Positions 1 through 64,000 of a stretch of 64,000 nucleotides of DNA are shown here, one piece after another; the first letter of the stretch is position 1, and each line of letters starts with the position of its first letter. Origin of the DNA: Promicromonospora thailandica (lineage in GTDB: Bacteria; Actinomycetota; Actinomycetes; Actinomycetales; Cellulomonadaceae); contig NZ_JAMTCS010000001.1 in assembly GCF_024171955.1 (NCBI RefSeq), positions 124,001-188,000 of the forward strand, written 5' to 3'. Made by a program: the position numbers and the translations under genes. The notes beneath the pieces were generated by a model. It saw nothing but the letters and a program-made list of their open reading frames with translations. It was not told the DNA's origin and ran no database searches.

Positions 1-1
1 G

Positions 2-280
2 ATCGCCAACATCGGCTTCTTCGCGGCGGACGGCTCCGTGGTCTGGCCCGACGCCCCGCAGCTGCACGGCACGGCGATGCGCCTGGTCGAGGCGACGACG
101 CCGTCGTCCCGCCGCCGGGTCCTGCCCGACGACCTGCCCGGGTTCGCCGGGGCGTTCCTGATCAACTCGATCGGTGTGGTCCCGGTCGCCTCGATCGACG
201 ACGTCCCCCTCCCGGACCCGGCCCCCCACCTGGCCGCGGTGACGGCTCGTCTCTCGACGATCCCCTGGGACCACCTGTAG
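2..280 (+). CDS. Class IV aminotransferase, C-terminal end (partial)
   Basis: The reading frame is open from base 2 to the stop at 278-280, so the gene starts before the window and only the last 92 codons are seen. The text NIGFFAADGSVVWPDAPQLHG followed by FAGAFLINSIGVVPVASIDD is the C-terminal pattern of PLP-dependent fold-type IV enzymes (branched-chain aminotransferase / aminodeoxychorismate lyase group). In these enzymes the serine or threonine-containing loop before 'GV.PV..ID' lies near the PLP phosphate. Substrate cannot be told from this part: the catalytic lysine lies upstream, outside the window. A long hairpin follows directly. Confidence 0.75.
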   Translation: MANIGFFAADGSVVWPDAPQLHGTAMRLVEATTPSSRRRVLPDDLPGFAGAFLINSIGVVPVASIDDVPLPDPAPHLAAVTARLSTIPWDHL

Positions 281-288
281 GTCGGCCG

Positions 289-344
289 CGAGAACGACCT
301 GCGGGACGGGATCGGGGCCTGACCCGTCCCGCAGGTCGTTCTCG
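289..344. terminator. Long perfect hairpin, likely bidirectional terminator
   Basis: Two perfectly complementary 22-bp arms (289-310 and 323-344) are separated by 12 bases. The hairpin lies between the convergent 3' ends of the aminotransferase and the first subtilase. It has no U-tract, but its position between two stops fits a bidirectional transcription terminator. It belongs to a group of similar structures in this window. Confidence 0.7.
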
Positions 345-359
345 GACTGTCAGCGGTGG

Positions 360-3300
360 CTAGCCGCAGTACTCGTCCAGCTCGAAGTCGTGCACCACCG
401 TCTGGCCCTTGATGATGCGCGCGTTCTTCGACTCCGGCGGGTACCCCGACGCCGAGCTGAGCAGGCTCAGCCGGTTGTTGGAGACACCCATCCAGCGGGC
501 GTAGCCGCCGTCCTCGCCGGTCACGAGGGTGACGTCGTACTCGGATCCGTCGATGACCACGAACGCGCCCTCCAGGGGCACGGTCTCGTCGTCGCACGTG
601 GCCCCGGTGACGGTGCCCGCGATCTTGCCCCAGCTCGCGGGCGGCGTGACCGACAGCGACACCTGCACCCGCGGCTCGGCGTACGGCGTGCTGCCGTCGG
701 CCACCACCGCGGAGGTGTAGGTGCCCGGCTGGTCCACCCGGCTGCTGTCGAGGTCGAGCAGCACCGTGGCCGACTCGCCCGGGTCCAGCGTGAACGCCGG
801 CGGCTGGACGTCGAGCCACGGCACCTCGACCGTGGTCTCACCGGTCACGTTGAGCACCGTGTGCATGTCGGGGAACCCGAGGTCCGCGACGGTGCTCGGC
901 TCGGGCGTCCCGCAGTCGTCCGAGGCGATGTACGACGGCGCCGTCTCCGGCTCGGCGTTCGAGCCGATGAAGAACTCGCCGGCGGCCCCGATCACCTCGA
1001 CCACGAGCGTGCTGCCCGCGGGCGCGGTGCCCGTGACCGGCACGTCGACCATGGTGAGGTCCTGCGCCTCGAGGGTCGCGTCCGCGGAGCCGAGCAGGTT
1101 CATGTTCGCGTAGACGAACTCCCCGTCCAGCTCGTAGAGGTTGACCGTGACCTCGGTGTCCGTCGCCGTCTCCACGCCGAAGGACACGTTGGTCACCGCG
1201 AACTCACCCTCGATGTCGAAGTCCTCGAGGGTGAAGGTGCGCAGGAACTGCGTCGGGCCGGCGAGGCACGCCACGGAGTTGCCCGCCGTGACGTCCTGCG
1301 ACGACGAGTGGGTGATGGTGGTCCCCTCCGCGAGCAGCACCGGCGGTGCCGCCGGCGTCACCGTGCGGCCGGGCTTGCCGTGGCGGCCGAACCGGTCGTC
1401 CTTGGCCGCGGCGACACCCTTGCGGGCGGACGTGCCCGCGGTGCTCACCTCGGTCGTCTCCGACGTGGCGCCCTGGATGACACCCGTGCGGGACGCCGAG
1501 CCGAGGATCTCGAAGTCGGACGACGCAGGCGCCACCTCGACGTCCGCGGGCGCGGTGCCCTCGTTCGTCACCGTGAACCGGCCGGACCTGGTGCCGCCGA
1601 GCCGCACCTCACGGTTGATCTCGCCCGGCGAGACGGTCAGGAGCGGAGCGGCGAGCTCCACGTCCTGGCGGGTGATCTCGTCGGCCGCCACGGTGACGGT
1701 CGCCTCGGTGGCCGCGTAGTCCTTGGCCGTGTAGCCGAGCTGCTGCTCGCCCGCCGAGGTGAACAGCGAGTAGTAGCCCGCACCCACCGTCGGGTTCTCC
1801 GGGTCCGCGGACGTCGCGGTCACGTCGCCCGCGGTCACCGTGGCGCCGTTCACGCCGTCACCGGTGTTGAGGTCCTGGACGAACCCGGCCACGAGGCCGC
1901 CGTCGACCGGCTCGCACGAGCCGACCCCGACGTTGTCCACCTGCCACCAGAGCGCCCACGCCCCGTCGCCGTAGTGGAACCGGACCTGCACGTCGGACTG
2001 GCCGCCCGCGCCCGGGAGCGCCACGACCGTGCGGCCGAGCGCGTCGGACGTCTGGTGCAGCACCGTCTCCCAGGTCTCGCCGCCGTCGAGACTGAGGTCG
2101 ACGTCGGCGAAGTCGCCCAGCGCACCGTACGACTGGTCGAACGTCAGCAGCGGCTCCTCGAGGCCGCTCAGGTCGAAGGACGGCGACGTGAGCGTCGTGT
2201 CCTGCGTCCCGTCCGGACCGTAGCCGTCGCTGTTCACCTCGGCGAACAGGCCCTCGCCGCCGGTCTGGTTGGTCGCGCCGAACCGGTCGTCGAACGTCCA
2301 GACCTGCTCGGTGCCGGCCAGGTCCTCGACGGTCCAGCCGTCGGGCACGTCGCCGGACTCGAACTCCTCGGTCGCCCCCGCACCGGACAGGGCGTAGCCC
2401 GGCGCGGTGCACTCGGCGAGCACGTCGAGCGCGGCGTCGGCCGTGGTCGGCTCGGTGCCCACCTCGACGTCGCCGGTGAACGTCGCGTACCCCGCGACGG
2501 ACGGACGCACCACGAGCGTGTGCGTGGACGACTGCGGCAGCTCCAGCGAGTACTCGCCGGTGAACGGGTCGGTCCAGGCCACGACGCTGCTCGGCGCGCC
2601 CTGCACGGTGACCCGGGCGTCCAGCGGCCAGCCGTGCTCGCCGCCGTCGGTGACGGTGCCGCTCACGGTGGTCGTCGGTGCGGTCTCCAGCGTGACGTCG
2701 AGCGTGGTCTCCTCGCCCTCGGTGACGTCCACCGAGGCCGTCGCGTCCAAGAAGCCGAACGCCGAGACGGTCACGTCGTGCGAGCCCTCCTCGAGGCCGA
2801 GGCGGAACGCGCCGGTCGTGTCGGTCGTGTCGGAGCGCTCGCCGGCGACGACCCGTGCCCCGGCCACCGGCTCGCCGTCCGGACCGGTCACGGTCCCGGC
2901 CAGGAAGCCGTAGCCGTCGATCGGCGCGTTCTGCACCAGCGCCTGGACGTCGAGCTTGCCCTCGCCCCAGACGTTGTTGTCGGCCGGGGTGCCGCCGCAG
3001 GAGTCGTCGTCGACGTCGACCGAGGTCGAGTCGAGGAGCGCCTGGGTGCCCTCGATGTCACCGACCAGGGCCGGCGAGGCGCTCCACAGCAGCGCCACGG
3101 CGCCTGCGAGGTGCGGGGACGCCATCGACGTGCCGCTGAACTCGGCGTAGTCACCGCCGGGCACCGACGACCGCACCTCGTCACCGGGGGCGGCGAGGTT
3201 CGGCTTGGTCTCGCCCTCGGCACCCGGGCCGCGCGAGGAGAACGCGGCGATCTCGCCGTCCTCCCCGAACGCGCCCGCCGCGTAGGTGGCCACGTTCGCC

Positions 3301-4412
3301 CCGGGCGACGACGTCGACTGGCAGCCCGCCTGGCCGGCGTTGCCCGCCGCCCACGCCCCGAAGATGCCGGCCGCTTCCCAGGCGTCGATCTCCTCGGCCA
3401 TGAAGTCGTCGATCAGGCCCGGCTGCTGCTGACCCCACGAGTTGTTCACGATGTGGGGGCGCTGGGCCGGGTCCGGGTCGGAGCCGTCGGCACGCGTCGG
3501 GGCCAGGATCCACTGGCCGGAGGCCAGCAGGTCGGCGTCCGAGCAGCTGGCGCAGCCGTTGGCCGCGATCCAGTCCGCGTCGGGCGCGACGCCGATCTGG
3601 TTGCCCGCGCCGTCGTCGCCCACCATGGTGCCCATGACGTGCGTGCCGTGGGCGTCGACGTCGCAGGGTGCACCGTCGCAGAAGCCGCCCGCGTCGAACC
3701 AGTTGTAGTCGTTGGTCAGGCCCTCGTCGCCCTGGTAGCCACGGTAGTGCTCCAGCAGCGCCGGGTGCTCGACGTCGACGCCGGAGTCGATGTTGGCCAC
3801 GGTGATGCCCTCACCCGTGTACCCCTCGGCCCAGACCGCGGGGGCGTTGATGGCGTCCAGGCCCCACTCGGTGGCCAGCGGCGCGTTCGCCGTGGGCGCC
3901 TTCCGCTCGACCGGCTCGATCTGCTGGGCCGCGAAGCGCTCGTGGACCTGCTTCACCTCGCGGCTGCCGGCCACCTGCTTCGCCAGCTTCGCCGTGCCGT
4001 CCTCGACCAGGATCGCGTTGCTGATCCAGTACGACTCGTAGTCGACGCCCGCCGCCTCGAGGTCGGCGACGACACCGGCCTGGGAGGTCTTCGCGGTGCT
4101 CGTCAGGGCGTCGTAGACGAACTGGCCGCGCTCGGCCCAGTCCGTGATGTCCTTGGCCGGCTCGAGGTCCGGCGTGTCGGTGAACTGGATCCAGAAGTCC
4201 GCGGACTTCTTGGCCTCGAACCGCTGCTGGACCGCGGGAGTGATCTTGTCTGCGGCCTTCTCCGGGGTGTCGGTGCTGGTGACGGCAGGCTGGGGGCCCG
4301 TCGTCACCGGAGGGCTCGCGAGCGCTGGTACCGCGCTCACGGTTGCGGCAACGAGAGCGCCGATCGCCGTGAGGGCGATCGGCGCACTTCTGGCTGTCAT
4401 GCGACCGTGCAT
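360..4412 (-). CDS. Secreted S8 serine peptidase (bacillopeptidase F-like) with multiple beta-domains
   Basis: Large exported subtilisin-family protease of 1350 residues. I chose the ATG at 4412 because GGAGG sits 5 bases upstream and a signal peptide follows (hydrophobic stretch about residues 10-30, cleavage after ALA). A propeptide-like segment (about 45-170) precedes the catalytic domain, which shows the full triad: Asp209 in VANIDSGVDVEHP, His255 in DAHGTHVMGT and Ser429 in SGTSMASPHLAG, with the oxyanion Asn in WAAGNAG. Downstream come carboxypeptidase-regulatory-like repeats (two after the catalytic domain, another in the middle, one at the extreme C-terminus), a jelly-roll/MAM-like domain (FESGDVPDGW onward) and an Ig-like segment. 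No LPXTG or membrane anchor is visible, so it is probably released. Substrate is unknown; nutrient proteolysis is the simplest role. Confidence 0.92.
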   Translation of the reverse strand: MHGRMTARSAPIALTAIGALVAATVSAVPALASPPVTTGPQPAVTSTDTPEKAADKITPAVQQRFEAKKSADFWIQFTDTPDLEPAKDITDWAERGQFVYDALTSTAKTSQAGVVADLEAAGVDYESYWISNAILVEDGTAKLAKQVAGSREVKQVHERFAAQQIEPVERKAPTANAPLATEWGLDAINAPAVWAEGYTGEGITVANIDSGVDVEHPALLEHYRGYQGDEGLTNDYNWFDAGGFCDGAPCDVDAHGTHVMGTMVGDDGAGNQIGVAPDADWIAANGCASCSDADLLASGQWILAPTRADGSDPDPAQRPHIVNNSWGQQQPGLIDDFMAEEIDAWEAAGIFGAWAAGNAGQAGCQSTSSPGANVATYAAGAFGEDGEIAAFSSRGPGAEGETKPNLAAPGDEVRSSVPGGDYAEFSGTSMASPHLAGAVALLWSASPALVGDIEGTQALLDSTSVDVDDDSCGGTPADNNVWGEGKLDVQALVQNAPIDGYGFLAGTVTGPDGEPVAGARVVAGERSDTTDTTGAFRLGLEEGSHDVTVSAFGFLDATASVDVTEGEETTLDVTLETAPTTTVSGTVTDGGEHGWPLDARVTVQGAPSSVVAWTDPFTGEYSLELPQSSTHTLVVRPSVAGYATFTGDVEVGTEPTTADAALDVLAECTAPGYALSGAGATEEFESGDVPDGWTVEDLAGTEQVWTFDDRFGATNQTGGEGLFAEVNSDGYGPDGTQDTTLTSPSFDLSGLEEPLLTFDQSYGALGDFADVDLSLDGGETWETVLHQTSDALGRTVVALPGAGGQSDVQVRFHYGDGAWALWWQVDNVGVGSCEPVDGGLVAGFVQDLNTGDGVNGATVTAGDVTATSADPENPTVGAGYYSLFTSAGEQQLGYTAKDYAATEATVTVAADEITRQDVELAAPLLTVSPGEINREVRLGGTRSGRFTVTNEGTAPADVEVAPASSDFEILGSASRTGVIQGATSETTEVSTAGTSARKGVAAAKDDRFGRHGKPGRTVTPAAPPVLLAEGTTITHSSSQDVTAGNSVACLAGPTQFLRTFTLEDFDIEGEFAVTNVSFGVETATDTEVTVNLYELDGEFVYANMNLLGSADATLEAQDLTMVDVPVTGTAPAGSTLVVEVIGAAGEFFIGSNAEPETAPSYIASDDCGTPEPSTVADLGFPDMHTVLNVTGETTVEVPWLDVQPPAFTLDPGESATVLLDLDSSRVDQPGTYTSAVVADGSTPYAEPRVQVSLSVTPPASWGKIAGTVTGATCDDETVPLEGAFVVIDGSEYDVTLVTGEDGGYARWMGVSNNRLSLLSSASGYPPESKNARIIKGQTVVHDFELDEYCG

Positions 4413-4733
4413 TCTTGCCTCCGGGGTGCAAGCGCTCCCAGCCGGGAGCGCGACCACAGGCCCACGAGCGTGCGCCTGGTCACACTCTGGGGACAGCGGG
4501 CGAAAAGAGCAACGAAAGTCAGGGAACCACCCATATTCATGGACCGGTCCGCCGCGGCCTCCGGCCGGCGACGCGCGGCAGGTCGCTTCGTCTTCTGCGA
4601 CTGGCCGGCTCAGCGTGACCACGTACGGCTGAGCGCCGCTCGATCCAGCCCTGCTGAACTATTCGGCTGACCCGAACTGAGCACGGCTGAGCGGTACGCC
4701 GTTCACCCGACGCGGCACCCGCTCCGCGACGAA

Positions 4734-4801
4734 GTTTCTCTCCGGGCCTGGTTTCTCTCCGGACCTGGTTTCTCTCCGATCCTGGTTTCTCTCCGGGCCC
4801 G
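4734..4801. repeat. Four tandem 17-bp repeats
   Basis: Four head-to-tail copies of a 17-bp unit (consensus GTTTCTCTCCGGGCCTG) fill 4734-4801; copies differ at 1-3 bases near the unit end. They lie in the 488-bp gap between the divergent subtilase (start 4412) and the deazaflavin-type gene (start 4901). The rest of the gap contains several GCTGAGC/GCTCAGC-like words at 4610-4690 but no gene that I can support. The array resembles a minisatellite (VNTR/MIRU-like) locus. Confidence 0.85.
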
Positions 4802-4900
4802 CTGCCGCGAGCGCGGCGGGCGCAGCTCGCGCGGTGAGCGAGACACCGGGCGATGCGCCGACCGCGGGATGAGGGGAGCGTCCCGGCGCGTTCCCCCGGC

Positions 4901-5329
4901 ATGGACTTCAACCAGCAGATCATCGACACGTTCCGCGCCAACGGCGGCGTCGTCGACAACCCCGTTCAGTTCGGCAAGGGCCTCGTGCTCGTGCACGTAC
5001 CCAAGAAGGACGGCTCCGTCCGCGTCGCACCCCTCGCGGGGCTCTCGGACGACGGCGCCTGGCACGTCGTCGCCTCGGCCGGCGGCTCGCCGAAGAACCC
5101 CGCGTGGGTCTACAACCTGCGGCGCGCCGCGGACGCCGGCACCGCGATCGACGTCGAGGTGCCGGGCGAGCCGGTCCGCACCGTGCCGGCCGCGGTCGAA
5201 GAGGTGACCGGCGCCGAGCGCGACGCCCTCTGGGAGCGCTTCAAGCAGCGGTCCAGCGGCTTCGCCGCGTACGAGAGGACGGCGGAGGGCCGCGCCTTCC
5301 CGATCTTCCGGCTCGTGCCCACGGCGTGA
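4901..5329 (+). CDS. DUF385 / Ddn-like deazaflavin(F420)-dependent nitroreductase family protein
   Basis: A 142-residue protein with the single split beta-barrel fold of the Ddn family. These proteins use reduced F420 or bind related deazaflavins/flavins and reduce quinones or nitro compounds. Family marks are the N-terminal FNQQIIDTFRANGG, the central WHVVASAGGSPKNPAWVYNL block, and the C-terminal GFAAYERTAEGR..PIFRL. I start at the ATG at 4901 because homologues begin with this DFNQQ-like text; an upstream in-frame ATG at 4853 would add 16 low-complexity residues. No good Shine-Dalgarno is close, so the start is not certain. The 3' end is 3 bp from the convergent regulator gene. Confidence 0.85.
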   Translation: MDFNQQIIDTFRANGGVVDNPVQFGKGLVLVHVPKKDGSVRVAPLAGLSDDGAWHVVASAGGSPKNPAWVYNLRRAADAGTAIDVEVPGEPVRTVPAAVEEVTGAERDALWERFKQRSSGFAAYERTAEGRAFPIFRLVPTA

Positions 5330-5332
5330 CGC

Positions 5333-6358
5333 TCACGCCCCGGCGTACTCCGGGGCCGCCGCGGCCTGCGGGCGCAACCAGCCGTGGGTCGCGGCGTGCC
5401 AGCCGAGCTGGACGCGGGTCTCGACGTCCGCGAGGTCCATCAGCGCCCGTACGCGGCGCTGCACCGTCCGCAGCGACGTGCCGAGCTGCTTGGCCACGGC
5501 CTGGTCCGTGAGGCCGGAGAGCATCAGCCCGAGGATGCGCGCGTCGTCGTCGTCCACGTGGTCCGCGACCTCGCCCGCCAGGCCGGACGCCCCGAGCAGC
5601 AGCGGGCTCGCCTGTTCCCACACGATCTCGAACAGCGCCATCAGTGCGTCCAGCAGCGTGCTCTCGCGCACCAGCAGGGCGCCCACGACGTCGCCCGACG
5701 ACGTGAGCGGCAGCAGCGCGAGCTCCCGGTCCACGACGATGAGCTTGAGCGGCACGCGGGCGGCGAACCGCACCTCCTCGCCCGCGTCCGTGGCCTCCAC
5801 CGTCTCCTCTACGGTCACGTCCTGGCTCTCGAGCATGCCGCGCTCGACGACGACGCGGTACTGCACCCCGCGGGCCACCGCCTGGTCCTCGGCGGAGTTC
5901 TCCTGGCTCGACGTGACGATCACGGGCGGCCGCACGAACGCGTCGACCGACTCCCGCGCCCCGAGCTGGAGCTGCTCGAACCGGTGCCGCACGGCGTCGT
6001 CGCCGCGCACCACGTCGATCACGTCCGTCGGCCCCCGGCCGGCCGCCGCCACACGGTAGATCTCCTCGAGCCGGTTCAGCTCGACCTCGGCGTTGCGCAC
6101 CTCGTCCTGCCGCCGCGCGAGGAGCGCACCGAGCGCGATGGCCGGCGGCGCGGCGGAGAACCGGCGCTCGTCCCCCGTGATCCGGGCGACCAGCCCGTGG
6201 TTCTCCAGTCGCCGCAGCAGGCGGTGCGCCTCGCCGAGCGACGTCCCGTAGGGGCTGAGCGCCGCCGCCAGGTCGGCGACCGTGGCCGAGGGCATGGCGA
6301 CGAGCTCGCTGTACGCGATGGTCTCGTCAGGGGTCAGTCCGAGCACGTCGCCGAGCAT
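5333..6358 (-). CDS. Transcriptional regulator with TrmB-like N-terminal and LuxR-like C-terminal HTH
   Basis: A 341-residue regulator with two DNA-binding regions. Residues 1-60 (LGLTPDETIAYSELV...) form a TrmB/MarR-type winged helix. Residues about 270-320 (LMLSGLTDQAVAKQLGTSLRTVQRRVRALMD) form a LuxR-type HTH. The middle resembles the ligand/effector segment of 'helix-turn-helix domain' proteins found beside secreted subtilases in actinobacteria. It is divergent from the second S8 peptidase gene with only 115 bp between the starts, so control of that protease is likely but inferred. Effector unknown. Confidence 0.8.
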   Translation of the reverse strand: MLGDVLGLTPDETIAYSELVAMPSATVADLAAALSPYGTSLGEAHRLLRRLENHGLVARITGDERRFSAAPPAIALGALLARRQDEVRNAEVELNRLEEIYRVAAAGRGPTDVIDVVRGDDAVRHRFEQLQLGARESVDAFVRPPVIVTSSQENSAEDQAVARGVQYRVVVERGMLESQDVTVEETVEATDAGEEVRFAARVPLKLIVVDRELALLPLTSSGDVVGALLVRESTLLDALMALFEIVWEQASPLLLGASGLAGEVADHVDDDDARILGLMLSGLTDQAVAKQLGTSLRTVQRRVRALMDLADVETRVQLGWHAATHGWLRPQAAAAPEYAGA

Positions 6359-6473
6359 GGCACTCCTCCGTCACGTCGATGGCCGCCCTACTCTGGCGGA
6401 GTCACGCCATGCCGTAAAGCCGCCACGACCCGGATCTTGTGACGTGTCGCGCCCGCTGGTTGTGTCCACCCCC

Positions 6474-6760
6474 ATGAGACCCAGACTCCGGCGGACCGCG
6501 CCGGCCCTCACGAAGGCCGCCGCGACGTTCGCGGCGGCCGCGCTGGTCGCCACGATGGCCACCACCGCGCACGCCACCCCCGAGCCCTCGACCGGCACGC
6601 CCGCCGACGCCGCCGGGCCGGGCTCCGGCGACGCCGTGACCGCCCCGGACACCGTCGCCCTGGCGGACGGCAGCACCACGGTCACCCTGGTGACGGGCGA
6701 CGTCGTCGACGTCACGACCACCGACGACGGCGCGCTGACCCTCGGCCGGCGTCGAGCCCG
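6474..6760 (+). pseudogene. 5' part of the second S8 peptidase, separated by an apparent frameshift
   Basis: The ATG at 6474 begins a typical signal peptide (RRTAPALTKAAATFAAAAL, cleavage around AHA) and the start of a propeptide (VALADGSTTVTLVTGDVVDV). In this frame the sequence becomes Arg-rich nonsense after about base 6743, whereas from 6739 on the next frame gives sensible text (SAGVEPAGDGAVRTQQVGDH) that runs into the protease below. One extra base (or two missing) between about 6736 and 6750 would explain it. Either the gene is broken, or the base call is wrong; no slippery heptamer suggests programmed shifting. Without this part the protease would lack an export signal. Confidence 0.75.
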
Positions 6761-6789
6761 CCGGCGACGGCGCCGTCCGCACCCAGCAG

Positions 6790-9700
6790 GTGGGCGACCA
6801 CGTCTACGTGCTGCCCGACGCCGCGCTGCCCTACCTGGCCGCGGGCACCCTCGACCGCCGCCTGTTCGACGTCACCGCGCTCCTGGAGCTCGGGTACGAC
6901 GACGAGACCCGGACCGCGACCCCCCTCATCGTGGAGCACACGGGCGCCCGCACCCGGGCGGCGCTGCCCGGGACGACCCGCACGCTCGACCTGCCGAGCA
7001 TCGACGCCGCCGCCCTGTCCGCCGACAAGGACGCGACGCAGCGGCTCTGGGCGACCGTGACGGGCACCGCTGCCTCGTCCGGCGCCGCGAGCGCCCGCAC
7101 GGCCCGGACGGGTGCGTTCCACGGCGGCGTGGAGAAGATCTGGCTCGACGGCAAGGCCGAGGCGACGCTGGACCGCAGCACCGCGCAGGTCGGGGCGCCC
7201 GAGGCGTGGGCCGCCGGGTTCGACGGGACGGGCGCGACGGTCGCCGTGCTCGACACGGGCATCGACGCCACGCACCCGGACGTGACGGACCAGATCGCGG
7301 GGTCGACGTCGTTCGTGCCGGGCCAGGAGGTCACGACCGACGTGCAGGGGCACGGCACGCACGTGGCCTCCACGGTGCTCGGCACGGGCGCCGCGAGCGA
7401 CGGCCTGTACCGGGGTGTGGCGCCCGGCGCCGACCTGCTGGTGGGCAAGGTGCTGGACGACGACGGTTACGGCCTGGAGTCCTGGATCATCGCCGGTATG
7501 GAGTGGGGCGCCGCGAACGCGGACATCGTCTCCATGAGCCTGGGCGACTCCAGCCTCAACGACGGCACCGACCCGATGGCGCAGGCACTGAACGTGCTGA
7601 GCGAGGAGACGGGGGCGCTGTTCGTGGTCGCGGCGGGCAACAGCTACACCGAGGGTTCGCTCGGCAGCCCCGGTACGGCGGACGCGGCCCTCACGGTGGG
7701 CGCGGTGGACGACGACGACGTGCGCGCCGACTTCTCGAGCTACGGCCCGCGCGTGGGTGACCACGCGATCAAGCCCGACCTCACGGCGCCGGGCGTGGGC
7801 ATCGTCGCGGCGCGCTCGCAGCAGTCGGGCGGTGCGGGGTCGTACGTGTCGATGAACGGCACGTCGATGGCCACGCCGCACGTCGCGGGTGCGGCGGCGA
7901 TCGTCAAGGGGGCGCACCCGGAGCTCACGGGGGCGCAGCTCAAGGCAGCGCTGGTCTCCTCGGCCGCGGACATCGACGCCCCGGCGTACGAGGTGGGCAC
8001 GGGGCGCCTCGACGTGCCGGCGGCCCTCGACGGCGTGGACGGTTCGGGCGACGGGTTCCTCGGCTTCTACGGCTGGCCGCACGACGGCGACGAGCCCGCC
8101 ACGGGCACCGTCACCTACACCAACTCGACCGACGCCGACGTGAGGCTCGCGCTGAGCACGGACGTCGTCGGCCCGGACGGGGAGGCGAGCGACCTGGTGT
8201 CGCTGTCCGCCTCCGAGGTGGTCGTGCCGGCGGGCGGCAGCGCCGACGTCACGTTCTCCGCCGACGCCGACGACGCCGCGCCGGCCGGGAAGTACAGCGG
8301 CGCCGTCGTCGCGACGGACGCCTCGGGCGACGTCGTGGTGCGCACCGCGACCGCCCTGGTCAAGGAGGAGGAGCGGTACGGCCTGGACATCACGGCGCTC
8401 GACCGGTCGGGCAGGCCCGCGTCCGGGTACGTCGACTTCTACCGGTACGGCGACCAGTTCGTGAGCACGCTGCCGATCGACCCGGCCACGGGCGAGGTGC
8501 CGACGCAGCGGCTGCGGCCCGGCGTCTACTCGGCCACGGCGTTCCTCGACGTCGCCGGGTCGAAGGGTCAGGGGTCGACCGGCGTCGCGCTGGTCGGCGA
8601 CCCGCAGGTGGTCGTCTCCGACGCGGACCGGTCGCTCGTGCTGGACGCCCGCGAGGCCACCGAGCTGACGCTCGACACGCCCCGCGAGAGCGACGTCGCC
8701 TTCCGGCGGTTCCAGTTCTTCAACGACTCGGGCATCGGCGGGCAGTACGCGACGTTCGGCGCCACGTACACCGTGCCGGCCGACGTCGACTCGTTCTACG
8801 CCGCGCCGACCGGCGAGGTGGACAGCGCGGAGTTCGACTTCGCCGTGCGCTGGCGGGCCACCGAGCCCGCGCTCGACGTGCGGGCGTGGACCCCGGCGCC
8901 CGTCGCGTTCGACCCCGTCTACCAGACCTGGTCCATGCGCCTGGACGGCCGGGTGTCGCTGCGCGGCGTCACGGCCGGGACGGGTACCCCTGCCGAGTAC
9001 GCGGGCGTGCCGGCGAAGGGCCGCGCCGTGCTCGTGACCCGCGACGACGCGGTGTCGGCCGCGGAACGTGAGGCGGCGGCCGCCGCGGCAGGGGCCGCAC
9101 TGCTCGTGGTCGTCAACGACCGGCCGGGCCCCCTGGTCGAGCGCGTCACGCAGGAGGACCTGCCCGTCGTCTCGGTGTCGCAGGCCCAGGGCGTGCGGCT
9201 GCTCGCGGCGGCGGGGAAGGGACGACTCACACTCACGGGCAGCGCGGTGGAGTTCCCGTCGTACCTGTACGACGTGTCCCGGAGCTGGCCCGGCGAGATC
9301 CCCGCGACGCTGGGTCTGGCCCCGACGAAGCGCCAGCTCGCCACGGTGCACAGCCGGTACACCGACACCGAGGGCCGGCTCGCGCTCGACGACCGGGCCG
9401 ACTGCCGCGACTACCAGTGGCCGCCGTGCCTGAGCGTGCTCGCCGAGCAGCCCACGGGTACGGAGCGCACGGACTACGTCTCCACGTACGACGGCGTCAC
9501 CTGGTACGAGAACGTGGACCACGAGAGCGGGTGGGGTCAGCGCGGTGTGCGCCAGGCGTACGAGCCGCGCGGCACCACGGTGCGTGACTGGTTCGCTCCC
9601 GTCACGGCGCCCCGCACGGGCGACGGCTACTGGGGCCCGTGGCACGAGGGCGACTGGTTCGCGGTCAACGTGGCACCGTCCGGCGGCCAGGACGGCCTGA

Positions 9701-10287
9701 CCGGCGGCTTCCCGTGGGGCGAGACCCCGGTGACCTCGCGCCTGTACCAGGGCGACACCCTGGTGGACGAGGGCATCGGCCAGGCGGTCCAGACCGACGT
9801 GCCGGCGGCCGAGGGTCCGCAGACCTACCGGTTCGAGATCGACACCGACGCCGCCGACGACACCCACCGGTACTCGACCCGCACCCGCACGTCGTGGACC
9901 TTCGTTGCCGACCAGGCCGACGCCGACGTCCCGGGCGAGACCGGCACCCCGCTGCCGCTGGTCCAGCTCGACTACGACGTCGACACGGCGCTGGACGGCA
10001 CGGTCCGCGCGGGCGCCGTCGTCCCGTTCGCGGTGGAGCCGTACACGGTGCCGAACGCGCCGCGCGCGGGCGACGTGACGGCCGCGACGCTCGAGGTGAG
10101 CTACGACGGCGGCGCCATCTGGACGACCGTGCGGCTCCGCGAGGACGACGGCCGCTGGGAGGCGCGCCTGCGCATCCCGTCGCGCGGCGCCGACCTGGTG
10201 TCGCTGCGCGCGACGGCGCAGGACGACGCGGGCAACTCGGTGACCCAGGAGGTCACGTCGGCGTTCGGGATCGCCGGCCGCCGGTAG
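6790..10287 (+). CDS. S8 serine peptidase with PA domain (main reading frame)
   Basis: A subtilase of 1165 residues counted from the GTG at 6790; the frame is open back to 6739 and logically continues the 5' fragment at 6474. The triad is intact: Asp155 in VLDTGIDATHPDV, His188 in GHGTHVAST, Ser359 in NGTSMATPHVAG, with Asn in VAAGNSY. A protease-associated (PA) domain lies at about 734-810 (GRAVLVTRDDAV ... LPVVSVSQAQG), and the long C-terminal half is beta-rich. Family members are secreted. If the frameshift is real, the enzyme would not be exported and the locus is decaying; if it is a sequencing error, the gene is 6474-10287. It is divergent from the two-HTH regulator and ends at a 34-bp hairpin. 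Confidence 0.85.
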   Translation: MGDHVYVLPDAALPYLAAGTLDRRLFDVTALLELGYDDETRTATPLIVEHTGARTRAALPGTTRTLDLPSIDAAALSADKDATQRLWATVTGTAASSGAASARTARTGAFHGGVEKIWLDGKAEATLDRSTAQVGAPEAWAAGFDGTGATVAVLDTGIDATHPDVTDQIAGSTSFVPGQEVTTDVQGHGTHVASTVLGTGAASDGLYRGVAPGADLLVGKVLDDDGYGLESWIIAGMEWGAANADIVSMSLGDSSLNDGTDPMAQALNVLSEETGALFVVAAGNSYTEGSLGSPGTADAALTVGAVDDDDVRADFSSYGPRVGDHAIKPDLTAPGVGIVAARSQQSGGAGSYVSMNGTSMATPHVAGAAAIVKGAHPELTGAQLKAALVSSAADIDAPAYEVGTGRLDVPAALDGVDGSGDGFLGFYGWPHDGDEPATGTVTYTNSTDADVRLALSTDVVGPDGEASDLVSLSASEVVVPAGGSADVTFSADADDAAPAGKYSGAVVATDASGDVVVRTATALVKEEERYGLDITALDRSGRPASGYVDFYRYGDQFVSTLPIDPATGEVPTQRLRPGVYSATAFLDVAGSKGQGSTGVALVGDPQVVVSDADRSLVLDAREATELTLDTPRESDVAFRRFQFFNDSGIGGQYATFGATYTVPADVDSFYAAPTGEVDSAEFDFAVRWRATEPALDVRAWTPAPVAFDPVYQTWSMRLDGRVSLRGVTAGTGTPAEYAGVPAKGRAVLVTRDDAVSAAEREAAAAAAGAALLVVVNDRPGPLVERVTQEDLPVVSVSQAQGVRLLAAAGKGRLTLTGSAVEFPSYLYDVSRSWPGEIPATLGLAPTKRQLATVHSRYTDTEGRLALDDRADCRDYQWPPCLSVLAEQPTGTERTDYVSTYDGVTWYENVDHESGWGQRGVRQAYEPRGTTVRDWFAPVTAPRTGDGYWGPWHEGDWFAVNVAPSGGQDGLTGGFPWGETPVTSRLYQGDTLVDEGIGQAVQTDVPAAEGPQTYRFEIDTDAADDTHRYSTRTRTSWTFVADQADADVPGETGTPLPLVQLDYDVDTALDGTVRAGAVVPFAVEPYTVPNAPRAGDVTAATLEVSYDGGAIWTTVRLREDDGRWEARLRIPSRGADLVSLRATAQDDAGNSVTQEVTSAFGIAGRR

Positions 10288-10313
10288 GTCTCTCGCTACC
10301 CGCGGCGGGCACA

Positions 10314-10394
10314 CGAAGGTGCGCTTCTACCCAGTCATCGGGCCCAGGATCGCTGTGATTCTGGGCCTGATGACTGGGTAGAAGCGCACTTTCG
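10314..10394. terminator. Very long hairpin after the S8 peptidase gene
   Basis: Arms 10314-10347 and 10361-10394 pair over 34 bases with two mismatches, separated by 13 bases. It lies 27 bp downstream of the protease stop. Strong stem, no U-tract; most likely a terminator, although arms this long also resemble mobile palindromic repeats. Confidence 0.65.
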
Positions 10395-10462
10395 CAGCGG
10401 GGGCAGCGTGGGCGGGGCGACGCCGCGTGTGGGGCCACCTTGCCGCAGAGACGTTGCGGAGA

Positions 10463-10477
10463 GTAGACAACGTCTAC
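10463..10477. promoter_or_regulatory. Palindromic operator candidate upstream of the epimerase gene
   Basis: GTAGAC-AAC-GTCTAC is a perfect 6-bp inverted repeat, 5 bp before the GTG at 10483. Short palindromes of this form are typical of TetR-family operators. No regulator gene is adjacent, so the binding protein is unknown. Confidence 0.45.
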
Positions 10478-10482
10478 GCAGA

Positions 10483-11412
10483 GTGACCGACCTGCGCGAG
10501 CAACCCTCCCCGCCGGGCCAGCAGCCGCACCAGGCGGGGCCTACGGAGGAGGACGTCATCGCCGTACAGCGTGTTCTCGTGACCGGCGCGGCCGGCCGGA
10601 TCGGGCGGGGTGTCCTGGACGTGCTCGCCCGCGAGTCGGTGGCCGCGACGGCCCTCGTCCTCGAGGATCCCGGCGACCTGGCCGCGGACCGGGTGGTCGT
10701 GGGCGACGCCGGGTCGCCCGAGGTAGCGGCACGCGCGGTGGAGGGTGCTGACGCCGTCGTCCACCTCGCCGCCATCCCGACGCCGATGGCCGACCCGCCC
10801 GAGGTCGTGTTCGGCACCAACACGATGGCCACGTTCGCGGTGCTCGACGCCGCGGGCCGGGCCGGCGTGCGCCGGGCCGTGATCGCGAGCAGCCAGGCCG
10901 CGTGGGGCACCGCCTTCGCTCAACGGGAGCTGCACCCCGTCTACCTGCCGGTCGACGTCGACACCCCCGACCAGGCCGCCGACCCGTACGCCCTGTCCAA
11001 GCGCACCGACGAGCTGACCGCCGACATGATGGCCCGGCGGCACGGCATGTCCGTGGTGGCGCTGCGCTACCCGTTCGTGGGCGGCATGGACGAGCGGCTG
11101 CGGGCACGCGCGGACGAGGTGGCGCGCGACCCGGGCCTCGGCGCGCGGAACCTGTGGGCCTACCTCGAGACCCGGGACGCCGCCGAGGCGGCCTGGCTCG
11201 CGCTCGCCCACCGGGCCGACGGCGCCCAGGTCGTCTACGTGGCCGCGCCCGACACGCTGGTGCCCATGCCGACCGCCGAGCTGCTGCGCCGGTACCACCC
11301 GGACGTGCCCCTGCGACGGCCGGTCGAGGGGTACGAGGTGCCGATCGACCTCGGCCCCGCCGAGCGGCTGCTGGGATTCCGCGCTCGTCACCTGGTGGTC
11401 GGCACGCCCTGA
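10483..11412 (+). CDS. NAD(P)-dependent epimerase/dehydratase family protein (extended SDR)
   Basis: Extended short-chain dehydrogenase with an N-terminal Rossmann motif (VLVTGAAGRIGRGV), VVHLAAIPTP, and the YxxxK pair in DPYALSKRTDE. The family acts on nucleotide sugars or related keto/hydroxy substrates; the exact substrate is not visible. The start is unclear. The GTG at 10483 lies 5 bp after a palindrome and gives 309 residues. However, a very strong GGAGGAGG ends 5 bases before an ATC codon at 10558-10560, exactly where homologues begin, so translation may start at this rare codon (or it is an ATG miscalled). The 3' end overlaps the convergent MFS gene by 25 bp. Confidence 0.82.
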   Translation: MTDLREQPSPPGQQPHQAGPTEEDVIAVQRVLVTGAAGRIGRGVLDVLARESVAATALVLEDPGDLAADRVVVGDAGSPEVAARAVEGADAVVHLAAIPTPMADPPEVVFGTNTMATFAVLDAAGRAGVRRAVIASSQAAWGTAFAQRELHPVYLPVDVDTPDQAADPYALSKRTDELTADMMARRHGMSVVALRYPFVGGMDERLRARADEVARDPGLGARNLWAYLETRDAAEAAWLALAHRADGAQVVYVAAPDTLVPMPTAELLRRYHPDVPLRRPVEGYEVPIDLGPAERLLGFRARHLVVGTP

Positions 11413-12674
11413 CCGTCGGGTCGGACGCCGTTCACCGCGGGCGTGATCCGCCGTCCGACCGCGAAGGCCATGGCCGCGATGCCCGCACACCCGACCACGA
11501 CGACGGCGATGAACGCGCCGGCGAGGCCGTGCTCCAGCAGGAAACCGGCGGCGACCGGCCCGACGATGGTGCCCGCCTGGAACGCCCCGGAGCCCAGCGC
11601 GTTGTATCGGCCGCGCAGGTGCGCGGGCGCCATGTCGTTGGTCAGGGCGGGCAGGGTCGACTGCATCAGCGTCTCCCCCACGCCGAACACGGCGTGGAAG
11701 GCCAGCACGATGACGACGGCGGTGGTGCCGCCCGGCACGATGCCGGTGACGCCGAGCAGGAGCCACGCGGTCGCCCAGACAGCAGCCATGACGGCAAGCA
11801 CGCGGGTGCGGCGTCGTCCGCTCACGCGGTTCATGACCCAGAACTGCAGCGCCACGATGGCCACGGTGTTGACCACGAAGGCGAAGCCGATGGTGCGCGT
11901 GGACACCTCTGCGACCTGCCGCGCGAACGCCGGGAACCCGCCCTCCATCTGGCCGTACCCGACGAACGCGGCGAGCAGGCCGAGGCCCGCGAGCCACAGC
12001 ACCTCGGGCCGACGCAGGATGCTGAGGTAGCCCTCGGCCGCGCCGGCGTCGTCCGGCCGCTCGGCCCGTCCGTGCAGGTGGCGCAGCGGCCCGAGCAGCA
12101 CGGCGACCGGCGCGAGGAACGTCGCGGCGTTCACGAGGAACGCGGCGACGAACGTGCCGGGACGATCGACGTCGACGACCAGACCCCCGACGACACCACC
12201 CACACCGACACCCAGGTTGAGCAGTGCGAAGTTGACGCCGTAGTAGCGCTGGCGCAGGTCGCCGTCGACCACCGTGGCCACCAGCGCGTTGACGGACGGC
12301 CAGCCCACGCCGAGCTGCACCCCGAACAGGGCGAGCCCCACCGCCGCGACGACGGGCGTGGTGGCCAGCGCGAGCACGGAGTACCCGGCGACCGCGAACA
12401 CGAGGCCGACGAGCATCACCCGGCGCGCGCCGTACCGGTCCACGAACGCACCGGCCGGGCCGGTGACCAGCAGGCCGACCACGGCGATCAGGCCCATGAG
12501 CGTGCCCGACAGGCCGAGCGAGAAACCCCGCACCTCGTGCAGGTAGATGATCGTGAAGGGGAGGGTCAGACCGCGGCCGAAGAACTGCACGACCACGGTC
12601 GAGAGGAGCCAGCGGCCGTCGGTCGGGAGGTCCGACCAGAAGGCCAGGGCGCCGGAGCGGGGGGAGGATGTCAC
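11388..12674 (-). CDS. MFS transporter (drug/efflux-like)
   Basis: A 428-residue polytopic membrane protein with the 12-helix pattern of the major facilitator superfamily. The loop 2-3 motif A appears as GAFVDRYGARRVM and a related GLFR-type turn repeats in the second half (PAHLRGRYNALGSGAF). I use the GTG at 12674 because GAGGA lies 7 bases before it; the region upstream is Pro/Arg-rich non-coding text. Proton-coupled export of a small molecule is the likely role; substrate unknown. It converges on and overlaps the epimerase gene. Confidence 0.85.
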   Translation of the reverse strand: MTSSPRSGALAFWSDLPTDGRWLLSTVVVQFFGRGLTLPFTIIYLHEVRGFSLGLSGTLMGLIAVVGLLVTGPAGAFVDRYGARRVMLVGLVFAVAGYSVLALATTPVVAAVGLALFGVQLGVGWPSVNALVATVVDGDLRQRYYGVNFALLNLGVGVGGVVGGLVVDVDRPGTFVAAFLVNAATFLAPVAVLLGPLRHLHGRAERPDDAGAAEGYLSILRRPEVLWLAGLGLLAAFVGYGQMEGGFPAFARQVAEVSTRTIGFAFVVNTVAIVALQFWVMNRVSGRRRTRVLAVMAAVWATAWLLLGVTGIVPGGTTAVVIVLAFHAVFGVGETLMQSTLPALTNDMAPAHLRGRYNALGSGAFQAGTIVGPVAAGFLLEHGLAGAFIAVVVVGCAGIAAMAFAVGRRITPAVNGVRPDGQGVPTTR

Positions 12675-12895
12675 ACGTCGATCCTCACCCCTGGCCGGGC
12701 GGGGCGGCGAGCGGTTTTCGGACGGGGTGTGGGCCGGACGTGGTACGGGGCATGGGCCGCTACCGCAACCTTTGGCGCCCACGAACCGCTACATGACAGC
12801 AAGAGTGGGGCCTGACAACGCGAAGTTCGAGGTGATTCGGGCTTGCGAGCCAACGGACAGCGTCGCGGTGAGACGCGATCCCTCGATGCCTGTGC

Positions 12896-13600
12896 TCATG
12901 TGTGCTTCTTGACCGACCCCGATCGTAGATACACCCAGCCCTGGCCGTCCACCCTGACGCCCACGACGCGATCGTCGGTCCTGTCGCGCGCCAAGCGAAT
13001 CCCTCCCACGACAGTTCCCTTCTTCAGGATGGCCGGCGAGTTACGGAACCTGATATCGCGCGTTATCACAACGGCGCCTCCATCAACCAAGGCATCACCG
13101 TGCGCGTCTGTCACTACGAACGGTTCCTCACCCTCATGGCCAGGAGCAGGCGCTGTCAGCGACCCTGCGCGGGACTGCAGGTTCTCACGAGCATCGGATT
13201 CCCGAACCAAATCCAACCGACGCCGATACTCGCCAGGCTCCAGAAATGGTTCTCCCGCCCTGCGGACGACACGGTTCGTACGCGGGTCTACCTGGCTCAG
13301 GTTCAGATGGTCACCCTTCTTGGTCGTATATCCCGCCCTCCTCTCTGCCGGATCGACACGGTAGGTGATGACAGCGCTACACAGTGCGCCAACACTACCG
13401 GCCACGCCGATGAGCACAATAACAGTCGTCAGGAAGGGCGATCCGAGGTACCCTGTGCCGCGCAATGCGAGACCAAGAACAAACAGCAAGATTAGCATAA
13501 AGAATACCGCGGCGGCCACAATCCCGCAGATCGACAAGGTCCGCACGGAAGGACCAGAGGCGCGTTTTATCTTTATCTGCGGATGCCATTCTCCTACCAT
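12896..13600 (-). CDS. Hypothetical two-TM membrane protein
   Basis: No family recognised. The 234-residue product has two hydrophobic segments (about 22-47 and 57-82) near the N-terminus and a soluble, charged C-terminal two thirds, probably cytoplasmic (ends VYLRSGSVKKHT). Local GC is clearly lower than in flanking core genes, which suggests foreign origin. The ATG at 13600 overlaps the stop of a 39-codon ORF in the pattern ATGGTAG, which argues for coupled translation and supports this start. Probably part of a small accessory cassette with the DUF6226 gene upstream. Confidence 0.55.
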   Translation of the reverse strand: MVGEWHPQIKIKRASGPSVRTLSICGIVAAAVFFMLILLFVLGLALRGTGYLGSPFLTTVIVLIGVAGSVGALCSAVITYRVDPAERRAGYTTKKGDHLNLSQVDPRTNRVVRRAGEPFLEPGEYRRRLDLVRESDARENLQSRAGSLTAPAPGHEGEEPFVVTDAHGDALVDGGAVVITRDIRFRNSPAILKKGTVVGGIRLARDRTDDRVVGVRVDGQGWVYLRSGSVKKHT

Positions 13601-13713
13601 CCCGGAAGCCCCACCTTCGAGTCCACCCAGTTCCCGAACTGCCCGTCCAGATGGAACAGGGAGGCCACTCCGGTCGAGAGTTCACGGGCAAACCTCACAG
13701 CCAGCCCTCCCAT
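13594..13713 (-). CDS. Short ORF coupled to the membrane protein gene
   Basis: A 39-residue ORF begins at the ATG at 13713 and stops at 13594-13596 with TAG embedded in the ATGGTAG that starts the next gene. Its product (ending GNWVDSKVGLPGW) has no homologue I recognise. The 7-bp overlap is the main evidence. The 250 bp between it and the DUF6226 gene hold one small stem (GCGGAT/ATCCGC near 13778-13795) and nothing else I can support. Confidence 0.35.
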   Translation of the reverse strand: MGGLAVRFARELSTGVASLFHLDGQFGNWVDSKVGLPGW

Positions 13714-13963
13714 CCCCGAGCCTATAGATCAAACCTACCGTCCGTCCCACTGACGGTTCAGCTTCCTCCTCCTCTGCGGATTTGCATCCGCGCAGACGTT
13801 GCGTGCGATGGGTCGGAACATGGCTCATAGATGTCCCGACTCATTGCATGGGATTGGGCTGGCGATTCTTGGCCCCCGGAAGAAGTTTTTTGCGTTGGCG
13901 CCGAGTCCACCACAGGCGGGCCCGTCGAGAGTCTTGGTCGTGCTGCGACCTATGGCTAATGCG

Positions 13964-14659
13964 TCACACCCAGGGGCTGTTCACCAGAACCCTGACATCC
14001 TCGGGAAACGAAACATTCTCTCCCCTGGAAAGCTGGCGGCCCCATGCCATTATCTGGTCAAACCCTGGGTGTCCAGGCCTTCCCCCCACACCTCCACCGT
14101 CGGGCGTCCATATGCCGCGCCAGTTGGCACCAAGCATGAGGACCATCCCGTTGAGCGCTTCGACGATAGTCTCATCGAGACCCTTCACCAAGTTCGCCGA
14201 ACCAAAATCACATGCATCGCACCCGCAGTCGGGCACGCGCTCTATTTCTATGTCGGGTTCTGCCACACTGACACAAACCATCGGGGAGTCCCCAGTCTCG
14301 GTTAGATCTCTCTCGAGAAGGAGCAGAGGCAGCGTGTCCGCTCTCCGAGAAGTCAAGCGCACCCCTCTGTCGAAATGCGAGCCGAGCAACTCAACTTCGA
14401 GAGGTTCTGCATCGATATCGGGTAGAGGCCCGAGCACGTGTACCCAAGCTCGCGCGCGGAGTAGCGTAATGAAGTACTTCTCCGGATTGGTCACCCGCGA
14501 GTATTCCTCGGCGGTCGCCTCTCGATCCTGATGGGGGTCCGGCCACGACGTCGAATTGGAGCGCGCATAGATCGCGTTCACACGGTCGGTCAGCGCCGAA
14601 GACTTCACCTGGTGATCATAGCGGGACGTTAGCCGGGTTTTTGTCGCTGCCAACATCAA
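13964..14659 (-). CDS. DUF6226 family protein
   Basis: A 231-residue soluble protein. The segment VPDCGCDACDFGSANLVKGLDETIVEALNG, with its CGCDAC cysteine cluster followed by an acidic 'LDE.I' helix, is the hallmark I associate with DUF6226, a family of unknown function scattered in actinobacteria. The N-terminal ATG at 14659 is followed by a second ATG at 14656. Lower GC than its neighbours and IS remnants next to its 5' end indicate horizontal acquisition. No membrane segment. Confidence 0.6.
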   Translation of the reverse strand: MMLAATKTRLTSRYDHQVKSSALTDRVNAIYARSNSTSWPDPHQDREATAEEYSRVTNPEKYFITLLRARAWVHVLGPLPDIDAEPLEVELLGSHFDRGVRLTSRRADTLPLLLLERDLTETGDSPMVCVSVAEPDIEIERVPDCGCDACDFGSANLVKGLDETIVEALNGMVLMLGANWRGIWTPDGGGVGGRPGHPGFDQIMAWGRQLSRGENVSFPEDVRVLVNSPWV

Positions 14660-14687
14660 CGTGGGTCAGGAACTCGATCTGTGGTAT

Positions 14688-14965
14688 TTAGCCGCGATTC
14701 TGCACCTGGCGGGTAGCCAGGGCCCCGTCAAAGTCAGGCCTGTAGAGCTTGACGGGGTGGGTCTCGTTCCTGGCCATCTGACGGTTGGCTTCGGCGATGT
14801 TGCCGAAGCCTGCTGCGTGGACCAGATAGTTCGCGAAGCTGCGCAGGGTGGCCCTGACCTGGGGAGCGTGGCGGTGCGGACCAGAGAGCGGTCCTCGTCG
14901 TAGGTCACGGCACGCACGTGGTGCAGTCGGTTCTCCCCGAACCATGTCTGGCTGTGGGACACCTC
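14688..14965 (-). pseudogene. ISAs1/IS4-type transposase remnant (C-terminal end, frameshifted)
   Basis: On the minus strand one frame gives TWFGENRLHHVRAVTYDED followed by RSLVRTA, and the next frame continues HAPQVRATLRSFANYLVHAA. Joined, they match the conserved C-terminus of ISAs1 (H-repeat) transposases: 'ENRLHWVRDVTYDED..S.VRTG.AP.VMATLRNLAI'. A single-base loss near 14858 breaks the frame. The rest of the transposase, including its catalytic DDE residues, is missing, so it is inactive. Confidence 0.75.
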
Positions 14966-15058
14966 CGAGCACCCCACCGCCCGCTCGTCCGTGAGATGGC
15001 CGCGACCGGCGCCCCGATCAGGGTGCCGGTCGCGGTGGCGTACCGGGTCCTGGGCTAG
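14963..15058 (+). pseudogene. IS3-family transposase OrfB fragment (N-terminal end)
   Basis: The plus strand reads HRPLVREMAATGAPIRVP then VAVAYRVLG and stops at 15056-15058. This matches the extreme N-terminus of IS3-family OrfB transposases, in which a short helix of this kind precedes the integrase core. Only about 30 codons remain; they abut the ISAs1 remnant directly. The sequence just after (TGTACTGATTCAGGAGG, 15060-15076) may be a former element end. Confidence 0.55.
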
Positions 15059-15168
15059 CTGTACTGATTCAGGAGGTTGTTGACATAGCGATGGCCTCCG
15101 GGTCGAGTGGGAGCTGTCTAGCGGTTAACGGACGCGGTGGCGCCGGTCCCAGCGGGGCCTGGCCGCTG

Positions 15169-15660
15169 TCAGGAGGAGCTCTTGTACGCGTCGTAGAGCG
15201 CCAGGACCGCCTTCTTCTTGCTCGTGCTCTGCACGCTCCGCCGGGCTTCCGTGACCCGCACGAATCCCGGCTCCCACCGCAGACGCCGTGGAACCAGGAT
15301 CTTGGGCCAGTTGAGGTAGATGATCGTGAAGTCCGCGGCCACCCCGAGAAGGAGCAGGAGCATGCCGCCGAGGGCGACAAACCATTCGAACGGGCCCGGC
15401 GGGTCGAAGGCGTCCGAGACGAAGACGGCCACCGCGGCGACGGCCATGCCCCACGCGGAGATGTTGGTCGCCAGCGGCCCCCGGAGGTGCCCTCGCACCT
15501 TGTCGGCATCCGCCGAGAACACCGACATCGCCGTGGTCATCCGTTCCACCGTGCGGGGATCGCCCCGCCAGTAGCCGACCACCATGACGAGGTGCACGGC
15601 CGCGGCCGACACCAGCGCCAGTGCCAGTACGCCCGTCAGAGCAGGAGACTCACTCAGCAC
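15169..15660 (-). CDS. Small membrane protein, tandem family copy B1
   Basis: A 163-residue protein of unknown function with four hydrophobic segments (about 6-28, 68-90, 95-120, and a weaker one) and a basic C-terminal tail. The motif NWPKILVPRRLRWEPGF after the last helix recurs in the sibling genes as RPKFLVPPHMRR, KPGFLVSPHMRD and RPNLAVPREVRH. I prefer the GTG at 15660: AGGGAGG lies 8 bases upstream, and the stop of a broken upstream ORF overlaps it. A GTG at 15669 is the alternative. No homologue outside this cluster is known to me. Confidence 0.6.
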   Translation of the reverse strand: MLSESPALTGVLALALVSAAAVHLVMVVGYWRGDPRTVERMTTAMSVFSADADKVRGHLRGPLATNISAWGMAVAAVAVFVSDAFDPPGPFEWFVALGGMLLLLLGVAADFTIIYLNWPKILVPRRLRWEPGFVRVTEARRSVQSTSKKKAVLALYDAYKSSS

Positions 15661-15887
15661 CTCGTCCACCTCCCTGATGCTCGACCGGGATCCACCCGTC
15701 CGGGCCGACCCTGCGCGGACCGGCGGCGAGCTCCCTGGCCGCCACCACGACAAGACCCAGCGCCCCGAGGACCACGAAGCCCCGGCCCGGTGCTCGCCCG
15801 GATGACGCGGGTGCTCCGCGGGTCGACGAGCGGCACCCAGGTGGGTCCGTCGCCGGCAGCGGTGTACCCGTCGCGGATCTCCCGTGA
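15650..15887 (-). pseudogene. Broken ORF upstream of copy B1
   Basis: Two adjacent minus-strand frames carry convincing protein-like text: EIRDGYTAAGDGPTWVPLVD plus PRSTRVIRASTG up to about 15784, then GFVVLGALGLVVVAARELA to a stop at 15650-15652. Removing one C from the CCCC run at 15780-15783 joins them into one small membrane protein. It has no obvious start codon because promoter copy R1 sits at its 5' edge. Its stop overlaps the B1 start by 11 bases, consistent with a former operon. Confidence 0.45.
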
Positions 15888-15915
15888 TCGTCCGGGAGAC
15901 GGGACGCCGGGTCAA
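15887..15915 (-). promoter_or_regulatory. Duplicated promoter, copy R1
   Basis: On the minus strand TTGACC (15910-15915), a 17-bp spacer and GACGAT (15887-15892) form a promoter-like pair. The same arrangement occurs at R2, R3 and R4 with identical spacing and about 45 bp of shared flank (… GTCAATGCATCAA … GGTCAA on the plus strand). R1 lies 230 bp before B1. Confidence 0.55.
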
Positions 15916-15979
15916 TGCATCAAGCGGCGCCGCCGCGAAAGTTCACCCTCGACACCAACGGCACACGCGCCACCCGGGA

Positions 15980-16490
15980 TCAGAGCTCACTTCGGCGTCG
16001 CGCAACTCGCAGCCCAGGATCGTCTCTCATGTGTGGAGACACGAGGAACCCGGGCTTGTTGAAGTACACGATGACTGCCCAGACGATCAGCAGGATCCCG
16101 TTGACCGGGATCGACAGCAGAACCAGCCGACCCATGACATCAGGAAGTGCTCCACCGGGGGTCCGTGAAGAAGGTCAGCGCGAATCCGTCGAGAACGGTG
16201 TTCGCCCCGATGACGCAGATCACCGGCAAAGCTCTGACATGCCCCCGGGAGAGTTCCAGGTCTCCGCGCCCGATGCCGTTCTTCATCCGGGACACAAGGA
16301 CATCGGTCCACCGTTCGTCGATCCACGACCGGAGGGTCGCGTAGACGGCATAGATGATCGCCGTGCCGAAGACCGTGAGTGCCACGACGGCAAGCGGAGA
16401 CCCTGCTTCGACGCCTTGATCGTGCCCGTAGCCGCCCGAGATCAGCAGGATGCTGCCCTGGATCGATATCTCGCTCGCCATCTCACCCAT
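15980..16490 (-). pseudogene. Small membrane protein, tandem family copy B2 (frameshifted)
   Basis: Starts at the ATG at 16490 (or 16481) with MGEMASEISIQGS and runs in frame to FALTFFTDP at about 16160. There the frame changes inside a run of five G (16156-16160, CCCCC on the coding strand). Dropping one C restores GGALPDVMGRLVLLSIPV and ILLIVWAVIVYFNKPGFLV to a stop at 15980-15982. The restored product is about 170 residues with four membrane segments and the family motif KPGFLVSPHMRDDPGL. It could be a dead gene, a phase-variable tract or a homopolymer error. It lies 70 bp downstream of B3, so the two were probably cotranscribed. Confidence 0.6.
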
Positions 16491-16560
16491 TCTCGACCAC
16501 CCATCCGTTCGCCAGGTCGGTGGAGCTGTCGGGCACGTTGCTCGCCACGGCGGCCTTGGC

Positions 16561-16959
16561 TCACTCGTCGCGTGCGAAAAGGCTGCGGTCGCGCCGCATG
16601 TGCGGCGGGACGAGAAACTTCGGGCGTGCGAACAGGCCGACGATTCCAGCCAGGAGCATCGACAGCGCCACGCCCGCAAGACCGACTTCCAGCATCACCG
16701 ACCCGTACTCCGGCCCCACGAGCCCTGACACCGCGCACATCAGAACGAACGCCATCATGACGAGCGTCGGGACAAAGGCTCGAACCCAGCCTCGCGCCAC
16801 CCGTTCGTTCCCGAGGCTCAGCCGCATCCCCAGGATGGCCGCTGTCATCCGGTCCGCCACAGAGGCCCGTCGCCAGAGCGTGACCGCAGCCCAGACGTAG
16901 ACCGGGAGCGTGACGCCGATGACGACGGCGAAGCCGGCGAACGCCGCAGTCCCTTCCAT
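16561..16959 (-). CDS. Small membrane protein, tandem family copy B3
   Basis: The best-preserved member: 132 residues, ATG at 16959 with GGAGGAGAG immediately upstream. Four hydrophobic helices (about 6-26, 58-80, 88-108 and 110-118 region) surround the soluble segment MRLSLGNERVARGWVRAF, and the protein ends with RPKFLVPPHMRRDRSLFARDE. Alignable with B1 through RxxxV..RMT.A and V.RGW.R in the same order. Promoter copy R2 lies 50 bp upstream. Function unknown; the family architecture would suit a small membrane-resident protective or immunity protein, but nothing here proves it. Confidence 0.65.
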   Translation of the reverse strand: MEGTAAFAGFAVVIGVTLPVYVWAAVTLWRRASVADRMTAAILGMRLSLGNERVARGWVRAFVPTLVMMAFVLMCAVSGLVGPEYGSVMLEVGLAGVALSMLLAGIVGLFARPKFLVPPHMRRDRSLFARDE

Positions 16960-17011
16960 CTCTCCTCCGTACCGGCAGACATCGAGATCCACCCACGCCG
17001 CGTGTCCCGCG

Positions 17012-17040
17012 ATCGTCCTGGATGTGATCGCGCAGGTCAA
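17012..17040 (-). promoter_or_regulatory. Duplicated promoter, copy R2
   Basis: Minus strand TTGACC (17035-17040), 17-bp spacer, GACGAT (17012-17017). Its expected start point is about 45 bases before the Shine-Dalgarno-equipped ATG of B3, the most natural promoter-gene spacing of the four copies. Confidence 0.6.
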
Positions 17041-17067
17041 CGCACCGGGAACACGCCCGAACGAACT

Positions 17068-17115
17068 TCACCCGTGCGCCAGGAGTCGTGGGCCGCGGCG
17101 ACGACGGCGAGCCAT
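17068..17115 (-). pseudogene. Internally deleted remnant of the copy-A gene
   Basis: A 15-residue minus-strand ORF (MARRRRRGPRLLAHG) fuses the beginning of the intact gene at 18081-18623 (MARRRS...) to its end (...LLAHG-stop). The flanking DNA on both sides also matches the flanks of that gene. This is the scar of a duplicated unit whose A gene lost its whole interior while the downstream promoter and B gene were kept. Confidence 0.55.
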
Positions 17116-17153
17116 GTGCCACCTCGTCCCACCCCGGCTGCCCCCCCACCGCT

Positions 17154-17606
17154 TCACTCGCGCGTCACCTCCTTGCGCGCACGCCGCGCCCGGAAGCGCA
17201 CCACGAGCAGCCCGGGCACGTGGCGAACCTCGCGGGGCACCGCCAGGTTCGGCCGGCCGAGCTGCCGTGCGGTCACGGTCCAGACGGCAACAACGGCCAG
17301 CGCGTTGCGCCAGTGCGACCAGTCGTCGACCTGCATCCTCGAACCGAGAACTGCCATCGCGAGGAGCTGGACGGCCGTGGCCAGCGCGCCGAGCATCGCC
17401 GGGAGGACCGTCCGGACGTCGGCGGCAACGCGGTAGATGTCCTCCCCGCGCTCCGACCCGATCTGCTCGAGGTCGACGCGCAGCCCGCGGCGTCGCCGCT
17501 GCCGCATCTCACGCGGTACGGCCACGAGGATCCAGAGTAGGAACATCGCCGAAATGCCCATCGCCGCACGGAAGACGGGGCTGCTGACCAGCACGTCATA
17601 GGCCAC
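17154..17606 (-). CDS. Small membrane protein, tandem family copy B4
   Basis: A 150-residue membrane protein from the GTG at 17606 (GGAAGG 8 bases upstream; a GTG at 17615 is possible). It has a first helix FRAAMGISAMFLLWILVAV, a basic loop REMRQRRRRG, two more helices (AMLGALATAVQLLAMAVLG; NALAVVAVWTVTA) and the family signature GRPNLAVPREVRHVPGL near the C-terminus, followed by a strongly basic tail. Promoter copy R3 lies 77 bp upstream. Divergent from B1-B3 in detail but same layout. Confidence 0.6.
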   Translation of the reverse strand: MAYDVLVSSPVFRAAMGISAMFLLWILVAVPREMRQRRRRGLRVDLEQIGSERGEDIYRVAADVRTVLPAMLGALATAVQLLAMAVLGSRMQVDDWSHWRNALAVVAVWTVTARQLGRPNLAVPREVRHVPGLLVVRFRARRARKEVTRE

Positions 17607-17682
17607 GACGCACACCTTCCCGGGCCCGGTCGGCCCTTCGCACAAGCCGGAGAGCCGTGTGCTCCCGGTCCCTGGTCCCGTG

Positions 17683-17711
17683 ATCGTCCTGGACGCGGAA
17701 CTGCAGGTCAA
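17683..17711 (-). promoter_or_regulatory. Duplicated promoter, copy R3
   Basis: Minus strand TTGACC (17706-17711), 17-bp spacer, GACGAT (17683-17688), upstream of B4. It shares the adjoining GTCAATGCATCAA block with R1, so R1 and R3 form the closer pair. Confidence 0.6.
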
Positions 17712-17715
17712 TGCA

Positions 17716-18016
17716 TCAACCGGTGGCGTCGCGGCCCTCGCCCCCGGACGCCGACAGGTGCCGGCGCCGGCCACCTGGCGGAGTCGTACGTTGAGGCAAA
17801 GGCCCAGACCAGCCTCGTGCCACCCGCTCGCTCCCGAGGCTCAGCCGCGTGCGCGGACCCAGGATCCGGCGAGGGTCGCCGCCGGCGGGAGTGCGATCCG
17901 CACCACTCCCACGCACTCAGCGCCGCGACGGCGTGGAGCGGCATCCGGCCGGCGTCGCCTCCGGTCCGCCTCGTCCGAGATCGTCGGCGACCGCCTCCGC
18001 CACCCAGGCCTTCCGC
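17716..18016 (-). pseudogene. Degenerate family copy B5
   Basis: The minus strand contains RILGPRTRLSLGSERVARGW, which matches AILG-MRLSLGNERVARGW of B3 at protein level, and nearby DNA (17800-17860) matches B3 DNA almost base for base. A neighbouring frame holds a helix-like stretch VGVVRIALPPAATLAG. No frame is open across the whole region and the C-terminal motif is absent, so this is a decayed copy. It fills most of the 475-bp gap between B4 and copy A, downstream of promoter R4. Confidence 0.5.
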
Positions 18017-18024
18017 ATCGCACG

Positions 18025-18053
18025 ATCGTCCGGGACCTGATCGCGCAGGTCGA
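18025..18053 (-). promoter_or_regulatory. Duplicated promoter, copy R4
   Basis: Minus strand TCGACC (18048-18053, one mismatch from R1-R3), 17-bp spacer, GACGAT (18025-18030). It separates the intact A gene from the degenerate B5 copy, and is probably the ancestral A-promoter-B arrangement from which R2/B3 was copied. Confidence 0.5.
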
Positions 18054-18080
18054 CGCACCAGGAGCACGCCCCGACGCGCA

Positions 18081-18623
18081 TCACCCGTGCGCCAGCAGCT
18101 TGAGAGCCACGACCCCCATCGCGAGCAGCGCGAGCACGCCCAGCGCCAGGAGCCGCGCGGGCCACGGCACCTTCACGCGCCGCACGCCCAGCCACGAGAT
18201 GAGCACGAGCGAGGCGATCAGGATGCCCGTGCCGACGCGGAGCGCCGTCGTCACCTCCCACCAGCCCAGCCCTGCCGCCGCGAGCGCGATCAGGGGTGCC
18301 ACCAGCGTGACGAGGGCGCCCGCACTCGTGCGGGTCATGGCCGTCAGGTGGGGGCGGTCGGGGAACCCGCCGTGCGCGGCGAGGTGGCCGATGAGCTGGG
18401 CCAGCCAGGCCGCGGCGACCGTGCCGACGGCGGTGATGGCCAGGGATGCCGCCGCGGTCCCGGCGCCGAGCCCGTGGGCGTGCGCGAGCAGCGTGAGGAC
18501 GACGGCGAGCGACGCGAACGTGACGTAGACCCGTTCCCTGAGCCGTTCGGCGAGCTCCTCCTTCTCGGCGGCGCTGAGCGTGGCGGGATCCTGGTGCGAC
18601 CGACGGCGAGCCATGCCACCCAT
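18081..18623 (-). CDS. Hypothetical membrane protein (copy A of the array)
   Basis: A 180-residue protein with a basic, charged N-terminus (MARRRSHQDPATLSAAEKEE) and four hydrophobic segments (about 33-50, 54-78, 98-122, 132-150 plus a final helix to the C-terminus ALKLLAHG). No known domain recognised. In-frame ATGs occur at 18629, 18623 and 18614; the sequence around 18623 (GAGAATGGGTG) resembles the B2 start, so I use it. GC and codon use match core genes, so this copy may be the resident ancestor of the neighbourhood. A long palindrome lies just upstream. Confidence 0.65.
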   Translation of the reverse strand: MGGMARRRSHQDPATLSAAEKEELAERLRERVYVTFASLAVVLTLLAHAHGLGAGTAAASLAITAVGTVAAAWLAQLIGHLAAHGGFPDRPHLTAMTRTSAGALVTLVAPLIALAAAGLGWWEVTTALRVGTGILIASLVLISWLGVRRVKVPWPARLLALGVLALLAMGVVALKLLAHG

Positions 18624-18649
18624 TCTCACCCGGGCCGGCCCGTGGAAGC

Positions 18650-18717
18650 CCGCCGCGAGCAGGCGGTTGCGCAGGGTTTCGGCGCCGGAACCCTGCCCGA
18701 TCGCCTGCTCGCGGCGG
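18650..18717. terminator. Compound long palindrome downstream of the XRE gene
   Basis: Perfect 16-bp arms (18650-18665 and 18702-18717, CCGCCGCGAGCAGGCG and its complement) enclose a second inner stem (CAGGGTT/AACCCTG). It lies after the stop of the XRE-cupin gene and before the start of gene A on the same strand, a position that fits a terminator. Confidence 0.6.
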
Positions 18718-18759
18718 ACCTTGGGGGCGGGAGGGGCCCGGGCGTGCCGAGCGGCCCGG

Positions 18760-19347
18760 TCAGGGCCGGGGGGTCGGGCCGGGCTCGGTCGGGTCCCGGT
18801 GTCCTCGCCGGGCGTCGCGGTCGAAGATCGCGACGATCTCGCACGGCCCGCCCTCGGCGCCGATCGCGTGCGGCAGCATCGTGGGGAACTCGGCGGCCTG
18901 GTCGGTCTCGACGCGCAGGCGGCGGTTGCCCAGCAGCAGCGTCGCGGTGCCGCTGAGCACCACCAGCCACTCCCGTCCGGGGTGGGCGCGCAGGCGGGAG
19001 GCGTCCGCGGGCGCCGGCCGGGTGAGGCGCTGGCGCACCACGGTCAGGCCGGGGTCGGCGCGGACGGGCCAGCGCTTCAGGTCGCGGGCGGCGTCGACTG
19101 TGGGGTTGACGACGACGTCGTCGGTCCCGGTCTCGACGAGCTGGTCCAGGGAGGTGTCGAGGGCACGGGCCAGGGTGACGAGCTGGTCCAGGGCGAGCCG
19201 CCGCTGCCCGTTCTCGATCCGGCTGAGGGTGGACTGGCTGACCCGGGCCCGGCGGGCCAGCTCCTCCAGCGACCAGCCCTGGGCGAGCCGCAGGCCGCGG
19301 ATGCGCTGGCGTACGAGGCCGTCCAGCTCGCCATCTTCTTGCGTCAT
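18760..19347 (-). CDS. XRE-family regulator with C-terminal cupin domain
   Basis: A 195-residue regulator: helix-turn-helix at about 12-65 (IRGLRLAQGWSLEELARRAR, VSQSTLSRIENGQR) and a cupin sensory domain at about 110-180 (HPGREWLVVLSGTATLLLG, LPHAIGAEGG). Such proteins repress or activate adjacent catabolic or redox genes in response to a small ligand. It is divergent from the thioredoxin-reductase-like gene with 90 bp between starts, and an inverted repeat covers its own start codon, which implies autoregulation. Confidence 0.88.
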   Translation of the reverse strand: MTQEDGELDGLVRQRIRGLRLAQGWSLEELARRARVSQSTLSRIENGQRRLALDQLVTLARALDTSLDQLVETGTDDVVVNPTVDAARDLKRWPVRADPGLTVVRQRLTRPAPADASRLRAHPGREWLVVLSGTATLLLGNRRLRVETDQAAEFPTMLPHAIGAEGGPCEIVAIFDRDARRGHRDPTEPGPTPRP

Positions 19348-19354
19348 ACGCAAG
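19338..19354. promoter_or_regulatory. Inverted-repeat operator over the XRE start codon
   Basis: CTTGCG-TCATA-CGCAAG is a perfect 6-bp dyad whose centre contains the start codon (reverse strand) of the XRE-cupin gene. Its place in the divergent promoter region fits an autoregulatory operator that could also control the reductase gene. Confidence 0.5.
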
Positions 19355-19437
19355 ATCGTATGTTTCTGCGGCAAGGCGTGCCTACCGTCGACGGAGTACC
19401 GGCCCGACCCCGAGCGCCGGCACCCGAGAGGAGAACC

Positions 19438-20391
19438 ATGCCTGAGACCCACCTCGTCGACGCGATCGTGATCGGAGGCGGCGCCGCCGGCCTGAACGGT
19501 GCGCTGATGCTGGCCCGGTCGCGGCGGTCCGTGGTCGTGATCGACAGCGGCGAGCCGCGCAACGCCCCCGCCCAGGCCGTGCACGGCCTGCTCGCCCGGG
19601 ACGGCACGCCCCCGGCCGAGCTGCTGGAGCAGGGCCGCGCGGAGGTCCGCCGGTACGGCGGCACCGTCCGCAGCGGCGAGGTCGTCAAGGCGGTCGCCGC
19701 CGAGCCCGCCCCGGACGGCGACCTCCGATTCTCCGTCACCCTGGCCGACGGCGACACCCTCGCCGCCCGCCGGATCCTGGTCGCCACGGGTCTGCGCGAC
19801 GTGCTGCCCGACGTGCCCGGCGTGGCCGCGCACTGGGGCGGCGCCGTCGTGCACTGCCCCTACTGCCACGGCTGGGAGGTGCGCGACGAGCCGATCGGCG
19901 TGCTCGCGACCGGCCCCGCGTCGGTGCACCAGGCGCTCCTGTTCAGCCAGCTCACCAACGACCTCGTCTACCTGTCCGGCGGCACCGCCCTGGACGACGA
20001 CGCGCGGGCGCGCCTCACCGCGCGCGGTGTCCGCATCGTCGAGACGCCCGTCGACCGGGTGATGTCCGACGCCGAGGGCCGGCTGGCCGGCGTCGTCCTG
20101 GCCGATGGTCAGCTCGTGGCGCGGCGGGTGCTCGCGGTCGCGTCGCGGGTGCACGCGCGCCTGGACGGGCTCGAGGCGCTCGGACTGCCCGTGGAGGACC
20201 TGCCGAACGGCCTGGGCAACCGCGTCGTCAGCGGCCAGGCGGGCACCACCGCCGTGCCGGGCGTGTGGGTGGCGGGCAACGTGACGGACCCGTCCGCGCA
20301 GGTGGGCTCGTCGGCGGCAGCGGGCGCGCTCGCCGGGGCGCACATCAACGCGGACCTGGTCACCGCCGAGACCGAGGCGGCCATGGCCTGA
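19438..20391 (+). CDS. NAD(P)/FAD-dependent oxidoreductase, thioredoxin-reductase-like
   Basis: A 317-residue flavoprotein beginning at an ATG with GAGAGGAGA upstream. It has the FAD-binding motif IGGGAAGLNGALML at the N-terminus, the redox-active CxxC as HC140PYC143HGW, and the late FAD signature PGVWVAGNVTD. This is the low-Mr thioredoxin reductase fold; many paralogues with this HCPYCHGWE site act as general NAD(P)H-dependent reductases rather than on thioredoxin, and no thioredoxin gene is nearby. The NADPH domain is short and lacks an obvious GGGDSA motif (GVLATGPASVHQ instead), so cofactor use may differ. Probably controlled by the divergent XRE-cupin regulator. Confidence 0.88.
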   Translation: MPETHLVDAIVIGGGAAGLNGALMLARSRRSVVVIDSGEPRNAPAQAVHGLLARDGTPPAELLEQGRAEVRRYGGTVRSGEVVKAVAAEPAPDGDLRFSVTLADGDTLAARRILVATGLRDVLPDVPGVAAHWGGAVVHCPYCHGWEVRDEPIGVLATGPASVHQALLFSQLTNDLVYLSGGTALDDDARARLTARGVRIVETPVDRVMSDAEGRLAGVVLADGQLVARRVLAVASRVHARLDGLEALGLPVEDLPNGLGNRVVSGQAGTTAVPGVWVAGNVTDPSAQVGSSAAAGALAGAHINADLVTAETEAAMA

Positions 20392-20414
20392 GCCCGCGGC
20401 CGCCCGGGCCGACC

Positions 20415-20975
20415 TCAGTCGCAGTCGCAGCGGCCCGTCGCCGGCAGCTGCATGTAGCAGCTCGGGCAGCTCGCGGGCGCGGCGTCGGGAGCGTGCGCGA
20501 ACGAGCTGGTCTGCTTGCCCGAGAAGCCGGCCATCAGCACGCGCTCGTACCCGCCGTCGGGCTGCTGCACGTCGACGAAGCCCTTGTTGAAGTACGCGCT
20601 CGCCTCGTGGCCGGGCCCGGCCGAGACCGCGACGTAGGAGCGGGACGACGGGATCCACACCCGCGTGGTGTCGAGGCCCTCGGCGATCACACGCATGGCG
20701 GGCCGGTGCGCCGCCGGGACCGGGAGCGCCTCGAGCGCGGCGTCGAACGAGTCGAAGTCACCGCGTCCGGGGCCGGCGAGGGACACGAGGCACTCCTTGC
20801 ACACCGTGAACTTCTGCCGGTCGAGCTCGGTCGCGGGCAGCAGGGCGGCCTGGTGGTCGGCCGACAGGCGCCGGCAGCCCCGGCCGTGCAGGACCCTGCC
20901 GCGGGGCACCCGGAAGAGCAGGTCTGCCGGGATGTCGGTGCCTGCCGCAACAGGGGCCGTGCTGGACGTCGTCAT
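20415..20975 (-). CDS. Hypothetical protein with paired cysteines
   Basis: Family not recognised. From the ATG at 20975 the product has 186 residues, no signal peptide and no membrane helix. Two cysteine pairs (VCKECLVSL in the middle; SCPSCYMQLPATGRCDCD at the C-terminus) suggest one or two zinc-binding knuckles. The text GRGCRRLSADHQAALL near the N-terminus and the aromatic SYVAVSAGPGHEASAYFNKG do not match a domain I know. It converges with the reductase gene, 23 bp apart. Confidence 0.6.
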   Translation of the reverse strand: MTTSSTAPVAAGTDIPADLLFRVPRGRVLHGRGCRRLSADHQAALLPATELDRQKFTVCKECLVSLAGPGRGDFDSFDAALEALPVPAAHRPAMRVIAEGLDTTRVWIPSSRSYVAVSAGPGHEASAYFNKGFVDVQQPDGGYERVLMAGFSGKQTSSFAHAPDAAPASCPSCYMQLPATGRCDCD

Positions 20976-21032
20976 CACCCCAGTATGACCCCCTCGAATG
21001 CCCCCTGATGCCACACAACCCCACCCCCCGAT

Positions 21033-21095
21033 CGCCGAACGTAGGGCTCGTCGGCGTATAAGCCGGTGGTGGACCGACGAACCCTACGTTCGGCG
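21033..21095. terminator. Long hairpin upstream of a deletion scar
   Basis: Arms 21033-21054 and 21074-21095 pair over 22 bases with one mismatch. Its right arm contains the stop of the GntR remnant below, so it was probably the terminator of that lost gene. Confidence 0.6.
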
Positions 21096-21178
21096 GCGGG
21101 ACGCCTGTGCGCGGCTCGTGTCGAGGTGAGAGCGGGCCAGGCGGGCGGCGGTGTCGGCGTCGCCCGCACGCACCGGCC
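21084..21178 (-). pseudogene. GntR/FadR-type regulator remnant (C-terminal 30 codons)
   Basis: The minus strand reads RAGDADTAARLARSHLDTSR and stops at 21084-21086. 'GDA..A...M..HL' is the usual C-terminus of the FCD ligand domain of GntR regulators. Nothing upstream (above 21178) continues it; the sequence there instead enters a deaminase in the opposite orientation. Confidence 0.45.
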
Positions 21179-21817
21179 TCCATCGACCGCGACCCCGTGG
21201 GCCAGCTCGACGGGCTGTTCGACATCGCGGAGCGGCACGGCGTCGGCATCGACGTGCACCTGCACGACGGCGGCGAGCTCGGCGCGTTCCAGGTCGAGCT
21301 GATGATCGACCGGACCCGGCGCGCCGGCTTCGCGGGCAAGGTGAACGTGGCGCACGGCTTCGCCGTCGGCCAGCTCCCGGCCGCGCGCCAGGCCGACCTG
21401 GTCGCCGCGATGGGCGAGGCCGGGATCACGATGACCACCGTGGCGCCGATCGGCGCGGCGCCCCTGCCGCTGCACGCGCTGCGCGACGCCCGCGTCGCCG
21501 TCGGCCTCGGCACCGACGGCATCCGCGACCTATGGTCGCCCTACGGCACGGGCGACCTGCTCGGGCTCACCACGCAGCTCGCGCGCCTGTCCGGCTTCCG
21601 GTACGACGGCGACCTGGTGACCGCCACCCGGATCGCCTCGTCCGACGCCGCACGCTTCGTGGGCCGGGCCGTGCACGACCTGGTGCCGGGCGCCCCCGCC
21701 GACGTCGTGCTGGTCGACGCCGAGAACGTGCCCGACGCCGTGGTCCGCGCCCCGCGACGCGCGCTGGTGGTCGCAGCGGGCCGGGTCGTCGCCCGCGACG
21801 GCGAGGTGCTGGTCTGA
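21179..21817 (+). pseudogene. Cytosine-deaminase-like amidohydrolase, C-terminal half only
   Basis: The frame carries SIDRDPVGQLDGLFDIAERH, GIDVHLHDGGELGAFQ, KVNVAHGFAVGQL and VGLGTDGIRDLWSP, which are the middle and C-terminal conserved blocks of CodA-type amidohydrolases (metal ligands His of HLH, His of AHGF, Asp of GTDGI). The N-terminal third with the first metal-binding HxH is absent, no convincing start codon or ribosome site precedes it, and the sequence begins exactly where the GntR remnant ends. I therefore call it a truncated gene. About 213 codons survive. Confidence 0.7.
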
Positions 21818-21875
21818 GCCGGGGCCGCCGCTAGGCTCGACCCGGATTCATCGGACGAGCTCGGCGGAGGCGGTC

Positions 21876-22625
21876 GTGGCGGAGCTGTGGTCGGTCCGGG
21901 AGGGCCCGGACGACGCGCCGGTCGTGCTCCTCCTGCACGGCGGGGGCGTGGGCGCATGGATGTGGCGCCACCAGGTCGCCGCCCTGCGGGACCGCTACCG
22001 CGTGATCGCGCCCGACCTGCCCGGCCACGACCACAGCGCGGCCGACCCGTTCACCTCGGCGGCCGACCTCGTGGAACGCCTCGCCGGCCTGCTGCGGCCC
22101 CTCGCGGACGGCCGCGAGGTCGCGGTGGCCGGGTTCTCCTTCGGCGCGCAGCTGGCGCTCGCGCTGGCCACGGCGCACCCGGACCTCGTCTCGCGGGTCG
22201 TCGTCGTGAGCGCGCTCACCGAGCCGGTGCCGTTCACGCGCGCGAGCCTCGCCCTCGTCCGCACGACGGCACCCCTGGGCCGGCAGCCCTGGTTCGCGCG
22301 GCTCCAGGCGCGGTCCATGTCCGTGCCCGACGCCCTGTTCGACGACTACCTGCGCACCGTGCGGGCGCTGCCGACGGCCGACCTGGTGGCGCTGCTCGCC
22401 GAGAACGCCGCCTTCCGTGCGCCGACGGCCTGGCCGGACTTCCCCGGGCGAGCGCTGCTGCTGGCCGGCAGCCGCGAGCCCCTGGCGCTGGTGCGCGGCA
22501 TGCGCACCCTCCACGAGCGCCTGCCCGGCACCGAGCTGGAGGTGGTGCCCGGCGCGGGCCACGGCCTGCCCCTGGAGCGTCCGGAGTGGTTCACCGCGCG
22601 GCTCCTCGCCTTTCTGAGCTCCTGA
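21876..22625 (+). CDS. Alpha/beta hydrolase
   Basis: A 249-residue hydrolase starting at a GTG with GGCGGAGG 6 bases upstream. The oxyanion region LLLHGGGVGAWMW, the nucleophile elbow GFSFGAQ (Ser in GxSxG), the acid in the DL..R.LLLAGSRE region, and the catalytic His in PGAGHGLPLERPEW follow the canonical order. Likely an esterase, lactonase or C-C hydrolase of the cytosol; no signal peptide. The 59 bp from the deaminase remnant suggest it was once downstream in that operon. It ends at a 25-bp hairpin. Confidence 0.85.
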   Translation: MAELWSVREGPDDAPVVLLLHGGGVGAWMWRHQVAALRDRYRVIAPDLPGHDHSAADPFTSAADLVERLAGLLRPLADGREVAVAGFSFGAQLALALATAHPDLVSRVVVVSALTEPVPFTRASLALVRTTAPLGRQPWFARLQARSMSVPDALFDDYLRTVRALPTADLVALLAENAAFRAPTAWPDFPGRALLLAGSREPLALVRGMRTLHERLPGTELEVVPGAGHGLPLERPEWFTARLLAFLSS

Positions 22626-22688
22626 CACGCGACAGGTCGACACCGGCAGCCCTAATCGGCCGCGACGTCGACGCCCTGGCCGCACTGA

Positions 22689-22753
22689 CCGTTGAGTGCG
22701 GGATCTTCGCCCTCCTGGCACCCGAAAAAGGGCGAAGATCCCGCACTCAACGG
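22689..22753. terminator. Perfect 25-bp-arm hairpin
   Basis: Arms 22689-22713 and 22729-22753 are perfectly complementary with a 15-base loop containing AAAAA. It lies between the convergent stops of the hydrolase and the SDR gene. Its arm (GAGTGCGGGATCTTCGCCCT) is similar to that of the hairpin at 37664, so these two share ancestry. Confidence 0.7.
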
Positions 22754-22779
22754 TGTTACTCGTAGGGGTGGACCGCCCG

Positions 22780-23508
22780 TCAGGCTCCCGCCATCGCCGC
22801 CAGACCGCGGGCGATCTGCGCGTCCCGGTCCTCCGGTGCAAGCTGGACCCAGGACTTGACGTCGCGGCTCCACTGGTCGGCGAGCACCTCCGTCGATCCT
22901 GCCTCGACGCCGTCGAGCGCGGCGTCGGCCAGGTCGGCCGGCGCGATCTTGGCCACGTTCATCCCCGCGGCCATGTCGGTGTCGGCCAGCCCCAGGTGCA
23001 CCGCCGTGACCAGCGTGCCCTGCTCGGCCAGCTCGAGGCGGACGCCGTTGGTCATGGCCCAGGCCGCGCCCTTGGCGAGGTGGTAGGCGTTCGCCCCGCT
23101 GACGCCGAACCAGGACATGGCCGACAGGACGTTGACGATCGCTCCCCCGTCGTTCGCCGCGAGCGCCGGCGCGAGCTCCCGGATGGTCGCGAGGCTGCCG
23201 AACATGTTGGTCTCCAGCTCGAACCGCACGTCGTCGAGGGAGCCGGTCACGAGACCGGCGCCCGTGGAGATGCCCGCGTTGTTGACGAGGAGGGTGACGT
23301 CGGACGCGGCCTGGGCGGCGGCGCGTACGGAGGCCGGGTCGGTGACGTCGAGGGCCAGGACCTCGACGCCGGGCAGGTCGACCGTCTCCGGCCGGCGGGC
23401 CGTGGCGTAGACCTTCCGGGCGCCTCGGTCGAGGAGCCGCTGGGCGAAGGCGCGGCCGAGCCCGCGGTTGGCGCCGGTGACGAGTGCTACGGAGTTCTTG
23501 ATGTCCAT
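22780..23508 (-). CDS. Short-chain dehydrogenase/reductase (SDR)
   Basis: A 242-residue classical SDR: cofactor motif TGANRGLGRAF, LLVNNAGIS, catalytic Ser in NVLSAMSWFG and the YxxxK pair AYHLAKGAAW. After the active site PLGLAD-like text reads HLGLADTDMA. The ATG at 23508 follows homologues; the longer frame from 23547 would run into the promoter. Substrate unknown. Divergent from a MerR regulator, with the regulator's operator inside a MerR-type spacer, so it is probably the target gene. Confidence 0.88.
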   Translation of the reverse strand: MDIKNSVALVTGANRGLGRAFAQRLLDRGARKVYATARRPETVDLPGVEVLALDVTDPASVRAAAQAASDVTLLVNNAGISTGAGLVTGSLDDVRFELETNMFGSLATIRELAPALAANDGGAIVNVLSAMSWFGVSGANAYHLAKGAAWAMTNGVRLELAEQGTLVTAVHLGLADTDMAAGMNVAKIAPADLADAALDGVEAGSTEVLADQWSRDVKSWVQLAPEDRDAQIARGLAAMAGA

Positions 23509-23524
23509 GTCGGGTACGCTAAAA

Positions 23525-23542
23525 CCTGACGCTGACGTCAGG
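23525..23542 (-). promoter_or_regulatory. MerR-type operator between SDR and merR genes
   Basis: CCTGACG-CTGA-CGTCAGG is a perfect 7-bp inverted repeat. Read toward the SDR gene it follows a TTGACC (-35, 23542-23547) and precedes TTTAGCGT-like -10 sequence with a 19-20 bp spacer. A dyad inside an over-long spacer is the classical MerR promoter design. Confidence 0.6.
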
Positions 23543-23567
23543 GTCAACCAGCGAACCGAGGAGTGTC

Positions 23568-23945
23568 ATGACGATCACAGAGGTGGCGGCCGAGCCGCTG
23601 ATCCGCATCGGCGAGGTCGCGCGGGCCGCCGGCGTCTCGGTGCGTGCCGTGCGCTACTACGAGCAGCAGGGACTCATCTCCGCCGAGCGCAGCCCGTCCG
23701 GCCAGCGCCTCTACGCCCCCGGCACCGTGGACTACGTGCGGTTCTTCCAGCAGATGTACGCCGCCGGCCTGACCAGCCGGACCATCGCGGAGATGCTCCC
23801 CTGCATGGAGTCCGGGCACACGGACGCCGCCCAGCGGGCCATCCTGCGCACGGAGCGCGACCGCATCCAGGCCAAGGTCGACGACCTGCAGAGCGCCCTG
23901 GACCGTCTCGACGAGATCATCGAGGTCACGAACGCCCATCCGTAG
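23568..23945 (+). CDS. MerR-family transcriptional regulator
   Basis: A 125-residue regulator with the MerR winged HTH at about 11-80 (IRIGEVARAAGVSVRAVRYY, EQQGLISAERSPSGQRLY) and a C-terminal coiled-coil dimerisation helix (LRTERDRIQAKVDDLQSALD). It lacks the cysteine pattern of metal sensors (single Cys in MLPCMESG), so an organic effector or stress is more likely. GAGGAG precedes the ATG. Divergent partner: SDR. Confidence 0.9.
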   Translation: MTITEVAAEPLIRIGEVARAAGVSVRAVRYYEQQGLISAERSPSGQRLYAPGTVDYVRFFQQMYAAGLTSRTIAEMLPCMESGHTDAAQRAILRTERDRIQAKVDDLQSALDRLDEIIEVTNAHP

Positions 23946-23966
23946 GCGACCCGCCACCCGGGCCGG

Positions 23967-25157
23967 TCAGCCCGCCGTCCCCGGGTCGCGGAGCATGTGC
24001 GACTCCACCAGCTCGTGCCGCCGGAAGTACGTGGTGGCGACGGCCTGGATCGTCGCGGCGACGGGCAGCGCCAGGAACGCGCCGAGCACCCCGAACACCG
24101 CGCCGAAGGCCAGCACGACCAGCAGGCTCACCGCGGCGTTCATCTCCAGGGCCCGCGCCGACACCTTGGGCGCCAGGTACAGGTTCTCGAACTGCTGGTA
24201 CGCGATGACGAACGCGAGCACACCCAGCGCCTGCGGCCAGCCCTGTGCCGTCAGGGCCACCATCGTGGGCAGCGCGCCACCGAGGTAGGCGCCGATCGTC
24301 GGCACGAACTGGGACACCACGCCGACGAAGACGGCGAGCGGCACGGCGTACGGCGTCTGCAGAACCGCGAGGAACACGAACGTGACCACCGTGGAGACGG
24401 CGGCCAGCACCACGCGGGAGCCGATGTAGTCGGACACCTTGCCCTGCGTGACCTCCCACAGGTGCAGCATCTCCTGCTGCCGCGCGGGCGTCAGCCACCC
24501 GCAGACGGCCGCCCGGAACCGCGGCCCGGCGGCGAGCAGGTAGTACGCCACGAGCAGGATCGTCAGGGTCGCCAGCAGCCCGCCCACCAGCGTGGTGCCC
24601 ACGAGCAGCGCCCCGGACGCGACGTCGTCGCCGAACTCGTCCAGCGCCTGGCGCAGCAGGTTGTCCGAGTCGGGCACCACGACGTCGAACCTGCCCTCCA
24701 CGAAGGTCTGCAGGCTCGTGTAGAGCCGCGGGACCGACTGCGCGAGCGCGACGAGCTGCTGCACGAAGAGGTTGCCGAACAGCGTCAGCAGCACGGCCAC
24801 CACGACGAGCGACCCGAGGAGGGTGGTCGCCGCCGCCAGGCCCCGCCGCCACCCGCGCCGCACCAGCCAGACGGTGCCGGGCTCCAGGGCGAGCGCGATG
24901 AAGACGGCGATGAGCACGTTGACGAAGAGCCCCTCCAGGGCGCCCATCGCGTTCCACGTGAAGATGCCGAGGAACACCGCGGCCACGGCCATGAACAGCG
25001 CCCGTGGCAGCCAGCGGGGCGGGCGCCGCGAGTCCGGGGCACCCGGCGGTGGTTCGGGCGGGTCCACCGGGGCAGGTCCCGGACCGGAGGGCGCCTGGGG
25101 TTCGGGCGGCCCGTCGGGGCCGGTCCCACCGGGCTCGGACGAGCGGGACGACGTCAT
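23967..25157 (-). CDS. AI-2E family transporter (PerM/UPF0118-type permease)
   Basis: A 396-residue membrane protein with a Pro/Gly-rich cytoplasmic N-terminus (1-48) and seven or eight hydrophobic helices. Family marks are the central amphipathic region (SVPRLYTSLQTFVEGRF), the GSRVVLAAVSTVVTFVFLAV helix, and VVSQFVPTIGAYLGGALP followed by AYQQFENLYLAPKVSARALE, the conserved 'P.iG..lg..p' and 'yQ.iEn.ylaPkv' blocks. Members export autoinducer-like or other small molecules or act as Na+/H+ antiporters; the cargo here is not known. Confidence 0.88.
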   Translation of the reverse strand: MTSSRSSEPGGTGPDGPPEPQAPSGPGPAPVDPPEPPPGAPDSRRPPRWLPRALFMAVAAVFLGIFTWNAMGALEGLFVNVLIAVFIALALEPGTVWLVRRGWRRGLAAATTLLGSLVVVAVLLTLFGNLFVQQLVALAQSVPRLYTSLQTFVEGRFDVVVPDSDNLLRQALDEFGDDVASGALLVGTTLVGGLLATLTILLVAYYLLAAGPRFRAAVCGWLTPARQQEMLHLWEVTQGKVSDYIGSRVVLAAVSTVVTFVFLAVLQTPYAVPLAVFVGVVSQFVPTIGAYLGGALPTMVALTAQGWPQALGVLAFVIAYQQFENLYLAPKVSARALEMNAAVSLLVVLAFGAVFGVLGAFLALPVAATIQAVATTYFRRHELVESHMLRDPGTAG

Positions 25158-25194
25158 GCCCAGACCGTAGTGCTCCGTCCGCCCGGGCGCGGCG

Positions 25195-26787
25195 CTACAC
25201 GCCGCTGGCGACCAGCGGGACCAGCGGCACGTCCGGGTGGGCGCGCTCGAAGGCCCGCGCGTGCCAGACGTCGCGCAGCAGCACCAGCGGCGTGCCGTCG
25301 CCGCGCCGCACCACCTCGACGCCCGGGTAGGCGGCCACCGTGTCGAGGTGCGCGGGCGCGACCTCGCGGGCCAGCGAGAGCCCCAGGGTCTCCATCCGGA
25401 TGGGCGCCGAGAACTCGTGCTCCATGCGGAACGTCGCCACCTCGAACTGCAGCGGGCCCACGGCGGCGAGGATCGGGTTGCCGTCGCCGCGCACCTCGGA
25501 CACGAGCACCTGGACCACGCCCTCCTGCTCGAGCTGGGCGATGCCCTTGCGGAACTGCTTGGACCGGCCCGGGTCCGCGACGCGCGCGGCGGCGAAGTGC
25601 TCGGGCGCGAACACGGGCATGGGCGGGAAGGCGACCTTCGGGCCGGCGGCGTCGAACACGGTGTCGCCGACGGCGAGCGTGCTCGCGTTGACGAGGCCCA
25701 CGACGTCGCCCGGGTAGGCGTCCTCGACCGTGGAGCGTTCCCGGCCGAACACCGACAGCGCGTACTTGGTGGCGAACGGACGCCCCGTGCGCTCGTGCGT
25801 GACCACCATGCCGCGCTCGAACCGGCCCGAGCACACCCGGATGAACGCGACGTGGTCGCGGTGGTGCGGGTCCATCCCGGCCTGCATCTTGAACACGAAG
25901 CCGCTGAACGGCTGGTCGACGTCGCGCGGCGCCCCCGCGGCGTCCGGCCGCGCGCCCGGGGCGGGAGCGAGGTCGACGACGGCGTCCAGGAGCTGCCGCA
26001 CGCCGATGTTGGCCAGCGCCGCGCCGAACAGCATCGGCGAGGTCGTGCCGGCCAGGAACGACTCCCGGTCGACCGGGTCCAGGAGCTGCACGCTCTCGAC
26101 GGCCTCGGTGTGGTCGTCGCCGAGCTCCCGGGCCGCGTCGGCAGCGGACAGGAGCGTCTCCTCCGCGATCGACGCGCCGCCCGGCGCGCGGCGGTAGGTG
26201 CGCACCTCGCCGGTGACCCGGTCCAGCAGGCCGACGAACCGCCCGGCCTCGCCCACCGGCCAGGTCAGGGGCGTGGGGCGCAGGTCGATGCGCTCCTCCA
26301 GCTCGTCGCACAGCTCCAGCGCCTCGCGGCCGGGCCGGTCCCACTTGTTGACGAACGTGATGACCGGGACGCCGCGGCGGCGGCACACCTCGAACAGCTT
26401 GAGGGTCTGCGGCTCCAGGCCCTTGGCCGAGTCCAGCAGCATGACGGCGGCGTCGACCGCCGTGAGCACGCGGTAGGTGTCCTCGGAGAAGTCGGCGTGG
26501 CCGGGGGTGTCCAGCAGGTTGATCACGACGTCGCCGTACGCGAACTGCAGTGCCGCGGAGGTGATCGAGATGCCGCGCTTCTGCTCCATCTCGAGCCAGT
26601 CGGAGACCACGCCGGCGCGGTTGCCCTTGCCGTGCACCGCCCCCGCCTCCTCGATGGCGTGCGCGTGCAGGGCCAGCGCCTCGGTCAGGGTCGACTTGCC
26701 CGCGTCCGGGTGGGAGATGACGGCGATGCTGCGGCGCCGCGCCGCCTCGGCCGCGACCGGCCGGGCGTCAGAGGTCAGGACGGTCAC
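25195..26787 (-). CDS. prfC: Peptide chain release factor 3
   Basis: Translational GTPase of 530 residues that recycles RF1/RF2 from the ribosome after termination. G-domain motifs: ISHPDAGKST (G1, about 24-33), RGISITS (G2), DTPGHADFSEDTYR (G3) and NKWDRPG (G4). The RF3-specific 'DFSEDTYRVLTAVD' distinguishes it from EF-G, and length fits RF3. The GTG at 26787 gives the usual N-terminus; the 36 extra residues of the longer frame are not conserved. Divergent from padR with 89 bp between starts. Confidence 0.95.
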   Translation of the reverse strand: MTVLTSDARPVAAEAARRRSIAVISHPDAGKSTLTEALALHAHAIEEAGAVHGKGNRAGVVSDWLEMEQKRGISITSAALQFAYGDVVINLLDTPGHADFSEDTYRVLTAVDAAVMLLDSAKGLEPQTLKLFEVCRRRGVPVITFVNKWDRPGREALELCDELEERIDLRPTPLTWPVGEAGRFVGLLDRVTGEVRTYRRAPGGASIAEETLLSAADAARELGDDHTEAVESVQLLDPVDRESFLAGTTSPMLFGAALANIGVRQLLDAVVDLAPAPGARPDAAGAPRDVDQPFSGFVFKMQAGMDPHHRDHVAFIRVCSGRFERGMVVTHERTGRPFATKYALSVFGRERSTVEDAYPGDVVGLVNASTLAVGDTVFDAAGPKVAFPPMPVFAPEHFAAARVADPGRSKQFRKGIAQLEQEGVVQVLVSEVRGDGNPILAAVGPLQFEVATFRMEHEFSAPIRMETLGLSLAREVAPAHLDTVAAYPGVEVVRRGDGTPLVLLRDVWHARAFERAHPDVPLVPLVASGV

Positions 26788-26850
26788 GTCGGACCACTCT
26801 ACCGGTCCAGCTACCGGCCCAGGCGTCGCAAGCGCAGGGTTCACCGAGTG

Positions 26851-26867
26851 TATACACCGTGTGTATA
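26851..26867. promoter_or_regulatory. PadR operator (perfect inverted repeat)
   Basis: TATACAC-CGT-GTGTATA is a perfect 7-bp dyad, 9 bp before the padR ATG. PadR repressors bind AT-rich palindromes of this kind over their own promoters. Its right arm looks like a -10 element placed for a nearly leaderless transcript. Confidence 0.7.
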
Positions 26868-26876
26868 GTGCCGCGC

Positions 26877-27398
26877 ATGAGTGTTGGACACGCACTGCTC
26901 GGGCTGCTCGAGGGCGGCCCCCGCCACGGGTACGACCTGAAGCGCTCCTACGACGAGCGCTTCGGCGCCGACCGTCCCCTGGCCTACGGTCAGGTCTACT
27001 CGACGCTCGCCCGGCTGCTGAAGAACGGGTTCGTCGAGGTCGAGTCGGAGCCCGGGGCGGGTCCCGAGCGCAAGCGCTACGCGGTCACCGACGCCGGCGT
27101 GGCCGACGTCGCCGCCTGGCTCGCCCAGCCGGAGAAGCCCGAGCCCTACCTGCAGAGCACCCTCTACACCAAGGTCGTGCTCGCGCTGCTCACGGGGCAC
27201 GACGCCGACGCCGTGCTCGACACGCAGCGCGCCGAGCACCTGCGCCTCATGCGCGAGCTCACCCGCCGCAAGGACGGCGGCGACCTCGCAGACCAGCTCG
27301 TCTGCGACCACGCCCTGTTCCACCTCGAGGCCGACCTGCGCTGGCTCGAGCTGACCGCGGCCCGCGTGCAGCAGCTCGCCGCGCACGTGCGGCCGTGA
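26877..27398 (+). CDS. PadR-family transcriptional regulator
   Basis: A 173-residue regulator with the PadR winged helix (HALLGLLEGGPRHGYDLKRS, ARLLKNGFVEVESEPG, ERKRYAVTDAGVADV) and a C-terminal dimerisation helical domain typical of the long PadR subgroup. I use the ATG at 26877; the upstream ATG at 26859 lies within the operator. The protein sits directly before an ABC exporter, the usual target of such repressors, and a perfect palindrome over its promoter indicates autoregulation. Confidence 0.92.
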   Translation: MSVGHALLGLLEGGPRHGYDLKRSYDERFGADRPLAYGQVYSTLARLLKNGFVEVESEPGAGPERKRYAVTDAGVADVAAWLAQPEKPEPYLQSTLYTKVVLALLTGHDADAVLDTQRAEHLRLMRELTRRKDGGDLADQLVCDHALFHLEADLRWLELTAARVQQLAAHVRP

Positions 27399-27408
27399 CC
27401 CGCACCCC

Positions 27409-27444
27409 GCCCACGCCCACGCCCACGCCCACGCCCACGCCCAC
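27409..27444 (+). repeat. Six perfect GCCCAC hexamers between padR and the ABC ATPase gene
   Basis: Six uninterrupted copies of GCCCAC occupy 27409-27444, with degenerate copies on both sides. They lie in the 62-bp leader just upstream of the ribosome binding site (GGGAG) of the ATPase gene. Copy-number change would alter spacing in the transcript but never the reading frame. Confidence 0.9.
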
Positions 27445-27460
27445 GCCCCGGGAGACCACC

Positions 27461-28144
27461 ATGGCCACCGAACCCCTGCTCGTCGCCGAGAACCTGCACC
27501 TGCGGTTCGGCACCACCGTCGCCCTCGACTCGGCGTCCGTCGCGGTGCACGCCGGCGAGGTGCTCGCCCTCATGGGCCCGTCCGGGTCCGGCAAGTCGAC
27601 GCTGCTGCACTGCCTCGCCGGCATCCTGCACCCCGACGCCGGCCGCGTGACCTACGCGGGCCGCGACCTGACCGCCATGCACGACTCCGAGCGCAGCGCG
27701 CTGCGCCGCACCGAGCTCGGCCTCGTGTTCCAGTTCGGCCAGCTCGTGCCCGAGCTCACCTGCCTGGAGAACGTGGCCCTGCCGCTGCGCCTGAACGGCG
27801 CCCCGCGCCGCGCCGCCCTGCGCAGCGCGGCGGCGTGGCTGGAGCGCCTGGAGGTGTCCGACGTCGCGGGCAAGCGGCCCGGCCAGGTGTCCGGCGGACA
27901 GGGACAGCGCGTCGCCGTGGCGCGGTCCCTGGTGACCCGGCCGCGCGTCGTGTTCGCCGACGAGCCGACCGGCGCGCTCGACAGCCTGAACGGCGAACGC
28001 GTCATGCAGCTGTTCGTCGCGGCGGCGCGGGAGACCGGGGCCGCCGTCGTGCTCGTGACGCACGAGGCGCGCGTGGCCGCGTACTCCGACCACGAGGCCG
28101 TCGTCCGCGACGGTCGCGTGCGGACCATGGAGCACGTCCGATGA
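27461..28144 (+). CDS. ABC transporter ATP-binding protein (LolD/MacB type)
   Basis: A 227-residue ATPase: Walker A GPSGSGKST (about 45-53), Q-loop in VFQFGQLVPE, signature SGGQGQRVAVAR, Walker B VVFADEPTGAL, H-loop VLVTHEARVA. This is the family that pairs with FtsX-like permeases. The ATG at 27461 has GGGAG 7 bases upstream; a GTG overlapping the padR stop (27395) is in frame but would add a Thr-Pro repeat tail and has no ribosome site. The stop overlaps the permease start as ATGA, showing an operon padR-ATPase-permease. Confidence 0.92.
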   Translation: MATEPLLVAENLHLRFGTTVALDSASVAVHAGEVLALMGPSGSGKSTLLHCLAGILHPDAGRVTYAGRDLTAMHDSERSALRRTELGLVFQFGQLVPELTCLENVALPLRLNGAPRRAALRSAAAWLERLEVSDVAGKRPGQVSGGQGQRVAVARSLVTRPRVVFADEPTGALDSLNGERVMQLFVAAARETGAAVVLVTHEARVAAYSDHEAVVRDGRVRTMEHVR

Positions 28145-30432
28145 CGCGCTGGGCGGCCGACCTCGCCCTCGGCGTGCGCCTGAGCGTGGGCGGGGGCCGG
28201 TCCGGCTGGGTGCGGCTCGGCCTGATCGCCGCCGGCGTGGGGCTCGGGGTGACGATGCTCCTGGTCGCGGCGGCCCTCCCGGCGGTGCTCGACGCCCGTG
28301 CCGACCGCGCGGACGCCCGCTGGGTCGAGACGCAGCAGACCGTCGACGCCGGCGCCCCGACCGTGCTCACCGCGCCCGTCCGGTCCGTCTACCACGACGC
28401 GGCCGTGGAGGGGCGGCTGCTCCAGCCCGAGTCCCCCGACGCCCCGCTGCCCCCGGGCGTGGACCGGCAGCTCGCGCCCGGCGAGATCGTGCTCTCCCCC
28501 GCGCTCGACCGGCTCCTCGCCTCGAACGACGGCGCCGCGCTGCGGGGCCGCTGGGGCGAGGAGGTCGTGGGCCTCATCGCCCCCGAGGGTCTGACCGGCC
28601 CGGGTGAGCTGACCTTCTACCTCGGCACCGACGAGCTCACGCCCGACACCGCCGATCGCCTCCAGACGTTCGGCGCCCCGCGGGGGGACGCCGAGGCCAT
28701 GAGCCCCGTGCTCGTGCTGCTGGCCCTGGTCGGCATGGTCGTGCTCCTGCTGCCGGTCGGCATCTTCGTCAGCACGGCGGTCCGCTTCGGCAGCGAGGGC
28801 CGGGACCGCCGGCTGGCCGCGCTGCGCCTCGTCGGGGCCGACGCCGCCATGACCCGCCGGGTCGCCGCCGGCGAGACGCTGGCCGGCGCCGTGCTCGGGC
28901 TCGGCCTCGGGGCGCTGCTGTTCGCCCTGGTCAGCCGGGTGGCCGGCAGCCTGGTGCCGGGCAACCTGAGCTTCTACCCGCAGGATTTCCGGCCGGTGCC
29001 GTGGCTGGTCGGCCTCGTCGTGCTCCTGGTGCCGGTCACGACCGTGCTGGTGACGCTCGCGGCCCTGCGCCAGGTAGTGGTCGAGCCGCTCGGCGTGGTC
29101 CGGCGCAGCGGCGAGCGCCGTCGTCGGCTGTGGTGGCGGCTCGTCGTCCCCGCCGCCGGCGTGGTGCTGCTGCACCCGCTGGTCACGGGCCTCGACGCGA
29201 GCGCGGGCACCCAGGTGATGATCGTGGCGGGCCTCGTGCTGCTGCTCACCGGCGTGGCGCTGGTGCTGCCGTGGCTCGTGGAGGCGACCGTGCACCGGCT
29301 CGGGCCGGGCGGCGTCGCGTGGGACCTCGCGGTCCGGCGCCTGCAGCTCGACAGCGGCACGGCGGTGCGTGCGGTGTCCGGCATCGCGGTCTCGGTGGCC
29401 GGGCTCGTCGCTCTGCAGGGGATCGTGGGCGCGATCGGCGCGCTCACGGCCGAGACGACGGCGGACACCACCACGTACCAGGCGAGCGTGCTGGACATCG
29501 ACGCGGACGCCGACGAGGTCGCGGCCTGGACCCGGGAGCTCTCGGCGGCGCGGGGCGTGACCGACGTCGGCACCCTGACCTCGCTCGCGGCGGAGCCGGC
29601 GGGAGGTGGGGCTCTGGGTCCCGACGAGGTGATCCTCGAGTCGGGCCCGTGCGCCGTGCTCGCCCAGGAGGCCCAGGTCGGGGCGTGCACCGACGGCGAC
29701 GTCTTCGTCGTCGTGCCGGACGGCGCCGCCGCGCCCCCGGCCGGCAGCGCGTACGTGCTCGACGGCGGCGGCTCCGCGCCGTGGACGCTGCCGGCGTCGA
29801 CCCGGTCGGCGGACCCCGCCCCGGGCACGGTCGCCGTGATGGACGGCGGCGGTCCGGCCCGCATCCTCGTCACGCCCGGGGCCCTGGCCGGCGTGCGCCC
29901 GGAGGTCATGGCGGTCACCGCCTACGTCGCCCTCGACCCGGCGGTCCCCGACGCGCTCGACCTCATGCGCACGGCCGCGGCCCAGGTGGACCCGCGGGCG
30001 TACGCGGCGTCGATCGAGGCCCGCGGCATCGCCACCGCGCTCGGTGGCATCCGGCAGGTGCTGCTGGTCGGCACGGTGGCGCTGCTCGTGCTGATCGGGG
30101 CGAGCATGCTCGTCAACGTGGTCGAGCAGCTGCGTGAGCGGCGCCGGCTCCTCGCGGTGCTGGTGGCCTTCGGCACGCGACGCCGCACCCTGAGCGCGTC
30201 GGTGCTGCTCCAGGTGGCCGTGCCCGTGGCGCTCGGTCTGCTCCTGGCGGTGGCGACGGGCAGCGTGCTCGCGCTCGGGCTGCAGGTCGCGGTCGAGGCG
30301 CCGCTCTCGTTCGACTGGGCGGGCGTGGGCACGACGGCGGGCGTGGCGGCCCTCGTGGTGCTGCTCACCACCGCGGCCGGTCTGCCCCTGCTGTGGCGGC
30401 TGACCCGCCCGGAGGGCCTGCGCAGCGAGTGA
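28141..30432 (+). CDS. ABC transporter permease, FtsX/MacB-like
   Basis: A 763-residue membrane protein with two FtsX-type modules: an N-terminal helix (GWVRLGLIAAGVGLGVTMLL), a large extracytoplasmic region, three helices around 190-300 (LVLLALVGMVVLLLPVGIFV...), a second cluster around 340-440, another extracytoplasmic domain, and three C-terminal helices (IRQVLLVGTVALLVLIGASM ... VALVVLLTTAAGLPLLWRL). Works with the ATPase above in export, cell-envelope stress or antibiotic/peptide resistance. The adjoining erm gene makes a role in drug response attractive, but this is inference. Four-base overlap with the ATPase gene. Confidence 0.88.
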   Translation: MTRWAADLALGVRLSVGGGRSGWVRLGLIAAGVGLGVTMLLVAAALPAVLDARADRADARWVETQQTVDAGAPTVLTAPVRSVYHDAAVEGRLLQPESPDAPLPPGVDRQLAPGEIVLSPALDRLLASNDGAALRGRWGEEVVGLIAPEGLTGPGELTFYLGTDELTPDTADRLQTFGAPRGDAEAMSPVLVLLALVGMVVLLLPVGIFVSTAVRFGSEGRDRRLAALRLVGADAAMTRRVAAGETLAGAVLGLGLGALLFALVSRVAGSLVPGNLSFYPQDFRPVPWLVGLVVLLVPVTTVLVTLAALRQVVVEPLGVVRRSGERRRRLWWRLVVPAAGVVLLHPLVTGLDASAGTQVMIVAGLVLLLTGVALVLPWLVEATVHRLGPGGVAWDLAVRRLQLDSGTAVRAVSGIAVSVAGLVALQGIVGAIGALTAETTADTTTYQASVLDIDADADEVAAWTRELSAARGVTDVGTLTSLAAEPAGGGALGPDEVILESGPCAVLAQEAQVGACTDGDVFVVVPDGAAAPPAGSAYVLDGGGSAPWTLPASTRSADPAPGTVAVMDGGGPARILVTPGALAGVRPEVMAVTAYVALDPAVPDALDLMRTAAAQVDPRAYAASIEARGIATALGGIRQVLLVGTVALLVLIGASMLVNVVEQLRERRRLLAVLVAFGTRRRTLSASVLLQVAVPVALGLLLAVATGSVLALGLQVAVEAPLSFDWAGVGTTAGVAALVVLLTTAAGLPLLWRLTRPEGLRSE

Positions 30433-30434
30433 CG

Positions 30435-30472
30435 AAAAAACCTGGTGCCTGTCGCGTGCCGGCTCCTAGGGT
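30435..30472 (+). promoter_or_regulatory. WhiB7-like promoter of the erm leader
   Basis: An A6 tract (30435-30440) sits two bases before TGGTGC (-35, 30443-30448), followed by an 18-bp spacer and TAGGGT (-10, 30467-30472). An AT-rich block touching the -35 is the signature of WhiB7-dependent promoters, which drive ribosome-antibiotic resistance genes in actinobacteria. The start point would fall at about 30479-30481, just before the leader ATG. Confidence 0.55.
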
Positions 30473-30482
30473 CGGTTCCGCT

Positions 30483-30518
30483 ATGAACGCCATGATCAGG
30501 CAGCGTTCCGCCCGCTAG
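30483..30518 (+). CDS. Erm leader peptide (11 residues)
   Basis: ATG at 30483 encodes MNAMIRQRSAR and stops at TAG 30516-30518. R-Q-R is a '+x+' motif, the kind at which macrolide-bound ribosomes stall in ErmD-type leaders (there R-L-R). The ORF lies between promoter and erm and its end overlaps the first arm of an attenuator stem. The first in-frame ATG is only a few bases from the predicted transcription start, so it may be read with almost no 5' leader. Role: sensing macrolide or ketolide and switching erm translation on. Confidence 0.65.
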   Translation: MNAMIRQRSAR

Positions 30519-30625
30519 CGGCGCGGAACGCTCACCACACCCAGCGCGCTCCGCGCCGCCGGCATCCGCCGGGCGGCGCGTTCGTGCTGCCCGGATTCCT
30601 CTCAGCCGACGAATCCTGGAGCACG
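30502..30625 (+). promoter_or_regulatory. Translational attenuator with mutually exclusive stems
   Basis: Arm 1 (30502-30511) pairs perfectly with arm 2 (30523-30532). Arm 2 extended (30518-30531) can instead pair 13 of 14 bases with arm 3 (30546-30559). Arm 3 (30552-30560) also pairs perfectly with arm 4 (30572-30580). A last stem (CGTGCT 30583-30588 with AGCACG 30620-30625, plus GGATTC/GAATCC) encloses the erm ribosome site TGGAG (30617-30621). A ribosome stalled on the leader would cover arm 1 and free arm 2 to capture arm 3. Confidence 0.65.
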
Positions 30626-30629
30626 CACC

Positions 30630-31451
30630 ATGTCGCGCAACCGTTCCGTACGCACGCCCGTCTCCCGGCCGGCCTCTCCGCCCGGCCGCGCCACCGCCGG
30701 CGCCCACGAGCTGGGCCAGAACCTGCTGGTCGACCGCGAGGTCGTCGACCGTGTGGTCGACCTCGTCCCGGACGCCGACCGTCCGCTCGTCGAGTGGGCC
30801 GCCGGCCGCGGCGCGCTGACCCTGCCGCTGGCCCGGCTGGGCCGTCCGGTGGAGGCCGTCGAGATCGACCCGCGCTCGACCGCCCGGCTGGCCCGGGTCG
30901 TGCCGGCGAACGTCACGGTCACGCGCGCCGACATCCTGCGCCACGCACCGCCGTCCGACCCCTACGACCTGGTGTGCAACGTGCCGTTCCACCTGACCAC
31001 CCCCGTGCTGCGGCGCCTGTTCACGCTGCCCGACTGGCAGCGTGCCGTGCTCGTCACGCAGTGGGAGGTCGCGCGCAAGCGCGCCGCGGTGGGCGGCGCG
31101 ACCCTCCTGACCGCGCAGTGGTGGCCGTGGTTCGCGCCCCGGCTGGACCGGCGCGTCCCGGCCGCGGCGTTCCGCCCCCGGCCGAGCGTCGACGCGGGGA
31201 TCCTCCTGCTCGACCGCCGCGCCGAGCCGCTGCTGCCGGTGGCCCGCCGCCGCGACTACCAGCGCTTCGCCGCCGCGGTGTTCAACGGTCCGGGTCGTGG
31301 CCTGCACGAGATCCTCGTGCGGCAGGGGCTGTCCCGGGCCGACGTGCGGCGCTGGGCCCGCGAGCACCGGGTCGCGCCGGGTGCGCTGCCGCGCGACCTG
31401 GACGCCCGGGCGTGGGTGGTGGCGTTCACGGTCGCGAGCCGCGGCCGATGA
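30630..31451 (+). CDS. erm: 23S rRNA (adenine-N6)-methyltransferase, Erm family
   Basis: A 273-residue methyltransferase that modifies A2058 of 23S rRNA and blocks macrolides, lincosamides and streptogramin B. Motifs: AHELGQNLLVD near the N-terminus, SAM motif VEWAAGRGALTLPL (about 52-65), acidic EIDPRSTAR, and the catalytic NVPFHLTTPVLR (N-P-F form of motif IV). It differs from KsgA in length, missing KsgA C-terminal marks and in its basic Arg-rich N-terminal tail, as seen in actinobacterial Erm proteins. ATG at 30630 with TGGAG upstream. Expression appears to be inducible through the leader peptide and stems above. Confidence 0.88.
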   Translation: MSRNRSVRTPVSRPASPPGRATAGAHELGQNLLVDREVVDRVVDLVPDADRPLVEWAAGRGALTLPLARLGRPVEAVEIDPRSTARLARVVPANVTVTRADILRHAPPSDPYDLVCNVPFHLTTPVLRRLFTLPDWQRAVLVTQWEVARKRAAVGGATLLTAQWWPWFAPRLDRRVPAAAFRPRPSVDAGILLLDRRAEPLLPVARRRDYQRFAAAVFNGPGRGLHEILVRQGLSRADVRRWAREHRVAPGALPRDLDARAWVVAFTVASRGR

Positions 31452-31542
31452 CCCCTCCTCGGTGACCCTTCGTGGTGAGCCGTCACGGGATGCCCCGCGG
31501 TTCGCCATCGCTCCCGCCGATCCGTGGGGTCGAATAGGGGCC

Positions 31543-32157
31543 ATGTCGTCGAACATCGCCGTCGCCCCGAGCGCACCCACCCGCCCCCGCCGCCGCTGGA
31601 TCATCGTCGTGGCCACGGTGGTGGGGGTGCTGGTGGTGCTCGGCGTCGTCGCCGAGGTGGTGCTGCGCGGCCTCATCGACGACCGGATCGGTACCGCCGC
31701 GCGGGAGCTCCCCGCCGGGGTGACGGTCGCGCGCGACGACACGCCCGCCCTCTGGCAGGTCGCGACGGGTGCGGTCACGCTCCGCGTGCACGTCGCACCC
31801 GAGTCCCTGACGGGCATGGCGCAGTCCGCGACGGAGCTGCCCGGGCTGGAGGTCGCCGCCGAGGCCGGCGCGCTCGTGGCCCGGGTGCCGCTGCCCGTGG
31901 GCGGCAGCACCCAGACCGTGGACGTGCTGCTCGACGTGTCGGCGGAGGACGGCCGGGCAGTGGTCCGCGCGGACACGGTCCGGTTCGCAGGGCTCAGCCT
32001 CCCCGTGTCGGCGGTCGCGGACCAGATCGGCGACCCCCGGCTGAACCAGCTCACCGAGGGCGTCACGTTCCCGGAGGGCGAGAGCCAGGTGGCCATCTCG
32101 TCGGCCCGGGCCACCGAGGACGGGCTGGAGCTGGGCGCCGAGGTCGCGCTCTGGTAG
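31543..32157 (+). CDS. DUF2993 / LmeA-like lipid-binding protein
   Basis: A 204-residue protein with a short basic N-terminus, one membrane anchor (RWIIVVATVVGVLVVLGVVA, about 18-42) and an extracytoplasmic DUF2993 domain. Family features are RIGTAARELPAGVTV after the anchor and the alternating beta/amphipathic pattern to the end. Mycobacterial LmeA is a periplasmic phospholipid-binding protein linked to mannan elongation; this homologue may have an envelope-lipid role. ATG at 31543 follows AGGGG closely. Standing alone between erm and the convergent NTF2-like gene. Confidence 0.75.
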   Translation: MSSNIAVAPSAPTRPRRRWIIVVATVVGVLVVLGVVAEVVLRGLIDDRIGTAARELPAGVTVARDDTPALWQVATGAVTLRVHVAPESLTGMAQSATELPGLEVAAEAGALVARVPLPVGGSTQTVDVLLDVSAEDGRAVVRADTVRFAGLSLPVSAVADQIGDPRLNQLTEGVTFPEGESQVAISSARATEDGLELGAEVALW

Positions 32158-32197
32158 TGCTTCGGCTCAGGTCTCAGCTCACGCCTCAGCTGAGGAC

Positions 32198-32527
32198 TCA
32201 GCTCAGGACGAGGCTCGCGATCTTCCCGTCGCGCACCACGAACTTGAACGGCCCGGTGCCGTTGAAGCGGTTGCTGGCCACCGTGATCGTGGCGGTGTAC
32301 GCGCCGGGCTCGGAGCCGGGCTCCGCGGAGACCAGCTCGAACTGGCTCTTCATGCCGATGTTGTCGGTCTCGTTCCAGCTGCGCACGCCGTCGTGGCCGT
32401 GGAACTCCCGGCCCCAGTCGTTGAGGTACGCGTCGTCGGTGAACGTGGCGACGAACCGCTCGGTGTCACCCGCGTTCGTGGCGTCGATGAACTCCTGGAC
32501 GACGGCGGGAAGGTCGGTCTGAGCCAT
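32198..32527 (-). CDS. Nuclear transport factor 2 (SnoaL-like) family protein
   Basis: A 109-residue single-domain protein with the NTF2 cone fold: VVQEFIDATNAGDTERFVAT, FTDDAYLNDWGREFHGHDGV, and a C-terminal beta sheet (GTGPFKFVVRDGKIASLVL). The ATG at 32527 has GGAGG 6 bases upstream. Such small proteins are enzymes or ligand-binding units of very diverse function, so no activity is claimed. It converges with the DUF2993 gene, with direct CTCAGCT-like words (32165-32205) in between. Confidence 0.82.
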   Translation of the reverse strand: MAQTDLPAVVQEFIDATNAGDTERFVATFTDDAYLNDWGREFHGHDGVRSWNETDNIGMKSQFELVSAEPGSEPGAYTATITVASNRFNGTGPFKFVVRDGKIASLVLS

Positions 32528-32679
32528 GTCGGGCCTCCATGCGTTCCGATCGGCATCTGCTCGGTCGGCACGACCATAAGCACGCTCGCGCGCGACAGCC
32601 AGGGATCGGTGGTCCCTCTCAGGCGGTGGTGCGGAGCTCGTAGAACCGCCAGAGGCACGAACCATCGAGATGATCGATA

Positions 32680-32721
32680 CCTGAGACAGATCTTGTCTCA
32701 GGGTCGTGCCCCACGTAACCT
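32680..32721 (+). promoter_or_regulatory. Operator overlapping the cysK promoter
   Basis: CCTGAGACA-GATCT-TGTCTCAGG is a perfect 9-bp dyad (32680-32702). It overlaps TTGTCT (-35, 32693-32698), which is followed by a 17-bp spacer and TAACCT (-10, 32716-32721). A repressor bound here would block RNA polymerase. The core resembles palindromes of sulfur regulators such as corynebacterial McbR in style, though the exact half-site spacing differs. Confidence 0.6.
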
Positions 32722-32799
32722 GCTGCAGGCGAGCCCCCGGGCCCGCCGAGGACCACGCACCCGCGGGCCACCCGGCCCGCCTCACGCAGGGAGGACGTC

Positions 32800-32898
32800 T
32801 TGAGCACCGTGCGCTCCGCACTCCCCACCGCCGTCGGCCCCGACGCCGCCGTGCGCCGGACGTGCGTGTCGGACCACGACCCCCGAGGCTGTCTGTAG
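32800..32898 (+). CDS. Possible leader peptide upstream of cysK
   Basis: A TTG at 32800, 5 bases after GGGAGG, opens a 32-residue frame ending [11 protein letters not shown] with stop at 32896-32898. The ORF lies inside the 350-base leader between the operator-promoter and cysK. Two cysteine codons near the end would suit cysteine-responsive control, as described for cysteine-rich upstream ORFs in mycobacteria, but there is no polycysteine run here. The remaining leader up to 33074 shows no other ORF that I can support. Confidence 0.4.
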
Positions 32899-33074
32899 AG
32901 CGTCCGCGCGCCCTCACCCCCGGCCCCCGAGCCGAGGTCCGGCGGCGCGCGTGCCGCTCCAGCCCCTCGCACCCCGCTCCAGACGCTCCGCGCCGGTACC
33001 GGTTCGCCCGTGCACGAGCCCGGCGCCGACGTCGTACGACCAAGCCCCACCCGCCACACAGCGAAGGAAGAACA

Positions 33075-34010
33075 ATGGCCCGCATCTACGACGACGCGAC
33101 CAAGCTCATCGGTTCCACACCCCTCGTCAAGCTCAACCGGCTGACCGAGGGCCTCGAGGCGACGGTGCTCGCCAAGCTCGAGTTCTACAACCCGGCGAAC
33201 TCCGTCAAGGACCGCATCGGCGTCTCGATCATCGACGCGGCCGAGGCGTCCGGCGAGCTCAAGGAGGGTGGCACGATCGTCGAGGGCACCTCCGGCAACA
33301 CGGGTATCGCCCTGGCCTGGGTGGGCGCCGCCCGCGGCTACAAGGTCGTCCTGGCGATGCCCGAGACCATGTCCAAGGAGCGCCGCGCACTGCTGCGGGC
33401 GTACGGCGCGGAGCTGGTGCTCACGCCGGGTTCCGAGGGCATGAAGGGCGCCGTCGCGGCGGCCGAGAAGATCGCCCAGGAGCGTCCGGGCGCCGTCCTG
33501 GCCCGGCAGTTCGCCAACGAGGCCAACCCGAAGATCCACCGCGAGACCACCGCGGAGGAGATCTGGGCCGACACCGACGGCGCCGTGGACATCGTCGTGT
33601 CCGGCATCGGCACCGGCGGCACCATCACCGGCGTGGGCCAGGTGCTCAAGGAGCGCAAGCCCGAGGTCAAGGTCGTGGCCGTCGAGCCCGAGGAGTCGCC
33701 CATCCTGAACGGCGGCGCGCCCGGCCCGCACAAGATCCAGGGCATCGGCGCGAACTTCGTGCCGGAGATCCTGGACACCACGGTGTACGACGAGGTCATC
33801 GACGTGAACGTCGGCACCGCCATCGAGTTCGCGCGGCGCGCGGCCCAGGAGGAGGGCCTGCTCGTCGGCATCTCGTCGGGCGCCGCGCTGTCCGCCGCGC
33901 TCGAGGTCGCCAAGCGCCCGGAGAACGCCGGCAAGACGATCGTCGTGATCGTCCCGGACTTCGGCGAGCGCTACCTGTCCACCCCGCTGTTCGAGGGCCT
34001 GGTCGACTGA
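33075..34010 (+). CDS. cysK: Cysteine synthase (O-acetylserine sulfhydrylase)
   Basis: PLP enzyme of 311 residues that makes L-cysteine from O-acetylserine and sulfide. Conserved sites: [11 protein letters not shown] (PLP lysine at about 44), [13 protein letters not shown] (substrate loop), [12 protein letters not shown] (phosphate loop), and GISSGAA near the C-terminus. ATG at 33075 with AAGGAAG upstream. The stop overlaps the cysE start (TGATG), so both enzymes of the two-step pathway from serine are coexpressed and can form the cysteine synthase complex. Controlled by the operator-promoter at 32680. Confidence 0.96.
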
Positions 34011-34606
34011 TGGCGGGGGTGCGCGCGCTGTTCCGGGTTCTCGCCGAGGACCTGGACGCCGCGCGCGCCCACGACCCCGCCGCGCGGTCCCGGCTGGAGG
34101 TGGCCCTCGCCTATCCCGGGGTGCACGCCGTCTGGGCGCACCGCGCGGCGCACCGGCTGTGGCGCAACCCGGCGCTGCGGCTCCCCGCGCGGCTGCTCTC
34201 GCAGCTCGCGCGCGCGACCACGGGCATCGAGATCCACCCCGGCGCCCGGCTGGGCCGCCGGCTGTTCATCGACCACGGCATGGGCGTCGTGATCGGTGAG
34301 ACCACGGTGGTGGGCGACGACGTGATGCTCTACCACGGCGTCACGCTCGGCGGCCGGTCGCTGAACCGCGGCAAGCGGCACCCCACGCTGGGCGACCGCG
34401 TGACCGTCGGCGCGGGCGCCAAGGTGCTCGGGCCGGTGTGGGTCGGGGACGACGCGCAGGTCGGCGCCAACGCCGTGGTGGTCAAGGACGTGCCCGCGGG
34501 CGCCGTCGCCGTCGGCATCCCGGCGCGCGTCCGGGTGCCGCACGCGCCCGTCGCGGAGCGGTCCCGCACGGAGGACCCGTCGGAGCTCATCGAGTACATC
34601 ATCTGA
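34010..34606 (+). CDS. cysE: Serine O-acetyltransferase
   Basis: A 198-residue left-handed beta-helix acetyltransferase that makes O-acetylserine from serine and acetyl-CoA. The catalytic region [18 protein letters not shown] and the hexapeptide repeats up to [18 protein letters not shown] are typical. It lacks the longer N-terminal helical domain of the E. coli enzyme, as usual for short-form CysE of Gram-positives. The C-terminal tail ends ELIEYII; an aliphatic end of this kind inserts into the CysK active site in the synthase complex. Overlaps cysK by one base. Confidence 0.95.
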
Positions 34607-34643
34607 CGCCGCGGGTTGATCTCGTCCGCCGATCGCGGCGAGT

Positions 34644-34675
34644 ACTTGTTCTAGTTCGAGTAGAGCAAGTAGAGT
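34644..34675 (+). promoter_or_regulatory. YtrA-type operator-promoter
   Basis: ACTTGTTCT-N9-AGAGCAAGT (34644-34670) is a near-perfect dyad with one mismatch. It covers the spacer between TTGTTC (-35, 34646-34651) and TAGAGT (-10, 34670-34675). Transcription would begin at or next to the GntR ATG at 34683. Confidence 0.6.
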
Positions 34676-34682
34676 TAGGGCC

Positions 34683-35036
34683 ATGATGTTCCGGATCGAC
34701 CCCAGCAGCGACGAGCCGCTCTTCGAGCAGCTCGTCGCCCAGGTGCGCGTGGGCGTCGCCAAGGGGAACCTGGCGCACGGCGAACGCCTGCCGGCGGCGC
34801 GCGAGCTGGCCGAGGCGCTCGACGTCAACGTCCACACCGTCCTGAAGGCCTACCAGGTGCTGCGGGACGAAGGCCTGGTCGACCTGCGCCGGGGGCGGGG
34901 GGCCGTCGTGACGGGTCGCGCCCAGGCCGACCTCTCGGCCGTCGAGCGGGCGATGGCCGACCTGATCCGCGCCGCCCGGGCGGCGCACCTCTCCCCCGAT
35001 GCCACAGCGACCCTCGTCAAGGAGGCGATGAGATGA
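34683..35036 (+). CDS. GntR-family regulator, YtrA subfamily
   Basis: A 117-residue repressor: winged helix (EPLFEQLVAQVRVGVAKGNL, LPAARELAEALDVNVHTVLK, DEGLVDLRRGRGAVV) plus a short C-terminal helical dimerisation tail of about 40 residues, which is the YtrA class. YtrA repressors normally head operons for membrane proteins or ABC transporters; here the next gene overlaps by four bases (ATGA). A symmetrical operator lies over the promoter, so it is autoregulated. Confidence 0.9.
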   Translation: MMFRIDPSSDEPLFEQLVAQVRVGVAKGNLAHGERLPAARELAEALDVNVHTVLKAYQVLRDEGLVDLRRGRGAVVTGRAQADLSAVERAMADLIRAARAAHLSPDATATLVKEAMR

Positions 35037-36046
35037 CCACGGGAATCCTGCTGCACCGGCGGTTCGGGCACAGCCGCGCGGGGCAGATCGCGATCAGCGC
35101 GCTCTGCGGCCTGTCACTGCTCGGCGTGGCCGCCGGCCTGGCCCTCTCCTGGCGCGACAGCCTGCCCGACCCGGTCGCGACGCACTGGCCGGGTGACGGC
35201 GGGCCGGACGGGTTCATGTCGCTCGGCGCCTTCGTCACGGTGCTCCTGGTCACGGGAGCGATCCTCGTGGCCCTGTTCTCCGCGATCGGTTTCTTCGGCG
35301 GCCGGTCCGCGGGCGCCCGCCGGCTCTCGGTGGGCCTGAACGTGTGGATCGGCGGTTTCCTGGGGGCGGTCCTCGCGGGCAGCCTGTGGGTCCAGCGCGG
35401 GCTCGCGGACGCGTCCGGGGCGGTGACGCCGGGCTGGGTGCTGCTCGGCGCCGTCCTCGGCCCCGGCGTGCTCGCCCTGGTCGCCGTGATGCTCGTGCCG
35501 GCCGATCCGCGTGCGCCCGCGTCGGGCCCGCTCGCGCCTGGTGTGGAGCGGGCGGACCTGGCGTCCGGGGAGCGGGCGGCCTGGATCGGCCGGGCGACCA
35601 TCGCCCGCCCGGCGGTGGCGATCCTGGCGGCCGTGGTGCTGGCGACCGCCGCGGCGGCGGTCCTGAGCCGGACCTGGGTGCTGCTCGCGGTTCCGGCGCT
35701 GGTCGTGCTGCTCGCGCTGGCGATCTCCGCGGTCACCGTGCGGGTCGACCGGGACGGGCTCACGGTGCGGTCGGCGCTCGGCTGGCCGCGTACTCGGATC
35801 CCGGCGGACGAGGTGGTGCGGGCGACGGTGACCGCGGTGGACCCGCTGCGTCACTTCGGCGGCTGGGGGTGGCGCATGTCGTTGGACGGGTCGGGCCGCA
35901 CGGGCATGGTGCTGCGCCGGGGCGAGGGCCTGGCGGTGGAACGGACCGCGGGCCGGGGGTTCGTCGTCACGGTGGACGGCGCCAAGGACGCGGCGGCCCT
36001 CCTGAACACGATGGCGGAGCGGGCGCGGACGCCGTCCGGGTCGTGA
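35033..36046 (+). CDS. DUF1648 domain membrane protein
   Basis: A 337-residue membrane protein. The N-terminal DUF1648 part shows SLLGVAAGLALSWRDSLPDP then VATHWPGDGGPDGFMS, the 'lP..vp.Hw...G.pdg..s' signature, between helices 1 and 2. Five or six more helices follow, and a cytoplasmic C-terminal domain (VRVDRDGLTVRSALGWPRTR...) of PH-like character ends the protein. Function unknown; homologues include SdpI-like immunity proteins, which share the DUF1648 helices. Coupled to its YtrA repressor. Confidence 0.75.
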   Translation: MTTGILLHRRFGHSRAGQIAISALCGLSLLGVAAGLALSWRDSLPDPVATHWPGDGGPDGFMSLGAFVTVLLVTGAILVALFSAIGFFGGRSAGARRLSVGLNVWIGGFLGAVLAGSLWVQRGLADASGAVTPGWVLLGAVLGPGVLALVAVMLVPADPRAPASGPLAPGVERADLASGERAAWIGRATIARPAVAILAAVVLATAAAAVLSRTWVLLAVPALVVLLALAISAVTVRVDRDGLTVRSALGWPRTRIPADEVVRATVTAVDPLRHFGGWGWRMSLDGSGRTGMVLRRGEGLAVERTAGRGFVVTVDGAKDAAALLNTMAERARTPSGS

Positions 36047-36058
36047 ACGGGACCGGCG

Positions 36059-36451
36059 TCACCGCAGGCGGTCCGCGTGGCGTTCGGCGAGCGGCCGGGG
36101 CGCGGTGGCGAGCCAGGCGTCGACCAGGGCCTCGCGGAGGGCCGGCTCCGGGACGCGGTCGAGCTGGAGGAGCAGCGCCGGGTAGCCGTCGAAGTGGGTG
36201 ATGGTGAAGAAGCCCGGCCTGCCTTCGGCCAGGATCGCGTCCTTCTCCTCGAGGTCCTCGACCCGCACCCCGAGGATCGGCCCCTCGGGGACGGGGTCGT
36301 CGCCGAACCGCTTGAGGTCGGCCTTGGTGAACGGGCGCTCCCACGCGAAGGCCTTGCGCCCGACCGACCAGGAGCGGTTGCCGTGGCTCAGTCCCTCGGC
36401 CGTGTCGGGCAGCGCGAGGGCGAGCCGGGCGGCGTCGTCGATGGTGGCCAC
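36059..36451 (-). CDS. MmcQ/YjbR family DNA-binding protein
   Basis: A 130-residue protein of the CyaY-like double-wing fold. Conserved blocks: ALALPDTAEGLSHGNRSWSV, VGRKAFAWERP, and GRPGFFTITHFDGYPALLLQ with the C-terminal 'L.ealvdAWlatAP' helix. The family binds DNA non-specifically in at least one studied case; cellular role unclear. Starts at a GTG (36451) because VATIDDAARL matches homologues. Convergent with the DUF1648 gene. Confidence 0.85.
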   Translation of the reverse strand: MATIDDAARLALALPDTAEGLSHGNRSWSVGRKAFAWERPFTKADLKRFGDDPVPEGPILGVRVEDLEEKDAILAEGRPGFFTITHFDGYPALLLQLDRVPEPALREALVDAWLATAPRPLAERHADRLR

Positions 36452-36550
36452 GTGCCCACCGTAACCAGGGGTGCGCGGGACCGGTAGGGTGTGCGCAATA
36501 CCTGGGACGCGCCGTCCCGGGTAAGCCGTCCCCCACGACGAGGTGAACCC

Positions 36551-37663
36551 ATGCGCATCGGATTCCAGACCGGTTACTGGTCCCGCAGGCCCCCGAAGGG
36601 CATCCAGCAGTTCATCCTGGCCGCCGACAAGCTCGGCCTCGACTCGGTCTGGACCGCGGAGGCCTACGGCTCCGACGCCTTCTCGCCGCTCGCCTGGTGG
36701 GGTGCGCGTACCCGGAACGTCCGGCTCGGCACGGGGATCGCCCAGCTCTCCGCCCGCACGCCGACGGCGACCGCCATGCAGGCCCTGACCATGGACCACC
36801 TGTCGAAGGGGCGGTTCGTGCTCGGGCTCGGCGCCTCGGGGCCGCAGGTCGTCGAGGGCTGGTACGGGCAGCCGTACAAGCGCCCGCTGGCCCGCACCCG
36901 CGAGTACGTGGACATCGTGCGGCAGGTGATGCGACGCGAGGCGCCCGTGACCCACGACGGCTCGTTCTACCAGCTGCCCCTGTCCGCCGAGGCGCCGGGG
37001 GCCACCGGGCTGGGCAAGGCCCTCAAGCCGACGGTGCACCCGTACCGGCCGGAGATCCCGATCGTGCTGGCCGCGCAGGGTCCCAAGAACGTGGCCCTGG
37101 CCGCCGAGATCGCCGACGGCTGGATGGCCGGCTTCTACGCGCCGCGCATGGACGGCGAGTTCCGGGCGCTGCTCTCCCAGGGCTTCGACGCCCGGTCGGC
37201 GGAGCGGTCGCCGTCCGACGGGTTCGAGGTGTGCGCCACGGTCCCCGTCGTGGTGCGGGACGACGTCGAGGCGGCCGCCGACGTCATCCGCCCCTACGTC
37301 GCGCTGTACGCGGGCGGGATGGGGGCCAAGGAGGCCAACTTCCACAAGCAGTCGCTCGACCGGCTCGGGTACGCGGAACCGCTCGACAAGGTGCAGGAGC
37401 TGTACCTCGCGGGCCGCAAGGACGAGGCCGCCGCGGCCGTGCCGACGCAGCTCGTCGAGGAGATCGCGCTGGTCGGCCCGATCGACAAGATCCGCCGCGA
37501 GCTGCCCACCTGGGAGAGCACCGCGATCACGACGATGCTGGTGCAGGGCGACCCGTCGTCGATGCTCGCGCTGCTGGCCGCGACCCAGGACGCCTCCCTG
37601 GCCGGCCGCACCCGCGCCACGGCCGGCACCCTGCTGGCCCGGCTCGCCCCCACAAAGCCCTGA
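36551..37663 (+). CDS. LLM class F420-dependent oxidoreductase
   Basis: A 370-residue TIM-barrel flavin/F420 enzyme of the luciferase-like monooxygenase family. Marks: IGFQTGYWSRRPP at the N-terminus, LGLDSVWTAEAYGSDAFSPL, LGTGIAQLSARTPTATAMQA, GLGASGPQVVEGWYG and PIVLAAQGPKNVALAAEIAD. The 'TAEAYGSDAF' and 'LGASGPQVVEG' forms are those of actinobacterial F420-dependent members. The substrate is not known. ATG at 36551 preceded by AGGTG. Ends exactly at a long hairpin. Confidence 0.9.
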   Translation: MRIGFQTGYWSRRPPKGIQQFILAADKLGLDSVWTAEAYGSDAFSPLAWWGARTRNVRLGTGIAQLSARTPTATAMQALTMDHLSKGRFVLGLGASGPQVVEGWYGQPYKRPLARTREYVDIVRQVMRREAPVTHDGSFYQLPLSAEAPGATGLGKALKPTVHPYRPEIPIVLAAQGPKNVALAAEIADGWMAGFYAPRMDGEFRALLSQGFDARSAERSPSDGFEVCATVPVVVRDDVEAAADVIRPYVALYAGGMGAKEANFHKQSLDRLGYAEPLDKVQELYLAGRKDEAAAAVPTQLVEEIALVGPIDKIRRELPTWESTAITTMLVQGDPSSMLALLAATQDASLAGRTRATAGTLLARLAPTKP

Positions 37664-37728
37664 CCGCTGAGTGCTGGACATTCGCCCTCTGCCGCGTGCC
37701 GGAGGGGCGAATGTCCAGCACTCAGCGG
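37664..37728. terminator. Long hairpin between convergent genes
   Basis: Arms 37664-37687 and 37705-37728 are perfectly complementary (24 bp). The stem begins right after the LLM stop codon and contains the stop codon of the convergent alkyltransferase-like gene (37722-37724). Its arm is similar in sequence to that of the hairpin at 22689. Confidence 0.7.
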
Positions 37729-38105
37729 GGCGGATCGTCGTCCGGGAACCACACCGCACGGCGGAGGTCGACGCGCTGCCCGTCCCGGGTCAGCGGGCAA
37801 CCCTCCGCCCGCAGCGCGTCGAGGGCCTCGGTCAGGTGGTGCCGTGGCGGGGAGCCCGCGGCGTTGACGACGCGCCACCAGGGCACCTCGCCGGCGTCGT
37901 CCGGCAGCAGGTGCGCGTACCGGGTGCCGGAACCCGCCATGACGCTGCCGACCTGCCGCGGGCCGCCGCGGCCGAGCTGCTCGCCGACGATCTCCGCGAC
38001 GAGCCCGTACGTCGTCGCGCGGCCGGAGGGGACGCGCAGCACGACGTCGAGCACCGCGGCCGCGTACTCGTCGGGGCCGTCGCCCGGGCTCTCTGCAGCA
38101 GTCAC
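37722..38105 (-). CDS. Alkyltransferase-like protein (MGMT family, ATL)
   Basis: A 127-residue protein with the DNA-binding domain of O6-alkylguanine alkyltransferase: RVPSGRATTYGLVAEIVGEQ, RQVGSVMAG and VPWWRVVNAAG. The reactive cysteine of MGMT (PCHRV) is replaced by Trp in PWWRV, as in ATL proteins. These cannot repair by themselves but mark alkylated bases for nucleotide excision repair. Starts at a GTG (38105); the last codons are inside the hairpin above. Confidence 0.85.
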   Translation of the reverse strand: MTAAESPGDGPDEYAAAVLDVVLRVPSGRATTYGLVAEIVGEQLGRGGPRQVGSVMAGSGTRYAHLLPDDAGEVPWWRVVNAAGSPPRHHLTEALDALRAEGCPLTRDGQRVDLRRAVWFPDDDPPR

Positions 38106-38182
38106 GGCTCGATGCTAGACGGAGCCTCTGACGGTGCTCCCGAGACCGATATCCGCTTGCCCCGCGGTGCGAGGATCGGACC

Positions 38183-39499
38183 ATGGCACTTCCCCGGACC
38201 GCCCTGCCCGCGGGGTACCGCTGGCGCACGCTGACCTCCGCCGACCGGCGGCTCGCCACCGAGCTGGACGCCTGGGCGTTCCCCTCCGCGCACTCGCCCG
38301 ACGACCTCGACTCCACGCCGTCCCCGCTGACCTGGGAGCGCACCGTCGGTGTCGAGGCCGACGGCGCCGACGACCTCGTCGCGTTCCACGCGTCCTACCC
38401 GTTCGCGCGCTTCCCCGTCCCGGGCGCCGAGCTGCCGACGGCGGGCCTGACCTGGGTGGGCGTGCACCCCCAGCACCGGCGTCGCGGGCTGCTCTCGGCG
38501 ATGATCGACCTGCACCTGGCGCGCTGCGTCGAACGCGGAGAGCCGCTCAGCGCCCTGTTCGCCGCCGAGGCCGCGATCTACGGCCGCTTCGGCTACGGCC
38601 ACGCCGCCAACGACCTGCGCCTCGACGTCCCGCGCGGCGCCGCCCTGCGCGACGTGCCCGGCGCGGAGCAGCACACCGTCCGCGTCGAGGTGGCCTCCCG
38701 CGAGCGCCACGGCGAGATCGTCGACCGGCTGCACCGCGCGGCGGGGGCGGCGCCCGCGGGCGTGCCCGGCCTCAACCGGCCCGGCTGGGTCACCCGGGAG
38801 ACCGAGGAGCTGCAGGCCGTGCTCTGGCACGACGCGCCGCTGCACCGCGGCGGTCGTGAGGCGCGGCGCATCATGATCGTCGAGCTCGACGGCGAGCCGC
38901 GCGGCTACGTGACGTTCCGCCGGAGCCTGGCCTGGGAGCCCACCGGTCCCCGCGGCCAGGTCAGCACCGGCGAGGTCGTGGCGCTGGACGCCGCCGCGGC
39001 GCGGGCGCTGTGGGGTGCGCTGCTCGACCTGGACCTGACGAACGAGGTCAGCCCGTTCGTGCTGCCGGTCGACGACGTGATCACGCAGCTCCTCGTGAAC
39101 CTGCGCGCGGCGGCGCCCCGTACGCCGGACAACCTGTGGGTCCGTCTGGTGGACGTGGCCGCCGCCCTGGCCGGACGCCGGTACGCCGCCGACGTCGACG
39201 TCACGCTCGCGGTGACCGACTCCCGGCTGCCGGCGAACGCCGGCGTGTACCACCTGCGGGCCGAGGCGTTCGGCCCGGCCACGGTGGACCGCCTCGACGG
39301 GTCGGACCGCCTCGACGGGCAGACGACGGCGGACCTGTCGCTCGACGTGCGAGAGCTCGGGGCGGCCTACCTCGGGGGCACGTCGCTGGCGACGCTGGCG
39401 GCGGCGGGCCTGGTCACGGTGCACCGCCCCGAGGCGCTCCCCCGGGCGAGCGCGGCGTTCGGCTGGCCGGTGGCACCGGGCGCCTCCTGGGTGTTCTGA
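38183..39499 (+). CDS. Eis-type GNAT N-acetyltransferase
   Basis: A 438-residue protein with the three-part Eis architecture: an N-terminal GNAT domain with the acetyl-CoA loop WVGVHPQHRRRGLLSAM (about 91-107), a second GNAT-like domain without that loop (about 160-290), and a C-terminal sterol-carrier-like domain ending in the free carboxylate GASWVF, which serves catalysis in Eis. Mycobacterial Eis acetylates aminoglycosides at several positions; related proteins modify other amines. Whether this one gives drug resistance is not shown. ATG at 38183. Confidence 0.85.
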   Translation: MALPRTALPAGYRWRTLTSADRRLATELDAWAFPSAHSPDDLDSTPSPLTWERTVGVEADGADDLVAFHASYPFARFPVPGAELPTAGLTWVGVHPQHRRRGLLSAMIDLHLARCVERGEPLSALFAAEAAIYGRFGYGHAANDLRLDVPRGAALRDVPGAEQHTVRVEVASRERHGEIVDRLHRAAGAAPAGVPGLNRPGWVTRETEELQAVLWHDAPLHRGGREARRIMIVELDGEPRGYVTFRRSLAWEPTGPRGQVSTGEVVALDAAAARALWGALLDLDLTNEVSPFVLPVDDVITQLLVNLRAAAPRTPDNLWVRLVDVAAALAGRRYAADVDVTLAVTDSRLPANAGVYHLRAEAFGPATVDRLDGSDRLDGQTTADLSLDVRELGAAYLGGTSLATLAAAGLVTVHRPEALPRASAAFGWPVAPGASWVF

Positions 39500-39536
39500 C
39501 CGCGCCGGTCGTTCTCGGACGCCACGCCCACGCGGG

Positions 39537-40550
39537 TCAGGGCTGGCAGGTGGGGCACCAGAAGAGGTTGCGGCCCGCGAGCTCCTTGACCAGCACCGGC
39601 GTACCGCAGACCCGGCAGGGCAGGCCGTCGCGGTGGTAGACGTAGAACGCCTGGTCGGAGGGGACGGACCCGGGGGTGCCGTCCGTGTTCTGCCGGGTGC
39701 GGCCCGGCGCCGGGGCACCGTCCGGCGAGACCGGGGTCCGGTGCTCCGGGCGGGTGGTGACGATGGCGCCGTGGTCGGCGCCGTCGCGCATCAGGACCAC
39801 GAGGTCGTCCCAGATCTCGCGGACCGTGGCCGCGGGGACGTCCCGGCCGGGCCGCAGCGGGTCCACGCCGGCCCGGAACAGCACCTCGGCGCGGTAGATG
39901 TTGCCCACGCCGGCGACGACGGCCTGGTCCATGAGCTGCTGGCCGATCGTCACGCGGGACCGGCCGACAGCCGCGACGAACGCCGCGGGGTCGCCGTCGT
40001 CCCGGATGGGGTCGGGGCCGAGGCGCGCCTCGACCGCCCGCTTCTCCTCCGGCGTGACGACCTCGCAGGCCGTGGGACCGGTGAGGTCGGCGACGGCGTG
40101 GTCGCCGAGCAGTCGCACGCGCACCTGCCCGCGCGGCGCCGGCACCTCCCACGTGTCGGACGCTGAGGTCACCCGGGCGACCTGAGGGCCTGGCACGGAC
40201 GGGATCGAGTCGCGTTCGCCGATGCGGCGGCGCGGGGCGCCGATCGCGTGCGCCACCTCGGGCGCGTCGGGCGCGCCTGCGAAGGTCCACGCGCCGTACA
40301 GGCCGAGGTGCGTGCGCAGCCAGAGGGTGTCGGGCCCCGCGGCGGACGGGCCGGCGGCGGAACGGTCGGCGCCGGCGAAGCCGAGGAAGAGCTGCTTGCC
40401 CCAGGCCTCGCTCGCCACGAGACGCCGGCCGTCGAGCACCGCGGCGCCGTCGGCGAACCGCCCCTGCGGGCTGCTGACCCGCAGGACCTGGCCGTCGAAC
40501 AGCGTGGCGAACGTCCGCGCGAGCCGGTGGACGGTATGTCCCTCAGGCAC
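39537..40550 (-). CDS. Nei-type DNA glycosylase/AP lyase
   Basis: A 337-residue Fpg/Nei family enzyme beginning MPEGHTVHRLAR, where Pro2 is the nucleophile and Glu3 acts in catalysis. WGKQLFLGF carries the conserved lysine, and ATVREIWDDLVVL plus VGNIYRAEVLF form the helix-two-turn-helix. The C-terminal zinc finger is intact: CRVCGTPV ... FWCPTCQ. The 'EGHTVHR' beginning marks the actinobacterial Nei group that removes oxidised pyrimidines or AP sites. It overlaps the end of rpiB by 8 bp. Confidence 0.92.
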   Translation of the reverse strand: MPEGHTVHRLARTFATLFDGQVLRVSSPQGRFADGAAVLDGRRLVASEAWGKQLFLGFAGADRSAAGPSAAGPDTLWLRTHLGLYGAWTFAGAPDAPEVAHAIGAPRRRIGERDSIPSVPGPQVARVTSASDTWEVPAPRGQVRVRLLGDHAVADLTGPTACEVVTPEEKRAVEARLGPDPIRDDGDPAAFVAAVGRSRVTIGQQLMDQAVVAGVGNIYRAEVLFRAGVDPLRPGRDVPAATVREIWDDLVVLMRDGADHGAIVTTRPEHRTPVSPDGAPAPGRTRQNTDGTPGSVPSDQAFYVYHRDGLPCRVCGTPVLVKELAGRNLFWCPTCQP

Positions 40551-40995
40551 GCTTCGACTCGTAGTCGGCGAGCTGGTCGATGCGGCGCTGGTGCCGCGGG
40601 TCGCCGCTGAACGGCTCGGCCACGAAGGCCTCGACGAACGACGTCGCCTCCTCCAGCGTGTGCATGCGGCCGCCGACGGCGATCACGTTCGCGTCGTTGT
40701 GCTGGCGGCCCAGCTTCGCCGTCTGGATGGACCACGCGAGGACGGCGCGGACCCCGGTGACCTTGTTCGCGGCGATCTGCTCGCCGTTGCCCGAGCCACC
40801 GATCACGATGCCGAGCGAACCCGGCTCGGCGACGACGGCCTCGCCCGCCGCGATGCAGAACGCGGGGTAGTCGTCCTGGGGGTCGAGCTCGTGGGCCCCG
40901 TGGTCGACGACGTCGTGCCCGGCGGCGGTGAGGAACTCCGCCAGGTGCTGCTTGAGGTCGTACCCGGCGTGGTCGGCGGCGATGTGCAGGCGCAT
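40543..40995 (-). CDS. rpiB: Ribose-5-phosphate isomerase B
   Basis: A 150-residue RpiB/LacAB family isomerase interconverting ribose-5-P and ribulose-5-P in the pentose phosphate pathway. Marks: IAADHAGYDLKQHL at the N-terminus, the phosphate-binding loop GIVIGGSGNGEQIAANKV, and HNDANVIAVGGRM. The catalytic cysteine or serine position in the GGSGNG loop is Ser, as in the actinobacterial enzymes. Starts at the ATG at 40995; coupled to nei by an 8-bp overlap. Confidence 0.94.
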   Translation of the reverse strand: MRLHIAADHAGYDLKQHLAEFLTAAGHDVVDHGAHELDPQDDYPAFCIAAGEAVVAEPGSLGIVIGGSGNGEQIAANKVTGVRAVLAWSIQTAKLGRQHNDANVIAVGGRMHTLEEATSFVEAFVAEPFSGDPRHQRRIDQLADYESKRA

Positions 40996-41044
40996 GGGAA
41001 CATCTTCCCCCATCCCGGGAGCGCGTGTTGCGTACCCTGGCGCC

Positions 41045-43042
41045 ATGACCACCGACGCCACAGGCCTCACGTCGGGCATCGACCTCGACGCGCTCGACCC
41101 CGCCACCCGCCCGCAGGACGACCTGTACCGCCACGTCAACGGGCAGTGGATCGACTCCCACGAGATCCCGGCCGACCGGGCCATGGACGGCGCCTTCCGC
41201 GCCCTGTACGACCAGGCGGAGGTGCACGTCCGGGAGATCATCCAGGACGCGCCCGCCGGTTCCCTCATCGGTGACCTGTACGCGAGCTTCATGGACACCG
41301 CCCGCATCGCGGAGCTCGGCACCACCCCCCTGGACGAGGACCTCGCCCCGATCCGGGAGGCCGCCGACACCGCCGCCCTGACGCGGGTGCTCGGCGCGCT
41401 GCAGCGTACCGGCGGCGCCGCCGGCGTGCGCTTCTGGGTCGACAACGACGCCACCGACCCCGAGAAGTACGTCGTCTACCTGCGGCAGTCCGGCCTCGGT
41501 CTGCCCGACGAGGCGTACTACCGCGAGGAGCAGTACGCCCCCATCCGGGCGAAGTACCTGCCGCACGTGGCCCGCATGCTGCGGCTCGGCGGCGTCGAGG
41601 AGACCTTCGGGATCCCCGCTGACGACGCCGCGGCGCGCGTCGTCGAGCTGGAGACCCGGCTCGCCGGCCACCACTGGGACGTCGTGCGCGACCGCGACGC
41701 GACCCTCACGTACAACCCGACCACGCTGGCGGACCTCGCGGCATCGGCGCCCGGCTTCGACTGGGCCGCCTGGGCCGACGCGCTCGGGGTGCCCGCCGGG
41801 GCGTTCGACCAGCTCGTGGTGCGCGAGCCGAGCTTCGCGGAAGGCTTCGCCACGCTGTGGCAGGAGCTGCCGGCGCAGGACTGGCAGCTCTGGATGGCGT
41901 ACCACGTCGTCAGCGCCCGGGCCCCGTACCTCACCGACGAGCTCGTCGAGGCCAACTTCGACTTCTACGGCCGCACGCTCACCGGCGCCCAGGAGGTGCG
42001 CGAGCGGTGGAAGCGCGGCGTGGCGCTGGTCGAGGGCGCGCTCGGTGAGGTGGTCGGCGAGGAGTACGTGGCGCGGCACTTCCCGCCGTCGCACAAGGCG
42101 CGCATGGACAAGCTGGTCGAGGCCCTGGTGGCCGCCTACCGCGAGTCCATCGAGGGCCTCGACTGGATGACGGACGAGACCAAGGCCAAGGCCCTGACCA
42201 AGCTCGAGAAGTTCACCCCCAAGGTCGGGTATCCCGTGAAGTGGCGCGACTACTCCGGGTTCGAGGTGGACGCAGCCGACCTCGTGGGCAACGTGCGCCG
42301 CTCCAACGCGTTCGACCAGGACTACGAGCTCGCGAAGATCGGCCGCCCGCTGGACCGCGACGAGTGGTTCATGACGCCGCAGACGGTCAACGCCTACTAC
42401 AACCCGGGCATGAACGAGATCGTCTTCCCCGCCGCGATCCTGCAGCCGCCGTTCTTCGACCCCGAGGCCGACGACGCCGTCAACTTCGGCGGCATCGGCG
42501 GCGTCATCGGGCACGAGATCGGCCACGGGTTCGACGACCAGGGCTCGAAGTACGACGGCGACGGCCGCCTCGAGGACTGGTGGACCGACACCGACCGTGC
42601 CGAGTTCGAGAAGCGCACGAGCGCGCTGATCGCCCAGTACGACGAGTTCCGCCCGGCGCAGCTCGCGGCGTCGTCCGAGGCGGAGGCCGCCGACGCGCAC
42701 GTCAACGGCAGCCTCACGATCGGCGAGAACATCGGTGACCTGGGCGGCCTGTCGATCGCGATCAAGGCCTACCGGATCGCGCTCGGCAAGCCGCTGGAGG
42801 AGGCCCCCGTCGTGGACGGGCTGACCGCCCTGGAGCGGATCTTCCTCGGCTGGGCCCAGGTGTGGCAGTCGAAGGGCCGCGACGAGGAGGTGCTGCGCCG
42901 CCTCGCGACGGACCCGCACTCCCCCAACGAGTTCCGCTGCAACGGCGTGGTGCGCAACGTGGACGAGTTCTACACGACGTACGGCGTCGCACCGGGCGAC
43001 GCCCTCTACCTCCCCCCGGAGTCCCGCGTCCACATCTGGTAA
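41045..43042 (+). CDS. M13 family zinc metallopeptidase
   Basis: A 665-residue neprilysin/PepO-type peptidase without signal peptide, so cytosolic like other actinobacterial M13 enzymes. Zinc site VIGHEIGHGFDDQGSKYD (HExxH), third ligand in GENIGDLGGLSIA, the substrate-binding NEIVFPAAILQPPFF, and the family C-terminus RVHIW. The N-terminal 'DLYRHVNGQWID' is also diagnostic. ATG at 41045. Cleaves short peptides. Followed 16 bp later by the 16-bp repeat array. Confidence 0.94.
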   Translation: MTTDATGLTSGIDLDALDPATRPQDDLYRHVNGQWIDSHEIPADRAMDGAFRALYDQAEVHVREIIQDAPAGSLIGDLYASFMDTARIAELGTTPLDEDLAPIREAADTAALTRVLGALQRTGGAAGVRFWVDNDATDPEKYVVYLRQSGLGLPDEAYYREEQYAPIRAKYLPHVARMLRLGGVEETFGIPADDAAARVVELETRLAGHHWDVVRDRDATLTYNPTTLADLAASAPGFDWAAWADALGVPAGAFDQLVVREPSFAEGFATLWQELPAQDWQLWMAYHVVSARAPYLTDELVEANFDFYGRTLTGAQEVRERWKRGVALVEGALGEVVGEEYVARHFPPSHKARMDKLVEALVAAYRESIEGLDWMTDETKAKALTKLEKFTPKVGYPVKWRDYSGFEVDAADLVGNVRRSNAFDQDYELAKIGRPLDRDEWFMTPQTVNAYYNPGMNEIVFPAAILQPPFFDPEADDAVNFGGIGGVIGHEIGHGFDDQGSKYDGDGRLEDWWTDTDRAEFEKRTSALIAQYDEFRPAQLAASSEAEAADAHVNGSLTIGENIGDLGGLSIAIKAYRIALGKPLEEAPVVDGLTALERIFLGWAQVWQSKGRDEEVLRRLATDPHSPNEFRCNGVVRNVDEFYTTYGVAPGDALYLPPESRVHIW

Positions 43043-43058
43043 CCCCACGCACCCTCGC

Positions 43059-43106
43059 CGAAGTAGAACCAGGGCGAAGTAGAACTGCAGCGAAGTAGAA
43101 CTGCAG
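43059..43106 (+). repeat. Left array of 16-bp repeats
   Basis: Three head-to-tail copies of CGAAGTAGAACTGCAG (the first ends CCAGGG) fill 43059-43106, with a partial fourth copy after. The array begins 16 bp after the M13 stop codon. The same unit is found in reverse orientation at 44345-44408, so the two arrays bracket the gene at 43240. Confidence 0.9.
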
Positions 43107-43188
43107 CGAGCTGGACGGAACCACCCACCGACCCGCGTCATGACGGCTCAAGGGTCGGAGCTCCACCACAGGCACGCCCGTCCACAGG

Positions 43189-43220
43189 CGGCGGCCGACC
43201 GGCACACGGTCGGCCGCCGC
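43189..43220. other. Stem-loop upstream of the AbiEi-like gene
   Basis: GCGGCCGACC (43191-43200) pairs with GGTCGGCCGC (43208-43217) around a 7-base loop. It lies 20 bp before the GTG at 43240. Its core (CCGACC...ACACGGTCGG) recurs in the hairpin after the gene. Confidence 0.6.
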
Positions 43221-43239
43221 TTCGTCGCATCATCAGCAG

Positions 43240-44286
43240 GTGACAACGCCCCACGCGCTCGCTCTGCGCCGGATCGCGGTGCAGATCCAGTCGCTCACCA
43301 ACGGCGAGGCTCCGCACGCTCGCTTCTACTCCGCCGACAACGAACCGCCGAGGATCCCTCCGGCCGTGCGGTACGACCGGTCGACCAGACCGATGGTCGC
43401 CGACGCCGTGGCGGCGGAGCGGGTGCTGCGCGTCCGCCGAGGTGTCTACGTGGAGCCGTCACCGATGGACCGGCCGTTCGACGCCGAGTTCCTGGCGCAG
43501 GTCAGGGGCGTGGTCGAGGCGCTCAGCACCGAGTACTGGGTCAGTCACACGGCGGCGGCCCGGCTGCACGGCCTGTGGACGTTCCGGGACCCCGGAAAGG
43601 TCCACGTCACCCAGGAGCGCAACCCCTGCGTCAAGGAGGAGGGCCGGCTGGAACGTCATTGGACCCGGGCCCTGCCGGCCCGTGACAAGACGGTGCTCGG
43701 CGACGTGCCCGTCACCACCCTCGAGCGCACCATCGTGGACGTCGCGTGCAGTGCTCCGCTCCCGTGCGCGGTCGTCACGGCGACGTCGGGGTTTCGAGCG
43801 GGCGCCGTGCCCGCGGTCGTCGAGCGCATTCTCGACGAGCGCGCCGGTGGACGCGGCGTCGTGCAGGCCCGGAGGGTGATGGAGCTGTGTGACCCGGACT
43901 GCGCTGCGCCCGGTGAGGCGCTGGTGCGTCTCGCGGCGATCGAGGGCGCGTTGCCGCTTCCCCAGGTGCAGGTGCCGGTCGCCATCCCGACCGGGACGGC
44001 ATGGCTCGACGTCGGATGGCCGGTGATCAAGGCAGGACTGGAGTTCGACGGCGCGGTGAAGTTCTCCGGCGCCTTCGGGAACCCGGCCGCTGCCCGCGAT
44101 CACCAGGCCGTGCGCGCAGCCGGCCTGGAGCAGGCGGGGTGGTCGGTGGAGAGCGTCGTCTGGGCCGAGAGCCTGGACTTCCAGGCGCTCCAGGAGCAGG
44201 TTCAGGGCTTCTACCGGCGGGCCGTGGCTCGCTCGGCCCGGGCCGAGACCCGCAGGCGAGGTGTCGTGGTGTCCGCTGGAACCTGA
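43240..44286 (+). CDS. AbiEi-antitoxin-like protein with DUF559-type nuclease fold
   Basis: A 348-residue protein. The N-terminal half resembles the AbiEi type IV antitoxin/regulator fold (VLRVRRGVYVEPSP; YWVSHTAAARLHGLWTF), and the C-terminal part (GWPVIKAGLEFDGAVKFSG ... DHQAVRAAGLEQAGWSVESV) has the E-x-D ... K pattern of DUF559/Vsr-like PDDEXK proteins. Many actinobacteria carry numerous copies of unknown function. No AbiEii-like nucleotidyltransferase toxin gene is adjacent, so it is not a complete toxin-antitoxin pair. It starts at a GTG and is enclosed by stem-loops and inverted 16-bp repeat arrays. Confidence 0.7.
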   Translation: MTTPHALALRRIAVQIQSLTNGEAPHARFYSADNEPPRIPPAVRYDRSTRPMVADAVAAERVLRVRRGVYVEPSPMDRPFDAEFLAQVRGVVEALSTEYWVSHTAAARLHGLWTFRDPGKVHVTQERNPCVKEEGRLERHWTRALPARDKTVLGDVPVTTLERTIVDVACSAPLPCAVVTATSGFRAGAVPAVVERILDERAGGRGVVQARRVMELCDPDCAAPGEALVRLAAIEGALPLPQVQVPVAIPTGTAWLDVGWPVIKAGLEFDGAVKFSGAFGNPAAARDHQAVRAAGLEQAGWSVESVVWAESLDFQALQEQVQGFYRRAVARSARAETRRRGVVVSAGT

Positions 44287-44301
44287 CGCCCGCGGCAGAC
44301 G

Positions 44302-44337
44302 AAAGGCCCCGCCGACCACACGGTCGGCGGGGCCTTC
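44302..44337 (+). terminator. Rho-independent-type terminator
   Basis: GGCCCCGCCGACC and GGTCGGCGGGGCC pair across a 4-base loop, preceded by AAA and followed by TTCTTC. It lies 16-50 bp after the AbiEi-like stop codon. Confidence 0.8.
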
Positions 44338-44344
44338 TTCTGGT

Positions 44345-44408
44345 CTGCAGTTCTATCTCGCTGCAGTTCTACTTCGCTGCAGTTCTACTTCGCTGCAGTT
44401 CTACTTCG
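44345..44408 (-). repeat. Right array of 16-bp repeats (inverted)
   Basis: Four copies of CTGCAGTTCTACTTCG, the exact reverse complement of the left-array unit, fill 44345-44408; only the first copy has changes. The array ends 7 bp before the pepN stop codon. Both neighbouring host genes therefore run into the same repeat in the same relative orientation. Confidence 0.9.
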
Positions 44409-44415
44409 GCGGGGG

Positions 44416-46980
44416 TCAGGCGTCTGTGGACTGGGCCCTCAGGGCGCGGTCCGTGCCCGCCAGGGCCTCGACCACCAGGCGGCGCAGGGCCGGGGCGGCG
44501 TCCGCGTTCGTGTCCAGCCACGTCCTCGTCGCGTCCCGGAGCTCCGCCGACGCCAGCGGCGCCGGGTAGAAGCCCTCGATGATCTCCTCGGCGATGTGGT
44601 AGCTGCGCTCGTTCCACACCTTGAGCACGGCGTCCAGGTACGGCTGCACGACGTCGGCCAGCGGGGTCGGGTCGTTGACGTGCAGGAACCCGAGCCCCGT
44701 GTTCCGGATGATCGCGTTCGGCACGTCGGAGCTGTCCACCACCGAGGACAGGGCGGCGAGCTTGCCCTCGACCGTCGGCTTCGCGGCGCGGGCCCGGGCG
44801 GCCGACTGCCGGCCCGTCGCGGTGTCGTCCGCGGCCAGCGTCGCGTCGATCTCCTCGTCGCCCGCCGCCCCGTTGAGCACCAGGCCCTCCAGGAGCTCCC
44901 AGCGCAGGTCGGTGTCGATCTCCAGGCCGTCGAGCGCGACCGACCCGTCCAGCAGCCCGGACAGCGTCGCCACGTGCGCCGGCGTCGAGGCCACGTGCGC
45001 GAAGAACTTCACGAGCTGGAACTGCGTGTCCGAGCCGGGCTCCGCGTCGCCCACGAGCGACCAGAGCGTGTCGCCCACGCCTCCGAGCGTCTCCGCGCGG
45101 GCCGCCGGCGCCACGTACTGCTTCGCGGCCAGCACGAGCTGGTTGAGCGTGGTGCGCAGCGTGGTCGACTCGGTCTCCCGGGCCACGGCGCCGAGCACGA
45201 GCCGCACGTAGTCGGACGCGGGGACCTCGCCGTCGCGCACCGCGTCCCAGACCGAACCCCACACGAGGGAGCGGGCCAGCGGGTCGGCGATGTCGGCCAG
45301 GTGCTCCAGCGCGACCCGCAGCGAGTCGGGGTCGAGGCGGATCTTCGCGTACGCGAGGTCCTGGTCGTTGAGCAGGACCAGCGCCGGCCGGTCGAGCTCC
45401 ACCAGCTCCGGCACCTCGGTGCGCGCCCCGTCGACGTCCACCTCGACGAAGCGCGTCCGCACCAGCTCGCCGCCGTCCGACAGGCTGTAGAAGCCGATGC
45501 CGAGGCGGTGCGGGCGCAGCGTGGGCCACTCGGCGGGCGCCGTCTGCTCGACGACGAACGACATGATGCGGCCGTGGCTGTCCGTCTCGACCACGGGGCG
45601 CAGGGTGTTCACGCCCGCCGTCTCGAGCCAGAGCCCCGACCACGCCTTGAGGTCGCGGCCGCTCGTGGCCTCGAGCTCGGTCAGCAGGTCGGGCAGCTCG
45701 GTGTTGCCCCACGCGTGCTTGGCGAAGTACGCGGAGACGCCGGAGATGAATGCCTCCCGCCCCACCCACGCCACGAGCTGCTTGAGCACCGAGGCGCCCT
45801 TCGCGTACGTGATGCCGTCGAAGTTGACCTGGACGTCCTCGAGGTCCTTGATCTCCGCGACGATCGGGTGCGTGGAGGGCAGCTGGTCCTGGCGGTAGGC
45901 CCACGACTTCTCCATCGCGGAGAACGTGGTCCACGCCGCGTCCCACTCCGTGGCCTCGGCCGTGGCGAGCGTCGAGGCGTACTCGGCGAACGACTCGTTG
46001 AGCCACAGGTCGTTCCACCACTTCATGGTGACCAGGTCGCCGAACCACATGTGCGCCAGCTCGTGCAGGATCGTCACGACGCGGCGCTCGCGCACGGCGT
46101 CGGTCACCTTGGAGCGGAACACGTACGACTCCGTGAACGTCACGCAGCCCGCGTTCTCCATGGCGCCCATGTTGTACTCGGGCACGAAGAGCTGGTCGTA
46201 CTTGGTGAACGGGTACGGCACGCCGAACGTGGACTCGTAGAACTCGAAGCCCTGGCGGGTCTTCTCGAAGATGTAGTCGGCGTCGAAGTGCTCCGACAGC
46301 GACCGGCGGCAGAACGCGCCGAGCGGGATCTCGCGGCCGTCCGACGACGTGAGCGACGACCGCACCACCGCGTACGGGCCGGCCACGAGCGCCGTGATGT
46401 ACGTCGAGATGCGGCCGGTGGGCTCGAAGGTCCAGGTCGCGGCCTCCACGGCGCTGTCGGTGGCGTGCTGCGCGACGGTCGGCTCCGGCGTCGGCTCGTT
46501 GCTCACGACTTCCCACGCGGCGGGCGCCGTGACCGTGAGCTGGAACGTGGCCTTGAGGTCCGGCTGCTCGAAGCACGCGAACACCCGGCGCGCGTCCGGC
46601 ACCTCGAACTGGGTGTAGAGGTAGACCTCGCCGTCCACCGGGTCGACGAAGCGGTGCAGGCCCTCGCCCGTGTTCGTGTAGCCGCAGTCGGCCACCACCA
46701 CGAGCTCGTTGTCGGCCTCCAGCCCGTCCAGGGCGATGCGGGAGTCGGCGAACACCGCCGCGGGGTCCAGCTCGCGACCGTTCAGCACCACGGACCGCAC
46801 GGCCGGGGCGACCAGGTCCACGAAGGTGGACGCGCCCTCGGTCGCGGTGAAGCGCACCGTGGTGGCGGACGCGAAGGTCTCGGGACCGGTGGTCAGGTCC
46901 AGCGCGATCTCGTACGACTCGACCGCCACGACGCCCGCACGCTCGACCGCCTCGGCGCGGGTCAGGTTCTCTCCGGGCAC
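44416..46980 (-). CDS. pepN: Aminopeptidase N (M1 family)
   Basis: An 854-residue cytosolic zinc aminopeptidase. Exopeptidase motif YNMGAMENAGCVTF, zinc site TILHELAHMWFGDLVTMKWW with the distal Glu in LNESFAEY, and the ERAP1-like C-terminal helical domain. I start at the GTG at 46980, which follows GGAGGG and gives the usual PGENLTRAEAVERAGVV beginning; the longer upstream frame is not conserved. Releases N-terminal residues from peptides. Its 3' end borders the repeat array. Confidence 0.94.
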   Translation of the reverse strand: MPGENLTRAEAVERAGVVAVESYEIALDLTTGPETFASATTVRFTATEGASTFVDLVAPAVRSVVLNGRELDPAAVFADSRIALDGLEADNELVVVADCGYTNTGEGLHRFVDPVDGEVYLYTQFEVPDARRVFACFEQPDLKATFQLTVTAPAAWEVVSNEPTPEPTVAQHATDSAVEAATWTFEPTGRISTYITALVAGPYAVVRSSLTSSDGREIPLGAFCRRSLSEHFDADYIFEKTRQGFEFYESTFGVPYPFTKYDQLFVPEYNMGAMENAGCVTFTESYVFRSKVTDAVRERRVVTILHELAHMWFGDLVTMKWWNDLWLNESFAEYASTLATAEATEWDAAWTTFSAMEKSWAYRQDQLPSTHPIVAEIKDLEDVQVNFDGITYAKGASVLKQLVAWVGREAFISGVSAYFAKHAWGNTELPDLLTELEATSGRDLKAWSGLWLETAGVNTLRPVVETDSHGRIMSFVVEQTAPAEWPTLRPHRLGIGFYSLSDGGELVRTRFVEVDVDGARTEVPELVELDRPALVLLNDQDLAYAKIRLDPDSLRVALEHLADIADPLARSLVWGSVWDAVRDGEVPASDYVRLVLGAVARETESTTLRTTLNQLVLAAKQYVAPAARAETLGGVGDTLWSLVGDAEPGSDTQFQLVKFFAHVASTPAHVATLSGLLDGSVALDGLEIDTDLRWELLEGLVLNGAAGDEEIDATLAADDTATGRQSAARARAAKPTVEGKLAALSSVVDSSDVPNAIIRNTGLGFLHVNDPTPLADVVQPYLDAVLKVWNERSYHIAEEIIEGFYPAPLASAELRDATRTWLDTNADAAPALRRLVVEALAGTDRALRAQSTDA

Positions 46981-47189
46981 AGGCCCTCCACGTCTGTCTT
47001 CTCGTGGGCGCCGTCGGGCGCCCTGCGCGTCCGCTGGACGCGCCTTCTCGGTTGAAGTGTCGTCCGGTCTGTGAACTACCTGCGACGACTCGTCGATCAT
47101 GCCACGCAGGAGTAACAGCGAGTAACGCGTTTGTGTACGATCGACCGCGGTCGCCCAGACCGACCGTTTTGACCTGAGGGAGTTGCCCG

Positions 47190-48251
47190 ATGTCCGGCAC
47201 AGTGCCGCCCCCGCCCCCGCCGCCAGACGGGGGTCCCGACGAGGAGCCGGGTGCGCCGTCCCAGGAGGACCCGCCCACCGCGCCCACCCCTGTGCAGCAG
47301 GGGCCGGTCCAGCGTGTCTCCGCGTCGAACCGCATGCCGCCGGCGATCTCCCCCGCGAACCAGTTCGCACAGGCCGTGACCCCGGCGCCCGCGGCGCCGG
47401 GCGCCCCGGTGGTCCAGTCCGTGCACAACGGCGCGACCGACCCCGGCCTGACGCAGCAGTACTACCCCGCCCAGGCCCCGCAGCAGTACCCGGGTTACGC
47501 GCAGCAGCCCGCCCAGGGCTACGCGCAGCCGCAGGGGTACGCGCAGCAGACCCCGCAGGGGTACGCGCCGCAGCCGCAGGCCTACGCGCAGCAGGCCCCG
47601 CAGACCGGCCAGTACGCCCCGCAGGGCTACCCGCCGGCGCAGGGTTACGACCAGTACGGCCAGCCCGTCTACGCGCAGCAGGCCGGGTACGCGCCCGAGC
47701 CCGAGCAGGCCCGGCGTCGGCTCAGCCCGGGCTGGATCGCGTTCATCGCCCTGGACATCGTGCTCGTGGTCGCCGCGATCGTGTTCGCCGTCAGCCTGTT
47801 CTCGTCGTCCGGCGAGGAGCCGTCCGGCGGCACGTCGCCGGTCGCGGAGCAGTCCGCCGAGCCGTCCGCGGACGGTGGCCTGGAGACGAACGGCGGTGCC
47901 GGCGTCGAGACCTTCGCCGCGCCGTCGCTCAACATCACCTGCACGCTCTCGGCCGACGCCGCCACCTGCGGCATCGCGCAGCTCGACCAGAAGCCCGCGC
48001 CCGACGCCTCGTGCGACGGCGCCTCCGGCTACGTCGCCAAGGTCGACCCGACCGGCAACGTGACGCAGCCCTGCGTGGGCAAGGCCGACCAGCCGAAGAA
48101 GGCGAAGAAGGACGTCGCGATCCTGCAGTACGGCACGTCGAAGTCGGCGCACGGGTTCACGTGCACCAGCGCGGAGAGCGGCATGACCTGCGTCTCCGAC
48201 CAGACGAAGACGGGCTTCTCGATCGCCCGGGCTGGCATCGGCCAGGCCTGA
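47190..48251 (+). CDS. Pro/Gln/Tyr-rich membrane protein with DUF6636-like extracellular domain
   Basis: A 353-residue protein in three parts. Residues 1-175 are a disordered cytoplasmic region with many YAQQ/QGYA/PQGY repeats, like actinobacterial membrane-anchored signalling or division proteins. Residues about 185-208 form one transmembrane helix (WIAFIALDIVLVVAAIVFAV). The outer domain (about 245-353) has six cysteines and the pattern SLNITCTLS ... QPCVG ... ILQYGTSKSAHGFTCTSAES, then GMTCVSDQTKTGFSIAR, matching the DUF6636 layout. ATG at 47190 with GAGGGAG upstream. Function unknown. Ends at a strong terminator. Confidence 0.75.
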   Translation: MSGTVPPPPPPPDGGPDEEPGAPSQEDPPTAPTPVQQGPVQRVSASNRMPPAISPANQFAQAVTPAPAAPGAPVVQSVHNGATDPGLTQQYYPAQAPQQYPGYAQQPAQGYAQPQGYAQQTPQGYAPQPQAYAQQAPQTGQYAPQGYPPAQGYDQYGQPVYAQQAGYAPEPEQARRRLSPGWIAFIALDIVLVVAAIVFAVSLFSSSGEEPSGGTSPVAEQSAEPSADGGLETNGGAGVETFAAPSLNITCTLSADAATCGIAQLDQKPAPDASCDGASGYVAKVDPTGNVTQPCVGKADQPKKAKKDVAILQYGTSKSAHGFTCTSAESGMTCVSDQTKTGFSIARAGIGQA

Positions 48252-48256
48252 CCCGG

Positions 48257-48305
48257 CCCGGAGCCCCCGTCGCGTGCCCTGGGCACCCGACGGGGGCTCC
48301 GGCCG
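48257..48305. terminator. Bidirectional terminator hairpin
   Basis: Arms of 17 bp (48257-48273 and 48289-48305, core CCGGAGCCCCCGTCG) pair around a 15-base loop, between the convergent stops of the DUF6636 gene and malQ. Confidence 0.75.
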
Positions 48306-48329
48306 TTCCCGAGCGTCGTTCCCGCGCCG

Positions 48330-50570
48330 TCAGTCCTCGTTGAGGACCGTGACCAGGGACCGCAGCCGGGCGTTGCTGAACAGGTCCTCCAGCAGCACGA
48401 CGGCACCCGCCGAGTCCGCCAGCGGCACCTTCCAGTTCGGGTACTCGGTGTCGGTCCCGGGCTGGTTCTGGGCGCGGCGCTCGCCCACCGCGTCGGTCAG
48501 GTAGACGCCGACGAGTGCGGACGGTGTGTCCTTGAGGTACCGGTGCAGGCCCTCGACGAGCTCGCGCTCCGACGGGTCGAACGTCGTCAGGCCGCGGCGG
48601 GACAGCGCCTCGACCAGCGACTCGCGCTCGGCACGCGCCCGGCCCCGCAGCACCGTGGCGTCCTCCGTGAGCAGCCCGAGCCGCTCGCGCAGGTCCACGT
48701 GCTCGCCCGCGAGGTAGCCGGCCGTGGGCGGCAGGTCGTGCGTCGTCACGGTGGCCAGGGCCGCGCTGCGGTAGGCCTCCGGCTCGATGGGCACGCCCTT
48801 GGCGTCGCGCTCGAAGAGCAGCACGGACGTACCCAGGATGCCCCGCTCGGCGAGGTAGTCACGGATCCAGGGCTCGAACGTGCCCAGATCCTCCCCGACG
48901 ATCACCACGCCGGCACGCTGCGCCTCCAGGCACAGGATGCCGATCAGCGCCTCGTGGTCGTAGCTCACGTAGGCGCCGGCCGACGCGCGGGCCCCGCCGG
49001 GGATCCACCACAGCCGGAACAGCCCCAGCACGTGGTCGATGCGCAGCGCGCCGCAGTGCCGCAGGGCGGTGCGCAGCAGGTCGCGGTAGGGCCCGTAGCC
49101 GGCCTTGGCCAGCGCCCGCGGGTGCCACGGCGGCTGGGACCAGTTCTGGCCCTGCTGGTTGTACATGTCCGGCGGGGCGCCCACGGACACGCCGCGGGCG
49201 AGCGCCGCGGCGTCGGCCCAGGCGTCGGCACCGTCGGCCGACGAGCCGACGGCGAGGTCCTTGAGCACGCCCAGCCGCATCCCGGCGTCGAGCCCGGCGC
49301 GGTGCGCGGACCGCAGCTGCTCGTCGGCCACCCACTGCAGCCAGCAGTAGAACTGGACCCGCTCGGACCGGGCGTTGCGCAGCGTCGCCACGCCGGGCGA
49401 CGTCGGGTCGGCGAGCTCCGGCGGCCAGTCGCGGCCGTCCAGGTGCTCCGTGATGGCGCACCACGTGGCGAAGTCGATGAGCCCCTTGCCCTGCGCCAGC
49501 ACGTACTCGTCGAACGCGGTCTGGCGGGCCGCCGAGCGGGGCGCGGTGTACACGACCTCCAGCGCCGCCTTCTTGGCCTCCCAGACGGCGTCGCGGTCGA
49601 TCGGCCCGGCGTCCTCGGACAGCTCGCGCACGGGTTCGGCGGCCCACTCCACGAGCGACCGGTCCGCCGCCGAGAGGTACGCCGTCTCGCGGATGTCCTC
49701 GACCCGGATGTACAGCGGGGACATGAACCGGCGCGACGTCGGCAGGTACGGGCTCGGCGTCAGCGGGGTCACCGGCTCGGTGGCGTGCAGCGGGTTGATG
49801 CCCACGAAGTCGGCGCCACCGTTGTGCGCGGTCTGCCACGCGAGGTCGCCCAGGTCGGCGAGGTCCCCGATGCCCCAGGAGTCCCGCGACCGCACCGAGT
49901 AGAGCTGGACCATGAAGCCCCAGGCCTGCTTGCGGGTGATCTTCTCGGGCAGCTCCAGGCGCCGGGGCGTCACCACGAGCTGGGTCTGCGCCGTCTGGCC
50001 GCCCGACTCCGCGTGCAGCGTGTGCCAGCCGAGCGGCAGGTCGTCGGGCACGACGAACGTCGCGCGGCCCACCTTGCGGCTGTCCACGGTGCGCGGCTCG
50101 GTGTGCACGTCGGCCTGGCGCAGCGGGATCCGGGCGCCCTTGACGGTCGCGAACGAGCCGGTCGCGGTGCCCTGCTGCGGCGCCGTCACGCGCCACGGGG
50201 TGGCGCTGGCGGGCATGACCGGCGTCTCGGACAGCTCGAGCTCCACCCAGACGGACACGTCCGCGCCGTCGGCCACGTGCACCGGCACCTGGACCTCGGT
50301 GCCCTCGCGCAGGACGACGGCGGGGGGCAGCATGCTGCGCCACGCGTCGTCCCGGCTGCGCTCCAGGCTCGCGACGACGGCGGCGGGCGTCGACGCCGGG
50401 ACGTCGAGCGCCTCGAGCACCGCGACGATCGTCGAGGCGCTGACCTGCTGCAGGTTGCCGTCGTGGTCCGTGTACTCGCACTGGACGCCGTGAGCGGCCG
50501 CCAGCTCGGCGAGCTCCGGCGGCACGGTGGAGCCCTCGGGCGTGGGCTCTTTCATCGGTTCGTCGGTCAC
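48330..50570 (-). CDS. malQ: 4-alpha-glucanotransferase (amylomaltase)
   Basis: A 746-residue GH77 enzyme that transfers glucan segments in maltodextrin/glycogen metabolism. The catalytic nucleophile lies in ALRIDHVLGLFRLWWIP (Asp), the acid/base in VIVGEDLGTFEPWI (Glu) and the stabiliser in TVTTHDLPPTAGY (Asp). The extra N-terminal 170 residues form a beta-domain usual in actinobacterial MalQ. I prefer the GTG at 50570 (AGGA 9 bases upstream); ATGs at 50588/50591 and 50555 are alternatives. Confidence 0.93.
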   Translation of the reverse strand: MTDEPMKEPTPEGSTVPPELAELAAAHGVQCEYTDHDGNLQQVSASTIVAVLEALDVPASTPAAVVASLERSRDDAWRSMLPPAVVLREGTEVQVPVHVADGADVSVWVELELSETPVMPASATPWRVTAPQQGTATGSFATVKGARIPLRQADVHTEPRTVDSRKVGRATFVVPDDLPLGWHTLHAESGGQTAQTQLVVTPRRLELPEKITRKQAWGFMVQLYSVRSRDSWGIGDLADLGDLAWQTAHNGGADFVGINPLHATEPVTPLTPSPYLPTSRRFMSPLYIRVEDIRETAYLSAADRSLVEWAAEPVRELSEDAGPIDRDAVWEAKKAALEVVYTAPRSAARQTAFDEYVLAQGKGLIDFATWCAITEHLDGRDWPPELADPTSPGVATLRNARSERVQFYCWLQWVADEQLRSAHRAGLDAGMRLGVLKDLAVGSSADGADAWADAAALARGVSVGAPPDMYNQQGQNWSQPPWHPRALAKAGYGPYRDLLRTALRHCGALRIDHVLGLFRLWWIPGGARASAGAYVSYDHEALIGILCLEAQRAGVVIVGEDLGTFEPWIRDYLAERGILGTSVLLFERDAKGVPIEPEAYRSAALATVTTHDLPPTAGYLAGEHVDLRERLGLLTEDATVLRGRARAERESLVEALSRRGLTTFDPSERELVEGLHRYLKDTPSALVGVYLTDAVGERRAQNQPGTDTEYPNWKVPLADSAGAVVLLEDLFSNARLRSLVTVLNED

Positions 50571-50643
50571 AAGGAAAGATCCTGCCATCAACCGGCGCCC
50601 ACCGGGCGTAAGGCGGGCGTGTCCGACGAATTGACGGACGCTG

Positions 50644-51666
50644 TCAGCTCACCCCGGGCGTGTCCCCGACGGCGTGCTCCTCGGTGGGCGTCGGTGCCGA
50701 GCGTGCCACGATCCCGGCGCTGAGCAGCTCGGCGTGGGCCGCGACGCGCAGCGACCGGGCGACGGCCCACTGCTGGGCCGGCCGCACCTGGGCGTGCAGC
50801 GTGAAGGTGAGGCCCGCCCCGTCGACGGCGTCGACGCCGCGCACCGACGGCGTCTCCAGCAGGTGCTGCGCCAGCTCCGGGTCGTCCTTGATCCGGTCGG
50901 CGGCCCGCCCGAGCGCCGCGCGGACGGCGTCGACGTCGGTGCCGAGCGGAACCTGCACGGAGGCCACGGCGCGGCTCCACTCCTGGGTGCGGTTGCCCGC
51001 ACGCAGGATCTCGCCGTTGCGGACGTACCAGAGCGTGCCGTCGAACGCACGCACCTGGGTGAGGCGCAGCCCCATCGCCTCGACGGTGCCGATCACGCCG
51101 CCGCCGAGGTCGACGTTGTCGCCGACGCCGAACTGGTCCTCGATGAGCAGGAAGATGCCGGAGATGAAGTCCTTGACGAGGGTCTGCGCGCCGAAACCGA
51201 TGGCGACGCCCGCGACCCCGGCCGTGGCGATCAGCGGCGCGATGTTCATGCCGATGACCTGCAGGATCCACAGCACCATGACGGTGCCGATCACGACGTT
51301 GATCGTCGAGTTGAGCACCGAGCCGACGGTCCGGGCCCGCTGGGCGCGCCGCTCGGCGGCGCGCGGGTTGGCGGCCACCAGGGCGTCGGCCAGGGCCTGC
51401 GGCGTCATCAGCACGTTCTTGCGCCGCCGCTTGGCGCCCGGCACGTCGATCCCGGGAGCGCCCACCGGGTCGGCCTGCTCGACCACGGCCCGCGGCTTCT
51501 GCCCGGCGGCGATGCCCTCGGCGAGCGCGGTCACGACACGGCGCAGCACGCCGATCGCGATGGTGCCGAACAGCAGGATCAGGATGATCGTCAGCGGCTT
51601 GTCCAGGAACCAGGCCCAGAAGTCCTCGGCACTGTCGAACACGGAGGCGGCAAGAGACTCGAACAC
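50644..51666 (-). CDS. MscS-family mechanosensitive channel
   Basis: A 340-residue channel with an N-terminal helix ([19 protein letters not shown]), a second ([20 protein letters not shown]) and the pore-lining helix [23 protein letters not shown], which carries the Gly/Ala packing of TM3. The beta domain follows ([20 protein letters not shown]). The long basic linker (about 55-105, GAKRRRKN) before TM2 is an elaboration seen in actinobacterial YkuT-like channels. It relieves hypo-osmotic stress. ATG at 51666. Confidence 0.92.
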
Positions 51667-51803
51667 GGCCCCAACCTACCGGGGCGCGCGCCCGGGTCCG
51701 GCCTGGTCGTGCGAGGTACGAGCGACTCCCGCGCGACCTTCACAGGCCGTTCGCGTCGCGGTCTCCGGCACACGGGGCCGGGCCGCGACGCGAGCGGCGT
51801 GCC

Positions 51804-52037
51804 TCACACCCTGAGCGTGTCGAGCTCCGCCGCGAGGTTGTCCGCCTCGGGCCCGACGATCACCTGGACCACGCGGCCGGACCGGACCACGCCGAACGCT
51901 CCGGACGACTTCAGCCCCGGCTCGTCCACGAGGGCGGGGTCGCTCACCTCGACCCGGAGCCGAGTGATGCACGGCTCCAGCTCGACGACGTTGGACGTCC
52001 CCCCGAGTGCCGCGAGGATCTGGTCAGCCTTGGACAT
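51804..52037 (-). CDS. Stand-alone PTS EIIB domain (glucose family)
   Basis: A 77-residue single-domain EIIB. Cys23 in [13 protein letters not shown] is the phosphorylated cysteine of the glucose/N-acetylglucosamine family, and [20 protein letters not shown] is the family ending. It would pass phosphate from EIIA to sugar on an EIIC permease. No EIIC or EIIA gene is in the window, so the partner (perhaps a PtsC2-like N-acetylglucosamine permease, as in Streptomyces) lies elsewhere. ATG at 52037. Confidence 0.9.
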
Positions 52038-52202
52038 GTCTCCACTCCCACCGTGCGTCGCTGCAGGTCTTCGACCAGCCTATCGGCACAGGCAAGCCTT
52101 CTGCCGGACCGGCGCACGATCGGCCCCGCCGGGTGTCGTCTCGCTCACACGCGGGCGTGGTCCGGCGCGACCGGCGACGGGGTGTCACCGGCGGGTGGCA
52201 GG

Positions 52203-52595
52203 ATGACTGGCGTGACAGAGGAATCCTTCTTCGACGCGGTCGGCGGGCACGACACGTTCGTGCGCCTGGTCGACGCGTTCTACGACGGCGTGGCGGACGA
52301 CCCGGTGCTGCGCCCCATGTACCCCGAGGAGGACCTGGGGCCCGCCAAGGAGCGCCTCACGCTCTTCCTGGAGCAGTACTGGGGCGGCCCCACCACCTAC
52401 TCCCAGCAGCGTGGCCACCCCCGGCTGCGGATGCGCCACGCCCCGTTCAAGGTGAACCCGGACGCCCGCGACCGCTGGCTCGCGCACATGCGCACCGCCG
52501 TGGACTCCCTGGGGCTCGCCCCGATCCACGAGTCGCAGCTGTGGGACTACCTGGAGCGCGCGGCGTTCAGCATGATCAACACGTTCGAAGACTGA
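52203..52595 (+). CDS. glbO: Group II truncated haemoglobin
   Basis: A 130-residue trHbII. Core: [46 protein letters not shown], and the distinctive end of the E-F region [15 protein letters not shown] with proximal His in MRHAPF. Trp in [11 protein letters not shown] fits TrpG8 of this group. Group II globins bind oxygen very tightly and are thought to handle oxygen, NO or redox stress. ATG at 52203; a GTG at 52212 with AGGA upstream is an equally good start. Confidence 0.92.
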
Positions 52596-52628
52596 GCAGC
52601 ACCACCGGCACCGAAGGAGACGCCCCCT

Positions 52629-53579
52629 GTGGACGCCACCACCCCCCACCCCGGCGAGACGCCGGACGACCAGCCCGACGCCCTCGACCGCCTGCTGCAG
52701 GTGCTCGAGCTGCGGCACCTGGAGGGCTGGGGCCCGCGCGGCGAGGAGGACGTGCTGCGCGGCACCAGCGTGCCCGGCCCGGCCGACCGCGCATACGGCG
52801 GGCAGGTGCTCGCGCAGGCCATCCTGGCGGCGGACCGCACCGTGCCGGAGGGCCGGCTGATCCACTCGCTGCACGGCTACTTCCTGCGCGAGGGGCGCCT
52901 GGAGGAGCCGATCGACTTCGCGGTCGAGCGGCTGCGTGACGGGCGCTCGTTCAGCGCACGCCGCACCCACGCCATCCAGTTCGGCAAGCCGATCCTGTCG
53001 ATGATCGCCTCCTTCCAGGAGGACCAGCCCAGCTACGAGCACCACATGCCGATGCCGCGCGACGTGCCCCCGCCGGACGCGGTGCGCTCCGCGTTCGACG
53101 AGCTCGCGGACCTGCCGCCGGGTGCCGACGTCCGGGCCCGGTTCTGGTCCGACTCCGCGTTCGAGCTGCGGCACGTGGGGGGCTCGCTCTACCTGCACCC
53201 GGACGCCGCGGTGGCGGCGGGGACACGCCCGCCCGCCACCCAGATGGTCTGGATGCGCACGCGCCGCCCCCTGGGCATCAAGGAGCAGTCGATGCACCGC
53301 GCCCTGCTCGCGTTCGCGTGCGACCAGCTCATGCTCGAGCCCGCCCTGCGCGCGGCCGGCAAGTCGTGGCAGGAGGTGGGCGCCACGGTGCCCATGGCCA
53401 GCCTCGACCACGGCATGTGGTGGCACCGCGACGTCCAGGTGGACGAGTGGATGCTGTTCGTCCAGACGTCGCCCACGGCCCAGGGCGGGCGCGCCCTGGG
53501 CACCGCCGCGGTCTACACGCAGGACGGCGCCCTGGTCGCCACGGCGGGCCAGGAGGGCATGATCCGCCTCCCGGCCTGA
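52629..53579 (+). CDS. tesB: Acyl-CoA thioesterase II (TesB)
   Basis: A 316-residue double hot-dog thioesterase that hydrolyses medium/long acyl-CoA. Conserved: RAYGGQVLAQAILAADRTVP, HSLHGYFLREG, FSARRTHAIQFGKPI in the first half and ASLDHGMWWHRDVQVDEWML in the second, including the Asp-His site typical of TesB. It starts at a GTG (52629) 33 bp after the globin gene, probably cotranscribed with it. Confidence 0.92.
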   Translation: MDATTPHPGETPDDQPDALDRLLQVLELRHLEGWGPRGEEDVLRGTSVPGPADRAYGGQVLAQAILAADRTVPEGRLIHSLHGYFLREGRLEEPIDFAVERLRDGRSFSARRTHAIQFGKPILSMIASFQEDQPSYEHHMPMPRDVPPPDAVRSAFDELADLPPGADVRARFWSDSAFELRHVGGSLYLHPDAAVAAGTRPPATQMVWMRTRRPLGIKEQSMHRALLAFACDQLMLEPALRAAGKSWQEVGATVPMASLDHGMWWHRDVQVDEWMLFVQTSPTAQGGRALGTAAVYTQDGALVATAGQEGMIRLPA

Positions 53580-53630
53580 GCCGAGCGAGCCCACCGGACC
53601 GGCCCGCCCTGTCGCCCCGGCCCGGCAGGC

Positions 53631-54284
53631 TCAGGCCCCGAGCTCCGCGAGGCGGTCCCGGGCCGCCTGCGCGGCGCGCCGGACCGCCTCGACCTCGTGC
53701 GGCACCGCGCCCACCTCGACCCGGAGCTCCAGGGCGCGCTCGAACAGCGCGAGGGCCTCACCGAGGTAGGGGCGGGCCTGGTCGGCGTGCACCTCGAGCG
53801 CCTGCTCGTACCGGCACCGGCCCCAGTCGTGCAGGGTGCGGTACTCCAGGCGCCGCGCGCGCTCGACGCTCGCGGTGTGCTCCCCGTGGTAGCGCGTCGC
53901 CTCCAGGGCCAGCCCGAACAGCAGGTCGGCCTCCGCGAACCGGTGCCGCCACTGCAGCACGTGGGCGAGCCGCAGCAGCGGGGCGACCGCCCCGAGCGGC
54001 ACCTCGTCGGCGTTCGCGTGGGCGGCGGCCGTGTCGTCCGCGGGGCCGCCGGCCAGGTTCACGGCGTGCCAGCCGAGACGCTCCGCCTCCGCGAGGTGCT
54101 CCTCCGGTTCGTCCGCCTCCGGGGCGAGCACCCGCAGGAGCGGCACCTGGACGGCCAGCACGTCGGGGTCGTCGCCCGACGGCCGACCGGCCAGCTCGTC
54201 GAGATAGGCCCGGGCGGCCGGGACGTCGTCGAACACCTCGTGGAGCGAGACCGGGTCGACGTAGTGCGCAGGCAGTTCCACCAT
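53631..54284 (-). CDS. TPR-like hypothetical protein
   Basis: A 217-residue soluble, largely helical protein. From about residue 60 the text is repetitive helix pairs (EEHLAEAERLGWHAVNLAGG, LRLAHVLQWRHRFAEADLLF, LEYRTLHDWGRCRYEQALEV, GEALALFERALELRVEVGAV) of tetratricopeptide character. Similar proteins in Micrococcales are annotated only as TPR or hypothetical. It likely mediates protein contacts. GGAGG directly precedes the ATG at 54284. An inverted repeat lies just upstream. Confidence 0.7.
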   Translation of the reverse strand: MVELPAHYVDPVSLHEVFDDVPAARAYLDELAGRPSGDDPDVLAVQVPLLRVLAPEADEPEEHLAEAERLGWHAVNLAGGPADDTAAAHANADEVPLGAVAPLLRLAHVLQWRHRFAEADLLFGLALEATRYHGEHTASVERARRLEYRTLHDWGRCRYEQALEVHADQARPYLGEALALFERALELRVEVGAVPHEVEAVRRAAQAARDRLAELGA

Positions 54285-54290
54285 TCCTCC

Positions 54291-54330
54291 GTGTCCGAAT
54301 CAAGACGGATGAAACTACCAATTCGGACAC
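54291..54330 (-). promoter_or_regulatory. Spaced inverted repeat before the TPR-like gene
   Basis: GTGTCCGAAT (54291-54300) and ATTCGGACAC (54321-54330) are perfect 10-bp arms with a 20-bp spacer. The repeat lies 6 bp before the start codon and could be an operator or an mRNA stem near the ribosome site. Confidence 0.4.
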
Positions 54331-54355
54331 ACGGAAACCACTCGCCCCCGTGGGG

Positions 54356-54856
54356 TCAGCCGCGGTGGCGGAACGTGATGGGTTCCTCCTCGAACTCCTT
54401 CCACGCCAGCCGCTCGGCCTCCGTGAGACGCCGGGGGTGGTTGGTCGCGGCGTCGACGAACACCAGCGTCGTGGTCGCGCGGGCGTACGGCTCCCCGCCC
54501 GACGTCGGGCCGGTGCGCGGCATGCTCGCGGCGCCGTCGTGCACCTCGTAGCAGACCTCCGCGCTGGCCCCGCCGATCCGGCCCAGCCACATCTCGACCC
54601 GCACCGGCGTGCGGGTGAACAGCAGCGGGCGCAGGTACTCGATGCGCTGGCCGGCCACGAGGGTGTGCGAGTCGGCACCGGGCCCGGTGGGCACCACCGC
54701 CGTCGGCCAGCCCTCGCCCTCCGGCGCCTCGGGGTGCTGCCAGAACGCGGTGATGCGGGCGTCCTCCAGGAGGCGGAACATCGCGACGTTGTTGACGTGC
54801 GCGTAGGCGTCCAGGTCGGACCAGCGCAGCGTGACGGGGACGTGCAGACGTGTCAT
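54356..54856 (-). CDS. 4-hydroxybenzoyl-CoA-type (hot-dog) acyl-CoA thioesterase
   Basis: A 166-residue single hot-dog protein. VTLRWSDLDAYAHVNNVAMF is the 4HBT active-site signature (Asp in DLDAYAHVNN), followed by LLEDARITAFW and the beta strands QRIEYLRPLLF / VRVEMWLGRIG. Similar to YbgC/FadM-type thioesterases; the preferred acyl-CoA is unknown. Two thioesterases within 2 kb suggest linked acyl-CoA housekeeping, although the strands differ. ATG at 54856. Confidence 0.88.
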   Translation of the reverse strand: MTRLHVPVTLRWSDLDAYAHVNNVAMFRLLEDARITAFWQHPEAPEGEGWPTAVVPTGPGADSHTLVAGQRIEYLRPLLFTRTPVRVEMWLGRIGGASAEVCYEVHDGAASMPRTGPTSGGEPYARATTTLVFVDAATNHPRRLTEAERLAWKEFEEEPITFRHRG

Positions 54857-54899
54857 GCGACCATCCTCCCCCGCCGGCCCGCGTGCTCGGCCCGCGTGC

Positions 54900-56585
54900 T
54901 CAGCTCGCCGCGATCGTCGCGGCCGTGCGGCAGCTCGCGAGCCGGCCGAGCTCGTCGCCCACGGGGTCGCGCACCAGCCGGTCCGCCACCGCGGAGACCG
55001 ACTGCCGCAGGCGACGTCGCGCCACCATCGCGCGCCGCCGGGCGCCGAGCGCCGCGAACGCGCGGCAGACCAGCGCGGTCAGCACGCCGAGCAGCGCGCC
55101 GCCGAGCACCATCAGGGTGGGCCACGGGATCCGGAAGGGGTCGACGTCGAGACCCCCACCTGGCTCGGGCGCTCCCGGGAAGACGACGCCGTCGCCGGAC
55201 CACGTCGGTAGCGTCACCACCGGGGTGGGCGGCGCGGGGAGCTGCAGGTAGGAGAAGCCGAACAGCACCAGCAGCCAGAGCAGGCCCGCGGCCAGCACCA
55301 GCAGCAGGGCCCACTGCAGCACATCGACGGCCGACCACCACAGCGGACGCCGGGCGGCCTCGACGCGGGTCGCGGCGACCGCCTGGTCGAGCGCGTCGGG
55401 CAGCTCGTCGATGCCCGCCTGCCCGCGCGTCCGCGCGGCCAGGACCCACGGGTCCGCGGCGCCGCGCGTCACGTCCTCGACGTAGCGCCGCACGGCCGAG
55501 GCCGCGGCCGAGCGCACCGCGGGGCGCGCCGTCGGGAGCGACGTGCGCAGCAGGTCCTCGCGGCCCGACGGTGCCCGGTGCTCCCGGTCCGCCGACCGCA
55601 GCCCGAGCCGGCGCAGCGGGTCCTTGCGCAGCCGCCCCAGCCAGCGGGTGAGCGGCCAGCCGGTCGCCGCGCGGGCGTCCCGGTTCGCCGAGGCCCGCAC
55701 CGCGTCCACCACGGTGGGCACGCCCGCGGCGGCCTCCAGGGCCGCGACCAGGTCGCCCCGGGCCTGGTTCCCCTGCCGCGACGGCGGCGGCGTGCCGCAC
55801 TCGTCCACGATCCGCAGCGCCACGGCCCGCTCGTCCACGGCGAGCCGCGCCGTCGCCGCCTCGCGCCGGGCCGCGGCCTTCGCGAGCAGGCCACGCAGGT
55901 CGTCCATGCCCTGCCCGCTCCGCGCGGACACCGCGAGCACCCGCGCGCCGTCCAGCCCGTCCTCGGCCACCAGGCGCCGCAGGTCGGCCAGCATCGCCGA
56001 CGTCTCGTCGGCCGTCAGACGGTCGGCCTGGTTCAGCGCCACGACCACCACCTCGGCACGGCCCGCGAGCGGACGCAGGAAGCCCTCGTGCAGCGCGGCG
56101 TCGGCGTACTTCTGCGGGTCCACCACCCAGACCAGCAGGTCGGCGCGCTCGACCAGCCGCTCGGCGCGCACGCGGTGCTCGGTGACCACCGAGTCGTGGT
56201 CGGGCAGGTCGAGCAGCACCAGGCCCGTCGCGCCGCCCACGGCCGCGGGACCCATCTGGTGCCGCCGCCCCACCTCCAGCCAGTCCAGGAGCGGGTCGGC
56301 CCCCTCGCCCCAGACGGCGGCCATGGCGTGCGACGTCGTCGGACGACGGACGCCCGGCTGCGCGATGTCGACGCCGGCCACCGCGTTCAGCACGGACGAC
56401 TTGCCCGAACCCGTGGCCCCGGCCAGCGCCACGACGGTGTGCTCCGCCGACAGCCCGCCCCGCTCCCGGGCCCGGTCCAGGACGGCGCGCGCCTCGTCCA
56501 GCAGCCCAGCGTCGATGCGCCCGTCCGCGGCGTCGACGGCGTCGCCGAGCGCCGCGCCGCGGGCCGCGAGGTCGAGCCGGCTCAC
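54900..56585 (-). CDS. Membrane-anchored GTPase (YfjP/Era-like, dynamin-like partner)
   Basis: A 561-residue GTPase. P-loop AGATGSGKSSVLNAVAG (about 55-70), switch/G3 LLDLPDHDSVV, G4 NQAD in VVVVALNQADRL, G5-like SARSGQG. A helical middle leads to two membrane segments at about 398-425 (VLQWALLLVLAAGLLWLLVL) and 480-500, and a basic end. Starts at a GTG whose sequence GTGA overlaps the stop of the next GTPase gene upstream, so the two are translationally coupled. Tandem dynamin-like pairs of this kind (DynA/DynB in Streptomyces) act at the division septum; this parallel is inference. Confidence 0.82.
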   Translation of the reverse strand: MSRLDLAARGAALGDAVDAADGRIDAGLLDEARAVLDRARERGGLSAEHTVVALAGATGSGKSSVLNAVAGVDIAQPGVRRPTTSHAMAAVWGEGADPLLDWLEVGRRHQMGPAAVGGATGLVLLDLPDHDSVVTEHRVRAERLVERADLLVWVVDPQKYADAALHEGFLRPLAGRAEVVVVALNQADRLTADETSAMLADLRRLVAEDGLDGARVLAVSARSGQGMDDLRGLLAKAAARREAATARLAVDERAVALRIVDECGTPPPSRQGNQARGDLVAALEAAAGVPTVVDAVRASANRDARAATGWPLTRWLGRLRKDPLRRLGLRSADREHRAPSGREDLLRTSLPTARPAVRSAAASAVRRYVEDVTRGAADPWVLAARTRGQAGIDELPDALDQAVAATRVEAARRPLWWSAVDVLQWALLLVLAAGLLWLLVLFGFSYLQLPAPPTPVVTLPTWSGDGVVFPGAPEPGGGLDVDPFRIPWPTLMVLGGALLGVLTALVCRAFAALGARRRAMVARRRLRQSVSAVADRLVRDPVGDELGRLASCRTAATIAAS

Positions 56586-58510
56586 CGGTCGCCCTCACCG
56601 AAGAGCCGCTTCCAGAAGCCCCTGCGCGCGGGCTCGTCGGCCAGGTCGGGCCGGCCGGCCGTCAGGTTCTCGTCGGGGGGCCGGGCCGTCACGCCGCGCA
56701 GCCCGCGGCTCTCGGTGAGGTCCGGGGCGCGGCCCGCGCCGTCGGGCGCGGCCGGGGTGCCTGTCGCGCGCGCCCGGCGGTCCGCGGCCGCCGCTGCCGC
56801 GACGTCGTCGGCCGCCGCCCGCAGGCCGGCCCCGCTCGCCTCCGCCGAGCCCAGCGCGTCGAGCTGCGCCGTGTACCGGGCCGCCTGGCCGTCCATCACG
56901 GCCTCGATGCGCGCGCGCAGCCGGTCGCGGGCCTGCAGAGCCAGCCGGCGGACGGCGTCCTCGCCGAACACCGCCTCCAGGAGGCGCTGCGCGAGCACCG
57001 CCGAGCCGCCCGCGATACCGACCTCGATGCCGGTGAGCCCGCCCGTGGAGGCGAACACGAAGATCATCAGCGCCACGCCGAGCCCGTTCACCCCGAACGA
57101 CAGTGCCCGGGCCCGCCCTCGCTTCGACTCGCCCTGCTCGCGCACCAGCTCGAGCACGTCGCCCTGCCAGCCGCGGATCTGCTCCCCCACCTCGGCCCGC
57201 AGCGCCGACGGCGTGCGCAGCAGCTCCAGGCCCTCCAGCAGCGCGGCACCCGCCGCGTCGCCGCGCCACGCCTGGTAGGACCGCTCGGCCGCCTCCTCCG
57301 CGGCGTCCAGCACCACGGACTCCAGCCCGTGCGCGATCGCCTGCTCCACCTGCGGGGCCTCGCGCGGCTTCCCGCGGAAGAAGCTCGACACCGCGTCCCG
57401 GAACCGGCCGATCCCCTCCTCGACCGCGCGGAAGAACTCGCCGGTGCCCACGAAGTCCTGCCAGCGGGCGAGCACCTCGCCCCGCAGGAGCGCGCCGTCC
57501 GACGTCGCCGCCGTCACCTGGGTCACGGCGTCCGCGTAGGCCCGCTCGACGGCGTGCCGCAGGCGGGCGTCGGCGGCCCGCTGCTCGTCGGCGGCGTCAG
57601 CCAGCTCGCCCGCGCGCAGCACGAGCGCGTCCACCACACCGTCGCGGGTCGCGGAGATGACGCGGCGGCGGGCGTCGGCGTCGCCGCCCAGCCCGGTGAG
57701 CCACCGTGAGACCTCGCCCACGCTCTCCTCGGGCAGCAGCCCGTCGGTCAGGCCCGACTCCGCCACCACGAACAGCGGGCTGTCCGCCAGGCCGTTCTCC
57801 GCCATCATGTCGCGCAGGTCGTCGGCCGTGGCCTCGGCGCCCGGGTCCACCCGGTCCAGCACCATCGCCACCTGGGCCTTGCGCGCCGACGCCTGCCGCA
57901 GCAGGTCCCACGGCACCGCGTCGGCGTACCGGGCGGACGTCGTGACGAACAGCCACAGGTCGGCGGCCCCCAGGAGCTGGGCCGCGAGCTCGCGGTTGGC
58001 GGTGTCGACCGAGTCGATGTCCGGGGCGTCGAGCAGCGCCAGGCCCTTCGGCAGCGCGTCGCTCGCCACCAGGCGCAGCGTGCGGCCCGGCTCGGGTGCC
58101 GCGCCCGTGACGCGGGCCAGGCCGGGCAGCACGCGGTCCGTCGAGAACCAGCGCGCGTCCAGCGGGTGGTGCACGAGCACGGGTGCCTTCGTCGTGGGCC
58201 GCAGCACGCCGGGCCGGGTCACCTGCTCGCCGAGCAGCGAGTTGACCAGCGTCGACTTGCCCGCACCCGTCGACCCGCCGACCACGACGAGCAGCGGAGC
58301 CTTCTGCGCGCGCAGCCGCGGTAGCAGGTAGTCGTCGAGCTGGTCCGTGGCCCGGCGCAGCTCGGTGCGGGCCGCAGCCGCGCCCGACGTCTCCAGCGGC
58401 AGGGGCAGCGCACCGAGCCGGGCACGCAGCACCTCCAGCGCCGCGGTCAGGGCTGAGCCGTCAGCGGGTTCCGGAGGCGTACCGGGCGCGGCGTCGGGCT
58501 GATCGGTCAT
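56582..58510 (-). CDS. Dynamin-like membrane GTPase
   Basis: A 642-residue GTPase beginning at the ATG at 58510. P-loop VVVGGSTGAGKSTLVNSLLG (about 76-95), G2 RPTTKAPVLV, G3 LLDAPDIDSVDT, and G4 VLDRVDPG (T/NKxD replaced by LDRVD). A long helical region with DAVSSFFRGKP and LEGLELLRTPSALRAEVGEQ follows; two hydrophobic segments (about 497-520 and 522-540) precede the C-terminal coiled region. Coupled by a 4-bp overlap to the second GTPase. The weak G4 and the size resemble dynamin-like proteins more than Era. Confidence 0.82.
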   Translation of the reverse strand: MTDQPDAAPGTPPEPADGSALTAALEVLRARLGALPLPLETSGAAAARTELRRATDQLDDYLLPRLRAQKAPLLVVVGGSTGAGKSTLVNSLLGEQVTRPGVLRPTTKAPVLVHHPLDARWFSTDRVLPGLARVTGAAPEPGRTLRLVASDALPKGLALLDAPDIDSVDTANRELAAQLLGAADLWLFVTTSARYADAVPWDLLRQASARKAQVAMVLDRVDPGAEATADDLRDMMAENGLADSPLFVVAESGLTDGLLPEESVGEVSRWLTGLGGDADARRRVISATRDGVVDALVLRAGELADAADEQRAADARLRHAVERAYADAVTQVTAATSDGALLRGEVLARWQDFVGTGEFFRAVEEGIGRFRDAVSSFFRGKPREAPQVEQAIAHGLESVVLDAAEEAAERSYQAWRGDAAGAALLEGLELLRTPSALRAEVGEQIRGWQGDVLELVREQGESKRGRARALSFGVNGLGVALMIFVFASTGGLTGIEVGIAGGSAVLAQRLLEAVFGEDAVRRLALQARDRLRARIEAVMDGQAARYTAQLDALGSAEASGAGLRAAADDVAAAAAADRRARATGTPAAPDGAGRAPDLTESRGLRGVTARPPDENLTAGRPDLADEPARRGFWKRLFGEGDR

Positions 58511-58562
58511 GCCGCACAGTCTGCCGCAGACACCCAGGTCAGGCGCGTCCGTGCGCGCGGGC

Positions 58563-59507
58563 TCAGTTGCCGAGCCGCGAGCGCAGCCACTCCAGCGCCG
58601 CGTGCGCCACCTCGCGCTGCACGGCCCGGCCGTGCGGCATGCCCGGCTCCGGGGGCCGCATCGACTCCAGCACGAGCGCACCCGCCGTCGCGGTCACCGC
58701 ACAGGTGAGCGCCTCGGGGTCGGCGTCGGGCAGCGGGTGGTGGTCCAGCAGCACCTCGGGCGGCGGGGCGCCGTCCACCCGGAGGTGCGGCAGCAGGAGG
58801 ACGACGTCGAGGAACGACGCCCCCTGGGACGGTGTGAACCAGTCGACGGCGTGCGCGCTGGTGGCGTCCCAGCCGTGGTCGGTGATCATGATCGACTCCC
58901 GGCGCAGCGCGCCGTGCACCACCGTCTTGCCCGCCATGGCCTCGCCCGCGTGGCGCGCGATGTCGGCCAGGTGGTCCACCTTGTCGGCCAGCCAGGGCGT
59001 GAACGCGGCCAGTCCCGGGGGCCGGGTCTCGGCGAGCGTCGCCCACGCGCCCACGTCGATCACGTCGGCCGTGTCGGGCAGGCCCGGCGGGGCCTCGATG
59101 GTGCCGATCTGGATGGCGAGCTCGACGGCGGCGGCCAGGTCGGCCTCGTCCCACGGGTCGTGCGGCGGGCGGACGGGCTCGTTGCGGTACCCCAGCACGA
59201 CCCAGCGGCCTGCGCCGGGGAGCACCTCGTCCACGAACCACTCGCGCGCCAGGGTCGGCACGTCGTCGGGCAGCATGGCCAGGGACGCCGCCTCGGCGGC
59301 CATCCGGTCCTGCGTCAGGGGCGCCTCGGGCCCGACGGCCCGGACGATCGAGCGCCCCGTCGCCGTCTGGAGCACCTCCAGCTGCCCGGACGCCTCCGTG
59401 CCCGTCAACGGGGCGGAGCCGATCACCCGTCCCCCCATGGTCTCGCTCACGCGGGAACGGACGGACGGGGGAAGGTCGGACCAGGCCGGCCGACGGACAG
59501 CACTCAT
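58563..59507 (-). CDS. APH/choline-kinase-fold protein lacking the catalytic Asp (paralogue 1)
   Basis: A 314-residue protein with the layout of aminoglycoside phosphotransferase-fold proteins: N-lobe (VLQTATGRSIVRAVGPEAPL), glutamate helix region, hinge VLGYRNEP, and a catalytic-loop equivalent VVHGALRRESIMITD at about 196-210. The usual HGDxxxxN has become HGAxxxxS, so Asp and Asn are both lost, while AVDWFTPSQGASFLDV keeps a DFG-like Asp. Kinase activity is therefore doubtful. ATG at 59507. Alignable over its whole length with the next gene (both start RRxxWxDLPPxxRxR). Confidence 0.75.
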   Translation of the reverse strand: MSAVRRPAWSDLPPSVRSRVSETMGGRVIGSAPLTGTEASGQLEVLQTATGRSIVRAVGPEAPLTQDRMAAEAASLAMLPDDVPTLAREWFVDEVLPGAGRWVVLGYRNEPVRPPHDPWDEADLAAAVELAIQIGTIEAPPGLPDTADVIDVGAWATLAETRPPGLAAFTPWLADKVDHLADIARHAGEAMAGKTVVHGALRRESIMITDHGWDATSAHAVDWFTPSQGASFLDVVLLLPHLRVDGAPPPEVLLDHHPLPDADPEALTCAVTATAGALVLESMRPPEPGMPHGRAVQREVAHAALEWLRSRLGN

Positions 59508-59583
59508 GGCCGGAGTGTGCCGAACTGGGCTTTCACCCGCAAACCACAAACCGCATGCGAGACGGACCAGGTCCGGTGTCCGC

Positions 59584-60537
59584 TCAGTACCCGAGGCGTG
59601 TCTGGAGCCAGGCCACCGCCGCGCGCGCCAGCCGGTGCTCGGCGGCGCGCACCTCCGGCATCTCCGGGGGCGGCGGTTCCAGCGACGAGCGCACGTAGTG
59701 CCCGGCGAGCACCGCGATCCAGCAGGTGACCGCGTCCTGGTCGGTGCCCGGCGGCAGTCCGTAGCGGCGCAGCGTCGCCTCGGGCGGTGGTCCGCCGTGG
59801 ACGCGGACGTGCAGGAGCATCGCGACCAGGTCGAGGAAGGGTGCCCCGGCACCGCCCCGGATCCAGTCCGTGACCAGCGGCGCCTCGTCGGGCGCGAGCG
59901 GCAGCAGCACGTTCTGCACGCGCAGCAGGCCGTGCTGCAGGCCGGTGCCGGCGATGGCCTCCGGGGCGTGCGTGGCGATCTCGGCGAGGCCCTCCAGCCG
60001 CCCGGCGAGCCACGGCGAGTGCTTCGCCAGCCCGGCCGGCCGCCGGTCCGCCAGCGTCTCCCACGCGTCCGTGGGGAACGTCTTCTCCTCGGGCAGGAAC
60101 ATCGGGTCGTCGGGCGCCTGGATCTCACCGATCGACCGCACCGCCCGGACCAGCGCCGCGACGTCGTCCTCCGGCCAGGAGAGGTCGATCGGGCGCACCG
60201 TGGAGCGCATCCGGTAGCCGACCGCGACCCAGCTGCCGAGCCCGGGCAGCTCCTCGTCGACGGACCACAGCAGCTCGGGGCCCGGCGCCTCAGGGGGCAG
60301 CAGCGGGTTGAGCGCGATCTCCTGCCGGAGCAGGTCCAGCGGGCCCTGGCCGGCGGCCCCGAGGGCCTTGACGAAGGCGTTCCCCTGGCTGGTCTGCACC
60401 TGGATCTGCGCACCGGGCAGGACGCCGGAGTCGCCCGACACGCTCGACGCGATCACGCGAGCGCCCAGCAGGTGGTTGATCCGTGCTCTCAACGCAGGCG
60501 GGAGGTCGTTCCAGCCCGATCGCCGCATGGGGTTCAC
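59584..60537 (-). CDS. APH/choline-kinase-fold protein lacking the catalytic Asp (paralogue 2)
   Basis: A 317-residue sibling of the preceding gene. The N-lobe reads QVQTSQGNAFVKALGAAGQG with the ATP-contacting Lys (AFVKAL), and the catalytic loop is LQHGLLRVQNVLL (about 200-212): HGD has become HGL, but the Asn is kept, and VTDWIRGGAGAPFLDL has the metal-binding Asp. It may still bind nucleotide. It starts at a GTG (60537) only a few bases from the predicted transcription start, or at the ATG at 60528. The two genes are 76 bp apart and form a tandem duplication. Confidence 0.75.
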   Translation of the reverse strand: MNPMRRSGWNDLPPALRARINHLLGARVIASSVSGDSGVLPGAQIQVQTSQGNAFVKALGAAGQGPLDLLRQEIALNPLLPPEAPGPELLWSVDEELPGLGSWVAVGYRMRSTVRPIDLSWPEDDVAALVRAVRSIGEIQAPDDPMFLPEEKTFPTDAWETLADRRPAGLAKHSPWLAGRLEGLAEIATHAPEAIAGTGLQHGLLRVQNVLLPLAPDEAPLVTDWIRGGAGAPFLDLVAMLLHVRVHGGPPPEATLRRYGLPPGTDQDAVTCWIAVLAGHYVRSSLEPPPPEMPEVRAAEHRLARAAVAWLQTRLGY

Positions 60538-60543
60538 TGCGGC

Positions 60544-60572
60544 ATCTTGTCGGAGATGTCATGGTTCAGCAA
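60544..60572 (-). promoter_or_regulatory. Promoter of the APH-fold gene pair
   Basis: On the minus strand TTGCTG (60567-60572), a 17-bp spacer and CAAGAT (60544-60549) form a good sigma70-type promoter. The start point would coincide with the GTG at 60537, implying a leaderless or nearly leaderless message. Confidence 0.5.
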
Positions 60573-60625
60573 GGATAGTATGTCGTAATCACCCATTTTG
60601 TCGGGTTACGCCCATGCCATAAGGT

Positions 60626-60665
60626 GCGCGCCCGGCCTCCCGAGCTGGTCGGGGGCCGGGCGCGC
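60626..60665. terminator. Terminator hairpin of ettA
   Basis: GCGCGCCCGGCC (60626-60637) pairs with GGCCGGGCGCGC (60654-60665), 12 bp after the ettA stop on the minus strand. Confidence 0.75.
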
Positions 60666-60676
60666 GGGTCCGCGGA

Positions 60677-62359
60677 TCAGTCGCGGGTCAGCCTGCGGTA
60701 GGTGACGCGGTGCGGGCGCGCGGCGTCGGCGCCGAGCCGCTCCACCTTGTTGGCCTCGTACGACTCGAAGTTGCCCTCGAACCAGTACCAGCTCGCCGGG
60801 TTCTCCTCGGTGCCCTCGTAGGCCAGGATGTGCGTCGCCACGCGGTCGAGGAACCACCGGTCGTGGGAGACCACGACGGCGCAGCCCGGGAACTCCAGCA
60901 GCGCGTTCTCCAGCGAGCCGAGGGTCTCGACGTCGAGGTCGTTGGTCGGCTCGTCGAGCAGCAGGAGGTTGCCGCCCTGCTTGAGCGTCAGCGCCAGGTT
61001 GAGGCGGTTGCGCTCACCGCCGGACAGCACGCCCGCGGGCTTCTGCTGGTCCGGACCCTTGAAGCCGAACGAGGCGACGTAGGCCCGCGACGGGATCTCG
61101 ACGTTGCCGACCTTGATGAAGTCGAGCCCGTCGGACACGACCTCCCACAGGGTCTTCTTCGGGTCGATGCCGCCGCGCGACTGGTCGACGTACGAGATCG
61201 ACACCGTCTCGCCGACCTTGAGCTCGCCGCCGTCGAGCGGCTCCAGGCCCACGATCGTCTTGAACAGCGTGGTCTTGCCGACGCCGTTCGGGCCGATGAC
61301 GCCCACGATGCCGTTGCGCGGCAGCGTGAACGACAGCCCGTCGATCAGCACGCGGTCGTCGAAGCCCTTCCTGAGGTCCGTGGCCTCCAGCACCAGCGAA
61401 CCCATGCGCGGGCCCGCGGGGATCTGGATCTCCTCGAAGTCGAGCTTCTTGGTGCGCTCCGCCTCGGCCGCCATCTCCTCGTAACGAGCCAGACGGGCCT
61501 TCGACTTGGTCTGTCGGCCCTTGGCGTTGGACCGCACCCACTCCAGCTCCTCCTTGAGGCGCTTGGAGAGCTTGGCGTCCTTCTTGCCCTGGACCTCCAG
61601 GCGCGCCTGCTTCTTCTCGAGGTAGGTCGAGTAGTTGCCCTCGTAGGGGTACAGGCGGCCGCGGTCGACCTCGCAGATCCACTCCGCGACGTGGTCGAGG
61701 AAGTACCGGTCGTGCGTCACCGCGAGCACGGCGCCGGGGTAGGAGGCGAGGTGCTGCTCGAGCCAGAGCACCGACTCGGCGTCCAGGTGGTTGGTGGGCT
61801 CGTCCAGCAGCAGCAGGTCGGGCTTCTCCAGGAGCAGCTTGCACAGCGCCACGCGGCGGCGCTCACCACCCGAGAGCACCTTCACGTCGGCGTCCGGCGG
61901 CGGGCAGCGCAGCGCGTCCATCGCCTGCTCGAGCTGGGAGTCGAGGTCCCACGCGTCGGCCGCGTCGATCTCCTCCTGCAGCGTGCCCATCTCGGCCAGC
62001 AGGGCGTCGAAGTCGGCGTCGGGCTCCGCCATGAGCGCGGAGATCTCGTCGAACCGCTGCTTCTTGGCCAGGATGTCGCCGACCGCCTCCTGGACGTTGC
62101 CGAGGACGGTCTTCTCCTCGTTCAGCGGCGGCTCCTGCTGCAGGATGCCCACGGTGTAGCCGGGCGACAGGCGGGCCTCGCCGTTCGACGGGGTGTCCAG
62201 CCCGGCCATGATCTTGAGGATCGTGGACTTGCCGGCGCCGTTGGGGCCGACGACGCCGATCTTCGCGCCGGGCAGGAAGTTCAGCGAGACGTCATCGAGG
62301 ATGACCTTGTCGCCGTGCGCCTTGCGCGCCTTGTACATGGAGTAGATGAACTCAGCCAC
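60677..62359 (-). CDS. ettA: Energy-dependent translational throttle protein EttA
   Basis: A 560-residue ABC-F ATPase that binds the ribosomal E site and tunes the first elongation steps to cell energy. Two ABC modules: Walker A GVVGPNGAGKSTILK (about 36-50) and GVIGPNGVGKTTLFK (about 350-365); signatures LSGGERRRVAL and LSGGERNRLNL; Walker B LLLLDEPTNHLD and LLLLDEPTNDLD. The linker has the P-site tRNA-interaction motif (KKQARLEVQGKKDAK...KGRQTKSKARL) and the EttA arm is present. Starts at a GTG (62359). Not a typical antibiotic-resistance ABC-F, given its close match to EttA. Confidence 0.95.
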   Translation of the reverse strand: MAEFIYSMYKARKAHGDKVILDDVSLNFLPGAKIGVVGPNGAGKSTILKIMAGLDTPSNGEARLSPGYTVGILQQEPPLNEEKTVLGNVQEAVGDILAKKQRFDEISALMAEPDADFDALLAEMGTLQEEIDAADAWDLDSQLEQAMDALRCPPPDADVKVLSGGERRRVALCKLLLEKPDLLLLDEPTNHLDAESVLWLEQHLASYPGAVLAVTHDRYFLDHVAEWICEVDRGRLYPYEGNYSTYLEKKQARLEVQGKKDAKLSKRLKEELEWVRSNAKGRQTKSKARLARYEEMAAEAERTKKLDFEEIQIPAGPRMGSLVLEATDLRKGFDDRVLIDGLSFTLPRNGIVGVIGPNGVGKTTLFKTIVGLEPLDGGELKVGETVSISYVDQSRGGIDPKKTLWEVVSDGLDFIKVGNVEIPSRAYVASFGFKGPDQQKPAGVLSGGERNRLNLALTLKQGGNLLLLDEPTNDLDVETLGSLENALLEFPGCAVVVSHDRWFLDRVATHILAYEGTEENPASWYWFEGNFESYEANKVERLGADAARPHRVTYRRLTRD

Positions 62360-62388
62360 TGCCTGTGATCCACCGTTCGGGGTAGGTA

Positions 62389-62431
62389 CTCGTGATTCGT
62401 GCTCGTGATTCGTGCTCGGGTCTCGTGCTCG
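62389..62431. repeat. 13-bp tandem repeats upstream of ettA
   Basis: Two exact copies of CTCGTGATTCGTG (62389-62414) are followed by degenerate ones to about 62431. They lie 30-70 bp before the ettA start codon, within its probable leader or promoter. Confidence 0.7.
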
Positions 62432-62526
62432 GGGCGGGGTGCGCTCGCGCGGAGCGGGTGCCGGCGGCGAGCGCCCGGGGACCTGGCCCCGGCACCCGCT
62501 GACCGCGGAGCACGACTACCCCAAGC

Positions 62527-63018
62527 CTACGCGTTCACCAGCTCCCGCTGCCCCTCGCCCTCCGGCTCGGGCGCGGCCCCGGTGTCCGGCGCGGGCTCGT
62601 CGTCGCCCGCCGGCGCGTCGACCGCGAACGGGTCGGGTGCGCCGAGCGGGCCGTGGTGCACCATCCGGCTGAACTCGACCTTGCCGCGCGTGGCGTCGAT
62701 GCCGACGGCGGACGCCGCGATCTCCAGCGTCATCCGCTCCTGCCCGTCCGGGCCGGTCCACTCGTCGATCTCGAGGCGGCCCGTGACGACCACCGGGTCG
62801 CCCTTGCGCACCGAGCGCGCCACGTTGGCGGCGGCCGCCTGCCACGCCTTGACCGTGAACCACAGCGTCCTGCCGTCGGTCCACTCGCCGTCGTCGTTCA
62901 CGTAGCGGCGCGTGCTCGCCACGCGGAACGTGGTCCACTGCCGGTCCTTGGCCGGGTTCACGTGCAGCGCCGGGTTGTTGCCGACGAAGCCCGACACGGT
63001 CACCATGACGTCCTTCAT
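62527..63018 (-). CDS. ssb: Single-stranded DNA-binding protein
   Basis: A 163-residue SSB. The OB-fold is complete: VTVSGFVGNNPALHVNPAKD, WTTFRVASTRRYVND, LWFTVKAWQAAAANVARSVR, KGDPVVVTGRLEIDEW, and LEIAASAVGIDATRG. The tail is acidic and Pro-rich but ends GEGQRELVNA rather than the DDDIPF-like tip of the main SSB, so this is probably a secondary SSB. ATG at 63018 with AGGAGG 6 bases upstream. Lies 53 bp downstream of a third GTPase gene on the same strand. Confidence 0.9.
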   Translation of the reverse strand: MKDVMVTVSGFVGNNPALHVNPAKDRQWTTFRVASTRRYVNDDGEWTDGRTLWFTVKAWQAAAANVARSVRKGDPVVVTGRLEIDEWTGPDGQERMTLEIAASAVGIDATRGKVEFSRMVHHGPLGAPDPFAVDAPAGDDEPAPDTGAAPEPEGEGQRELVNA

Positions 63019-63071
63019 GGGGCCCTCCTGGGTGTCCCGGACCGGCCCCAGCGGCCGGTCCGTACCCAGCA

Positions 63072-64000
63072 TCAGGCGCGGACGGGACCCAGGTCGGTCA
63101 GCCGGACGGTACCTGTGGACGACGGCCCCGGACGGCCACCTGTGGTCACGCTCTGCTCCAGGCGCAGCGGTGCGGAGGGTCCGTCGTCGCGCGCGCTCTG
63201 TGCGAGCTCGCGGACCGCGCGGTGCTCGTCGAGCAGCTTCTGGGTGGGCACGCCGAGCGTCTGCCGCAGCACGCGCTCGAGCGCCGCCCGGCCCGACGCG
63301 ATCACGCCCTGCTCCCGGCGGCTCGCCAGGGCGCGCCGTACCTGCATCCCCACCAGGAACACCACGAGCGCGGTCACGGCGGCGGCGACGGCCAGCACGC
63401 CCAGCACCGTGGTCCAGGTGTCGCCCGCGGGCAGCACGTCCACCGCGGCCAGCACCGTCGCGAGGCCCAGCACCACCGCGAGCAGCACGAACCCGAGCGC
63501 GAGCCGCCGGGTCAGGCGCTGCGTCGTCGGCCCCCGGGTGTCGAGGCTGATGCCCTGCAGCGCCGTGGCCACCGCGGTCGCGAGGTCCTGCGCGCTCGCG
63601 ACGCTCGAGGCGAGCGAGCGCCGCCAGCCGGGCTTGAGCGCCTCCCCCGCGCCGGTGAGCCACCGTGACCGGGACAGGGCCGTGGCGTCGGCGTCGGGCG
63701 CGCGGAACTCCGGCGACCCGTACCCGTTGCGCACGGCCGCGGCCACCTGCGCCGCGACCGACTCCAGCCCCGCCGCCCGGGCCAGGGCGTCCACCTCGCG
63801 CTCCAGCACGGTGTCGATGTGCCAGGGCACCTCCGCCGGGGTCTGGCTGAGCAGGAGCGCCGCGGCGGCGTCGAGCTCGCCCGCGGCCCGCCCCGCCGAG
63901 ACGGACCGCCGGGCGACGGTCTGCTCCAGCAGGCCGCGCAGGTCCGCGATGCCGATGTCCGTCTTGGTCGAGGCGGCCACCACGGGCACGTCGTCCAGGC
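63072..64000 (-). CDS. Membrane GTPase, C-terminal part (runs off the window)
   Basis: The minus-strand frame is open from the window edge to the stop at 63072, giving about 309 residues. The first part, PVVAASTKTDIGIADLRGLL, looks like the G5 region of an Era/YfjP-type GTPase; helical text follows, then two membrane helices (ALGFVLLAVVLGLATVLAAV and TTVLGVLAVAAAVTALVVFL) and a basic C-terminal region. The P-loop lies beyond the window. Layout matches the GTPases at 54900 and 56582, so this is a third member of the group. Confidence 0.75.
   Translation of the reverse strand, partial: LDDVPVVAASTKTDIGIADLRGLLEQTVARRSVSAGRAAGELDAAAALLLSQTPAEVPWHIDTVLEREVDALARAAGLESVAAQVAAAVRNGYGSPEFRAPDADATALSRSRWLTGAGEALKPGWRRSLASSVASAQDLATAVATALQGISLDTRGPTTQRLTRRLALGFVLLAVVLGLATVLAAVDVLPAGDTWTTVLGVLAVAAAVTALVVFLVGMQVRRALASRREQGVIASGRAALERVLRQTLGVPTQKLLDEHRAVRELAQSARDDGPSAPLRLEQSVTTGGRPGPSSTGTVRLTDLGPVRA

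Follow-up and report, generated by a model that had tools for sequence, protein, structure and literature searches.

What is an array of small membrane-protein genes, partly intact and partly decayed, doing beside a conserved gene of Promicromonospora thailandica, and by what route was it assembled there? The window analysed is a stretch of 64,000 nucleotides. Reading frames on its minus strand bear out the first-pass annotation, which had described five such genes or remnants (B1 to B5), as well as its claim of decay: B5 is a decayed copy of the B3 unit, and B2 is broken over two frames. In minus-strand order the array runs from gene A to a leader and the B5 remnant, a leader and B4, a leader with B3 and the broken B2, and finally a leader with a short relic and B1. 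The features are as follows.

18081..18629, minus strand: gene A, resident conserved membrane protein at the left edge of the insert (congener matches)
12731..18080: insert of 5350 bp between A and an MFS gene, absent from five congeners
18010..18067, minus strand: leader copy, type I (TCGACC-N17-GACGAT at 18053-18025)
17716..17916, minus strand: decayed gene B5, by DNA comparison a copy of the B3 unit, lacking the C-terminal signature
17668..17725, minus strand: leader copy, type II (hexamers at 17711-17683)
17154..17606, minus strand: intact gene B4, encoding a probable orphan immunity protein of 150 aa (G003 match, tree)
16997..17054, minus strand: leader copy, type I (hexamers at 17040-17012), with a copy of the A 3' end ahead of it
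16561..16959, minus strand: intact gene B3, encoding a probable orphan immunity protein of 132 aa (signature RPKFLVPPHMR)
15980..16490, minus strand: B2, B-family gene broken over two reading frames, directly behind B3 and without a leader of its own
15887..15915, minus strand: leader copy, type II
15777..15905, minus strand: short relic between leader and B1, weakly resembling the tail of a C6-type immunity family (tblastn)
15169..15660, minus strand: intact gene B1, encoding a probable orphan immunity protein of 163 aa (G193b and G025 matches, profile)
14935..15055: remnant of an IS-like element (match to a transposase locus on contig C8)
13964..14659, minus strand: DUF6226 gene within the insert (PF19736, E 7e-28)
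12896..13600, minus strand: membrane immunity gene of a second type (C6 family) with a PhnA domain fused to it (similarity to L039 and to YjdM/PhnA)

Because A and the next gene stand side by side in five congeners (the nearest, L073, and four more), the array is assigned to a 5.35 kb insert. These genomes, in which A adjoins the MFS gene, represent the empty site; in L073 the match to A (18632-18081) and the match to the MFS side (12730-12001) abut at query base 2046. Ten of 12 congeners carry gene A, with identities of 72-88%, the remaining five carriers having other neighbours at this place; its profile comparison with the B family gives only 0.2%, so that A is not a B relative. GC content is 65.6% in the insert (measured over 12783-18080) versus 73.9% outside.

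The insert holds more than the array. The IS-like remnant matches the C8 transposase locus over 76 nt at 97% and 47 nt at 94%. The DUF6226 gene may be a further immunity gene, but the three other copies examined lack adjacent Rhs genes in their 1.5 kb flanks. A second immunity type unrelated to B is housed here as well, its protein (12896..13600) being 38% identical to L039:8615-9214 (E 9e-25) and 32% to L039:6214-6642 (E 1.5e-14), the latter overlapping the stop of the genome's Rhs gene, with a YjdM/PhnA match at E 3e-12. The relic before B1 gives E 0.004 and 0.085 with the L039 proteins and 0.02 with the 12896 protein; tblastn values for the relic, the B genes and the 12896 protein refer to a 12 kb stretch and are uncorrected for composition, and only strong ones were used.

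The B genes form a family. Profiles of B1 and B3 align at a probability of 96% (hhalign, E 1e-9), and both halves of B2 give profile matches; B4 alone reaches only 4%, while a profile of its subfamily joins the family at 93% (E 4e-7), over 36 C-terminal columns only. The strict signature RP(K/G/N)(F/I/L)(L/A)VP..(M/L/V)R, attributed earlier to all five, fits two of them, B3 and B4 (RPNLAVPREVR); the corresponding regions read WPKILVPRRLR in B1 and KPGFLVSPHMR in B2. The statement that no described family carries this signature agrees with the searches made, in which no accepted Pfam, NCBIfam or PADLOC model was found and B1, B3 and B4 gave nothing above cut-off; DUF6256, a candidate for B3, was rejected at 15.5 bits against a cut-off of 25. 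The B3 structure model (pLDDT 92, pTM 0.81) shows long hydrophobic helices at residues 2-30, 62-78 and 83-110 and matched nothing at E 0.001 in PDB or BFVD, whereas the B4 model (pLDDT 69) is too weak for fold comparison. The PDB sequence search likewise gave nothing convincing (best E 0.11), and neither the B family nor an actinobacterial island of this kind was found in the open-licence papers searched.

The genomic company of relatives elsewhere points to a function. B1 matches G193b (E 2e-9) and G025 (E 6e-7), B4 is 28% identical to a G003 protein (E 6e-14), and B3 is 52% identical to a gene lying behind an Rhs/glycine-zipper gene of P. kroppenstedtii (E 1e-41). Thirteen of 21 outside relatives lie at most 153 nt behind a frame with a glycine-zipper tail, defined as at least six GxxxG motifs in the last 80 residues, versus 2 of 142 control genes; the other eight relatives lack such a tail. 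A later set of distant relatives does not support the toxin link, none of four having a glycine-zipper tail and one lying inside a broken Rhs gene. RHS_repeat scored above cut-off in all seven long upstream genes of relatives tested, a count that leaves out the frames upstream of G001, G025b, L094, L096 and L097; the L092 upstream frame is a 165-aa tail without RHS repeats. Toxin and immunity frames overlap or nearly touch (G025 +13, G001 +17, G014 +10, G208 -2, L097 +1), and one G025 relative follows a second, broken toxin tail, an arrangement like that of displaced toxin-immunity modules. The aligned tails share five invariant glycines in nine rows and stay below the cut-off of the Pfam glycine-zipper models (best 21.9 bits against 25). 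The tail profile finds nothing at E 0.001 in the genome of P. thailandica itself (99.8% complete), whose single Rhs locus, on C6, has another tail and another immunity family; in the insert, tblastn with toxin tails as queries, run with masking and composition correction off, gave low-complexity matches only. The earlier guess of immunity or receptor-like membrane proteins was a good one, and the array is likely to be an orphan immunity island of a family without an accepted database model.

The second distinctive element of the locus is the leader. Four copies, at 15887, 17012, 17683 and 18025, do occur at the positions originally noted and with a hexamer spacing of exactly 17 bases; the first hexamer is TTGACC in three of the four and TCGACC at 18025. 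A longer leader pattern, allowing up to three mismatches, occurs at four places in the 5.38 Mb genome, all within the array, and in none of the 12 congeners, a reversed control pattern also giving none. Chance would produce a mean of 0.004 TYGACC-N17-GACGAT sites in the Markov-resampled 5.3 kb region, with a maximum of one in 3000 trials. The copies fall into two types, 18025 and 17012 agreeing at 79% over 52 bp (type I) and 17683 and 15887 at 75% over 52 bp (type II). By our own count the leader has 8 of 12 sigma-70 consensus bases, and a sigma-70 scan (9 of 12 bases, A2 and T6 in the second hexamer) found no site where 0.1 were expected. Invariant leader bases were discarded as proof of function, since among four related copies shared descent and constraint look alike. 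The leader would drive expression of each captured gene, or it may be without any function.

Whether the array grew from within or was stocked from outside can be addressed by comparing its units. The first-pass annotation favoured repeated amplification of a promoter-gene unit, that is, one leader-B unit duplicated again and again in this lineage, the copies then diverging under diversifying selection. The confinement of the leader to this one place in the genome is in keeping with such a process, as are the 71% likeness of leaders 17683 and 15887 over 93 nt and the true duplication of unit 5 (18124-17789) and unit 3 (17110-16765), which agree at 65.5% over 354 alignment columns (E 2e-31). 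The shared 3' end of A in units 18025 and 17012 also holds, the last 44 nt of A lying within this alignment. Yet DNA likeness extends through the coding part only in this pair; units 4 and 1 share the leader alone, their genes having no DNA similarity. The tree is equally unfavourable to amplification as the main process: B3 pairs with the toxin-linked gene of P. kroppenstedtii (100/100), B4 falls in a separate clade with toxin-linked G001, G014 and G208 (100/99), and a single clade of B1, B3 and B4 is rejected by the AU test (p = 0.0001). The tree leaves out B2, B5 and several fragmentary or distant relatives (G025b, G193a, G239, G004, G526 and L097); the small number of rows and the long branches weaken the AU test, and since 9 of 15 forks are open and branches are long, the placing of B1 (80/72) is unsure. 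Gene ancestry in the array is mosaic, amplification in place is improbable, and, as judged from DNA, only B5 and B3 look like a whole-unit duplicate, already diverged immunity genes having probably been captured behind duplicated leaders.

Two further readings concern what the leader and the proteins are. The repeated element could be a recombination or attachment site for cassettes entering beside A instead of a promoter: the insert and the first leader both begin directly after the A stop codon, unit 3 bears the copy of the A 3' end, and sigma-70-like matches are lacking. The leaders nevertheless lie where upstream regions belong, at 52 nt from the start codon in the case of B3, the pattern search reported none at the other end of the insert, and no recombinase gene was recognised within the insert (tyrosine recombinase, by the rAID criterion, with frames of at least 60 aa read and Pfam run on selected frames). 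This reading is on the unlikely side. The B proteins, in turn, might assist Rhs-type proteins in secretion or anchoring, or be co-travelling small membrane proteins, as their relatives adjoin Rhs genes and small membrane proteins encoded beside toxins can serve in delivery. With Rhs parts as queries, however, the insert yielded no Rhs relic at E 0.01, so that a partner role has no partner here; B sequence varies with the toxin tail and not with the conserved Rhs part, and orphan B copies stand alone in several genomes. A partner role is the least probable of these alternatives.

Under the favoured reading of an orphan immunity island, B1, B3 and B4 would be small three-helix membrane proteins guarding the cell against glycine-zipper C-terminal domains of Rhs-type toxins, putatively membrane-depolarising or pore-forming and made by other actinobacteria. 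The B proteins would reside in the cytoplasmic membrane and keep the toxin tail from inserting or assembling, each presumably matching a different toxin. As to origin, the DNA suggests that a leader-gene unit was duplicated at least once (units 5 and 3), whereupon the leaders may have served as anchors behind which recombination swapped immunity genes that had diverged before; B5 and B2 have apparently decayed since. It is tempting, if rather speculative, to regard the locus as a leader-anchored capture site, in which the duplicated leader offers landing homology, unrelated immunity genes are swapped in, and the cell keeps an updatable bank of membrane immunity proteins, from a family not described so far, against Rhs-delivered glycine-zipper toxins.

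Several known systems resemble parts of this picture. ExiC/ExiD of Staphylococcus aureus are polytopic membrane proteins that confer immunity to the glycine-zipper toxin EsxX (PMC12744356); likened by description, they parallel the B family in opposing a C-terminal glycine-zipper domain from the membrane, and also occur as orphan genes in antitoxin islands of toxin-free strains, as here. They act as a pair on a toxin that exits by the type VII system, whereas here single small proteins, Rhs-type toxins and Actinomycetota are involved. The tsaI strings of S. aureus likewise consist of membrane immunity genes in tandem, strongly diverged and including pseudogenes, whose variety is not explained by recombination inside genes (PMC9484751). 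They adjoin tspA and keep a similar N-terminal block, while the present array keeps a C-terminal signature, has no toxin nearby and has its leader copied; DUF443 is absent from the Pfam matches of the B genes. The rAID orphan immunity arrays of Bacteroidales are recombinase-tied and comprise SUKH-type soluble proteins against type VI toxins (PMC12247911), unlike the insert described here, in which no recombinase was recognised. In TelE/TipE of Streptococcus gallolyticus, a C-terminal glycine zipper is needed for membrane damage and a small neighbour protein neutralises it, much as proposed here, but TipE, unlike the B family, is a DUF5085 protein, and export is of type VII (PMC10434224).

Displaced orphan modules of Rhs and CDI loci consist of immunity genes left after toxin-tail exchange; unlike these, the array occupies an unrelated site, in an insert to which Rhs parts gave no match at E 0.01. 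If the proposed reading is true, orphan immunity islands, familiar from Bacteroidales and staphylococci, would extend to actinobacteria, and a membrane immunity family unmodelled in the databases used would receive a name. Matched toxin-immunity pairs would be ready for testing in P. kroppenstedtii, Streptomyces griseoincarnatus and Actinacidiphila, and the presence of one leader before genes of different ancestry would make this a locus at which capture and amplification can be told apart.

The array of small membrane-protein genes with four copies of a leader is a real feature, spanning 18080-15169 on the minus strand, where reading frames show B4, B3 and B1 intact, B2 split over two frames and B5 reduced to a remnant. 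A genome-wide search for the leader pattern returned four sites, every one within the array, and none of 12 congeners carries it; by chance, 0.004 sites of TYGACC-N17-GACGAT would be expected in a stretch of that size.

18025 (-), leader, type I
17683 (-), leader, type II
17012 (-), leader, type I
15887 (-), leader, type II

The first-pass annotation had assigned TTGACC to all copies, which holds except for one that reads TCGACC, and a strict C-terminal signature to five genes, which is borne out in B3 and B4 only, B5 having none at all.

Gene A, the conserved resident membrane-protein gene beside the array, is present in 10 of 12 congeners, being directly followed by the MFS gene (window 11388-12782) in five of them and having other neighbours in the remaining five. 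In the nearest congener the A-side and MFS-side alignments join at a single base, which identifies window 12731-18080 as extra DNA. Its edge lies immediately behind the A stop codon, its GC content is 65.6% versus 73.9% outside, and it also holds the following elements:

14935-15055, IS remnant, matching a transposase locus on contig C8 at 97% identity across 76 nt
13964-14659, DUF6226 gene
12896-13600, second membrane immunity type (that found at the Rhs gene on contig C6), fused to a PhnA/YjdM domain

The 12896-13600 protein shows 38% identity to a gene lying close to the single Rhs gene of the genome, and a weak relic between leader and B1 (15777-15905) resembles the tail of C6-type immunity proteins. 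A close copy of the DUF6226 gene, its GC3 similarly low, lies at a different place in congener G006 (L114:1330-1914). Two large subtilase-family proteins (window 360-4622 and 6790-10287) flank the region upstream.

At E 1e-4, the B-protein profile found relatives in 11/221 genomes of the taxonomic family (including this genome and the rows used for profile building), and in 3/396 of the order and 4/396 of the phylum (each including this genome). A named-genome scan gave further relatives in Promicromonospora kroppenstedtii (the same gene as that of genome G010), Streptomyces, Actinacidiphila, Isoptericola and Salinispora. The frame that stops shortly ahead of the start codon, or overlaps it, has at least six GxxxG motifs in its last 80 residues in 13 of 21 outside relatives, as against 2 of 142 control genes from the same loci and the window (153 before 8 relatives and the window's 3 B rows were removed). 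All seven long upstream genes tested (G010, G025, G014, G208, L091, L098, G193b) pass the RHS_repeat cut-off, and the aligned toxin tails have five invariant glycines in common, scoring below the Pfam glycine-zipper cut-offs. The four distant relatives of a later set lack the GxxxG tail, one of them lying inside a broken Rhs gene. On the simplest reading of these sequences, the B family would be cognate immunity for most members, with orphans.

Two loci show further arrangements: in G025, an intact Rhs toxin-immunity pair is followed by a second glycine-zipper tail, which is broken and has an immunity gene of its own (L041:12600-13800), and in Streptomyces blattellae a free-standing glycine-zipper tail precedes two tandem immunity genes (L092:5394-7109).

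The AlphaFold2 model of B3 is confident and all-helical (pLDDT 92, pTM 0.81). Its long helices span residues 2-30, 62-78 and 83-110, and the signature comes right after the third of these; the model has no fold match in PDB or BFVD at E 0.001. The B4 model is weak, with a similar helix order.

The first-pass interpretation is right in part; repeated amplification of a promoter-gene unit followed by divergence, which it proposed, is not supported as the main process. In the tree, B3 forms a pair with the gene from P. kroppenstedtii (52% identity, support 100/100), B4 falls in a separate clade with toxin-linked genes of other strains (100/99), B1 groups loosely with G025 (80/72), and a tree constraining the three together is rejected (AU p 0.0001). 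Units 5 and 3 (each a leader with what follows, numbered by B gene) share DNA similarity that runs from A's 3' end to halfway through the gene; in units 4 and 1 similarity is limited to 93 nt around the leader. The tree, these DNA comparisons and the alternation of leader types (I, II, I, II) weigh against plain amplification with divergence and suggest a duplicated block in which the genes behind the leader were probably replaced. As to the leader itself, TTGACC fits a -35 box and GACGAT fits a -10 box poorly, and a promoter scan found no sigma-70-like site there. In each unit it precedes the first gene, as an upstream region would, but it could just as well serve as a recombination anchor.

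Rhs repeats occur at one place only in this genome, on C6, where the Rhs gene has a different tail and an overlapping immunity-like neighbour from a separate family. Since the glycine-zipper tail profile also has no match in the genome at E 0.001, B1, B3 and B4 are without a partner there. Behind that Rhs gene and its overlapping neighbour lie a second relative and transposase remnants (L039, C6:168000-182000).

Comparable situations are described elsewhere: ExiCD shield S. aureus against the secreted glycine-zipper toxin EsxX and also occur in antitoxin islands of toxin-free strains (PMC12744356), tsaI strings (PMC9484751) and rAID arrays (PMC12247911) are other banks of immunity genes, and TelE/TipE is another glycine-zipper pair (PMC10434224). 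The B array, as putative immunity, resembles these by anatomy, whereas protein family, toxin carrier and copied leader differ. The most solid new element is an undescribed, putative immunity family.
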